A DNA stretch of 30,452 nt from IMG/VR virus record IMGVR_UViG_3300037070_005413, positions 1-30,452 of that record; one strand, given 5' to 3'. The DNA comes from a virus. Below, one piece after another: positions 1-30,452 of this stretch. The notes beneath the pieces were generated by a model. That model made no database searches. It worked only from the letters and a program-made list of their open reading frames with translations, and was not told the origin of the DNA. How positions within the stretch are numbered: position 1 is the stretch's first letter; every line of letters begins with the position of its first letter. The position numbers and the translations under genes are program-made.

Positions 1-708
1 CTGACTCAACGGAAGTCTAAGGTCACCTGGGGATTGAGGATAATTTATAGCATCATAACCTTTCTCTTTCATCAACGGGATCAAGTTTTCCTTAAATCCG
101 CCGGATTGTTTAGCAATACTCTGCATGCCACTTAATACGCCTTTAGGAAATGGTAATTTCATGCCCATATCTACCCCCATCTCTAACGGACCAAGCACAG
201 AGCCAGAATCCGCCCAATTTGTGGGGTTCGTTGGAAATTTTAATGGGTTCCTAATATCCGCTACAATCGGCGTAGTTCTGGGGCCTGCCCCAACTGTCCC
301 GCTTAAATTACTCAAACTAGGGTACGGGGCATTTTGTTGAGCAATAACATTCGGGGAAGTTGTAAAGTGAGTTCCTACTTCATCTTCTCCTTTTCGAATA
401 ATGGGAGTCTCTAATGGATGTGTATTTGCCCGATAGCCCCCTGTAAGCTTAGGAAGTTTAATGCCGCTATTCAATGAAACCCCAGGAACAGAAGCACCTG
501 GAGTTCCAACTATAGTTGAGGCAGCCTCCGGCAGCACTTCCATAGTTTGGGGCATATCTTGTACAGACATACCTGGCTTGTATTCTTGCATGTGGGATTG
601 AACGAATCTGGGAATACTGGATGCGGCATTTACTATACCAACACCGGCTCTTTCAAGGTCTGACTTGAGAGCATCAAATACAGATGTGGGCTTCTTCCTC
701 TCAGGCAT
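1..708 (-). CDS. Partial gene with ART-PolyVal-like (ADP-ribosyltransferase-like) region, runs off the window
   Basis: The frame opens with ATG at 708 (MPERKKPTSVFDAL...) and stays open for 236 codons to base 1, so the C-terminus is missing. The start overlaps the lysozyme stop by 8 bases (ATGCCTGA), typical of coupled translation. Residues about 92-225 hold a series of motifs that I recognise from ADP-ribosyltransferase domains of phage polyvalent proteins: YRANTHPLE, GTHFTTSPNVIAQQ, VADIRNPLKFP and KEKGYDAINYP. In that family these fall on the substrate-binding strand, the H-F-G-T segment, the NPL strand and the final G-Y-D strand. Inference: an injected or virion-associated protein that could modify host targets. 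The catalytic residues cannot be assigned with certainty by eye, and the protein could be an inactive or structural relative. Confidence 0.55.
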   Translation of the reverse strand, partial: MPERKKPTSVFDALKSDLERAGVGIVNAASSIPRFVQSHMQEYKPGMSVQDMPQTMEVLPEAASTIVGTPGASVPGVSLNSGIKLPKLTGGYRANTHPLETPIIRKGEDEVGTHFTTSPNVIAQQNAPYPSLSNLSGTVGAGPRTTPIVADIRNPLKFPTNPTNWADSGSVLGPLEMGVDMGMKLPFPKGVLSGMQSIAKQSGGFKENLIPLMKEKGYDAINYPQSPGDLRLPLSQ

Positions 709-1264
709 CTACCGGTTCGTCCACCGATTGCGGCATCGGATCTGCCGGTGGCTTCACCACCTTGTCCGGCTTCCCATCATAGTCGGCATCGGGAACATTC
801 TGGAAAAGCAACGATTCGCTAGCACGCCGACGCGTCAATCCAGCGAGCACCTTCCCGCCACCTTTGTTCCACTTGCGGAATTCCGCTGCCGCTCCGACGA
901 AATCCTTTGCATTCACCTTCTTCAACAAGGTGGACTTCTGAAAATTTCCCGCGCCGCAATTATAAGTGAAGCTGACCAGCGCATCGAATTGATACTGTGT
1001 AAGCTCGACCTTCACCAACCGCTTAACATCTTTTTCGAAGCCCACCATATCTTCGAGGAAAGCTTCGTCGCATTGGTCCCTCGTCCAAATATCACCGGCC
1101 TTGAATTGTCTGCCATGGTGATTAGTGTGTCCCCACCCAATGGTGAGGACATTGGCCGGACACTTGTAAGAGGTATAATGGTTGGCGTCGACCTTCTTAA
1201 GTAAGCCTTCGAATGCCTTGATCAGGTTTGCACCTGCAGGCGACAACTTCATATGATCGTTCAT
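701..1264 (-). CDS. Endolysin, GH24 (T4/P22-type) lysozyme
   Basis: This 187-residue protein should cleave peptidoglycan between MurNAc and GlcNAc at the end of infection. The N-terminal lysozyme signature is clear: AFEG with catalytic Glu19, then NVLTIGWGHT (residues 38-47), with Thr41 as the expected third catalytic position. The usual middle Asp appears to be replaced by Cys35 in a YKCPA segment, as in many phage GH24 enzymes. ALVSFTYNCGAGNF and GLTRRRASE are further family motifs. No signal peptide or SAR segment is visible, so a holin is needed for release. A Pro-rich tail of about 25 residues follows the domain. Met5 (1252) is an alternative start. The gene lies just downstream of a 47-residue gene, with its ATG 2 bases past that stop. 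Confidence 0.93.
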   Translation of the reverse strand: MNDHMKLSPAGANLIKAFEGLLKKVDANHYTSYKCPANVLTIGWGHTNHHGRQFKAGDIWTRDQCDEAFLEDMVGFEKDVKRLVKVELTQYQFDALVSFTYNCGAGNFQKSTLLKKVNAKDFVGAAAEFRKWNKGGGKVLAGLTRRRASESLLFQNVPDADYDGKPDKVVKPPADPMPQSVDEPVDA

Positions 1265-1266
1265 GA

Positions 1267-1410
1267 CTACCTGCGTTTGCGTTTCGGCAACTTCCCGCCC
1301 GGATCGGACTTCGAGTACTCCTTTCCGACCTTTTTGGGGATGCCTATGGTTGACTTGCCAGATGCAGCAGCACGCATTGCACGCCGCTGAGCTTCGCTAC
1401 GCGGAGGCAT
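1267..1410 (-). CDS. Small basic phage protein (47 aa), MPxxSxAQRRAM...IPxKVGKE family
   Basis: ATG at 1410 is preceded by a good GGAGAAG ribosome site. The product begins [18 protein letters not shown], continues [14 protein letters not shown] and ends in a Lys/Arg-rich tail (LPKRKRR). Small proteins of this pattern are common in phages and prophages, often near virion genes; their role is unknown. The strongly basic composition suggests nucleic-acid or membrane contact, which is inference. It sits between the capsid terminator and the lysozyme, so it probably heads the lysis-side transcript or is reached by read-through. Confidence 0.8.
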
Positions 1411-1424
1411 ACACTTCTCCTATG

Positions 1425-1451
1425 AAAAGCCGTCCCCGACTTAGGGGACGG
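1425..1451 (-). terminator. Rho-independent terminator after the capsid gene
   Basis: An 8-bp perfect stem (CCGTCCCC at 1430-1437 with GGGGACGG at 1444-1451) with a 6-base loop is followed on the minus strand by CTTTTC. It lies about 20 bases past the capsid stop and would limit the capsid transcript from the lysis genes. Confidence 0.8.
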
Positions 1452-1472
1452 AGTTTCGCCAGCAAAGAAGAG

Positions 1473-2468
1473 TCAGGTAATGACAGCGCCCTGCTTGACG
1501 CCGTTGAACAGGATGTGCGCGAGCGGATTCCGCATCTCGACACCCCATTCGACAACGATCAAACGAGTCTCCGCATCGCCAATCTTGGCGATCGGGAACT
1601 GACGGAAGTTGCGGAAGAACGAAACCGCGAGGAAGTCCGCATCGAGTAGCAATGCGACGTCGGCAGGAATCCACAGCGAAGGCATGACCTTGACGCGGCC
1701 GAAATCGGTGGCAATGATATCCACCGTCGCAACCACTTCGGTCTTGCCGACGAGAACCTGCGAAATGCCGCGACCTTCGAAAGTGCTCACCGTCCGCTTG
1801 ATCGCCGGAGGAACAACCCAGTTGTCCGGCTTCGCGCCGTTGGCGAACGCCTTCTGCATAGCATCGCCAAGCATCTGTTCGGTGAGGGCGATCTGGGAGC
1901 CGCCAGCAACGGCGGTAAAAGCGGTAGTCGGGGTAGTCGGAAGACCAACAGTAACGGTACCCGGCGCGATAGCACCGTTCACCGCCGCCAGTTTGTCCGT
2001 AGCGCGGCCGAGCCAATGAGCGATAGCTTCGGTCTTACGAGCAGTAGCATCGGCGCCGTCATTGCGCTCCTGCCGACCCGACATAATGGTCTCCAAATCC
2101 GACTTGAGGACCTTGGAAGCCATAGCCATCTGGTGGCCCATTTCGGAGCCCTTGCCAGCGGCATCCGAAGCCTCCTGCGAGCCGGTGACGGTCGCATCGC
2201 GCTTCGAAATCTGAGTGACGTTAGTCAAGCGAGCAGTCGGCTGAGACGCCATCCGGACAAGCTCGAAGCCTTCGAGTTGGGCGTTGTTCGGATCGACGGC
2301 GGGGAGGAATTCGGTCTGCCAATCGAAGGTACGATTCTTGGCGTTCCTTCGGCGGGCCATCGACATGACAGGAGTATCGAACGGGTCGATGTTGTAGATG
2401 GAATTCGACAGGTCTTCTCTGTTCGCCTTCGCATCGTACGTAGTGAAGGCACTTGCAACTTTTGCCAT
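1473..2468 (-). CDS. Major capsid protein, SU10-type (DUF5309-like)
   Basis: This 331-residue protein matches in length and sequence character the SU10 major head protein family, an HK97-fold capsid subunit. The N-terminal block SIYNIDPFDTPVMSM (residues about 23-37) followed by a W-x-T-E segment (FDWQTEFL) is the family's recognisable start. The middle contains GSQEASDAAGKGSEMGHQMAMAS, and the C-terminal part is beta-rich (RLIVVEWGVEMRNPLAHI). A CTAGGAG ribosome site precedes ATG at 2468. It is only 2 bases from the scaffold gene and ends before a strong terminator, as expected for the most highly expressed gene of the module. Confidence 0.92.
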   Translation of the reverse strand: MAKVASAFTTYDAKANREDLSNSIYNIDPFDTPVMSMARRRNAKNRTFDWQTEFLPAVDPNNAQLEGFELVRMASQPTARLTNVTQISKRDATVTGSQEASDAAGKGSEMGHQMAMASKVLKSDLETIMSGRQERNDGADATARKTEAIAHWLGRATDKLAAVNGAIAPGTVTVGLPTTPTTAFTAVAGGSQIALTEQMLGDAMQKAFANGAKPDNWVVPPAIKRTVSTFEGRGISQVLVGKTEVVATVDIIATDFGRVKVMPSLWIPADVALLLDADFLAVSFFRNFRQFPIAKIGDAETRLIVVEWGVEMRNPLAHILFNGVKQGAVIT

Positions 2469-2470
2469 GG

Positions 2471-3583
2471 TTAGCTCCTAGCTATGATCTGATCAAACAC
2501 AACAGCAGCATCTTCCATGCTGCCTGTGCGGTTGAGCCTCTTCATGGCCGGAGTAACTCCCTTCTGAGCCGTACGCGTCTTAGCGCTTCCCGCTCCCGGA
2601 GATATCGGCTTGCCTTGCGGCCGAACGACTGGCTTGGGCTTAGCAGCCATCATTCGATCGTACTTGGACGCTTTCAGTAGAACTGTCAGCATCCTGCTGT
2701 CGTAAACCTGCGACAATTCATCCTCAGAGAACCCCGCCGATATGCCAGTCTTGCGCATCGACTGTAAGTCTTTCACCTTCCTCTTGGGGTCCGTCCAGTA
2801 TTTGCGGTTCATGGCCTCAAACTTGGCATTCTCCTCCTCAGCGAATGCCTGCGTCTGAACCATGCTGGATTGGTTCTGCTTTTCGAGGGCTTCCCTCAGC
2901 TGCCCGCGTAATTGAGCGCGGAAGCCATTTGCCTGTTCGTAATATCGTTGAAGGTCCCTGGCCTTAACCGGGTCCTTCTTGAATTCCTCGTCCCAATCAG
3001 GCTCCTTGGGAATCATCTGCTCCATGTGCGCTTCCATCTGACGCGCAACGTTCATGGAGTATTCGTAATTCTGAACAGCATCGGCGGCAGCGCGACGAAC
3101 AATCTTCTTCGCCTCGTCCAACTGATTCAAGCGCCGATGGAATGTCTCGGTGCGAACGTAACCCTCGAGGGCCTCTTTTATTGTTACTTCTACAGGCTCC
3201 CCATCGACGGTGACTTCAACTTTTTGTGAAAGGACAGCACTTTCGCCTTCTTCTTCCCCGGAATCATCCTTATCGTCGGCTCCGGAATCATCGTCGTCGG
3301 CATCGTCGCCTTTGCTATCCTCGTCATCTCCTTCGCCAGGATTCCTTGGACCTTTTTGGGAGGCTTTATCGTCGTCTTCATAAATCAAAACCTCCGGATC
3401 GGGTTCATCATCACCGCCGCCTCTCGGCTCGGTGTCATCGTCCAGCTTGCCAGTATTCTTGAAAAGAACTTCCTGGGGACCTTCGTTGCGGTCGACAGAT
3501 TTGCTAGGAGCCTTGGTGCTCCCAGGCTCTGATTTCATCACAGCATCGAATGCTTCGGCCGCTTTTTCTAGTCCGTCAGCCAC
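2471..3583 (-). CDS. Probable scaffolding (head assembly) protein, GTG start
   Basis: The 370-residue product lies directly upstream of the capsid gene and downstream of the portal, the usual place of a scaffold. Residues about 48-115 are extremely acidic, with long Asp/Glu runs. Residues about 145-260 are charged and probably helical or coiled coil (RLNQLDEAKKIVRRAAA, QLRGQLREALEKQNQ). The C-terminal third is basic and Pro-rich, then ends GSMEDAAVVFDQII. This acidic N-terminus plus helix-turn-helix-like basic C-terminus suits a scaffold that binds capsid subunits. The start codon is GTG at 3583 after AAGGGGAA, overlapping the stop of the preceding gene by 8 bases. No protease motif was recognised. 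Confidence 0.75.
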   Translation of the reverse strand: MADGLEKAAEAFDAVMKSEPGSTKAPSKSVDRNEGPQEVLFKNTGKLDDDTEPRGGGDDEPDPEVLIYEDDDKASQKGPRNPGEGDDEDSKGDDADDDDSGADDKDDSGEEEGESAVLSQKVEVTVDGEPVEVTIKEALEGYVRTETFHRRLNQLDEAKKIVRRAAADAVQNYEYSMNVARQMEAHMEQMIPKEPDWDEEFKKDPVKARDLQRYYEQANGFRAQLRGQLREALEKQNQSSMVQTQAFAEEENAKFEAMNRKYWTDPKRKVKDLQSMRKTGISAGFSEDELSQVYDSRMLTVLLKASKYDRMMAAKPKPVVRPQGKPISPGAGSAKTRTAQKGVTPAMKRLNRTGSMEDAAVVFDQIIARS

Positions 3584-3890
3584 TAGAATTCCCCTTACTA
3601 AATTTGTCGCGCATTAATTTATCTGCAACGTACTGTTCTAATTGCTTCTGTACGTCACGAACGGCCTTTATACTAGCATGGGCCGTACCGGCTGTCAAGC
3701 TACCTACATCCGCGTTTAATAGTGTTCCCAGCGCCCTAGAATATACATCCTCTAAAGCATTTTTAAATACAGGATTATTGAGGATTACCCTGGCTTCCGC
3801 CGCCCGCTCCTCCACTTCCAGATCGGATAGGCGCTTGTGGTCCAACGAATTGAGATTCAGGCTGTGTATCAATTGCCGTTCTAGGTCCAT
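3576..3890 (-). CDS. Small conserved head-module protein (104 aa) that overlaps the portal gene by 116 bases
   Basis: The product is helical and charged: LDHKRLSDLEVEERAAEARVILNNPVF, then ALEDVYSRALGTLL and a C-terminal HASIKAVRDVQKQLEQYVADKL helix. Similar short proteins with a RxILNNPxF-like block and a final helix occur between portal and scaffold in podovirus-like genomes. The role is unknown; head completion or scaffold partnering is a guess. The first 38 codons are read from the same DNA as the end of the portal gene in another frame. No ATG exists between the portal stop and MRDKFS near the C-terminus, and the ILNNPVF block spans the portal stop, so the overlap appears real. The ribosome site before ATG 3890 is weak. 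Confidence 0.7.
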   Translation of the reverse strand: MDLERQLIHSLNLNSLDHKRLSDLEVEERAAEARVILNNPVFKNALEDVYSRALGTLLNADVGSLTAGTAHASIKAVRDVQKQLEQYVADKLMRDKFSKGNSSG

Positions 3891-6048
3891 TCGCTATACC
3901 CATCAACTGTTGCGCGTATTCTGGTACTGGAAGCGGCTGTGGTTCCGCCATAGGAATTGGTGTATTTTCACTCTCAAATTCCGCCTCATTAACATCAACC
4001 ATGAATTGCGCTTCGATCTTAGCCGCATCGAGGATTCCCTTGACAATCATCTCGTCGCGGCGGAAATCGTCATCGACGCGCAGCTTGCGATCCTCGAAGT
4101 TCGACTTGGATATCTCGGTCGCCATCTGCACGCGATTCTTCTCCATCGCGGACTGAGCCAACAGAGTAGCCGCATCCGGCTCCTTCGGTGTCGCAGCGAT
4201 CTTCTTGATAGTTTCCTCATCAATCTCGCGATAATAGCGGCTGATGTTCTTTACGTTCGCGATGGCCAATATGTCCACAAGGGTATTTCGGAACTCCTGG
4301 ACACCGCAAAGAGGATTCTCCACGCCGAATTGGGTCATAACGGCGGTTTGGGTTGCCTTCACTTCCTGTAGAATCATTAGCCGAGTCATGTCCGAACCCT
4401 TCCCGAGGGTCGGATTGACGCTTACGCGCATCGTAGGATCGAATGTGGATGGGTTGACATTCACCCATTTCCCTCGAAGCTGTATCGTGCGCTCCTGATT
4501 GGGGTACTTGACTATCTCCCGCAGCATCCCCTTATACAGCTGCTTCATACCAGTTTCAGCGAGGATGCGGGCACACAGTTCGATGCGCTCTTGCGCTCCT
4601 TGAACAATCGCATCGACGCCGGTAAGCGTCGTAGATTGCAGCGCGCGGGGATCGACACCCTTCGAGGCATCCGAAATACCCGTCCTAGACTGTCGGAGTT
4701 GCTCCATTATCTGGAACATGCCGAAGACGGGCTGACCAACGAACTGGTGGGTTATGGACATAACCGCATCGGACGGAGAACCGGTAGTGCGAATAGGAGC
4801 ACCAACCTCGTCATTAAGAACGTCGTCGGTGTTCGTTATGGTCTGGTTGAAAACCGTACGAGGCCAAATGGACTGCGCAAGAGAATCCAGCGAGCCGCGA
4901 AGCATGTTGGTTTTAATTTCCTGGATATCCTTCACTAGATCAGCAGGAGTATCGCCGACAAGAGTATGAGGCTCAGGATCAGGACACCACACAGCGAAAT
5001 TTGCGTATTCGACCACTTCGTCGCTGATGACATGGTGATTATCTCCGATGGTACTGATCTTCCGTAGCTCAGCAATTCCATCACCGTCCTTGTCGATACG
5101 AATAAAATAACACCCGTACCGAATATCCCATTTATCGGTAACATCGCCTTCGTCCAGCCCTCTATTCCTGAACACACGATCCACGGCGGCATTGTCGGGT
5201 GTCGCGCCAAGATGTTCCTTCAATTCCTCCAGATCGTAGCCCATCTTTACTAGATCGGATATGTTTACAATCTGATCGTGACCAATCAGAGGGGCATTGT
5301 CGACGTCTTTGGCTTTCCGGGACACCCGGAACTCATCCAAAGGCACCGAGAAAATTCTTAGAATGGGCTTCGACTTAGTGAAGCGCACCCGGAGAGATTT
5401 CAGAACCCCCGGCATCATCGGATCGGGTTCCATATCGGTCACTTCGATGCTCGGATTCTCACTCACGAGCAGCTGGATTTGCTCCTGAGTTACATTGGAG
5501 AATTCCTGCTCCGTTACTTCCTCGTCGTTATCCGTTTCCCACCTAACGACGCCCGTCTTGCACCGCAAGGCATCCTTGATGATATCGTGGATGATCAGAA
5601 AACCTGGATTATCCTCCCAAAATACATAGTTCAGATAGTCCGTGCACTGTCGGGACATTTCTTCCTGTCCCTTATGGTTCGGCTTACAATTCACGGTATT
5701 TTCGGAGGATGTGAAAATACGTATCAGGGACGGCAGAATGGACATAACGGTATCCCGGAAATCCGTGGATACCGCCGTTGACTTTCCTTCGCCTTCCGGA
5801 GGGGGGTATTCGCCGTAGAAATAATGTAAATTCTCATCGCGATCCGGCGCTAGAATGCTATCCTCAAAACTCTTCGCATCGTCGATCATTTCCCGGACGG
5901 TTGCGGCGTAATCAGAATTATCGGAGTCCTCTGCCTCGGTTTCCGCATCGGCGTAACCACCCACGGAGCCATTACTGAACACTCTCTCAAGAGAGGCTAA
6001 ACCTATCTCGGAAGCATCCTGCGGCAAGCCGGGTTTTGCGTAGTTCAT
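3775..6048 (-). CDS. Portal protein, P22/SU10-like
   Basis: At 757 residues this is the large portal type that forms the dodecameric DNA channel at one capsid vertex. The N-terminal half has the family pattern: FYGEYPPPEGEGKSTAVSTD, RDTVMSILPSLIRIFTSSEN, then the QCTDYLNYVFWEDN and IHDIIKDALRCKTGVVRW helices that carry the membrane-less wing. WCPDPEPHTLVGDTPADLVKDIQ and QSRTGISDASKGVDPRALQ are further portal hallmarks. The C-terminus has an acidic helix with heptad-like charge followed by a Gly-rich tail (GSGGAGGGSQG), suiting the barrel region and a flexible end. ATG at 6048 overlaps the terL stop by 4 bases (ATGA) and has an AGGAGAAG ribosome site. Confidence 0.92.
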   Translation of the reverse strand: MNYAKPGLPQDASEIGLASLERVFSNGSVGGYADAETEAEDSDNSDYAATVREMIDDAKSFEDSILAPDRDENLHYFYGEYPPPEGEGKSTAVSTDFRDTVMSILPSLIRIFTSSENTVNCKPNHKGQEEMSRQCTDYLNYVFWEDNPGFLIIHDIIKDALRCKTGVVRWETDNDEEVTEQEFSNVTQEQIQLLVSENPSIEVTDMEPDPMMPGVLKSLRVRFTKSKPILRIFSVPLDEFRVSRKAKDVDNAPLIGHDQIVNISDLVKMGYDLEELKEHLGATPDNAAVDRVFRNRGLDEGDVTDKWDIRYGCYFIRIDKDGDGIAELRKISTIGDNHHVISDEVVEYANFAVWCPDPEPHTLVGDTPADLVKDIQEIKTNMLRGSLDSLAQSIWPRTVFNQTITNTDDVLNDEVGAPIRTTGSPSDAVMSITHQFVGQPVFGMFQIMEQLRQSRTGISDASKGVDPRALQSTTLTGVDAIVQGAQERIELCARILAETGMKQLYKGMLREIVKYPNQERTIQLRGKWVNVNPSTFDPTMRVSVNPTLGKGSDMTRLMILQEVKATQTAVMTQFGVENPLCGVQEFRNTLVDILAIANVKNISRYYREIDEETIKKIAATPKEPDAATLLAQSAMEKNRVQMATEISKSNFEDRKLRVDDDFRRDEMIVKGILDAAKIEAQFMVDVNEAEFESENTPIPMAEPQPLPVPEYAQQLMGIANGPRTAIDTQPESQFVGPQAPIRSGSGGAGGGSQGNPQ

Positions 6049-7391
6049 CTTCTTCTCCTCAGCGCCCCATTATTTAGGCGCTTCAAATTCCTTTTCAACG
6101 CACCCTCGCCTATCCCGATGACATTGTTGCCGCCTATCATCGGTCTTATCATATTCATCGCCACGCAGCCCATTCGCATAGCATCCGCAGGATGCGAAGC
6201 CCAATTATGGAGGGGCTTCCCAATTTTCGATTTGTGATAACCCCGCAGCGCCGCTATTCCTGCTTCGCAGCGCACCTTGTCGAACCACATCATTCTTAAA
6301 GCAGCGCGTGTCGCGCTAATCCCGTCTTCCGGCCTGTGGTCGGGACAGATGAATATGTTGGGCAGCATCGCATCTAGAACGTCTTTCCGCGATACTCCGG
6401 TACCTAATTCCCGTGCTTTGACGTCGTGGGGTAGAACGTGGCATCCATAGGCGTAAGGCTTAGACTTTATCTGAGCAACGTAGTGGTCCAGGCCCTTTCC
6501 GGTATTGGCGTAATAGTCGATGACATGTAGTTCCCTACCACAACGCTGCATAAACCAAATGACAGTTTCATCGTCAATGCCCAAATCCCACGAAGTATAA
6601 ACCAGCGAATTGGGGTCATAAGGGACTCCCGTAATTTGTCCCGCCATCTGAATATCGTTCATAACTTCGCCGTAATAAGAGCCTTCGATCGGCGCGTCGA
6701 AAGAACACATCATTTCACGAGCAAACTCATCGCTCGTCATGTCCTTCCGCATTTCAGCTACTTCGTCAGGGGCGAGCGCTCCTTCCGTCTGATCGATGGG
6801 TATGCTGAATACATCCCATTTACCTCCGCCTTCGGCTATCTCCTTCTCAGCGCGTTTTTTAAGCTCGTGAAAATGGTCGTCTCCGTTCGAAGTACCCGAA
6901 ATGACCGCCCATCCTTGGTAATCTGCCAAGCAAGGACGAATGACGCTGCCAAGCATACTAGGGTTAAGCAGAGGATACTCGTCAGCAACAACTCCATCGA
7001 AGTAGAGTCCACGCATTCTCTCATAAGCGGCACTTCCTCCGTATAGGTTTATCATCGCTCCATTTGGTAGAACAATCTGCAGGTCGCCTTCCGATACTTT
7101 TACGCGCGGCAACACGCTGGTGTAATGTTTAAAGTATCCCCAAACCAGGTCCTTGGTCTGCGCGAAGCTAGGGCCAATATATGCATAACGGGGTGGGGGG
7201 AAAGTCCGGTTATTTTCCAGGCCCCTCCGAATGATTTGATTACACAGCGCGACTGTCTTACCTGCTCGTCGGTGGGCCACGGTGAATATCCATCGCGCCA
7301 CCGAATTATGTAGGGCCTTGAAGTGCTCGCGCGGCACATACGGAATGATTATCCGTGGGGGTTCCTCTTCTTTAAGTGCCGCTTGCGCCAT
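6045..7391 (-). CDS. terL: Terminase large subunit (packaging ATPase and nuclease)
   Basis: The 448-residue protein drives DNA packaging. Near the N-terminus VAHRRAGKT (residues about 38-46) is the variant Walker A. FDGVVADEYP is the Walker B with catalytic Glu, and VISGTSNGDDHF is the coupling motif. The C-terminal RNase H-like nuclease starts at YTSWDLGIDDETVIWF, with its first catalytic Asp, and DGISATRAAL and HNWASHPADAMR near the end supply the later acidic residues. It lies 9 bases from the upstream membrane-protein gene and overlaps portal by 4 bases. Confidence 0.96.
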   Translation of the reverse strand: MAQAALKEEEPPRIIIPYVPREHFKALHNSVARWIFTVAHRRAGKTVALCNQIIRRGLENNRTFPPPRYAYIGPSFAQTKDLVWGYFKHYTSVLPRVKVSEGDLQIVLPNGAMINLYGGSAAYERMRGLYFDGVVADEYPLLNPSMLGSVIRPCLADYQGWAVISGTSNGDDHFHELKKRAEKEIAEGGGKWDVFSIPIDQTEGALAPDEVAEMRKDMTSDEFAREMMCSFDAPIEGSYYGEVMNDIQMAGQITGVPYDPNSLVYTSWDLGIDDETVIWFMQRCGRELHVIDYYANTGKGLDHYVAQIKSKPYAYGCHVLPHDVKARELGTGVSRKDVLDAMLPNIFICPDHRPEDGISATRAALRMMWFDKVRCEAGIAALRGYHKSKIGKPLHNWASHPADAMRMGCVAMNMIRPMIGGNNVIGIGEGALKRNLKRLNNGALRRRR

Positions 7392-7400
7392 TCTACACCG

Positions 7401-7577
7401 TCATCCGTGTATGGGGAATCCATACACCTTCCAGCCGAGCAGCAAGAACAGTATGAATAGAAGCAGGCTGTTCCCAAGCGGCCCGTAAGTGCCGATGTTG
7501 CCCCAGCCCTGATTCCAAGCTATAGCGAATAATAGCCATAGAAGCATGATGAACCAGAATATAAACCCTAGCGTCAT
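7401..7577 (-). CDS. Small two-segment membrane protein (58 aa)
   Basis: ATG at 7577 follows an excellent AGGAGGAAGCT ribosome site. The product MTLGFIFWFIMLLWLLFAIAW has a first hydrophobic span at residues 1-22. A second span (SLLLFILFLLLGWKVYGF) lies near the C-terminus, with a short Gly/Asn-rich turn between them. It is placed between the Acb2-like gene and terL. Hairpin-like membrane proteins of this size occur as unidentified proteins in many phages. A holin role is possible, but it is far from the lysozyme, so I do not assign it. Confidence 0.8.
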   Translation of the reverse strand: MTLGFIFWFIMLLWLLFAIAWNQGWGNIGTYGPLGNSLLLFILFLLLGWKVYGFPIHG

Positions 7578-7617
7578 AGCTTCCTCCTATTACTTCTTGA
7601 TGCCTACTTCTTGGTAT

Positions 7618-7851
7618 TTACTTCTGCGTGGTCACCAATTTCACCGCCCACATCGCGGCTTCCTCGTACGCCGTCTGAGCCAATGCGGCCAGCCTTGGAT
7701 CAAGATGTTTGTGTTCCTCGCAGAGATCGATCAGGTCAGCGGAATATCGCTTCACCTTATCGACCAGCGAATCTTGGCTCGGGTTAAAGCTCTCGCGCAC
7801 GCGATGCGCACCCAAAGAATGTCCTTCATGCTGCGTCTGTTGCTGGCTCAT
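7618..7851 (-). CDS. Acb2/Tad1-like small helical protein, candidate anti-CBASS/anti-Thoeris sponge
   Basis: The 77-residue product has the pattern I associate with the Acb2/Tad1 hairpin family: GAHRVRESFNPSQDSLVDKVK, then AADLID-like DLIDLCEEH, and the ending DPRLAALAQTAYEEAAMWAVK. The EEAxMWAVK helix and the FNPS block are the most typical parts. Known Acb2 proteins form small hexamers that bind cyclic oligonucleotides and so block CBASS signalling; related proteins also bind Thoeris gcADPR signals. Whether this member binds a signal nucleotide is inference. ATG 7851 has a GAGGTAAT site and overlaps the terS end by 26 bases, so it would be made with the packaging genes. Confidence 0.7.
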   Translation of the reverse strand: MSQQQTQHEGHSLGAHRVRESFNPSQDSLVDKVKRYSADLIDLCEEHKHLDPRLAALAQTAYEEAAMWAVKLVTTQK

Positions 7852-8293
7852 TTTCTATTACCTCGCCTTCCGTTTCTCTTGTTTCTTGGTACTTTGTTTC
7901 TGGCCCTATAGAAGTACCGTCAGCCCATTGCACGATAATGGTTCCGCCGGCCGAATTCTTCACATTAATTCCCGCCGAATTGCCCGCTCCCCATCCTCTA
8001 TGCTTCCCTATATTCGACAGCACGAATCTGCTCATGGTGTCGCGCCGAGAAGGATCTAATTCGTCCGTCAACGCGTTCAGGACGTTTGATTCTGCTATAT
8101 CAACCATCCTGTCGGCGGCTTCTTGTACTTCTGCCGACAAGTAGGGCGATTTCCTAACGAACGCTCTTAACCGAATTGATGTTATTTTTAATAGCTTCGC
8201 CGCCTCCGTAATATTGCCGGAGGCCATCCAAATAGCAGTTCTACATTCTTCCACGTCCAGTGGAAGTTCGAGCGGCCTTTCCGAATATGGCAT
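7826..8293 (-). CDS. terS: Probable terminase small subunit
   Basis: The 155-residue protein lies upstream of terL with two small genes between them. Its N-terminal third holds a helix-turn-helix-like region: ECRTAIWMASGNITEAAKLLKI followed by IRLRAFVRKSP, the arrangement of small terminase DNA-binding domains. AESNVLNALTD and FVLSNIGKHRGWG form the central oligomerisation-type helices. The C-terminal 50 residues are polar, acidic and low in structure. Family knowledge: TerS recognises the packaging site and feeds DNA to TerL. The ribosome site upstream of ATG 8293 is poor. Confidence 0.75.
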   Translation of the reverse strand: MPYSERPLELPLDVEECRTAIWMASGNITEAAKLLKITSIRLRAFVRKSPYLSAEVQEAADRMVDIAESNVLNALTDELDPSRRDTMSRFVLSNIGKHRGWGAGNSAGINVKNSAGGTIIVQWADGTSIGPETKYQETRETEGEVIENEPATDAA

Positions 8294-8338
8294 GGTCGGT
8301 AAGGCCGCCAGGTCAGAAGGTACGTGGTCGTCGTCCAG

Positions 8339-8803
8339 TTATCTTTCCTTCCGTTGTGTCTCGCCGCCCCGCGACAGTGGCTCCGGGGGTGGTGGAACCG
8401 GCGTAGCGAATCGCACTTCTGGCCGTGACGCGACCGGAGGCCAAAGCTCCGCACCCGTGTTGGTCACGAGGTGGTGGATTGTGTTGTCATAGAGATCGTT
8501 TATGTGCCCACGGCAACATGAGACACCGGGATCAGGTGCTTCGCGCTGCACCGAAATCGGCGTGCCGGTGTCATCCAAAACGATCCATACGTCTTCCCCG
8601 GACTCGATATCCGGGATTGCGTCGGTGAGCCCGTCGAACGGACCCAAATGGAACTGGGAGATGGAAGCGCGGCGCTTCTTCTTAATATCTTCCATCAACT
8701 TCTCGCGCGCGATTTCGTACTTCTCCTTCGTTGCCGCCTCTTTGGGATTTGTTGGGGCGGGGATTGTCTTTGCTTGCGTAGCCATTGTGCCTTGCGTAGC
8801 CAT
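8339..8803 (-). CDS. Unknown protein (154 aa), paralogous to the next upstream gene
   Basis: I do not recognise the family. ATG 8803 follows a strong AAGGAGG. The first 12 residues are an internal duplication (MATQGT then MATQAK) caused by an 18-bp tandem repeat that spans the start codon. A charged helix follows (KEKYEIAREKLMEDIKKKRRA). The core from about residue 70 (VWIVLDDTGTPISVQREAPDPGV...) matches the neighbouring 83-residue protein: both have LxDTxGxPxSxQ, a later LVTxxGAE and PxxRF. The C-terminus is Pro-rich. It may be an early leftward or virion-associated protein; no function is assigned. Confidence 0.75.
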   Translation of the reverse strand: MATQGTMATQAKTIPAPTNPKEAATKEKYEIAREKLMEDIKKKRRASISQFHLGPFDGLTDAIPDIESGEDVWIVLDDTGTPISVQREAPDPGVSCCRGHINDLYDNTIHHLVTNTGAELWPPVASRPEVRFATPVPPPPEPLSRGGETQRKER

Positions 8804-8808
8804 TGTGC
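8773..8808. repeat. 18-bp perfect tandem duplication over a start codon
   Basis: Copies at 8773-8790 and 8791-8808 are identical (CTTGCGTAGCCATTGTGC on the plus strand). They duplicate the GCACAATG start region, so two in-frame ATGs (8803 and 8785) exist, but only the outer one has the AAGGAGG site. Confidence 0.9.
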
Positions 8809-8820
8809 CTCCTTGTGTTA

Positions 8821-9072
8821 TTACACGTGCATAACGAAGCGAAAATCAGGGGTTGGTTGTATGGGCGAAGTGACCTCCGCGCCAGCCAATGTGACCAGTT
8901 TGGTGTCCGGGGGCGTAAGGAGCGGGTTATAATAGACGCGAGCAGCCAAAACGCCCAAATCGGGAACAGCCTTCTGAATCGAAAGTGGGGCACCATCTGT
9001 GTCTATCAAGAGATAGCCAATATCACCTGGGGAGAGGTCTGAGGTGTCTAAAAGCGAATCGAATGCGCCCAT
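8821..9072 (-). CDS. Unknown protein (83 aa), first gene of the leftward structural operon
   Basis: I chose ATG 9072 because GGAGGA lies at the right distance and the start falls about 26 bases downstream of the expected transcription start; longer frames would begin inside the promoter. The product MGAFDSLLDTSDLSPGDIGYLL is followed by IDTDGAPLSIQKAVPDLGV and LVTLAGAEV. It is a clear relative of the downstream 154-residue protein. Function unknown. Confidence 0.8.
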   Translation of the reverse strand: MGAFDSLLDTSDLSPGDIGYLLIDTDGAPLSIQKAVPDLGVLAARVYYNPLLTPPDTKLVTLAGAEVTSPIQPTPDFRFVMHV

Positions 9073-9104
9073 AGCGAATATCCTCCCAAATAGATGGATG
9101 CGGA

Positions 9105-9133
9105 AGTGTAGCACGCGCGGGCACTAGTGTCAA
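9105..9133 (-). promoter_or_regulatory. Leftward sigma-70-type promoter for the structural module
   Basis: On the minus strand TTGACA (9128-9133), a 17-bp spacer ending GCGTGC and TACACT (9105-9110) form a near-consensus promoter. It is the only one seen ahead of the head genes, down to the terminator at 1425. Confidence 0.85.
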
Positions 9134-9231
9134 GGTTATAGGTATGTTCAGGGGGTGCTGGAAGTGATGTTCGAGGGTTCGATATATACCGTACGCGGGC
9201 TGAAGTGCGTTGCGCGCCGAAACGGGTCCCG

Positions 9232-9260
9232 CCTCCGGCTCGATTTCATCGAGCCGGAGG
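9232..9260. repeat. Perfect 13-bp inverted repeat with 3-base loop
   Basis: CCTCCGGCTCGAT, TTC, ATCGAGCCGGAGG. The hairpin would be very stable, but no T-run follows on either strand, so it is not a standard terminator. It lies between the divergent promoters and could insulate them or bind a regulator. Confidence 0.85.
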
Positions 9261-9278
9261 TCGGGGGGTTCGCGAAGC

Positions 9279-9354
9279 TAGGAACGAAGTCCTAGGAAGA
9301 AGGACCTAGGACAGAAGTCCTAAGTTGTAGGACAGAAGTCCGAGTGTAGGACCG
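9279..9354. repeat. Cluster of 14-bp dyad repeats (TAGGACAGAAGTCC type)
   Basis: Abutting units lie at 9279-9292, 9293-9306 and 9307-9320. A second perfect TAGGACAGAAGTCC lies at 9328-9341, and a partial TAGGACC at 9347-9353. The perfect copies are 21 bp apart, and each has internal dyad symmetry (GGAC-AGAA-GTCC). The cluster ends about 22 bp upstream of the first rightward promoter. Operator or origin iterons are both possible. Confidence 0.75.
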
Positions 9355-9375
9355 TGGCTGCGACAGCGCGCCGCA

Positions 9376-9404
9376 TTGCGCGCGCGCTCGCGGCGTGGTA
9401 GACT
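9376..9404 (+). promoter_or_regulatory. Rightward promoter for the first rightward gene
   Basis: TTGCGC (9376-9381), 17-bp spacer ending GGCGTGG and TAGACT (9399-9404). The -35 is weak, but spacer and -10 match the phage promoter family. A leader hairpin (GGGAGGG 9414-9420 with CCCTCCC 9442-9448) follows. Confidence 0.65.
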
Positions 9405-9465
9405 GCGAGCTGTGGGAGGGGCCGAGGCCGCGAGGCGGCCGCCCTCCCCGAACGGAGAGACGACA

Positions 9466-9957
9466 ATGGCACGCAAGACACACGCAGAGGCCCCGGTGCT
9501 CGAAGCCACCCTCGACGAGGCCTTTGGCCCCGCCGTCCACGCCGACCCCGACGACGCCTTCGGCCCCTTGGTCCACCCGGACGTGGCAGCCGACAACGCC
9601 AAGCGGAACTCGGTGGTCGGGACGAAGTACAAGAAGCGCTACGCGGCGCGAGCCGCAGCCCAAGGCCTCGGCAAGGCCGCGCAACGCTCCTCCTGGGACT
9701 GGTTGGCCCAGACACTGGCCGGCGAAGTCCTCGACGAGAAGGACCGGCTGGACGTCCACAGGCTCCTCGCCCTCCTCGACGCGAACGGCGTGGACCACAG
9801 CAAGTGGACGAACCGGAGCAAGGGCTGGGAAGGCAGGCTCCGAATGACAGGACGCCTCGCCCTCCAGCGCGTAGTGGCGGAAGCCGGGACGCTCCAGACG
9901 GCAGACGGCGAGACGCTCGAAGCCCCCGCCGAGTGGGTGGCGAAGTTCGCCCGCTAG
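9466..9957 (+). CDS. RMTGR-family paralog 1 (163 aa), unknown function
   Basis: ATG 9466 has a GGAGAGACGACA site. The N-terminal 40 residues are acidic and contain an internal repeat (DEAFGPAVH, DDAFGPLVH). From NSVVGTKYKKRY onward the sequence is the domain shared with three other proteins of this window (12703-13293, 16507-17373, 20648-21061). It continues SSWDWLAQTL, LLALLDANGVDHSKWTNR and KGWEGRLRMTGR, and ends EWVAKFAR. The conserved Gly-Arg-x-Arg-Met-Thr block and basic N-terminal segment suggest nucleic-acid contact, which is inference. It heads a short operon with the 58-residue gene downstream. Confidence 0.85.
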   Translation: MARKTHAEAPVLEATLDEAFGPAVHADPDDAFGPLVHPDVAADNAKRNSVVGTKYKKRYAARAAAQGLGKAAQRSSWDWLAQTLAGEVLDEKDRLDVHRLLALLDANGVDHSKWTNRSKGWEGRLRMTGRLALQRVVAEAGTLQTADGETLEAPAEWVAKFAR

Positions 9958-9964
9958 AGAACAG

Positions 9965-9986
9965 GGCGGGGCCGCAAGGCCCCGCC
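9965..9986 (+). other. Intercistronic GNRA-loop hairpin
   Basis: GGCGGGGCC, GCAA, GGCCCCGCC forms a 9-bp perfect stem just after the stop at 9957. No T-run follows, so it may protect mRNA ends or attenuate rather than terminate, letting the 58-residue gene be expressed from the same transcript. Confidence 0.7.
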
Positions 9987-10015
9987 TCCCTCCTCGAAAC
10001 AGAAGGAACACAGCA

Positions 10016-10192
10016 ATGTACTTCGTAACAAACAAACAGACCCTCGAAACCAAGCGCTGCACCGCAGAAGAAGCAGAGAAGTTGATGGAACTGGACGCAG
10101 GCGGCGAGGAACTCTCGTGGGCCGTAAGGCGCACCGGCAGGTGCGACACCGAAACCTTCGTCGCGATCCACGTCGAAGCAGACGAAGACTAG
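10016..10192 (+). CDS. Small protein (58 aa) of an MELDAG...SWAVxRTGRCDT family
   Basis: ATG 10016 follows AGAAGGAACACAGCA. The product MYFVTNKQTLETKRCTAEEAEKL... contains MELDAGGEELSWAVRRTGRCDT and ends VAIHVEADED. A close relative lies at 11394-11600. Function unknown; a compact acidic protein with two Cys. It shares a transcript with the gene at 9466 and ends before a strong terminator. Confidence 0.8.
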   Translation: MYFVTNKQTLETKRCTAEEAEKLMELDAGGEELSWAVRRTGRCDTETFVAIHVEADED

Positions 10193-10210
10193 AACCCACG
10201 AAACTACGAA

Positions 10211-10239
10211 GCCCCGGTGCGCAAGCACCGGGGCTTTTC
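10211..10239 (+). terminator. Strong rho-independent terminator
   Basis: GCCCCGGTGC, GCAA, GCACCGGGGC, then TTTTCT. A 10-bp perfect stem with a GNRA tetraloop ends the first rightward operon. Confidence 0.92.
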
Positions 10240-10311
10240 TGTATTCGCGCTCCAACGAAGCGCTTCTGCCCTGCGGCAGCGCGTCACGTAAACCCACCCG
10301 GGTGCCCCACC

Positions 10312-10340
10312 TTTTCAAGCGCCGCGCGGCGTGCTAAACT
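10312..10340 (+). promoter_or_regulatory. Promoter for the 57-aa gene
   Basis: TTTTCA (10312-10317), 17-bp spacer ending GGCGTGC and TAAACT (10335-10340). A leader stem-loop GCCGTCG/CGACGGC (10347-10365) follows, then AAAGGAG. Confidence 0.65.
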
Positions 10341-10383
10341 GCGCGTGCCGTCGGAGAGCGACGGCGAACAAAGGAGCGAACAA

Positions 10384-10557
10384 ATGACGAAAGTGTACGT
10401 AGAGAACGAAGCTGTGGTGGTGGAAGCCGAAGGCACGAAGCGCTGCTTCGCGACCTTCGTAGCAGCGGCCGAAGCGCTGGGCGCGAAGGACGCTTTCGCC
10501 ACCGCAGAAGCGATGGTAGAAGCGATCGAAGCCAAGGGCGAGTACGAAGCAGCCTAG
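10384..10557 (+). CDS. Small Ala/Glu-rich protein (57 aa), unknown
   Basis: ATG 10384 is preceded by AAAGGAGCGAACAA. The product begins MTKVYVENEAVVVEAEGTKR and continues as Ala-rich helices (FVAAAEALGAKDAF, ATAEAMVEAIEAK). It is acidic and has one Cys. It is a single-gene unit with its own promoter, leader hairpin and terminator. I do not recognise it. Confidence 0.75.
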   Translation: MTKVYVENEAVVVEAEGTKRCFATFVAAAEALGAKDAFATAEAMVEAIEAKGEYEAA

Positions 10558-10568
10558 CGAAGCACGAA

Positions 10569-10592
10569 GCCCCGGCGCGCAAGCGCCGGGGC
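10569..10592 (+). terminator. GNRA-loop terminator-like hairpin
   Basis: GCCCCGGCGC, GCAA, GCGCCGGGGC (10-bp perfect stem), followed by ACTTCTAAC. The T-run is poor, but structure and place match the terminator at 10211. Confidence 0.7.
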
Positions 10593-10668
10593 ACTTCTAA
10601 CGAAACTTTTCGCCGTAAGCGAAGCACAGAACGACCCCGACGATTCCGCCGGGGCCGTCTGCTTCTAC

Positions 10669-10800
10669 TTACTTCGCCCCGTAAGCTGCAAGCGCGGCGC
10701 GCAGCGGGCGAAGCGCGTTCTCACGCGCAGCGGAACTGATTTTCCCCGCGAAGTAAGCCCGCCAAATTTCGCCCGCCGCCAAGAAGTGATCGTGAACCAT
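10669..10800 (-). CDS. Small leftward protein (43 aa), unknown
   Basis: ATG 10800 has the GGAGAGCGAAA ribosome site used by several genes here, and a promoter 26 bases upstream. The product begins MVHDHFLAAGEIWRAYFAG and ends LRPLRAALAAYGAK; it looks amphipathic and helical. A longer frame starting at 10974 would cross the promoter, so I rejected it. A hairpin at 10632-10659 (ACGACCCCG with CGGGGCCGT) may end the transcript. Confidence 0.65.
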   Translation of the reverse strand: MVHDHFLAAGEIWRAYFAGKISSAARENALRPLRAALAAYGAK

Positions 10801-10825
10801 TTTCGCTCTCCATTGTTGACCCCCA

Positions 10826-10854
10826 ATTGTAACACAGCGCGCGGCGCTCGTCAA
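10826..10854 (-). promoter_or_regulatory. Leftward promoter for the 43-aa gene
   Basis: On the minus strand TTGACG (10849-10854), a 17-bp spacer ending GCTGTGT and TACAAT (10826-10831). It opposes the surrounding rightward genes. Confidence 0.75.
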
Positions 10855-11324
10855 GTACTGCTTCCACATTCCCGTTGCGAAAAGCTTCGCACGTAAGCCA
10901 AAGCGGGGTAGAAGGGTGGAACCTAGTTCGCCGCGCGACGAGGCGCTTCGCAGCGCGCGCGGAAAGCCAAACAACAGGTAGAATGGCCCCGAGGCAGCGT
11001 ACGCGGATTTTTACTCTACCAACCTACGTATCCCGTTCACAGCGGCCCACACCGCCCCCCTTTTTCACACACCCCCCTACAATGTTTTATTGTACAATGT
11101 TTTCCCAGCACCAATTTTCCCCGTGTAGCGGGGGGCGGGGAAAAAGAAACGTATGTTAGTAGAGTAAAAATCCGGGGTACGTAGTGTATTCAAAGGTCCT
11201 CAGCAATTCGCTTAAAACGCTTCATACGCTGCTGCACTACTTTATACCTTTCTAAATACTTCCTGGCCGTCAGCAAGCCCTTACCAAGGTCGTCATTTTC
11301 GCTGCCTGAACGTCGAAACACACC
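10855..11324. other. Gene-free stretch with an inverted-repeat element
   Basis: No convincing gene is present in about 470 bases. It contains the inverted repeat at 11005-11173. It also has pyrimidine-rich runs (11048-11078) and a GC-rich segment with repeated CGCGCG near 10930-10965. A 43-codon leftward frame at 11190-11321 needs a GTG start and lacks a clear ribosome site. Confidence 0.6.
11005..11173. repeat. 169-bp element bounded by 25-bp inverted repeats
   Basis: The left arm 11005-11029 begins GGATTTTTACTCTACC. The right arm 11149-11173 is its reverse complement except for two bases. Inside are a direct repeat TACAATGTTTT at 11078-11088 and 11093-11103, and a hairpin TTTTCCCCG with CGGGGAAAA at about 11115-11144. 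One strand of the interior is strongly C/T/A biased. Candidate roles are replication origin, cruciform, or a small non-autonomous mobile element. Confidence 0.75.
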
Positions 11325-11353
11325 TTGACACGGACCGCGCGCTGTGTTCCAAT
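11325..11353 (+). promoter_or_regulatory. Promoter for the 11394-12644 operon
   Basis: TTGACA (11325-11330), 17-bp spacer ending GCTGTGT and TCCAAT (11348-11353). The -10 is poor. A leader hairpin CGCGCC/GGCGCG (11361-11376) follows. Confidence 0.6.
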
Positions 11354-11393
11354 CCCCCCACGCGCCGGGCGGCGCGCAGAACAGGAGAGCGAA

Positions 11394-11600
11394 ATGACAA
11401 AGTACTTCGTCATCACTAAGCAGGCTTTGGCCGTGATGGAATGCAGCCTAGAAAGCGCTGCGGAAATCATGGAACTGGACGCGGGGGACATTTCTTGGGC
11501 AGTCTCTCGCACCGGAAGGTGCGACACCGACAAGCACGTCGCGATCGAAGTCGAGAGCGAGGAGCAGAAGATCGAAGCCCACCTCAAGGGACAGGAATAA
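11394..11600 (+). CDS. Small protein (68 aa), second member of the MELDAG/RTGRCDT family
   Basis: ATG 11394 has an AGGAGAGCGAA site. The product MTKYFVITKQALAVMECSLE contains IMELDAGDISWAVSRTGRCDT and VAIEVESEE, aligning end to end with the 58-residue protein at 10016 but with a longer C-terminus (KIEAHLKGQE). Function unknown. It is the first gene of a tightly packed five-gene operon; its stop TAA shares its last A with the next ATG. Confidence 0.85.
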   Translation: MTKYFVITKQALAVMECSLESAAEIMELDAGDISWAVSRTGRCDTDKHVAIEVESEEQKIEAHLKGQE

Positions 11601-11797
11601 TGGAACCCGAACTGAGTGAATACCAACAACTAACGCAACGCCTGCTGGAACTAGCAGGGCGCTTCTACACCAACGTGGAAGCCCCGAGCGAAGAGGACAT
11701 GGGAACCGTCTTTTACTATTTGGCTTTACGGGACGGGGACGCCCTCGAGAAGTTCATCAACACCTTCGAAGGAGTAGAGGAAGGAGTAATAATATGA
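11600..11797 (+). CDS. Small acidic helical protein (65 aa), unknown
   Basis: ATG 11600 overlaps the previous stop (TAATG) and is preceded by AGGGACAGGA. The product MEPELSEYQQLTQRLLELAG continues FYTNVEAPSEEDMGTVFYYL and ends in GVEEGVII. No family recognised. Translational coupling with both neighbours is expected, since its own stop overlaps the next start by 4 bases. Confidence 0.75.
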   Translation: MEPELSEYQQLTQRLLELAGRFYTNVEAPSEEDMGTVFYYLALRDGDALEKFINTFEGVEEGVII

Positions 11798-12102
11798 CAG
11801 TTCGAGTACTCAAGCTCAATAATTTGGGCGACCCCACGGGCGAGGAGCCAAAGAACTTCCCCACCGTGGAACAGGCGCAAGCCTGGTGCGTAAAAGACCG
11901 AGGCAGGCCGCTGGAATGGGGCGAGGAGGGCCGCTTCTTCTCCCTGGAAGGAATGACGAAGATAGAACAAGAACAACTGGCCGAGGCGGCCGAATACCCG
12001 CCCATTCGGTATTGGTTGTTCGGTGTGGAAGAGGACGGCACCGACCGCGAACTGGAAGACACAGACTGGGAAAATCAGGAAATGTGGGGGAGGGCAGAAT
12101 GA
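11794..12102 (+). CDS. Unknown acidic protein (102 aa)
   Basis: ATG 11794 lies within ATATGACAG, overlapping the previous stop. The product starts MTVRVLKLNNLGDPTGEEPK, followed by FPTVEQAQAWCVKDRGRPLEW and SLEGMTKIEQEQLAEAAEYP, and is acidic throughout. It looks like a small two-domain alpha/beta protein; no function assigned. It overlaps the next gene by 4 bases. Confidence 0.78.
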   Translation: MTVRVLKLNNLGDPTGEEPKNFPTVEQAQAWCVKDRGRPLEWGEEGRFFSLEGMTKIEQEQLAEAAEYPPIRYWLFGVEEDGTDRELEDTDWENQEMWGRAE

Positions 12103-12356
12103 ACCAGCTTTACACGTGGGACGAACTGACCAACGAAGTGATGCGTTGGGACCCCGAAGACCTATTCAAGTCCGACATGGACAACGGGTGGGAAACGGCG
12201 GGCTGGTTGGAATGCGACGGCAAGCTCACCGACGTAAGGGCCACAACCAATGGGAGGCACTTTGGCCTTATGTGTTGGGCGGGCAGCGAACTCGAGGCCA
12301 AGGTGAAGTTCACGCAGGACAAGCGGTACCGCGAATACCAGGAAGAGGAGGCGTAA
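12099..12356 (+). CDS. Unknown small protein (85 aa)
   Basis: ATG 12099 overlaps the previous stop (ATGA) with GGGGGAGGG upstream. The product is rich in Trp and acidic residues: MNQLYTWDELTNEVMRWDPE, DNGWETAGWLECDG, then CWAGSELEAKVKFT and a charged end. It might be a small protein inhibitor or DNA mimic, judged only from charge. No homologous family recognised. Confidence 0.75.
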   Translation: MNQLYTWDELTNEVMRWDPEDLFKSDMDNGWETAGWLECDGKLTDVRATTNGRHFGLMCWAGSELEAKVKFTQDKRYREYQEEEA

Positions 12357-12644
12357 ATGGGAATGGACTTACTAGCCAAGAACGGAGAAGCATCCCGTTA
12401 CAATTGGCAAGGCTGGAGTTGGTTTGTTGACTTCGTGAAGCAACACGGCGTGAACACAGCCGATTTCTCCTGGACCAACGACGGGGCGAAAATCCCTGAG
12501 GAAGTCTGTAAGGAAGTCGCCAAAGCGATTCGGGACGGGAGCGTGGAATACAACTACGCATTCGCTGGCGAGAGTTACGGTTTGGCCCCGGCCGAGGAAC
12601 ACGCCAAGTTCTGGGAGAACTCAGGCGGCGTCGAACAGTGGTAG
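12357..12644 (+). CDS. Conserved phage protein (95 aa), MGMDLLxKNGEASRYNW type
   Basis: ATG 12357 starts directly after the previous stop with GAAGAGGAGG upstream. The start MGMDLLAKNGEASRYNWQGW followed by WSWFVDF and NDGAKIPEEVCKEVA resembles a widespread small phage protein group (MGMDVxGKxP...YFRxNxWxW), whose function is unknown to me. YGLAPAEEHAKFWENSGGVEQW is the typical end, found where this family closes with a W-rich strand. It is the last gene before a bidirectional terminator. Confidence 0.8.
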   Translation: MGMDLLAKNGEASRYNWQGWSWFVDFVKQHGVNTADFSWTNDGAKIPEEVCKEVAKAIRDGSVEYNYAFAGESYGLAPAEEHAKFWENSGGVEQW

Positions 12645-12656
12645 CTTAGATACGAA

Positions 12657-12690
12657 AAATCCGCCGGCTCCTTTCGGGACCGGCGGATTT
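12657..12690. terminator. Bidirectional terminator between convergent operons
   Basis: AAATCCGCCGG (12657-12667) pairs with CCGGCGGATTT (12680-12690), flanked by A-rich sequence on the left and T-rich on the right. It serves the rightward operon ending at 12644 and the leftward gene ending at 12703. Confidence 0.88.
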
Positions 12691-12702
12691 GTTGTATTTG
12701 GG

Positions 12703-13293
12703 TTACTCTTTGGTCTTGAAGCGCGCGACGAATTCAGGCGGAGCCGTAACGTCCTGTCCGTCTCCCATCTTCAAGATGCCAGCGTTCGCCACCACCTTCT
12801 GCAGCGCGACACGCCCGGTCATTCTGAACCGGCCTTCCCAACCCTTGTTGCGGTTGGTCCAGCGCGAATGATCGACACCATTGGCGTCGAGCAGGGCGCG
12901 GAAGTCGTCGATCCGGATCTTCTCCTTCTCACCCAAGCAGGCCGCAGCAATCTGCTGCGAGAGCCAGTCCCAATTCGACCGCTTGGCCGCCTTGCCCTTG
13001 ATCCCCGCCGCCCTCGCATTCGCCAGGTACTTGTCCTTGAACTTCGCGGCGACAACCGAATTGTTCTGCTTGTTGTCCTCTTCCACCTCTGCCTCGGCGG
13101 CCAATTCGGCGGCGTCCACTTCGTTCAGTGAAGGTTCACCCTCCTCTGTGTTCGCCTCCACTTCCGCAGGCGGAGCGCTCTCCGTGCGCACGTCTTCGGC
13201 CACAGCTCCTTCGCCATGTGCTTCCAAGCGGTCAGCTTCGATCTGTGCGAGTTCTTCATCGTCTGCCTTGTATTTACGCTTTCGCTTTGCCAT
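12703..13293 (-). CDS. RMTGR-family paralog 2 (196 aa), unknown function
   Basis: ATG 13293 is chosen because GGAGAGCGAA precedes it exactly as in other genes here. The product starts with a basic stretch (MAKRKRKYKADDEE), then about 80 acidic Glu/Ala-rich residues. From NNSVVAAKFKDKY onward it carries the shared domain: SNWDWLSQQI, FRALLDANGVDHSRWTNR and KGWEGRFRMTGR. It ends PEFVARFKTKE. It is the closest relative of the protein at 9466; the main difference is the long acidic N-terminus. It is transcribed alone, against its neighbours, from its own promoter. A nucleic-acid-binding or DNA-mimic role is conceivable but unproven. Confidence 0.87.
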   Translation of the reverse strand: MAKRKRKYKADDEELAQIEADRLEAHGEGAVAEDVRTESAPPAEVEANTEEGEPSLNEVDAAELAAEAEVEEDNKQNNSVVAAKFKDKYLANARAAGIKGKAAKRSNWDWLSQQIAAACLGEKEKIRIDDFRALLDANGVDHSRWTNRNKGWEGRFRMTGRVALQKVVANAGILKMGDGQDVTAPPEFVARFKTKE

Positions 13294-13331
13294 TTCGCTC
13301 TCCATCGCGGTCGTTGATCGACCGGACCCCA

Positions 13332-13360
13332 ACTCTACCACGCCGTGGGTTGGCTGTCAA
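13332..13360 (-). promoter_or_regulatory. Leftward promoter for RMTGR paralog 2
   Basis: On the minus strand TTGACA (13355-13360), 17-bp spacer ending GGCGTGG and TAGAGT (13332-13337). A leader stem-loop CGGTCG/CGACCG (13308-13324) precedes the ribosome site. Confidence 0.85.
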
Positions 13361-13424
13361 GTGGGTTTCCAATATTCCAGGCGCGAAGCAATTATCTTTA
13401 TCCCCGGAACATGTGAAGTGATAC

Positions 13425-13453
13425 TTGACAACAAGCGCGCCGTGTGCTATACT
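13425..13453 (+). promoter_or_regulatory. Rightward promoter for the 13494 operon
   Basis: TTGACA (13425-13430), 17-bp spacer ending CGTGTGC and TATACT (13448-13453). A leader stem-loop CGTCCAC/GTGGACG (13459-13480) follows. It is back to back with the promoter at 13332-13360. Confidence 0.9.
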
Positions 13454-13493
13454 ACCGACGTCCACCGCTACGCGTGGACGAACGGAGAACGAA

Positions 13494-13712
13494 ATGAGCG
13501 AACAAGAAAACCTGGAAAAGGTAGCGCACGAACTAGTCAAAGCCGTGCGCTCGGTTACTTGGGTTGGCTACACTGTTTGGGCAGCTATATTCGCCTACCT
13601 GGCCCTCATATTCGCTGTTGAAATGGGATCGTTCCTGCTGCGACACTTAGACGTGGCGGCTATGATAATCCTGTGCTCAGCGGCGTTCATCTTGTGGGAG
13701 AACAATAAATGA
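13494..13712 (+). CDS. Small membrane protein with two spans (72 aa)
   Basis: ATG 13494 follows CGGAGAACGAA. The N-terminal 18 residues are charged (MSEQENLEKVAHELVKAV). Hydrophobic spans follow: VGYTVWAAIFAYLALIFAV and, after a short polar loop, VAAMIILCSAAFILW, ending ENNK. This could be an early membrane protein, such as a superinfection or antiholin-type factor, or a holin; nothing in the sequence decides. Its stop overlaps the next ATG by 4 bases (ATGA). Confidence 0.8.
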   Translation: MSEQENLEKVAHELVKAVRSVTWVGYTVWAAIFAYLALIFAVEMGSFLLRHLDVAAMIILCSAAFILWENNK

Positions 13713-14002
13713 GGGTGAAAGCGGATTACCATGCGCCCGACGAATTCCTGCGATTTGATCAGTATTCAGTGGCGATCAAGGATGGCGAGTTCCATGTGAT
13801 GCAGATACTGAAGGACCTTGATCTATTCGCTGCGTCACTCGTCGCAGGCGTAACCCAAGATGACTTTGTAGAGTCTATCTGCTACACCGGTTGGTGTGGA
13901 ACCTGTCCGGAATGGACGAATTACCACCCAATCGTTACAGTTCCGCGCGGGGGCATCCTTGCCCTCGATCAATTGGGCTTCATGATGGAGTCCTTGCAAT
14001 AG
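13709..14002 (+). CDS. Unknown protein (97 aa)
   Basis: ATG 13709 overlaps the upstream stop, so translation is probably coupled. The product MRVKADYHAPDEFLRFDQYS continues VAIKDGEFHVMQILKDLD, CYTGWCGTCPEW and PRGGILALDQLGFMM. The CxxxxCxxC-like cluster (YTGWCGTC) could bind metal, but there are only three Cys. No family recognised. Confidence 0.75.
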   Translation: MRVKADYHAPDEFLRFDQYSVAIKDGEFHVMQILKDLDLFAASLVAGVTQDDFVESICYTGWCGTCPEWTNYHPIVTVPRGGILALDQLGFMMESLQ

Positions 14003-14074
14003 GCCAAGCGCGTGCCCATTCGCGCTTGGCCGCCCCGGTGGTGATGGGTTCTCTCCGTTCCCCTCCCACCGGGG
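14002..14074 (+). other. Two adjacent stem-loops between genes
   Basis: GGCCAAGCGCG (14002-14012) pairs with CGCGCTTGGCC (14021-14031). CCCCGGTGG (14033-14041) pairs with CCACCGGGG (14066-14074). No T-run follows either. They mark a transcript boundary or processing site before the A/T-rich gene at 14095. Confidence 0.75.
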
Positions 14075-14094
14075 TCCTATTCACAGGAGGTAAT

Positions 14095-14511
14095 ATGGCA
14101 ACTAAAGAAGAAATAGATCGAGTGCTCACCATTTTCGAATTAAAGAAGAAATCTGGCGCGCTGTCGATGAAAGAAAAGAACCTTGTAAGAGAGGCTGCCT
14201 TATTTGGTTGTCTGTATCGGGATGAATGGAATTGGAGGCCAGAAGAAGACGTAAAAAGAGCGATGCTTTATACGCGAAATTATATCCGCCATAATGCGAT
14301 GGTGGAATTATTAGATCGTGTGACAGATATTGTTATAAAAGAGCCGAGTATGCCATCGAATGTGTTGCTTTTAGACCTTCTTTTATCACTGGAAGAAGCT
14401 TACTTTATAAAGGTAGGTCCAGACATAGAAAAAGCTAAGAAAATGATGATAGAAAATATAGATAAAATAAAGTGGAAGAAGGAGGGGTGCATTTCGCCCG
14501 AGGACTTGTGA
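14095..14511 (+). CDS. Unknown AT-rich, Lys-rich gene (138 aa)
   Basis: ATG 14095 has an excellent CAGGAGGTAAT site; longer in-frame starts cross two hairpins and were rejected. The product is helical: EEIDRVLTIFELKKKSGALS, VREAALFGCLYRDEWNW, then a Lys/Ile-rich tail (IEKAKKMMIENIDKIKWKKE). Its codons are clearly richer in A/T than the flanking genes (AGA, ATA and AAA are frequent), which suggests separate acquisition. No domain recognised. It overlaps the next start by one base. Confidence 0.78.
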   Translation: MATKEEIDRVLTIFELKKKSGALSMKEKNLVREAALFGCLYRDEWNWRPEEDVKRAMLYTRNYIRHNAMVELLDRVTDIVIKEPSMPSNVLLLDLLLSLEEAYFIKVGPDIEKAKKMMIENIDKIKWKKEGCISPEDL

Positions 14512-14744
14512 TGACTGTATACACGATATTCGCAAAGGTTGTGTCCGTAGAAAGAAGAATGAAACAAGTTTATCACAGCGGATTGGGTGAGGAAGCTAAG
14601 TTCTACGACGAAGACAAAGGGTACTTCATGCTGCTAGAAGGTTCGCACGAGGCTTTACACATTGGCTTTGACGAACCTGAGTTCAAAGTAGGCGATCTGG
14701 TAAAGATCACATTCGAAAAGGTGAAAAATGGCAGACAACGGTAA
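14511..14744 (+). CDS. Unknown small protein (77 aa), possibly a beta-barrel fold
   Basis: ATG 14511 overlaps the previous stop (TGATG) within GAGGACTTGTG. The product MTVYTIFAKVVSVERRMKQVY continues FYDEDKGYFMLLEGSHEALH and ends in VGDLVKITFEKVKNGRQR. Alternating polar/hydrophobic strands with a final VGDLVKI strand are OB-like, an impression only. It overlaps the next gene by 17 bases. Confidence 0.72.
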   Translation: MTVYTIFAKVVSVERRMKQVYHSGLGEEAKFYDEDKGYFMLLEGSHEALHIGFDEPEFKVGDLVKITFEKVKNGRQR

Positions 14745-15153
14745 GAGAAATTCAACCACAGAATCACTCCCGGCAGATAGAAAGGCAGCGGTCGAAGCGG
14801 GCTTGGCCCACTACCAGCTTGTGTCGGCTGAGCGCGACAAGCTGATGGGCGAAATTGCTCATCTAAGGAGCGACATGGCCGCCTTGAAAGTGGTGGCGGA
14901 AGCTCAGAAGTCCCAACTAACCGATATGGAAAGCCGCATGGCTTCGATGATGGCTGTTCGCGATCAGGCGGTGGCGGAACGAGCGAAGTATGAGACGTTA
15001 TTCATTTCCTTCCAGGCCATGCTCCGCGCATTCAAAGTGCCCGCCGCGCCTTTTATAAAAGAGGTAGAAGAGAATGAAGCCAGCGATGAGCAGCCTCGCC
15101 ATCTTGATCGCGAGTACCAGTCTACTATGGACACACTCAATAATAAAAACTGA
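14728..15153 (+). CDS. Coiled-coil protein (141 aa), unknown
   Basis: ATG 14728 follows GAAAAGGTGAAAA. After a polar start the region from about residue 30 to 100 is a heptad-like coiled coil (VSAERDKLMGEIAHLRSDMAA, LTDMESRMASMMAVRDQAV). A less charged segment (FISFQAMLRAFKVPAAPF) and an acidic tail follow. It has no signal peptide or membrane span. Its end overlaps the next gene by 80 bases in another frame. Confidence 0.75.
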   Translation: MADNGKRNSTTESLPADRKAAVEAGLAHYQLVSAERDKLMGEIAHLRSDMAALKVVAEAQKSQLTDMESRMASMMAVRDQAVAERAKYETLFISFQAMLRAFKVPAAPFIKEVEENEASDEQPRHLDREYQSTMDTLNNKN

Positions 15154-15319
15154 AGCGGCCCCGCTCGTATGCATGACGAAGGCTGAAGCTCAGGCTCGTT
15201 GGCCGAAGGCATGGCTGTATTGGCATACAGCGAAGCGCTGCTGGGACAACACGCCTAATAGAAATAAGAAGTTCTATTGGGTGGTGGTCCCACTTAGCAA
15301 GGAAGATAAGCTCAAATGA
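15074..15319 (+). CDS. Exported small protein (81 aa) with LYWHTxxRCWD signature
   Basis: ATG 15074 follows AGAGGTAGAAGAGA. The first about 29 residues look like a signal peptide: MKPAMSSLAILIASTSLLWTH, then IIKTEAAP. The mature part begins VCMTKAEAQARWPKAWLYWH and contains TAKRCWDNTP with two Cys. I associate this signature with small periplasmic proteins of Rhizobiales and their phages; the function is unknown. No lipobox is seen. The signal-peptide region overlaps the coiled-coil gene by 80 bases. It could be a lysis or superinfection factor (inference). Confidence 0.75.
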   Translation: MKPAMSSLAILIASTSLLWTHSIIKTEAAPLVCMTKAEAQARWPKAWLYWHTAKRCWDNTPNRNKKFYWVVVPLSKEDKLK

Positions 15320-15405
15320 AACATAAGATAGACGAAGTTGGTTGGGCTGTCATCATACTTGCGGCTGCCCTCGGCTTAGTCTTGTTTATCACATTGGTAT
15401 ATTGA
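15316..15405 (+). CDS. Single-span membrane micro-protein (29 aa)
   Basis: ATG 15316 overlaps the preceding stop (ATGA), with AGGAAGATAAGCTCAA upstream. The product MKHKIDEVGWAVIILAAALG continues LVLFITLVY, a basic N-terminus plus one hydrophobic helix. Its stop TGA is part of the TTGACA of the next promoter. Very short, but its coupled start and composition support a real gene. Confidence 0.6.
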   Translation: MKHKIDEVGWAVIILAAALGLVLFITLVY

Positions 15406-15430
15406 CAGCGGCACGTACGTGTGGTATACT
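15402..15430 (+). promoter_or_regulatory. Promoter for the 15457 operon
   Basis: TTGACA (15402-15407), 17-bp spacer ending CGTGTGG and TATACT (15425-15430). The -35 overlaps the stop codon of the micro-protein. Confidence 0.9.
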
Positions 15431-15456
15431 TGTTGGTCGATCACACGGAGAGCAAC

Positions 15457-15753
15457 ATGCGAATCCCCCTAGACGAATACACCAACGTAACGACGGATGG
15501 GTTTGGTAATATCTACGTCACTCGCCATTGCATCTTCAATAGCAAGGTGCGGACCCACAAGCTGGCGACCAAGGAATACGACCCAATTGCCATCGCTCTT
15601 TGGCTCAAGAATCGCATTGAACGCAATACTAACCCGATGGTGCAGGTCGCGTTCCCCAACATGAACGCCGAGGATCGTGAGTTCCTCATGACCGGCATTA
15701 CCCCCGCCGAGTGGAACGAGATGTTCCCAAAGGTAGAGAGTGAGGATGAATGA
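15457..15753 (+). CDS. Unknown protein (98 aa)
   Basis: ATG 15457 has the ACGGAGAGCAAC site. The product MRIPLDEYTNVTTDGFGNIY continues VTRHCIFNSKVRTHKLATKEY, then a helical part (IAIALWLKNRIERNTNPM) and EFLMTGITPAEWNEMFP. The C-terminal segment resembles small phage proteins with TGIxPxEWxxMF, but I cannot name one. It overlaps the next start by 4 bases, so it is coupled to the putative regulator. Confidence 0.78.
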   Translation: MRIPLDEYTNVTTDGFGNIYVTRHCIFNSKVRTHKLATKEYDPIAIALWLKNRIERNTNPMVQVAFPNMNAEDREFLMTGITPAEWNEMFPKVESEDE

Positions 15754-16463
15754 AGCTGTCCGAAGTAATCAACAACCTGGAACCAGATTGTAAGTCTACA
15801 ATCGAGGCCATGGTTTCCAAGGCGGGGCTGAATGGGGACGCAACCATAGATCAGTTGGCGTCCTTATACCCCCACACCGACACCGGAATGACCAGGGACG
15901 AGCGCTTAGCGCTCGTTTCCCTTGTCTTTATCCGAAGTAATAGGTTCGCTCCCAAATTGGACTTCCCTAAAAGGTGCGAAATACTTGCCCTATACCGGAA
16001 GGGACTTACCAGGGACGCGTTGTCTTCTATATACAACGTGGATAGGCGCACCATAACCCATATTTACAATCCAGCTTCGCCACACTACAAGAACGTGCGG
16101 CAGGCGGAAATCGGTATGGGAACAGAACGATTCCAAGAGACTTATCTAACCCCCGACGCATTGAACAAGGCGCTGGCATTTATAGAGGAAAGGAAGGATA
16201 AAGGTATAGGAACTATAAACAATAAGCACGCCAATAAGAAGGCTGGTATTCACACCATGCGCGGCGAAATGTGCAGTTATGACCATCGCGTTATGATTCA
16301 ATGGCGCGAGGACCCAGTTCCCGGCTGGTATTACTGCGATTTGGATGGAGATTTTCCCGACAAATGGTTCACCACCGATGAGAATTCGTGTAAAACCAGC
16401 CAAGCGTGTTATGTGGGAGCATTACGTGACATAGCAGATAAACTGCTAGGAAGCATGGCTTGA
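15750..16463 (+). CDS. Putative DNA-binding protein with helix-turn-helix (237 aa)
   Basis: ATG 15750 overlaps the previous stop. Residues about 73-105 (KRCEILALYRKGLTRDALSS, then IYNVDRRTITHIYNP) look like a helix-turn-helix of the resolvase or Trp-repressor-like kind: A/L-x3-G-x5-LS-x-I-Y-x-V-x-R-R-T-I. The N-terminal part is helical and polar; the C-terminal half is aromatic and acidic (VMIQWREDPVPGWYYCDLDG). Likely a phage regulator acting on promoters in this region; target sites are not known. The palindromes at 17424-17506 are candidates. The stop overlaps the TTGACA of the next promoter. Confidence 0.65.
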   Translation: MKLSEVINNLEPDCKSTIEAMVSKAGLNGDATIDQLASLYPHTDTGMTRDERLALVSLVFIRSNRFAPKLDFPKRCEILALYRKGLTRDALSSIYNVDRRTITHIYNPASPHYKNVRQAEIGMGTERFQETYLTPDALNKALAFIEERKDKGIGTINNKHANKKAGIHTMRGEMCSYDHRVMIQWREDPVPGWYYCDLDGDFPDKWFTTDENSCKTSQACYVGALRDIADKLLGSMA

Positions 16464-16488
16464 CAAGGACACGCGGCTGTGCTACACT
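16460..16488 (+). promoter_or_regulatory. Promoter for RMTGR paralog 3, very short leader
   Basis: TTGACA (16460-16465), 17-bp spacer ending GCTGTGC and TACACT (16483-16488). The expected start near 16495 leaves only about 12 bases before ATG 16507, mostly taken by the GGAGGAGG site. Confidence 0.9.
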
Positions 16489-16506
16489 GTCACATGGAGG
16501 AGGCAC

Positions 16507-17373
16507 ATGAATATTCATCACACGAAGATCAAGCAGGCAATGGCCATTGGCTGCCATCTAAGCGCGGAATCTAGCCATCGTTTCCGTATATTCTGGCCTC
16601 AGCAATCGGTTGAGCTATTCGCTCACTCTGTGGACGAAGCGCTAGACGAAATGCGCGCGACCCAAAGCATTCTACACCACAATCCAGACTACAAGATGGT
16701 GACCAACCATATAAACTTGGATGTAATTCTAACGAATCGAATAACTGGCAAGATGATGAGGGAATCCCCTGCTTCACCCAGCGAAATATGGGCAATCATT
16801 GAGGCGGAAGAAGACCACTGGGTAATGCCATTAGGAGCGCCCCCTCCGGAGGAAGAAGCCAGCGATAGAATAAGCGGGGTACACATAAGTGGTACCGTTG
16901 CTCACAAGGAGGGTGTTCCGGCCGGGGATTGTCCCTATCCTGAAGAGAGCGACGATTTTGCTCGTTGGAACGACGAGTGGGACGAAGCCGCTGAGAAGGC
17001 ACTAAACCCGCCACCCAAAGGATCGGTGGTGACGAATCGATATCGGGCTACATATTCGGAGTTTGGGCACCCCACCCATTGTGGGGACGAACTGGCCATT
17101 CTACTCAACAACATATGCCTCAACAAAGCGGGCACGAACATAGACCTGTTCGAAGCGATCTGTGTCGCTAACGGCGTAAGTTTAACGAAGTACGATCGTA
17201 TTGCCAAGGGATGGCAAGGCCGCCTTCGTATGACTGGACGAAATCTGCTCGCCAAGAAGATAAGGGAGAACGGCGGCAAGTTACGGATGCCGGAGAATAT
17301 GAGCCCCGATGAATACAGAATGAGTAGAGAATGGCTAGAATTGGCAGAGAAGAAATACAAGCCCAAAACGTAG
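16507..17373 (+). CDS. RMTGR-family paralog 3 fused to a second N-terminal domain (288 aa)
   Basis: ATG 16507 follows GGAGGAGGCAC. Residues 1-90 form a domain with IKQAMAIGCHLSAESSHRFRI, LFAHSVDEALDEMRA and HHNPDYKM, a pattern found in other phage proteins of unknown role. An acidic, Pro-rich linker of about 90 residues follows. The C-terminal part has the shared domain: GSVVTNRYRATY, HCGDELAILLNNICL, LFEAICVANGVSLTKY and KGWQGRLRMTGRNLL. The fusion places the RMTGR domain at the C-terminus. A nucleic-acid-related role is possible but not shown. Confidence 0.85.
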   Translation: MNIHHTKIKQAMAIGCHLSAESSHRFRIFWPQQSVELFAHSVDEALDEMRATQSILHHNPDYKMVTNHINLDVILTNRITGKMMRESPASPSEIWAIIEAEEDHWVMPLGAPPPEEEASDRISGVHISGTVAHKEGVPAGDCPYPEESDDFARWNDEWDEAAEKALNPPPKGSVVTNRYRATYSEFGHPTHCGDELAILLNNICLNKAGTNIDLFEAICVANGVSLTKYDRIAKGWQGRLRMTGRNLLAKKIRENGGKLRMPENMSPDEYRMSREWLELAEKKYKPKT

Positions 17374-17423
17374 CTGCCCCCGGCACAGGTACCTCAGCCG
17401 GTGGGTAGCTACGCCACGGGGCG

Positions 17424-17506
17424 GCGTACCGTACGCGGTGCGCTGTCCCACCCCGCCAGCTGCTGACATAGCTGGCCCACCCCGCAGCCCACGGCGTATC
17501 ATACGC
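17424..17506. promoter_or_regulatory. Two related perfect palindromes, candidate operator pair
   Basis: GCGTAC-C-GTACGC (17424-17436) and GCGTAT-C-ATACGC (17494-17506) share the form GCGTAY-C-RTACGC and are 70 bp apart centre to centre. Both follow a CACGG-type segment. Between them lies a hairpin CCAGCT/AGCTGG (about 17456-17475). The second palindrome is 24 bases upstream of the gene at 17530, for which no TTGACA promoter is seen. Confidence 0.65.
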
Positions 17507-17529
17507 CCGCAGCGCACAAGGAGACGACA

Positions 17530-17907
17530 ATGAAAGAGTTGTCCGCAGAACAAGTAAATGAAGTAGAGAAACTGGTGATTTCGCTAGACCAGGCGAAAGA
17601 CGCCGTGAACGAAAAGTTACTTGAACTGAATAAGTATGTCGACGAACTTAACGACAAGATTCAAGCATATAACAATGCCCTTAAGAACGCAAGGGATTTT
17701 TGTGACAATATCCTAGAAAGCATGAAAAATTACTTCTCCGAACAAGAAGACGACTGGCGCGAAGGCGATGAGGGCGAAAAGTACACTGGTTGGATAGATG
17801 AGTGGGATGAACCCAATTTGGAATACCTTAATTTGGTCAACGAAGTAGAAATTGAGGGTCTTACTCACGCCGAGGCACTACAAGACCTGTCCACGTCGCT
17901 TGAATAG
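17530..17907 (+). CDS. Acidic coiled-coil protein (125 aa), unknown
   Basis: ATG 17530 has an AAGGAGACGACA site. The first 70 residues are a long heptad-patterned helix (MKELSAEQVNEVEKLVISLD, LELNKYVDELNDKIQAYNNAL). A very acidic C-terminal half follows (EQEDDWREGDEGEKYTGW, EYLNLVNEVEIEGLTHAEA). It stands alone behind the palindromes. The charge pattern fits a small adaptor or DNA-mimic protein, but that is speculation. Confidence 0.78.
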   Translation: MKELSAEQVNEVEKLVISLDQAKDAVNEKLLELNKYVDELNDKIQAYNNALKNARDFCDNILESMKNYFSEQEDDWREGDEGEKYTGWIDEWDEPNLEYLNLVNEVEIEGLTHAEALQDLSTSLE

Positions 17908-17918
17908 TCATTAATATC

Positions 17919-17947
17919 TTGACAGCCGACCACGGCTGTGCTATACT
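17919..17947 (+). promoter_or_regulatory. Promoter for the PrimPol-helicase gene
   Basis: TTGACA (17919-17924), 17-bp spacer ending GCTGTGC and TATACT (17942-17947), near consensus. Confidence 0.92.
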
Positions 17948-17955
17948 GCTATCTG

Positions 17956-18016
17956 TGCCCCTGACAAGCCGCGACGAGGACCAAGGGTTGGCCAACCCCC
18001 TCGTCGCGGTGGGGCA
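17956..18016 (+). promoter_or_regulatory. Long leader stem-loop before the PrimPol gene
   Basis: Nested pairing: TGCCCC (17956-17961) with GGGGCA (18011-18016), CCGCGACGAG (17969-17978) with CTCGTCGCGG (18000-18009), and an inner GGTTGGCCAACC palindrome. It would form right at the 5' end of the mRNA and ends just ahead of the ribosome site, so it may stabilise the message or gate translation. Confidence 0.75.
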
Positions 18017-18028
18017 AATGGGGACTTC

Positions 18029-20566
18029 ATGGAACAAATCAAGGGTGGATTCGCATTTAGCGATGCTGATGAGAAGACAATAAACCAGCAGCGAAGTATC
18101 ACCGCCCAGATAAACAACAATTTCATACAAGTCGGTGCCGTATTTCTACAAATGTCCGGCAAAAATCCGTTCACTACGGATTGGCACAAAAAGAAATTCA
18201 AGGACACTAATCTCCAAGAATGGATCGACGACCCCGATATGAGGGTCTTAAATCTAGGCTTCAACCTACAATTTGGCTGGTTGGACGTAGATATCGACGC
18301 CGAAGACCCCCGCTACAACAAGTGTATACTAAGCGCATTCAACTTCCTGGATATCGACACTAGGTTCGCCTTTGGGCGGTTATCCAAGAATGTCCCATCC
18401 CACATTATGGTTCAGCTGAGCGAATCTGACCTAGCAAACTACGACATGATGAAGGAGTTTGAACCCAATGAGTTCAAGTTGGATAGTAAAAGATATAAGT
18501 GCGAACTACGTTCCATGGGACCGGTTCCGCCAGAGGCACAAAATACTATCAAAGAAGCGCGCCAAACCGTTATGCCCGGAAGTATCTATATTCATAAGAC
18601 CAAATCAGGCGAATTTGATATTTCGGTATGGTACACGAATACCGGCAAGGCTGCTATCTCGGTTGGTGAAGTCGCCGCTACCACCCCAAGAAAGACGGCC
18701 TTCTCATCGCTGATTACGGGCATCGCATTCGGCACCTTCCTATATATTCTACAGCCCCATTGGGTTGAAGGTACCCGGCAGAACTTAGCCATCAAGGTAG
18801 CTGGTTGGCTTGCGCGCTTAGTGCGCGAATCCAGAGGCATCAACGAAAACGACAACGTATCGCGCGGCACTTATTGCCCCGTTGGTACGCCCGAAATGGC
18901 CGAGTCCATGTTGGACTTCCTATGTGGCGAATTAGGCGACCACGAAGCCTTCATGAGAAAGCGAGTATTCCGTGACGCTATTAAAAAGCTGGAGAATAAT
19001 CCGGATGCTAAAATTCCCGGCTGGCCCGCGCTGGAAGGTGATATCGGTACAGAGAGTATACTTGCCTTACGAACAGTGTTCATGCCGGGTGTGGATGTTT
19101 CGCCTCTCACGAAGATGGCGGATCGTTATATTTACGATGAAACCGATGACAAGTACATTGACCGAGAACGATTCTACACCATATCGGGATTCGTTCACGA
19201 TGGGGCTGAACTTGATCGCAGACACCGAAATGACCTTATGGAAGTAGCGGGCAAGATGAAGCCTGTGTTCAAGCTGTTTGAGTCATCGCCGCTGCGAAGA
19301 CGAGTAGGTGGAAGAGACCTCTACCCCGATTTTAAACCAGGCTCTATATTCAGACTATCCCGCGCAGGCGGTATCATTCCGGACGACCAAGATAACGAAT
19401 CCGGTATGATGACTGTGTTCAACACTTGGCGCGGCTGGCCTATTCTACCAAGCCAAAATCCGGACCCTAATCTATTGGCTAAGTGTAATTCTATGATGGA
19501 CCAGTTATTTGAATACCTAAGCCAAGGCAATAAACAGCAAGCGGAATGGCTAAAACAATGGATCGCTTGGACAGTTCAGTTCCCTGGCCAGAAGCAACAA
19601 GTTGCTCCGGTACTGATTGGTGGCCAAGGGATTGGCAAATCTTTCTTTGGGAATGTGTTCCTGGAGCAGTTATTTCAGAACCAATGGGGTTCCGCGTCAC
19701 CGAAAATCCTAGAAGGTGCATTTTCTGTGGAGCCATTTATCAACAAAATGTTCGTATTCATAGACGAAGCGAAATTCTATAGTGAAGCTAGCACCGACGA
19801 AATCAAGAAATTGATCCGCGCCGATCGCCTTGGCGGGGCCGAGAAGTTCCAATCCGCACGAACCTACCGCATATTTGCCCGCGTGGTATTCGCCTCCAAT
19901 CGATTTGACATGAACATCGGCCAACAGAACACACAAGACCGCGCTTTGTTCTACATGAAGACATACGACAAGGACTTCATGAAGCAGACCGAGCAGGGGT
20001 TTAAGAATTGGACGGTTACTCTCAAGCCATTCTTCGACGAGTTTAATGCGTTCATTCACCGCATGGATGTTAAGGAGCACTTCATGTACATCTTCAATAC
20101 GATGGGAGTAAATCGTCATGACCTTGAAAATACAGCACTTTCCTCTGGTTCTGACAGTCACATCATTGAATCCAACATGTCTTACGCTAGGCGAGTTGCT
20201 AAGGCAATTGTCGAGGAAGGACGCATCTGGGAAGATTTGGACATATCAGCTCCATTCACCACAGCCGAATTTAACAAGCGGGTTAGTGATACTTGCGAAT
20301 CAGCGCGAATTAGATTTGTCCAACCCCGACATGTATTTGAGGAATTTACAAGCGCCGGGCTGATAGAGGCTTGGGTGCACGGATCGTCCAAATACTGGCG
20401 CTTCAAATCCAAAATAGGTACCCTCACCGAAGAATTCGGCAATGCTATAGGGGTGAAGTTGGAATCCCGGTTTGAGTTCAGCGATGATGACTTCGGGCCA
20501 AATACATCGGAATTTAAAGGGGCGAAACCGTGGAGAGGGAACTCAGGAAGATTTGGCAACCTATAA
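18029..20566 (+). CDS. Primase-polymerase fused to SF3 helicase (845 aa)
   Basis: The N-terminal domain looks like an archaeo-eukaryotic primase/PrimPol: WLDVDID (Asp86, Asp88, Asp90) as the metal-binding motif, then GRLSKNVPSHIMVQL (His125) as the second motif. A long middle part follows. The C-terminal half is a D5/SF3-type replicative helicase: GGQGIGKS Walker A (residues 531-538), MFVFIDEAKF Walker B (Asp579, Glu580) and FARVVFASNRFD as the SF3 motif C with sensor Asn. Such fusions start and unwind phage replication. It has its own promoter and structured leader. ATG 18029 lies after GGGGACTTC. The third primase catalytic motif was not pinned down by eye. Confidence 0.88.
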   Translation: MEQIKGGFAFSDADEKTINQQRSITAQINNNFIQVGAVFLQMSGKNPFTTDWHKKKFKDTNLQEWIDDPDMRVLNLGFNLQFGWLDVDIDAEDPRYNKCILSAFNFLDIDTRFAFGRLSKNVPSHIMVQLSESDLANYDMMKEFEPNEFKLDSKRYKCELRSMGPVPPEAQNTIKEARQTVMPGSIYIHKTKSGEFDISVWYTNTGKAAISVGEVAATTPRKTAFSSLITGIAFGTFLYILQPHWVEGTRQNLAIKVAGWLARLVRESRGINENDNVSRGTYCPVGTPEMAESMLDFLCGELGDHEAFMRKRVFRDAIKKLENNPDAKIPGWPALEGDIGTESILALRTVFMPGVDVSPLTKMADRYIYDETDDKYIDRERFYTISGFVHDGAELDRRHRNDLMEVAGKMKPVFKLFESSPLRRRVGGRDLYPDFKPGSIFRLSRAGGIIPDDQDNESGMMTVFNTWRGWPILPSQNPDPNLLAKCNSMMDQLFEYLSQGNKQQAEWLKQWIAWTVQFPGQKQQVAPVLIGGQGIGKSFFGNVFLEQLFQNQWGSASPKILEGAFSVEPFINKMFVFIDEAKFYSEASTDEIKKLIRADRLGGAEKFQSARTYRIFARVVFASNRFDMNIGQQNTQDRALFYMKTYDKDFMKQTEQGFKNWTVTLKPFFDEFNAFIHRMDVKEHFMYIFNTMGVNRHDLENTALSSGSDSHIIESNMSYARRVAKAIVEEGRIWEDLDISAPFTTAEFNKRVSDTCESARIRFVQPRHVFEEFTSAGLIEAWVHGSSKYWRFKSKIGTLTEEFGNAIGVKLESRFEFSDDDFGPNTSEFKGAKPWRGNSGRFGNL

Positions 20567-20580
20567 TATTCAAGGGGTAC

Positions 20581-20609
20581 TTGACAGCAACGCGCGGCTG
20601 TGATATAGT
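20581..20609 (+). promoter_or_regulatory. Promoter for RMTGR paralog 4
   Basis: TTGACA (20581-20586), 17-bp spacer ending GCTGTGA and TATAGT (20604-20609). A small leader hairpin (GGGG/CCCC) and CAGGAGACTGTA follow. Confidence 0.88.
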
Positions 20610-20647
20610 CGCGTGTAGGGGATGGACCCCAATAACAGGAGACTGTA

Positions 20648-21061
20648 ATGAGTGAAGAGACCAAAGCGCCGGAAGCCGAGACGGAAGTGAAGACCACGAA
20701 GTCGATTGTTCCGTCCAAGTACTCCGGCCGATACAAGAACGGCGGCGAAGACCCGCTCGCGATGTTCATTAAGGCGCAATGCGCCGACGACAAGGGGTTC
20801 AGCTTCGACAAGTTCTTCGAACTGTGCTCCAAGAACGGAATCGCGCAGGAGAAGGTCGACCACTACAAGGGCCAGGTCGCTGAGAAGCGGCACGGTGCCG
20901 AAGGTCGCGCTCGTATGACCCTTCGGAACATGCTGGCGACGTTTGCCCGCAAGAACGGCAAGCTGGTGGGTCTGGACGACGCGGAAGTGGAGGTCGCTCT
21001 CCCGAAGGTCGCGTTGACCGGCGCAGCGAAAGCGGCGGCTGAGAAGCAAGCCGCAGCGTAA
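20648..21061 (+). CDS. RMTGR-family paralog 4 (137 aa), unknown function
   Basis: ATG 20648 has a CAGGAGACTGTA site. It is the most divergent member: KSIVPSKYSGRYKNGG, DKFFELCSKNGIAQEK, then EKRHGAEGRARMTLRNMLA, where the block reads RMTLR instead of RMTGR. The tail is Ala/Lys-rich (TGAAKAAAEKQAAA). Placed directly after the PrimPol gene, it links the family to replication by context. Abundant expression is suggested by its own near-consensus promoter. Confidence 0.83.
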   Translation: MSEETKAPEAETEVKTTKSIVPSKYSGRYKNGGEDPLAMFIKAQCADDKGFSFDKFFELCSKNGIAQEKVDHYKGQVAEKRHGAEGRARMTLRNMLATFARKNGKLVGLDDAEVEVALPKVALTGAAKAAAEKQAAA

Positions 21062-21107
21062 GGTAGTCGAGAACCGTAGCCCCCAGTTCCGATTCTCGAT
21101 TGCCCAG

Positions 21108-21137
21108 AAGGCCACCGTACCCAATCACGGTGGCCTT
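21108..21137 (+). terminator. Probable terminator after RMTGR paralog 4
   Basis: AAGGCCACCGT (21108-21118) pairs perfectly with ACGGTGGCCTT (21127-21137) over an 8-base loop, followed by CGCCTTATTT. The T-run is weak. Confidence 0.7.
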
Positions 21138-21158
21138 CGCCTTATTTGGGAGGATAAC

Positions 21159-21317
21159 ATGGCGAATGGTGTTCCCTGCGAAATTTGTGCCTGGACCGAA
21201 ACGGCTCACGACATGGCGGTCAAGTACAAGAAAAAGAAGTGGTATCGGCAATGCCTACATAGGTATAAGCCCCAATCTGGGAAAAGATTAAAGCGCCACA
21301 TATTAAAGATATCTTGA
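21159..21317 (+). CDS. Small basic Cys-containing protein (52 aa)
   Basis: ATG 21159 follows GGGAGGATAAC. The product begins MANGVPCEICAWTETAHDMA, with a CxxC pair, then a Lys-rich run (YKKKKWYRQCLHRYK) with a third Cys and a His. It could be a small zinc-binding, nucleic-acid-contacting protein; the fourth ligand is not certain. Its stop TGA lies inside the TTGACA of the following promoter. Confidence 0.7.
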   Translation: MANGVPCEICAWTETAHDMAVKYKKKKWYRQCLHRYKPQSGKRLKRHILKIS

Positions 21318-21342
21318 CAGGCCGCCCCCGGCGTGCTACACT
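21314..21342 (+). promoter_or_regulatory. Promoter for the 21386-22713 genes
   Basis: TTGACA (21314-21319), 17-bp spacer ending GGCGTGC and TACACT (21337-21342). A leader stem-loop TGCACGGTCA with TGACCGGTGCA (21346-21372, one bulge) follows. Confidence 0.9.
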
Positions 21343-21385
21343 ATCTGCACGGTCAAATCCATGACCGGTGCAACGAGTGTAGAAC

Positions 21386-21877
21386 ATGAAGATGGAAACC
21401 CTACTAGAACTCAGTAATGTGTGTGGTTCCCTATCCCGACTTGCAGGGGATATAAGGGACCAGACCAACCAAGTGGTTGCCACCAACGATCACATCGAAG
21501 TGATCAAGCACTACGACAAGCTGCGGCAGGTAACTGCCTTGATCAAGGAATCCCGCGAAGTCCTCAGCCAGATCGAGGAAAAGCTGTCGCGAGAACATGT
21601 GCCCGATGTAATGAGGGCGCACAATATCCGCAACGTCACCATCGAAGGAGTCGGCCGCGTTACCCTCGGGACGCGCTGGTCTGCTTCCATGCCCGACAAG
21701 CAATCCGGGTTCGAATGGCTGCGCAGCAATGGTCACGGCGGAGTAATCCAGGAAACTGTAAACGCGCAGACCCTCGGCGCGCTGGCCAAAGAACTGAACA
21801 ACGACGGAACCGACCTCCCGGCTCCGATCTTCACAACGAACATCATGACGTACACAAGCATCACGAAGGTGAAGTAA
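21386..21877 (+). CDS. Conserved phage protein (163 aa), recombination/replication neighbourhood
   Basis: The N-terminal 65 residues are helical and likely coiled (LLELSNVCGSLSRLAGDIRD, VTALIKESREVLSQIEEKL). The C-terminal part (IRNVTIEGVGRVTLGTRW, FEWLRSNGHGGVIQETVNAQTL) belongs to a pattern seen in other phage proteins placed next to the gene that follows here. No function is known to me. The stop shares its last A with the next ATG (TAATG), so the two products are probably made in a fixed ratio. ATG 21392 is an alternative start. Confidence 0.8.
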   Translation: MKMETLLELSNVCGSLSRLAGDIRDQTNQVVATNDHIEVIKHYDKLRQVTALIKESREVLSQIEEKLSREHVPDVMRAHNIRNVTIEGVGRVTLGTRWSASMPDKQSGFEWLRSNGHGGVIQETVNAQTLGALAKELNNDGTDLPAPIFTTNIMTYTSITKVK

Positions 21878-22713
21878 TGAGCAACGATGTAGCGAAGACT
21901 AACGCAGGTATTCCTGCGCATTTGGCTCAGTACCAGAAGTCCAAGATCGGCAACGTCGATTCCACCGATCGCATCATTCCGAGAATCAAACTGATGCAGG
22001 CAATCTCGCCTGAATTGGTGGATTTCACGGAGGCCAAAGCTGGGCAGTTCTGGCACACTATCGCGCAGCAGAACCTGGGGCCGACCATCAGGGCTGTTCC
22101 CATCATCATCCGCAAGTCGTTTGTTCTGTGGGCACCCCGGAATGACGACCGAGGTATTCTGGCCCGCGCGATGGATGGCATTCATTGGGACCCGGCCAAC
22201 GTCGAGTTCACTGTGAAGCCCAAAGGCTCACCCAATCCAGTAACTTACCACACCAAAGATACGGTGGCGGAATCCGGGCTGGACAAATTCGGCACTTCCA
22301 TTCCGGGCGATGCCAATTCGCCGCCTGCGGCGAGCCTAACTTACAACATGATGTGGCATTTGGTTGACTTCCCAGAACTCAGCCCTTCCATCATCATCAA
22401 CACGCGTTCCAGCGTCAAGCCGATGCAACAGTTGCTGTCCAGGATCGATTCCAAACCAGTCCCACACTTCTGCCAGCTTTACACCATCGGCTCCGTCCAG
22501 CAGAAAGGCGCTGAGGGTCCCTACTTCAACTTTACTTACACCGGGGCTGGATACGCCGACGAGAAGACGGCGGAAATCTGCAGCGAAATGTACGACCAGT
22601 TCGGCAAGGAGGGCTGGCGTGCTAACGACGAGAGCGATGAGGAACCCGATAAGCCAGCGTTCGACAACACTACCGCCGGCAAACGGATGGACGGGGATAA
22701 TATCCCGTTCTAA
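21877..22713 (+). CDS. Conserved phage protein (278 aa) with SSB-like acidic tail, candidate single-strand DNA-binding protein
   Basis: The body is conserved in phages (RIIPRIKLMQAISPELVDF, AGQFWHTIAQQNLGPTIRAVPIII, FVLWAPRNDDRGILARAMDG, then SPPAASLTYNMMW). I know these as uncharacterised. The last about 45 residues are acidic and disordered (ESDEEPDKPAF) and end MDGDNIPF, very like the bacterial SSB tip D-D-D-I-P-F that recruits replication proteins. The place between the primase-helicase and polymerase fits an SSB. The fold itself is not recognisable by eye. A rho-independent terminator follows. Confidence 0.75.
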   Translation: MSNDVAKTNAGIPAHLAQYQKSKIGNVDSTDRIIPRIKLMQAISPELVDFTEAKAGQFWHTIAQQNLGPTIRAVPIIIRKSFVLWAPRNDDRGILARAMDGIHWDPANVEFTVKPKGSPNPVTYHTKDTVAESGLDKFGTSIPGDANSPPAASLTYNMMWHLVDFPELSPSIIINTRSSVKPMQQLLSRIDSKPVPHFCQLYTIGSVQQKGAEGPYFNFTYTGAGYADEKTAEICSEMYDQFGKEGWRANDESDEEPDKPAFDNTTAGKRMDGDNIPF

Positions 22714-22727
22714 GCGCGCCCCTACTT

Positions 22728-22758
22728 GGAGTGGGCGCAAATGCCCACTCCCATTTTT
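22728..22758 (+). terminator. Rho-independent terminator ahead of the polymerase
   Basis: GGAGTGGGC (22728-22736) pairs with GCCCACTCC (22743-22751), then CATTTTT. It lies between the SSB-like gene and the polymerase, whose ribosome site starts just after the T-run, so partial read-through may set polymerase levels. Confidence 0.85.
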
Positions 22759-22769
22759 ATGGAGTGTCG

Positions 22770-24560
22770 ATGAAACAGCTAATCGATCCGGAGCTAGCCT
22801 TGCGGCTAATCCGAGAGGCCAAAATTCTAGCCTTCGATACGGAGACTACTGGAATAGATATCCACAGTAAGGTGTGCGGTTGGGTGATAACTAATGAAGA
22901 TCACTCAATTTATGTGCCCGTTAGGCACGAAGCAGGGGGGAACATACCAAATGTTGAGGAATTCGAATCTGAGTTGGCAGCGGCTTTCAGAACTAGGGGG
23001 GAACGTGGTCTACGTACTTGTGGCCATAACTTGGGTTTTGATTTGCGCATTAGTCTTAGGCATGGCGTTGTACTTACTTCTCCATTAGAAGACACGATGA
23101 TCAACGAGGCGATCATCAGCGACATAACCCCGAGCTACAGCTTAGAAGAGTGTGCCCTTCGCCGCAAGGTAACATCCAAGAAGGGGTCAGAGGTATACGC
23201 GCTATTAGCGCAGCGATTCGGTGGTATCCCAGACCGCAAGCAGATGAAGTTCTTTTGGCGGTTAGAGGGCGACCACCCAATCGTAGTGGATTATGCCACT
23301 GGCGACGGCATAACTACCCTCGAGCTATGGAGAGCGCAGCAGCCTATCCTGGACAATGATGAGTTGCGAATACCGTGGCGATTAGAGTGCGATCTGTTGC
23401 CTTACGTGGCGAGGATACACCATCGAGGATTGAAGATCGACTCCGAATATTCCGGCCGGGTGGTCGGGGAAATAGGCGAGGCCATCGCTGAGGCGAGCAA
23501 GGTATTTGTGCCGGGGTTCAACGTCCGCTCACCTAAAGCAGTCGAGCAACTGTACCGAATTAATGGATACACCGATGACAAATTCTCGCGAACAAGCACC
23601 GGGGCCATATCCTTCACTGAAAAGTGGCTCGGGACTAACGATATCGGTAACACAATCCTATCAGTTCGGAGATTGGAGAAAGCGCGCGATAGCTTCATCA
23701 CCCCTCTTATCGACACGCACAACGTTGAGGGTCGCGTCCATCCAATTCTTAATCAATCTAAATCAGACGATTACGGAGTAGCCGGTGTTAGATTCTCCTG
23801 CTCTGAACCTAACCTGCAAGCTTTCCCTAAACGGAACATTGAAGTCGGCAGAGTTGTTAGAAAGCTCGTTATTCCCGATGATGGCTTCGTTATTGAGGAG
23901 GCTGACGCCAAACAACAAGAGCCTAGATTATTTACTCACTATTCAAACGACCCCGCGTTGGTTGATGGATACCGAAATGGTACAATGGATATCCACGACA
24001 GAGCATCTCAATTGCTTAATCTGGACAGAGATACAGCTAAGCGAATGGCGATGGGCATGCTAACCATGATGAGCCCGCCTACGCTTGCGGGACACATGGG
24101 TTGGGACTTGGAGCGGGCACGCGCGGCACATCGAACATTCCTATCCGACGCCTTCCCAATGATCAAGACGTTCCAGGATCAAGCCGTGCTGGTGTTTAGG
24201 AGGAGAGGGTATGTTAGAACTATCCTCGGGCGACGTGCTTATTGTGACGACCCAAAATTCTCCTATCGTGCCGTGTCTAGAATCATCCAGAACGTCGGTG
24301 GAGAGCATCTTAAGATGTGCCTATTACGCTCCTGCCAGTACGAAGACATCTTCCCTGGACAGTTCCAGGTCCTACTCACGATTCACGATAGTCTTTTATG
24401 GCAGCGGGACCCAAGTCACGATCCTAAAACAGTTATCGGGCTGATCGAAGATGTGGCCCACGAGCTAAAATTGAAGGTTCCCATCCCATTTGGCCTTGGC
24501 TCCGGTAAGGATTGGGCTAGGGCTTCCTACGGCGACAAGCTAGACAAATACGAGGAATAA
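22770..24560 (+). CDS. dpoZ: Family A DNA polymerase with 3'-5' exonuclease, candidate DpoZ
   Basis: ATG 22770 is chosen for its GGAG site at 22761; the longer frame starts inside the terminator. Length is 596 residues. The exonuclease domain is intact: FDTET (Asp23, Glu25), CGHNLGFD (Asn87, Asp91) and YATGD (Tyr175, Asp179). Polymerase motif A is EADAKQQEPR (Asp379, Glu384). Motif B is DTAKRMAMGM, with Lys424 but Met428 where Pol I has Phe762 and Thr432 where it has Tyr766. Motif C is IHDS, with Ser541 for the usual Glu. Lineages linked to 2-aminoadenine genomes carry such exonuclease-bearing polymerases; the cassette downstream supports the name. The altered O-helix may tune nucleotide choice (inference). 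Confidence 0.85.
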   Translation: MKQLIDPELALRLIREAKILAFDTETTGIDIHSKVCGWVITNEDHSIYVPVRHEAGGNIPNVEEFESELAAAFRTRGERGLRTCGHNLGFDLRISLRHGVVLTSPLEDTMINEAIISDITPSYSLEECALRRKVTSKKGSEVYALLAQRFGGIPDRKQMKFFWRLEGDHPIVVDYATGDGITTLELWRAQQPILDNDELRIPWRLECDLLPYVARIHHRGLKIDSEYSGRVVGEIGEAIAEASKVFVPGFNVRSPKAVEQLYRINGYTDDKFSRTSTGAISFTEKWLGTNDIGNTILSVRRLEKARDSFITPLIDTHNVEGRVHPILNQSKSDDYGVAGVRFSCSEPNLQAFPKRNIEVGRVVRKLVIPDDGFVIEEADAKQQEPRLFTHYSNDPALVDGYRNGTMDIHDRASQLLNLDRDTAKRMAMGMLTMMSPPTLAGHMGWDLERARAAHRTFLSDAFPMIKTFQDQAVLVFRRRGYVRTILGRRAYCDDPKFSYRAVSRIIQNVGGEHLKMCLLRSCQYEDIFPGQFQVLLTIHDSLLWQRDPSHDPKTVIGLIEDVAHELKLKVPIPFGLGSGKDWARASYGDKLDKYEE

Positions 24561-24776
24561 ATGGCATACCGTCAAGGCGACCCAACTGTCGAGTTGGAGG
24601 CACGCATCGAAGTAACCACGGCTAAGGCTTACCTAATTGAACCGGTTATGGGGATGAAGAAGGAAGTATGGTTACCAAAATCTCAGACGGTTTCAATGTC
24701 CGACGCCGACGAGAACGGTAATCGCACATTCGTAGTCACCGAATGGTGGCACAATAAAGCAGAGCTAGGAGAGTAA
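24561..24776 (+). CDS. Unknown small protein (71 aa)
   Basis: ATG 24561 directly abuts the polymerase stop, with GACAAATACGAGGAATAA upstream. The product contains ARIEVTTAKAYLIEPVMG, EVWLPKSQTVSMSDADENG and FVVTEWWHNKAEL, a compact strand-rich protein. The KxVWLPKSQ block resembles small phage proteins of unknown role. One base separates it from the next start. Confidence 0.78.
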   Translation: MAYRQGDPTVELEARIEVTTAKAYLIEPVMGMKKEVWLPKSQTVSMSDADENGNRTFVVTEWWHNKAELGE

Positions 24777-24777
24777 C

Positions 24778-25149
24778 ATGCCGAAATTCAGAAAGAAGCC
24801 GGTTGTGATCGATGCGACGCAGTGGTTCAAGAATGGCGACCATCCCCTCGACTATTCTGAGAGCCGCATCAGCGTTGAAAACGGACAACCCGTAACCCTA
24901 TCCGGGGAGGAAGCCGCCAAGCGAAAATGGGAAGGCGGTTTGGTTCGCTACTTCCGACGCCCCGACGTTCATGGACTCGATTATTGCAAACACTGCAACG
25001 TGATTATGAATGCGCACGGCTGGATCGATACTAAAGAAGGCGGGCACATCGTATGCCCCGGCGACTGGATCATCACCGGCGTTCAAGGCGAAAATTACCC
25101 CTGCAAGCCGGACATTTTTAAAGCAACTTACGAGCCAGTTAATGAATGA
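24778..25149 (+). CDS. Conserved phage protein (123 aa), PGDYG-like
   Basis: ATG 24778 follows AGCTAGGAGAGTAAC. MPKFRKKPVVIDATQWFKNG is a widespread start of small phage proteins, and IVCPGDWIITGVQGENYPCK near the end matches the PGDYG-type motif with Trp in place of Tyr. A central CKHC pair and a His (GLDYCKHCNVIMNAHGW) could bind metal. The function of the family is unknown. It overlaps the nuclease gene by 8 bases. Confidence 0.85.
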   Translation: MPKFRKKPVVIDATQWFKNGDHPLDYSESRISVENGQPVTLSGEEAAKRKWEGGLVRYFRRPDVHGLDYCKHCNVIMNAHGWIDTKEGGHIVCPGDWIITGVQGENYPCKPDIFKATYEPVNE

Positions 25150-25531
25150 GTCCGACGTTAAACGTAAAATGGTAAGATCGGTGCGCGAATCCAACGGTTA
25201 CGCGCGCCGCATCGAGGACTCTTACGGGGTGGGCATATTGGATATGATCTTCATCCCATTTGGATTGCCGGTCATGTTCGCGGAGGTCAAGATTATCCGG
25301 GGGTCCACATTCGGACCATCGCTAAGGCAACAGGTAGAACTAGAGAGGATCAAATACGTAAGTCACAATACGGGCCATGCCATTCCTATGATGATAGGTT
25401 ATAAAGATGGTGTGTATTACTTCCACGAACCGGCGATGACGATCAAACCAGAGGAATGCTTCTCGGTTACCACCAGCGACATGTCGTTCCACGACCAGCT
25501 AGTTCAATACTACAACTCAAGGAGAAAGTGA
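25142..25531 (+). CDS. PD-(D/E)XK nuclease, VRR-NUC-like (129 aa)
   Basis: I chose ATG 25142 (MNESDVKRKM), overlapping the previous stop. The core ARRIEDSYGVGILDMIFIP followed by PVMFAEVKII fits the VRR-NUC layout: Glu27, Asp36 and the E-V-K pair (Glu48, Lys50), then RQQVELERIKYVSHNTGHA, the Q-x-x-x-L helix. C-terminal strands follow (PMMIGYKDGVYYF). Family knowledge: such nucleases cut branched or flapped DNA in recombination and repair. A structure-specific nuclease fits a replication operon. The exact residues are read by eye. Confidence 0.75.
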   Translation: MNESDVKRKMVRSVRESNGYARRIEDSYGVGILDMIFIPFGLPVMFAEVKIIRGSTFGPSLRQQVELERIKYVSHNTGHAIPMMIGYKDGVYYFHEPAMTIKPEECFSVTTSDMSFHDQLVQYYNSRRK

Positions 25532-25878
25532 TGAAGAAGAAATCAGAGCCAGCCAAAGAAATCGAGCAAGTAAAGCCCAAGCATAGCGAAGCTATCCTCA
25601 GCGAAGCCCTACAGGCGGTTAAGAGCAAGGGCGTCGAGCACGGCGATGCCGAAGCACTATTCACCATGGTGGCGGAATTGTGGTCGGTGTATATTCGCCA
25701 CGCCTGCATTGTTCGCGGTTGGACCGAAGTGACCGCCGACGAAACAGCCCAAATGATGGTCCTGCTTAAGATCGCACGTTCGGTGCACGGCAACGGCAAG
25801 GATAATTATGTCGATGCCGCTGGTTACACCGCCCTCGCAGCGATGCTCCAAGGCAAGGTGCCAAATGACAACAGATAG
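25531..25878 (+). CDS. DUF6378-like protein (115 aa)
   Basis: ATG 25531 overlaps the nuclease stop (TGATG) with AAGGAGAAAG upstream. A Lys/Glu-rich N-terminus precedes ILSEALQAVKSKGVEHGDAE, then LFTMVAELWSVYIRH and a C-terminal MMVLLKIARSVHGNGKDNYVD helix ending DAAGYTALA. The GVEHGD and KDNYVDxAGY motifs are typical of a small all-helical phage family (DUF6378). Some of its helical features recall MazG-like pyrophosphatases, but no ExxE/ExxD set is present. It overlaps purZ by 14 bases, so it is coupled to the Z cassette. Confidence 0.78.
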   Translation: MKKKSEPAKEIEQVKPKHSEAILSEALQAVKSKGVEHGDAEALFTMVAELWSVYIRHACIVRGWTEVTADETAQMMVLLKIARSVHGNGKDNYVDAAGYTALAAMLQGKVPNDNR

Positions 25879-26944
25879 TGTTATAATACAGGATACCGGA
25901 GTCCATTGTGTGGTGGACGGCCAATTCGGGTCTACTGGCAAGGGAGCCTTAGCCGCTTGGGTGGCTGATTACGCCCTAAGACACGACCTGGCCCATCACT
26001 TCTCCGGCGCTATTTATAGCGGTGGTCCCAACAGCGGGCACACTTTCTACGCCGATAGTGAACAAGTGGTGGTAAAGCAACTGCCTTCATTTGCCGCCTA
26101 TCTGTATATGAAGGGCCATATCCTCCCGGCATATCTGTCGGCTGGCGCGGTTATTGATCCGGTTATCCTCAAGGAAGAGGCCAACCGATTCCCAAATCTG
26201 CCTATATTCGTGCACCCTAACGCCGCGATAGTCACAACAGATGATAAGCTAGCGGAACACAGCGGTTCTATAGCCGCAGTCGCAGGTACCAGAAGCGGCA
26301 CTGGATCAGCATTATCAAATAAGATATTGCGGATTACCGGAGCTATCGCCGGCAATTCGCTGTGCAACATTGCACCCAATGTGATAATACAGAATCACCG
26401 ACTGAAGCCGGAGCAACACTCTTATTTTATGGAAGTAGCCCAGGGGTTTAGTTTGGGGATCAACTCCCCGTTCTATCCCAAAGTGACCAGCCGCGAATGC
26501 ACCGTCATGCAAGGATTGGCGGATGCCCGCATTCCTCCTAAAATGCTGAGCGAAGTATACATGGCAATCCGTACATTCCCCATCCGGGTGGGCAATGTGG
26601 ATGGTCATTCCAGTGGTAATTGGTACCCCGACCAACAAGAGGTAAGTTGGAAGGACCTAAATGTGGAGCCCGAGCTTACCACGGTAACGAAGCGTGTTAG
26701 GCGCGTCGCAACATTCTCCATGCAACAATTCTACGAAGCTTGCTACGCTAATGACCCAAGCTTTGTGTTTGTAAGTCACATGGATTATCTAAGTGACGCC
26801 GACCAGAAATCGCTGGTGGACAGCTTGAGGCAGGCTAGGGAAGATATGAAGAAGAACTTTCTGTTTCTGTTCGGATACGGGCCAAGAGTAACTGATGTTA
26901 GCTCTAATCTGATGGCCAAACAGGGTGAACTATCGTTCTTGTAA
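25865..26944 (+). CDS. purZ: PurZ, 2-aminoadenylosuccinate synthetase-like (phage PurA homolog)
   Basis: ATG 25865 (MTTDSVIIQ) follows AAGGCAAGGTGCCAA; 359 residues. PurZ joins dGMP and aspartate using ATP or dATP to give the precursor of 2-aminoadenine deoxynucleotide. The P-loop region reads VDGQFGSTGKG (Ser23) where PurA has GDEGKG with the catalytic Asp; this Asp-to-Ser change marks PurZ. GGPNSGHTF matches the PurA GG-N-A-GHT loop, GTRSGTGSA the GT-GRGIGPA loop, and RTFPIRVGN plus TKRVRRVATFS the IMP/Asp-binding region. It is shorter than PurA (about 430). Next to mazZ and datZ. Substrate is inferred from family, not tested. Confidence 0.95.
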   Translation: MTTDSVIIQDTGVHCVVDGQFGSTGKGALAAWVADYALRHDLAHHFSGAIYSGGPNSGHTFYADSEQVVVKQLPSFAAYLYMKGHILPAYLSAGAVIDPVILKEEANRFPNLPIFVHPNAAIVTTDDKLAEHSGSIAAVAGTRSGTGSALSNKILRITGAIAGNSLCNIAPNVIIQNHRLKPEQHSYFMEVAQGFSLGINSPFYPKVTSRECTVMQGLADARIPPKMLSEVYMAIRTFPIRVGNVDGHSSGNWYPDQQEVSWKDLNVEPELTTVTKRVRRVATFSMQQFYEACYANDPSFVFVSHMDYLSDADQKSLVDSLRQAREDMKKNFLFLFGYGPRVTDVSSNLMAKQGELSFL

Positions 26945-26956
26945 TGGGAGGAAGCA

Positions 26957-27259
26957 ATGCCGATCAGCGTCTTTATACAAGTTCCTGACTCTATAGCGCA
27001 ATATAGAGAGCACTTACACGAATTCTTCATGGGGATGATACTTAAGTTGGATAAGAACTCCCACAAGGAGACTCCAACCAAAGAGACTATTCCCAAAATA
27101 ATGGACCTGCTCCGAATGGAAATAGCAGAATTCGAGGAGCAGATGGATAAGGACAAGTTTGATGAAAACTCGCTGATCGAATTGATGGATCAGGCGAACT
27201 TTTCATTCCTAGCTTATGTCGCATTACGTATGCAAGGAGTAGAACATGGACCAAAATGA
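26957..27259 (+). CDS. mazZ: MazZ-like MazG-family pyrophosphohydrolase (100 aa)
   Basis: ATG 26957 follows GGGAGGAAGCA. A MazG-like helical core is visible: MEIAEFEEQMDKD gives ExxE (Glu55, Glu58), and ELMDQANFSFLAYVAL gives ExxD (Glu75, Asp78). These bind Mg2+ and cleave NTPs to NMP plus pyrophosphate. In Z-genome phages MazZ converts dGTP (and GTP) into dGMP or GMP to supply PurZ. The position between purZ and datZ makes that assignment likely; alone it could be any MazG-like dNTPase. It overlaps datZ by 14 bases. Confidence 0.85.
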   Translation: MPISVFIQVPDSIAQYREHLHEFFMGMILKLDKNSHKETPTKETIPKIMDLLRMEIAEFEEQMDKDKFDENSLIELMDQANFSFLAYVALRMQGVEHGPK

Positions 27260-27824
27260 ATCGCTATTACACGAGTTGGACGACCGGCTTAGCGTAGTCA
27301 AGCGTTGGGGTATAGTAAGAACTACCCAGACGCAATCCGTGGCGGAGCATTGTTTCAACGTGCAGCGAATATGTATGAAGCTGGCTCCATATTTCGGCTT
27401 AGTAGACTACGAAGAAATGTTTGAACTGTCCCAAGCGGCGCTTCATCATGACGATGACGAGGCCGTTATTGGTGATATTCCGTCCCCCGCAAAAGCTTAT
27501 ATCAACGCCAACGAAAAGGTACTTGACGTCAGCGCGACGGCGTGGTATACTGATGCTAGCGATCAGGTCAAAATGATAGTGAAGCTGGCAGACATGCTGG
27601 AGGCTTACCATTTCTTGGCTATGGAAGCCAACCTGGGCAACCATTACACTCGGCTCCATCGGTTGACCCTAAGAAATGCACTATTACACTACATCGAAAC
27701 CCACAACATTACTATTAGAACTCTATGCATTCGATGGATGAATCAAGTGGACGGCGAACCAAGTAGGGTACATCATGCAACTGCTGGAAGTTCAACGAAA
27801 AGCACTACAGTCCTCTTGGGGTAA
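27246..27824 (+). CDS. datZ: DatZ-like HD-domain dATP phosphohydrolase (192 aa)
   Basis: ATG 27246 has AAGGAGTAGAAC upstream. HD-domain residues are clear: VAEHCFNV (His35), LHHDDDEAVIGDIPSPAK (His68, Asp69, Glu72) and IVKLADMLEAYHFL (Asp116). The GDIPSP and LAD blocks are shared with YfbR-like 5'-nucleotidases and DatZ. In Z-genome phages DatZ strips dATP to deoxyadenosine, so adenine is not incorporated. The C-terminal tail past about 178 is unusual because it is also read by the helicase gene (50-base overlap). A promoter of the local type lies inside the gene at 27523-27551. Confidence 0.9.
   Translation: MDQNESLLHELDDRLSVVKRWGIVRTTQTQSVAEHCFNVQRICMKLAPYFGLVDYEEMFELSQAALHHDDDEAVIGDIPSPAKAYINANEKVLDVSATAWYTDASDQVKMIVKLADMLEAYHFLAMEANLGNHYTRLHRLTLRNALLHYIETHNITIRTLCIRWMNQVDGEPSRVHHATAGSSTKSTTVLLG
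27523..27551 (+). promoter_or_regulatory. Internal promoter within datZ
   Basis: TTGACG (27523-27528), 17-bp spacer ending GGCGTGG and TATACT (27546-27551) match the phage promoter family although the site is inside coding sequence. It would add transcription of the helicase gene, whose start is 224 bases downstream. Confidence 0.7.
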
Positions 27825-29160
27825 ACCTGGGTTTGCCTTCTACATGGAGATGGGTCTAGGGAAGACCCTTACCGCACTCACCGAATTTCTGGACTTAGTT
27901 GAACAGGGCAAAGCTACCCGGATGGTGGTTATATGTCCAAACAGCTTCAAGACTGGTTGGCTAGATGAAATCGGAAAGCATGGGTTAAAAGTCCACCCAC
28001 ACATTTTCAACTCCGGTTCCGATTATGAAAATGGCCAGTTCTTGAAGTTCAGATACAACAAGCCGCCCGTATTGATCATCAATTACGAAGCGATCCGGAA
28101 GGATCACGTAATGCAGTATATAATATCATTCACCAATAATCGTGATTGTATGTTGGTGGTGGACGAATCCATCCAAATAAAGACGTACAATAGCTTGCAG
28201 ACTAAGGCCGTATTAGCTATGGCCGGTCTATTCAAGTATCGCCGCCTATTATCTGGCAAGCCCGTTACCCAAGGTCCCCACGATCTTTGGGCGCAGATGA
28301 AGACAATAGGCGCTGTGAGTACCAAATACTTCCCATTCAAGACCACGTTCTGCCGGATGGGTGGGTTCCGAGGCAAGAAAGTTGTGGGCGCGCAGAACGA
28401 GGAGTTATTAGCCTCTACCATAGAGAAGTTTATATTTAGGGCGTCCAAGAAAGACTGGACTGATTTGCCCGATAAGATGTACACTTCGCGTCAATACCAG
28501 CTAACACCAAAATTAGAATCCATGTATAGAAGTATGGAGGATGAGTTTGTTCTTTGGCTTAACGAATCTGAAATCGTCGCGGTGGAAGCTTTCATAACGA
28601 AATATATAAAGCTGGCCCAGATACAATCTGGGTTTATAATCAAGGAAGATGGCACCATCCAAGAATTGGTACCCCCCGAGGAGAACCCACGGTTCCTATT
28701 GGTACAAGAATTGGTGGAGGAAGCGCCGGGTAAAGTTATAGTTCCATATATTCATCGATACACGCTCAGCCTGTTACAGCGATCCCTGGCTGATTTCAAC
28801 CCGACATTTATAAGCGGCGGAATGACGCCGGAAGAAATACAGGCGAACAAGGACAAGTTCAACAACGACGAAGACTGCCAAATAATTCTAGTCCAATCCC
28901 GCGCCGGGAAGTACGGACACACTCTTCTCGGAGGCCCGAGCGAAGAAGATAAGTGCAGTACGATGGTATTCGCTGAGAATTCCTACTCTCTAGACGATAG
29001 AAGCCAAATAGAAGACCGAATGCACCGTCATGGACAAACAAAAAGTTGTCTGTATATTGACGTGTGGGGAACACAGCTTGACCATAGGGTTACGATGGCT
29101 TTGCAAGCTAAGGAAAACATCGCGCAAGCGGTGTTCCAGTTTTTCAAGAAGGATCAATAG
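27775..29160 (+). CDS. SNF2-type superfamily 2 helicase (461 aa)
   Basis: ATG 27775 lies inside the end of datZ. Motifs: EMGLGKT Walker A (Lys30, Thr31), VVICPNSFKTGWLDEI (Ia), LVVDESIQIKT (Asp130, Glu131, Ser132, a DES box where DEGH or DEAH is usual) and LLSGKPVTQGPHDLWAQM (III). ILVQSRAGKYGHTL and QIEDRMHRHGQTKSCLYID are motifs V and VI, typical of SNF2 and phage DEAD-like proteins. It probably moves on double-stranded DNA in recombination or replication restart. Its stop overlaps the stop of the converging leftward gene by 7 bases. Confidence 0.92.
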   Translation: MQLLEVQRKALQSSWGKPGFAFYMEMGLGKTLTALTEFLDLVEQGKATRMVVICPNSFKTGWLDEIGKHGLKVHPHIFNSGSDYENGQFLKFRYNKPPVLIINYEAIRKDHVMQYIISFTNNRDCMLVVDESIQIKTYNSLQTKAVLAMAGLFKYRRLLSGKPVTQGPHDLWAQMKTIGAVSTKYFPFKTTFCRMGGFRGKKVVGAQNEELLASTIEKFIFRASKKDWTDLPDKMYTSRQYQLTPKLESMYRSMEDEFVLWLNESEIVAVEAFITKYIKLAQIQSGFIIKEDGTIQELVPPEENPRFLLVQELVEEAPGKVIVPYIHRYTLSLLQRSLADFNPTFISGGMTPEEIQANKDKFNNDEDCQIILVQSRAGKYGHTLLGGPSEEDKCSTMVFAENSYSLDDRSQIEDRMHRHGQTKSCLYIDVWGTQLDHRVTMALQAKENIAQAVFQFFKKDQ

Positions 29161-30245
29161 CCGCGTTCTTCTTCCAACTCTTCCATCAGAGTTCTGCGGA
29201 TGCCGCTGGACAGTTTGTCCTTGCCTGTCTTGCTTAGTATCCCCTCGTATTTCGGATGCTTAAGCAACATGCGGCGTAAGTTTTCAACACCTTCTTTGGT
29301 GCCTTGCTTAGAAGTATAATGAAGGGCACCCGACAAGGCAGGCATTCCAACCATAGTGCCTAATGCCGCCCAAAGATCGCCTGACCCCACTCCCGCGCCC
29401 AATGACGCCCCCATCGTATTCGCCTCAACGAAATCCCCTGCCCTCTTAAATCCCCGAGTAGCCGGATCACCCTTCACAATTTCCCCTAGAGCTTCCTTCC
29501 CTTCCGGCCTAAATCCGCGTGGATTTACCTTGGCGATCGCATCTTGGTATTGTGTCTGTGTGCCGCCTTGACGTGTATTCTCTACGTCCATGACAGCTTT
29601 TTCTACACGTCTAGCCGGGCTTGGATTCTTCCCCGGCAGATTAGCCGGATTAGCTGGAAGTAGCGAATCATCAATGCCCTTCCACCATTTGGCCGCTCGG
29701 TTGCCTAGACCCGCCATCGCGTGCGACGCACCCGATCCCGCCGCGCCGGACAGCAGCCCGATGCCCGCTCCGCCCGGTACGGACTCGCCCGCTGCGAGCG
29801 CCGATATCCCGCCCTCGATGGCACCCTGAGCGCCAGAGCCAACTAAATTCAGCGCGCCGCGAGCTATCTTCCCGCCGCCCAGACGTCCCAATGTTCTAGC
29901 TAAGCTAATTGGGTTCGCTCCGCCAGCCGCCATGTCAATAGGAACAGAATAGGGTCCAAGCCTATCGCGGGCAACAGCTACCTCTTGCTTTCGATCGCCA
30001 CCAAACATGTAATCCAAACCAGCCGGAATTGTTCCGAGCGTATATGAATCTACTCCTGCCTTAGCTATGTCGTCCACGGCCATAAGTGGCTTAGCCCAAA
30101 GCGGAGCCTCCTGTAGTTCGGCACGACCTTTGGCTTTGGCTTCTTTCAACAGCCGATCACTAAGCTTCTTGCCAGCTTCTTCCTGGCTGTCTGCTGTTAC
30201 TTCGTATACCGATCCGTCAGGACGGGTAACTGTATATTCGCCCAT
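29154..30245 (-). CDS. Probable virion or ejection protein (363 aa), Gly/Ala-rich
   Basis: ATG 30245 follows GGAGGATCAAATAGTC. The N-terminus MGEYTVTRPDGSVYEVTADS resembles the short beta domain that opens several injected virion proteins. A Gly/Ala-rich central part (GSGAQGAIEGGISALAAGES, GLLSGAAGSGASHAMAGLG) could span or disturb membranes. The C-terminal segment is helical and charged (LRRMLLKHPKYEGIL). Glycine-rich hydrophobic runs of this type occur in podovirus internal and ejection proteins, so I infer that role. No enzymatic motif is visible. It is the last gene of a leftward operon entering from the right edge. Confidence 0.65.
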   Translation of the reverse strand: MGEYTVTRPDGSVYEVTADSQEEAGKKLSDRLLKEAKAKGRAELQEAPLWAKPLMAVDDIAKAGVDSYTLGTIPAGLDYMFGGDRKQEVAVARDRLGPYSVPIDMAAGGANPISLARTLGRLGGGKIARGALNLVGSGAQGAIEGGISALAAGESVPGGAGIGLLSGAAGSGASHAMAGLGNRAAKWWKGIDDSLLPANPANLPGKNPSPARRVEKAVMDVENTRQGGTQTQYQDAIAKVNPRGFRPEGKEALGEIVKGDPATRGFKRAGDFVEANTMGASLGAGVGSGDLWAALGTMVGMPALSGALHYTSKQGTKEGVENLRRMLLKHPKYEGILSKTGKDKLSSGIRRTLMEELEEERGY

Positions 30246-30247
30246 GA

Positions 30248-30452
30248 CTATTTGATCCTCCGAACATCATCGCCCTTAACTTTGGTGTCCCTGTTCTCAA
30301 GCCTCAGCATTTCTTTACTCATGGCTTCTTGATAAAGCTCAAAAGCCTTTACTTCGTCACCTTTAGCCAAATCCTTAAAATCATTTTCAGCTAACACAGC
30401 CATTGAAGCCCTAATTGCACGCAATCCCTTAAGTATAAGGTGGTCACTCTGT
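30248..30452 (-). CDS. Partial leftward gene (C-terminal 67 residues)
   Basis: The frame is open from the right edge to TAG at 30248-30250, 2 bases upstream of the next gene's ATG. The visible end is polar and helical (SMAVLAENDFKDLAKGDEVK, LYQEAMSKEMLRLENR, ending DDVRRIK). No family is recognised. Tight spacing shows it is co-transcribed with the probable ejection protein. Confidence 0.6.
   Translation of the reverse strand, partial: QSDHLILKGLRAIRASMAVLAENDFKDLAKGDEVKAFELYQEAMSKEMLRLENRDTKVKGDDVRRIK

Follow-up and report, generated by a model that had tools for sequence, protein, structure and literature searches.

The window, the whole 30,452-bp stretch of viral DNA analysed here, encodes four related proteins, P1–P4, and the open reading frames that a first-pass annotation had grouped as one family are all present. 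P1 (9466..9957, plus strand, 163 amino acids) opens the rightward early region and joins an acidic tail (pI 4.5) to a basic family domain (9604..9954, plus strand, pI 10.0). P2 (12703..13293, minus strand, 196 amino acids) is inverted and probably a later duplicate of the P1 type, with an acidic tail (pI 4.2) and a family domain at 12706..13065 (minus strand, pI 10.1). P3 (16507..17373, plus strand, 288 amino acids) carries an N-terminal alpha-beta3-alpha module and an RMF-like stretch ahead of its family domain (17017..17370, plus strand, pI 9.6). P4 (20648..21061, plus strand, 137 amino acids) has a short acidic tail and a family domain (20696..21058, plus strand, pI 9.4), with a primase gene immediately 5' of it, as also in Ochrobactrum phage OH. 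The shared domain, originally put at about 90 residues, is confirmed but spans about 117–121 residues and reaches the C terminus of each protein. An acidic extension had been credited to a single protein; N-terminal acidic tails (pI 4.2–4.9) occur in all four, as does a basic domain (pI 9.4–10.1). Likewise, the one protein described as fused to an extra N-terminal domain is P3, which has two N-terminal modules rather than one. The record is probably a fragment, given its 30,452 bp and the 41–45 kb of its relatives.

P1–P4 are paralogs of common descent, as the first-pass annotation had proposed, and all six pairwise local alignments scored above every one of 500 shuffles. P1–P2 is the strongest pair (393, shuffle maximum 70), followed by P3–P4 (115, maximum 57), P2–P3 (110, maximum 63), P1–P3 (106, maximum 53) and P1–P4 (70, maximum 50); P2–P4 is the weakest (74 against a maximum of 66), and P3 bridges these two. 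Single-sequence phmmer searches of the open reading frames of related loci joined P3 to P4 at E 2.5e-7 and P1/P2 to P3 at 1e-7 to 7e-9. Eighteen alignment columns are invariant among the four domains, including S-x-V, Y, N-G and G-x-x-GR-x-RMT-x-R. AlphaFold predicts helix-helix-helix-beta-beta-helix for the P2 domain (m3d6d9669b621, pLDDT 80, 98-row alignment). Foldseek searches of a library of viral models with this prediction returned the three OH paralogs (E 8e-9, 1.5e-4 and 7e-3) and no other convincing match, so the predicted fold is common to them. Unrelated folds or an already described function had been named as grounds against the proposal; both were looked for, and neither was found.

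The accessory modules of P3 are absent from P1, P2 and P4. Residues 1–62 (16507..16692, plus strand) form an alpha-beta-beta-beta-alpha module in the P3 model (m3cba5ac857a6, pLDDT 88), and comparison with PDB structures placed HPF/RaiA hibernation factors at the top (Z 4.2–4.6; best rmsd 2.6 over 62 residues). This likeness in a predicted structure is a hint, since the first rank (Z 4.6) is shared with a designed protein and release factors. The RMF-like stretch, residues 129–162 (16891..16992, plus strand), reads AYKEG..AGDCPY....W...WD.AAD in relatives; PF04957 (RMF) weakly matches 4 of 33 P3 members (best E 0.022), the window copy having no match. In many P3 orthologs the RMF-like stretch is kept and the N-terminal module missing.

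A tree of 98 domains puts P4 and P2 into a single clade each (SH-aLRT 100 each) and unites P1 and P2 with related copies (SH-aLRT 96). The simplest reading of this tree is that P1, P3 and P4 are three older copies and that P2 would be a later P1-type duplicate within the window's sub-lineage. All 22 long related records of the window's lineage encode 1–4 copies, and 21 of the 22 encode 2–4. Order is kept among relatives, with P1 first in the early region, then the inverted P2, P3, and P4 right after the primase. The conserved orthologous groups point to separate jobs for the paralogs and, with the kept order and orientation and the differing accessory modules, favour distinct targets over mere dose. 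An important job for the family, proposed initially as dose- or target-specific, is thus supported in its target-specific form by old, conserved copies, with dose less favoured.

Scans of P1–P4 and 98 relatives against Pfam and PHROGs gave nothing above noise, so the earlier remark that no functional name was known for the domain is right as to sequence families. Searches of the PDB by sequence profile returned chance matches only, and Foldseek and VIA-align with the P2-domain model returned neither a PDB match at E < 2 nor a DNA-binding fold of known kind. H-NS-like and HeH/SAP-like assignments, which depended on likeness by eye or on one member at E 0.01, were dropped. The order of helices and beta-hairpin in ProQ/FinO appears to match that of the family domain, and this order and the spacing of motifs prompted a direct comparison. 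A profile of 11 ProQ/FinO domains reached an hhalign probability of 0.4% against the family, and PF04352 exceeded its cut-off in 0 of 21 records, with no match in the window; ProQ/FinO structures were also not among the Foldseek matches of the P2-domain model, an absence that excludes nothing. Two scans of 84,980 bacterial and archaeal genomes yielded 13 candidates, none of which encodes a relative, and as far as these scans show the family is not cellular. Neither a family name nor a link to 2-aminoadenine (Z) genomes was found in the portion of the open-access literature covered, and a 2026 survey of Z phages does not mention hypothetical, unknown-function or DNA-binding proteins under those terms (PMC12884076). 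We rate the family as a part, overlooked until now, of phages of an established kind.

A weak tblastn match in Burkholderia phage Bm1, where the family HMM reached E 3e-5 among 190 open reading frames, led to a remote family, here called B, which includes the Bm1 relatives, is related to phrog_8941 (no assigned function) and has the core KY.HLN.GMQRMNLGN.IRG. Against a deep profile of 124 B sequences, the window family gave an hhalign score of 36.7, a probability of 90% and a pair E of 1.5e-6, although such single-pair E-values flatter the homology because the Bm1 lead was picked out of a search of many phages. A P3-only profile reached 94% and the P1/P2 sub-profile alone 20%, against a score of 9.9 and a probability of 0.2% for the ProQ control. 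A smaller B profile scored 27.7 (51%), and none of 200 column-shuffled controls exceeded 17.0 (2.4%). The reciprocal HMM test is less affected by the choice of lead: the B model found 6 matches among 13,687 open reading frames of the window's lineage, all of them family members, and the window-family model found 4 among 12,704 of the B lineage, all of them B members. Remote homology between the two families is supported by profile comparison and by the reciprocal HMM searches alike. The window proteins have no direct match to the phrog_8941 model, and so remote a relation would account for their not being filed there.

The two families are alike in motif order (KY, GD.xA, KY..N.G..RM[TN]..N.L) and in that several genes per phage are common, at least two B genes occurring in 44 of 84 family-B loci. 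They differ in the turn, which is a shorter G-x-QRMN in B and GWxGRxRMT in the window family, and in that conservation in B stops after the RM helix and other accessory parts occur, such as a C2H2-like zinc finger in the PMBT28 group. In PMBT28, VLCpiS6a and PSA28, the B proteins have an N-terminal GGWTTYVDHNGATRK segment and the finger, KCDRCETEFLSQEALDEHIAEH, before the domain; the finger again points to nucleic acid. Carriers of family B include phiVC8 (p36), Alteromonas phage ZP6, BUCT555, PMBT28, SH-Ab 15497 and Burkholderia phage Bm1. In the last, 67.5 kb long, PurZ and a DatZ match accompany three family-B genes.

Genes for a Z genome lie in the window outside the family. PurZ, 2-amino-adenylosuccinate synthetase (25808..26944, plus strand; phrog_1211, E 7e-50), has the motif GSTGKG, with Ser at the position of the PurA catalytic Asp, a replacement given as a PurZ criterion in PMC8515928. 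A DatZ-like dATP triphosphohydrolase (27246..27824, plus strand; phrog_7076, E 1e-24) follows, and between them, at the MazZ position, lies a small open reading frame (26957-27259) that has no Pfam or PHROGs match; in the corresponding position OH has a gene with a pyrophosphohydrolase annotation. The window also encodes a family A DNA polymerase with 3'-5' exonuclease, a candidate DpoZ (22731..24560, plus strand; DNA_pol_A, E 6e-40), a primase/helicase (18029..20566, plus strand; DUF5906, VapE-like; 50% identical to the OH primase-polymerase) and a SNF2-type helicase. Judged from PurZ, the small frame at the MazZ position and the DatZ-like gene (25808-27824), the window is very likely from a 2-aminoadenine phage. 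The first-pass interpretation missed this 2-aminoadenine setting, from which the likely role of the family follows. PurZ, DatZ, MazZ and DpoZ occur in the same phages but are enzymes of nucleotide supply or polymerisation, whereas the family has no enzyme signature.

Among isolates, Ochrobactrum phage vB_OspP_OH (Wolominvirus, 41,227 bp) is the nearest, and its p04, p15 and p23 are orthologs of P1/P2, P3 and P4, alike in order and predicted fold; OH has three copies, all annotated as hypothetical, and the window four. As in the window, OH carries a PurZ-pyrophosphohydrolase-HD block, at 16531-18696 of its locus, and this shared block makes OH probably an unrecognised Z-genome phage. In the part of its description available, the block was read as nucleotide salvage and the family genes were not named (PMC7139368).

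Near-exclusive co-occurrence of the family with PurZ over several phage lineages is well supported, with the proviso that the records counted are related and hence not independent trials. Among related records of at least 31 kb, 30 of 30 tested have both the family (1–4 copies) and PurZ; PurZ is present in 22 of 22 long family-bearing records of the window's lineage and in 9 (19.9–45.0 kb) of 14 more distant ones, the 5 without it being pieces of 5.8–22.6 kb. All 12 family-B isolates tested encode PurZ (phiVC8, JSF9, K300, ZP6, BUCT555, PMBT28, VLCpiS6a, PSA28, Kokobel2, Acinetobacter phages 53 and pB23, and Bm1), as does SH-Ab 15497 beyond these, against a background of PurZ or PurZ0 in 198 of 50,697 phage records (0.4%). 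PurZ was also found in 42 of 50 IMG/VR contigs with family B. The other eight lack DatZ as well; one of them matches a PurZ-positive record at 99.9% identity along 8.4 kb, four are 74–78% identical to such records, and the remaining three are pieces of 22–27 kb with no such match to account for them. The converse, from PurZ to the family, rests on the isolates, as the best 80 PurZ matches listed among viral contigs are mostly of the window's lineage. Enterococcus phage 9181, a negative control with a weak initial match, has no PurZ and no relative in that region by HMM, its one marginal match (family HMM A5, E 0.003) lying inside an 874-amino-acid frame. We regard a link between the family and PurZ as highly probable.

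Searches found no family member in S-2L, in the PurZ0-type phages Wayne, Ghobes and Hiyaa or in Bacillus phage vB_BpsS-140, and hence not every Z genome requires one; JWX, for which no PurZ is annotated, gave none either. PurZ phages are reported to use DpoZ-2 and PurZ0 phages DpoZ-1 (PMC12884076), and S-2L is reported to use a PrimPol (PMC8065100). Given its absence from S-2L and the PurZ0-type phages, which use other polymerases, the family tracks the PurZ/DpoZ-2 type and not Z genomes in general.

Almost confined, together with its distant relatives, to 2-aminoadenine phages, the family probably helps these to handle their unusual DNA. Z adds a minor-groove amino group and a third hydrogen bond to the base pair, changes that should interfere both with strand opening and with host proteins that bind the minor groove, which makes a phage-encoded DNA-handling set a reasonable need. 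We put at roughly 45% the probability that P1–P4 are nucleic-acid-binding proteins for replication or transcription on Z-DNA, accessory to 2-aminoadenine biology. The compact basic domain, with its invariant GR-x-RMT-x-R helix start, would bind nucleic acid, most naturally the Z-containing DNA of the phage; the acidic N-terminal tail is probably disordered, and the paralogs may bring different partners to that DNA. P4, whose position beside the primase suggests a replication role, would work with the primase/polymerase block, P1 and P2 may be early regulators or architectural proteins, and P3 may bring RNA- or ribosome-type modules. What we infer is binding to nucleic acid, a preference for Z-DNA or a tolerance of it, and this split of roles. 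A stricter version, in which P1–P4 serve specifically as recognition or architectural proteins of Z-DNA and read or handle the minor groove of 2-aminoadenine-thymine pairs, is unlikely; such proteins would be needed if host minor-groove binders and promoter melting perform poorly on A:T pairs with three bonds and an extra amino group.

The association with PurZ could in part reflect a shared module, since a SNF2/SF2 helicase, PolA, a primase and the PurZ-pyrophosphohydrolase-HD block are common to the window, OH, phiVC8, ZP6 and BUCT555. The family might then be an ordinary early gene that hitch-hikes in phages sharing an ancestral replication module and is functionally unconnected with 2-aminoadenine. 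We consider this somewhat improbable: PMBT28, SH-Ab 15497 and the 67-kb Bm1 have both the family and PurZ despite quite different gene orders, a tblastn search of 50,697 phage records with the Bm1 B protein gave no convincing match outside PurZ-bearing genera, and JWX has a weakly related primase yet lacks the family, DatZ and an annotated PurZ.

Two further readings give the proteins another target, and each seems to us distinctly improbable. In one, they act on RNA or the ribosome, in a takeover of host translation, rather than on phage DNA; the P3 N-terminal module nearest to HPF/RaiA (Z 4.6, rmsd 2.6 over 62 residues), the RMF-like stretch of P3 relatives (PF04957, best E 0.022) and an order of domain elements that appears to match that of the FinO/ProQ RNA chaperones fit this idea, but every match is weak, the ProQ/FinO profile gives 0.4%, PF04352 matches no window member, and the modules are missing from P1, P2 and P4 and, for the N-terminal one, from many P3 orthologs. 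In the other, they bind and inhibit host proteins, for takeover or counter-defence, with different targets for the several versions, as early position, consensus sigma-70-type promoter matches, small size, acidic tails and diverged copies might suggest. Unlike host-specific inhibitors, however, the family is kept in Z phages whose hosts are unrelated (Vibrio, Acinetobacter, Burkholderia, Alteromonas and Ochrobactrum), and its domain is basic with an invariant RM core. Work on Z phages has so far centred on dZTP synthesis and polymerisation; for the replication, transcription and compaction of DNA with three-bonded A:T pairs and a filled minor groove, the family, read as accessory DNA-handling proteins, is a concrete candidate part. 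It is small, multi-copy and directly clonable and assayable, and since it marks PurZ-type Z phages of several lineages, it may serve as a marker for finding them.

The first-pass annotation had given each gene its own promoter. A TTGNNN-N17-TANNNT match does lie 5' of each, for P1 at 9376..9404 (plus strand, TTGCGC-N17-TAGACT, 90 nt upstream), for P2 at 13332..13360 (minus strand, TTGACA-N17-TAGAGT, 67 nt), for P3 at 16460..16488 (plus strand, TTGACA-N17-TACACT, 47 nt) and for P4 at 20581..20609 (plus strand, TTGACA-N17-TATAGT, 67 nt), but consensus matches do not prove expression. A promoter-like element, TTGACA-N8-CGCGGC[GT]TG[CG]TA[TC]ACT, recurs in the window, at 13420, 15397, 16455, 17914, 20576, 21309 and 27518 and on the minus strand near 9105, 10826 and 13336. 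Conservation of its spacer beside the -10 exceeds that of a plain sigma-70 site, and the spacer could hold an operator. A second pair of small diverged paralogs (10016-10192 and 11394-11600; 58 and 68 amino acids), without a family match, corresponds to repeats D4 (75% identical) and D8 (70% identical). Upstream of P1, at 9278-9333, are two tandem 28-nt repeats, 79% identical and rich in GTCCTA/TAGGAC. The 10200-11350 interval contains GC-rich hairpins at 10206-10240 and 10564-10598, 89% identical to each other, and a 45-nt inverted repeat at 11004-11048/11130-11174.

Follow-up and report, generated by a model that had tools for sequence, protein, structure and literature searches.

Published work counts two groups of DpoZ, the family A DNA polymerases associated with phages whose DNA carries 2-aminoadenine (Z) in place of adenine, and these match PurZ0 and PurZ (PMC12884076). 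In functional terms, a DpoZ favors dZTP over dATP by 1-2 orders of magnitude. Phe at the site of Pol I Tyr766 has been described as the only mutation common to both DpoZ clades, and structural work on phiVC8 DpoZ identified no single residue or insertion to explain the choice of Z (PMC8599892). In the model proposed for that enzyme, backtracking to the exonuclease is more frequent for the weak A:T pairs than for Z:T pairs; its Z-to-A ratio is unchanged in an exonuclease-dead mutant (PMC8599892), which implies that the polymerase mode itself must contribute to the discrimination. In phage S-2L, the polymerase behind the Z-DNA is a PrimPol that is unspecific (PMC8599892). A further relevant phage is the isolate Ochrobactrum phage vB_OspP_OH (phage OH), one of whose proteins has been named MazZ-2 and discussed among Z-cluster phages (PMC8342488); a term search of the paper describing phage OH found no analysis of the phage DNA for modified bases.

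The polymerase analyzed here is encoded on a 30,452-nucleotide IMG/VR virus sequence from a phage of soil, the whole of which we refer to as the window. Its gene occupies 22770-24560 on the plus strand, with a stop-free frame of 596 codons up to 24557 and a GTG at 22731 as another possible start, and the product matches PF00476 (5e-40) and PF01612 (9e-6). The same polymerase occurs at 100% identity on three other contigs, and a search for relatives in bacterial genomes found none. The preliminary description of this gene had reported intact exonuclease motifs and a motif A that retains Asp379 and Glu384, and we located all of them: exo I is FDTET (22833-22847, plus strand), with catalytic D23 and E25 invariant in the alignment, exo II is GHNLGFD (D91), exo III is YATGD (Y175 and D179), and the D379-x4-E384 core of motif A, read from translation and alignment, lies at 23904-23921 on the plus strand. 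All the residues by which we recognized a family A polymerase with a 3'-5' exonuclease are present (D379, D540, R420, K424, D23, E25, D91, and D179).

Motif B reads DRDTAKRMAMGMLTM from residue 419, and the O-helix, DRDTAKRMAMGMLTMM, lies at 24024-24071 on the plus strand, as placed by alignment to Klenow and 7pbk, by conservation, and by the modelled helix. The HMMER alignment with Klenow has no gaps in this motif and pairs K424 with K758, M428 with F762, T432 with Y766, and M433 with G767, which bears out the earlier reading of Met at the Phe762 site and Thr at the Tyr766 site; Arg754 (R420) and Lys758 (K424) are kept. Motif C, 538-IHDS, was also read correctly from translation and alignment as HDS (H539, D540, and S541; 24384-24392, plus strand), with S541 standing where HDE has Glu. 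Two additional changes had not been listed, namely G767 to Met, which is shared by 58 of 71 relatives, and Ser (S503) at the Asn845 site. Across the 71 distinct polymerases that are more than 50% identical, site 766 is Thr in 69 and Ser in 2, site 762 is Met in 61 and Leu in 10, and K758, G763, and L765 are invariant, so the odd residues are neither chance nor a sequencing slip. In these relatives purZ is always present where the contig extends far enough.

An AlphaFold model of the polymerase (mean pLDDT of 94.8) places the O-helix at residues 420-431. Its top Foldseek match is phiVC8 DpoZ (7pbk, E of 1.6e-33), whereas the best VIA-align Z value (37.0) belongs to an ordinary Klenow, with 7pbk absent among the best 50 rows; the fold therefore indicates family A and nothing further.

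The polymerase gene sits 1.3 kb upstream of purZ-mazZ-datZ, making it very probable, from gene content, that the window belongs to a Z-DNA phage in which Z replaces adenine. It is followed on the same strand by three short genes and by genes for a DUF6378 protein, PurZ, a MazZ-2-type protein, DatZ, and an SNF2 helicase, while the terminase, portal, and capsid genes lie on the opposite strand. The small DUF6378 protein (25528-25878, plus strand; domain match) is also retained in a purZ-less relative (L123), indicating that it is part of the module and not of the Z-cluster; its gene overlaps the start of purZ. The predicted PurZ, a succino-2-amino-deoxyadenylate synthase (25856-26944, plus strand), has the GSTGKG loop of phiVC8 PurZ, is 54% identical to the phage OH protein, and matches phrog_1211 (6e-50), with a score on NF038379 of 196 bits, under the cut-off of 300. 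The MazZ-2-type protein (26957-27259, plus strand) had no match among family models and is 30% identical to the phage OH protein at the same place. DatZ, a predicted dATP triphosphohydrolase of the HD fold (27246-27824, plus strand), matches PF12917 and phrog_7076 (1e-24) and is 37% identical to phiVC8 DatZ, and the SNF2-type helicase (27775-29160, plus strand; domain, PHROG, and gene order) closes the replication module. The Z-cluster adjoins the polymerase in an identical order across the window clade, phage OH included. Elsewhere, the window carries four paralogous genes for small proteins of a single family, at 9463-9957 (plus), 12703-13341 (minus), 16507-17373 (plus), and 20648-21061 (plus), with a KGW-GR-RMTGR core, pairwise identities of 59%, 33%, and 30%, and no PHROG match.

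Upstream of the polymerase are a Pam3 gp34-like protein, the first gene of the conserved block preceding the polymerase (21871-22713, plus strand; domain match and gene order), and a DUF5906, VapE-like primase/helicase (18029-20566, plus strand; domain and PHROG matches) whose counterpart is annotated as a primase-polymerase in phage OH. The presence of this gene raises the alternative that the primase-polymerase copies the genome, as proposed for S-2L, and that the family A enzyme serves in repair or as an accessory. We consider this very improbable, as a proofreading polymerase stands within the conserved replication block in every relative examined, and phiVC8-type phages carry the same gene pair with a proven DpoZ.

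The closest resemblance among characterized enzymes is to phiVC8-like DpoZ (7PBK), which is likewise a family A polymerase with an exonuclease encoded beside purZ-mazZ-datZ and is 26-28% identical over the whole length. Both enzymes have replaced Phe762 (Leu in phiVC8 and Met in the window) and lost Tyr766, both carry HDS, and both have changed the Asn845 site (Gly in phiVC8 and Ser in the window). They differ at 766 itself, where the window polymerase has Thr and phiVC8 DpoZ has Phe (F459), and in two of the finger insertions: between R754 and K758 of helix O (insertion 2) the window has 5 residues against 12 in phiVC8 DpoZ and 12-14 in its clade, and between O1 and P (insertion 3) it has 24 against about 42 and 39-49, respectively. 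Insertion 1 is present in the window polymerase and also in purZ-less relatives, and so is no mark of DpoZ. Wayne-like DpoZ are family A polymerases of Z-phages that share a helix O without insertion and an HDS motif C, but have Phe762 and Phe766, accompany PurZ0 with DutZ/DmtZ instead of PurZ-MazZ-DatZ, and are distant in the tree. The suggestion that described DpoZ might share the Met/Thr/Ser set was thus not borne out: the phiVC8 type has Leu762 and Phe766 with Ser or Glu in motif C, and the Wayne type has Phe, Phe, and Ser.

The best NCBIfam match of the window polymerase is DpoZ_1 (NF038380), at 238.9 bits against a cut-off of 500; phage OH scores 253 bits, L115 286, L124 328, and L232 368, compared with 909 for phiVC8 and 939 for SH-Ab. 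DpoZ_2 (NF038381, cut-off of 350 bits) gave no match at E 0.001, where Moki scores 1,177 bits. With scores under the cut-offs, no insertions 2 and 3, no Phe766, and a position outside the phiVC8 clade, the window polymerase belongs to neither described DpoZ family. Genome context suggests that it likely works like a DpoZ nonetheless, and the view of Phe766 as the one mutation found in every DpoZ fails for the window polymerase, which has T432, and for its 71 close relatives, which have Thr or Ser. The phage OH polymerase (QIG66084.1) is 61% identical and shares the gene order, Met762, HDS, and the Z-cluster; it differs in having Ser766 where the window has Thr, and it is annotated only as DNA polymerase I. 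What is new is that a purZ of the PurZ kind goes together with a polymerase lacking both Phe766 and the finger insertions of the PurZ group, although phage OH may already have been grouped in the 2023 reclassification of family A.

In a polymerase tree built without the O-helix and motif C columns, the window clade (99/97), the phiVC8 clade (100/100), and the Wayne-like clade (100/100) were each well supported, and the window clade holds a single isolate, phage OH, in the collections searched. We used as the cellular Pol I control the polymerase of L066 (CAKLQH020000014.1), which is filed as Acinetobacter phage MD-2021a and is a bacterial chromosome (polA, rho, pheST, and rplT). AU tests (p of 0.168 and 0.177) do not decide how the window clade and the phiVC8 clade branch relative to each other and to purZ-less polymerases of the Pelagibacter type, so a third independent origin is unsupported as a firm claim. 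The window polymerase could therefore be an ordinary deep branch of phiVC8-like DpoZ with one origin, Thr being simply a variant of Phe, a reading that is compatible with the one we prefer and that we regard as rather unlikely in itself. The genes of the Z-cluster are the same, NF038380 is the best match, and placing the two clades as sisters passes the AU test (p of 0.168). The clades are nevertheless well separated, insertions 2 and 3 are missing, the score is less than half of the cut-off, and the first branch of the window clade, L232, retains Tyr and HDE. The purZ tree also separates phiVC8-type from window-type genes, the same split as in the polymerase tree, which suits joint descent within each clade. 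Grouping the purZ-bearing members of the window clade as one clade was rejected (p of 0.0007), which means more than one gain or loss of the Z-cluster, and a single loss of Tyr within the window clade is compatible with the data (p of 0.087).

We moderately favor the reading that the window polymerase replicates the genome of a Z-DNA phage and represents a third Z-associated family A clade, beside the phiVC8-like and Wayne-like ones. To relate its residues to purZ, 274 distinct polymerases from seven scans covering viral contigs and named phages were aligned, and the motif residues and the presence of purZ were recorded for each, with key purZ-negatives verified on whole contigs. Some of the search patterns included the motif itself, and the purZ, exonuclease, and palm patterns, which did not, led to the same outcome. 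Counting one row per cluster, Tyr766 was absent in 48 of 49 purZ lineages and present in 36 of 41 purZ-less lineages. Before clustering, 154 of 155 purZ polymerases lacked Tyr766, and the purZ-less ones comprised 104 with Tyr and 8 without it, the latter checked on whole contigs. Counted by independent pairs, Tyr loss goes with purZ in about three of five and against it in none, a number too small for significance (p of 0.25), so the rows of the large unclustered table must not be taken for independent events. The loss of Tyr766 follows purZ, not strictly, with exceptions on both sides. Among purZ lineages the replacing residue is Thr or Ser in the window clade and Phe in both known DpoZ, and Thr766 was seen solely alongside purZ or on fragments that do not extend far enough to judge; as non-Tyr residues are also found in purZ-less phages, Thr766 was rejected as a strict diagnostic of Z.

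The other two positions behave differently. Leu is the commonest state of 762 both with purZ (35/49) and without it (27/41), and motif C has Ser or Ala in 10 of 41 purZ-less lineages, T5 included, and Glu in 9 of 49 purZ lineages, so changes at 762 and in motif C do not indicate Z, and the Met/Thr/Ser triplet as a single Z signature was rejected. The preliminary description had offered either selection for Z over A or a distant lineage as the source of these residues. Both a distant lineage and an association with Z, through linkage to purZ, found support, the three residues as one set did not, and of the set only the loss of Tyr766 proved informative. Motif C reads HDA and the Phe762 site Gln in four purZ phages (L227, L229, L230, and L231).

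Another explanation is that the polymerase copies Z-DNA unselectively and that dATP is cleared by DatZ, in the manner of S-2L, the O-helix changes being drift in a distant lineage. We regard this as a serious possibility, though not the probable one. The window does encode DatZ, the 762 and motif C changes also arise without purZ, and the S-2L precedent implies that DatZ alone could exclude A, which counts against the reading we favor. Three 40% identical polymerases from 41-45 kb contigs (L203-205; polymerase at about 8000-9790) have an equally odd O-helix, KTLGLSIFNGM, with Ser at 763 and Asn at 766, and HDS or HDA; their gene order (gp34-like, polymerase, nuclease, helicase) matches the window, and the cassette is missing, with no purZ on the whole contigs and neither mazZ nor datZ found at the locus. 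On the L203 contig (the same as L123), an MT-A70 methyltransferase gene lies directly 3' of the helicase. L232, a 5.4-kb fragment (1-5408) whose polymerase branches basally in the window clade and keeps Tyr766 and HDE, carries purZ and datZ downstream of that gene. Drift, however, should not repeatedly replace Tyr766 in purZ lineages while the purZ-less L221, L224, and L228, which lie within the window clade, keep it, nor does it readily account for a Thr or Ser fixed in 71 of 71 close relatives. A second group of exceptions, with Met766, falls in the phiVC8 clade (L363, L364, L368, L370, and L371; polymerase at about 8000-9790), and no purZ was found on these whole 23-42 kb contigs. With 772 bits against the DpoZ_1 cut-off of 500, L363 is called a DpoZ by that model even though its phage shows no Z pathway.

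Returning to a Z-associated replicative polymerase, PurZ, MazZ, and DatZ would produce dZTP and eliminate dATP, and the window polymerase would copy the genome with dZTP and proofread through its own exonuclease. The preference for dZTP and its means are the part of this explanation that we infer. In the open form of Taq, the equivalent Tyr671 is stacked against the terminal base pair, from which it moves away on closing (PMC7155079), and in Klenow the Y766S mutation makes the active site more open and lowers fidelity (PMC3121766). The structure of the Bst mutant Y714S has also been solved with a G:T mismatch (3HPO). These mutants place a small hydroxyl side chain where the window has T432, but they are less faithful laboratory mutants of ATGC polymerases, while the window state is fixed in a phage clade. 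Extending the phiVC8 backtracking model to residue 766 by analogy, we suggest that removal of Tyr766 would weaken the hold on the 3' end, so that retention would hinge on the strength of the new pair, and a two-bond A:T would slip back to the exonuclease more often than a three-bond Z:T. Phe and Thr at 766 could then be two routes to the same end, which would explain why the residue varies while the loss recurs. This mechanism leaves L232 unexplained, as it combines Tyr766 with purZ and may rely on DatZ alone. Together with L232, the few independent events of Tyr loss, the purZ-less Asn and Met groups, and the VIA-align ranking count against our explanation.

A bolder scenario, which we think unlikely, is a third origin of Z-selective polymerases, in which a family A ancestor without purZ changed Tyr766 to Thr instead of Phe. 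Removal of Tyr would then be the convergent step to Z-DNA replication, and the relatives with Asn or Met and no purZ would be former Z-phages that reverted to adenine.

Curated models miss the window branch when DpoZ are named. By combining purZ with a polymerase that has neither insertions 2 and 3 nor Phe766, the window clade removes most of the candidate causes of Z selection, and among the motif residues compared, the loss of Tyr766 is what it still has in common with both known DpoZ. Close relatives in the clade that share the gene order and lack the Z-cluster, with Tyr (L221, L224, and L228) or Asn (L203-205) at 766, provide a natural set of enzymes for finding that cause.
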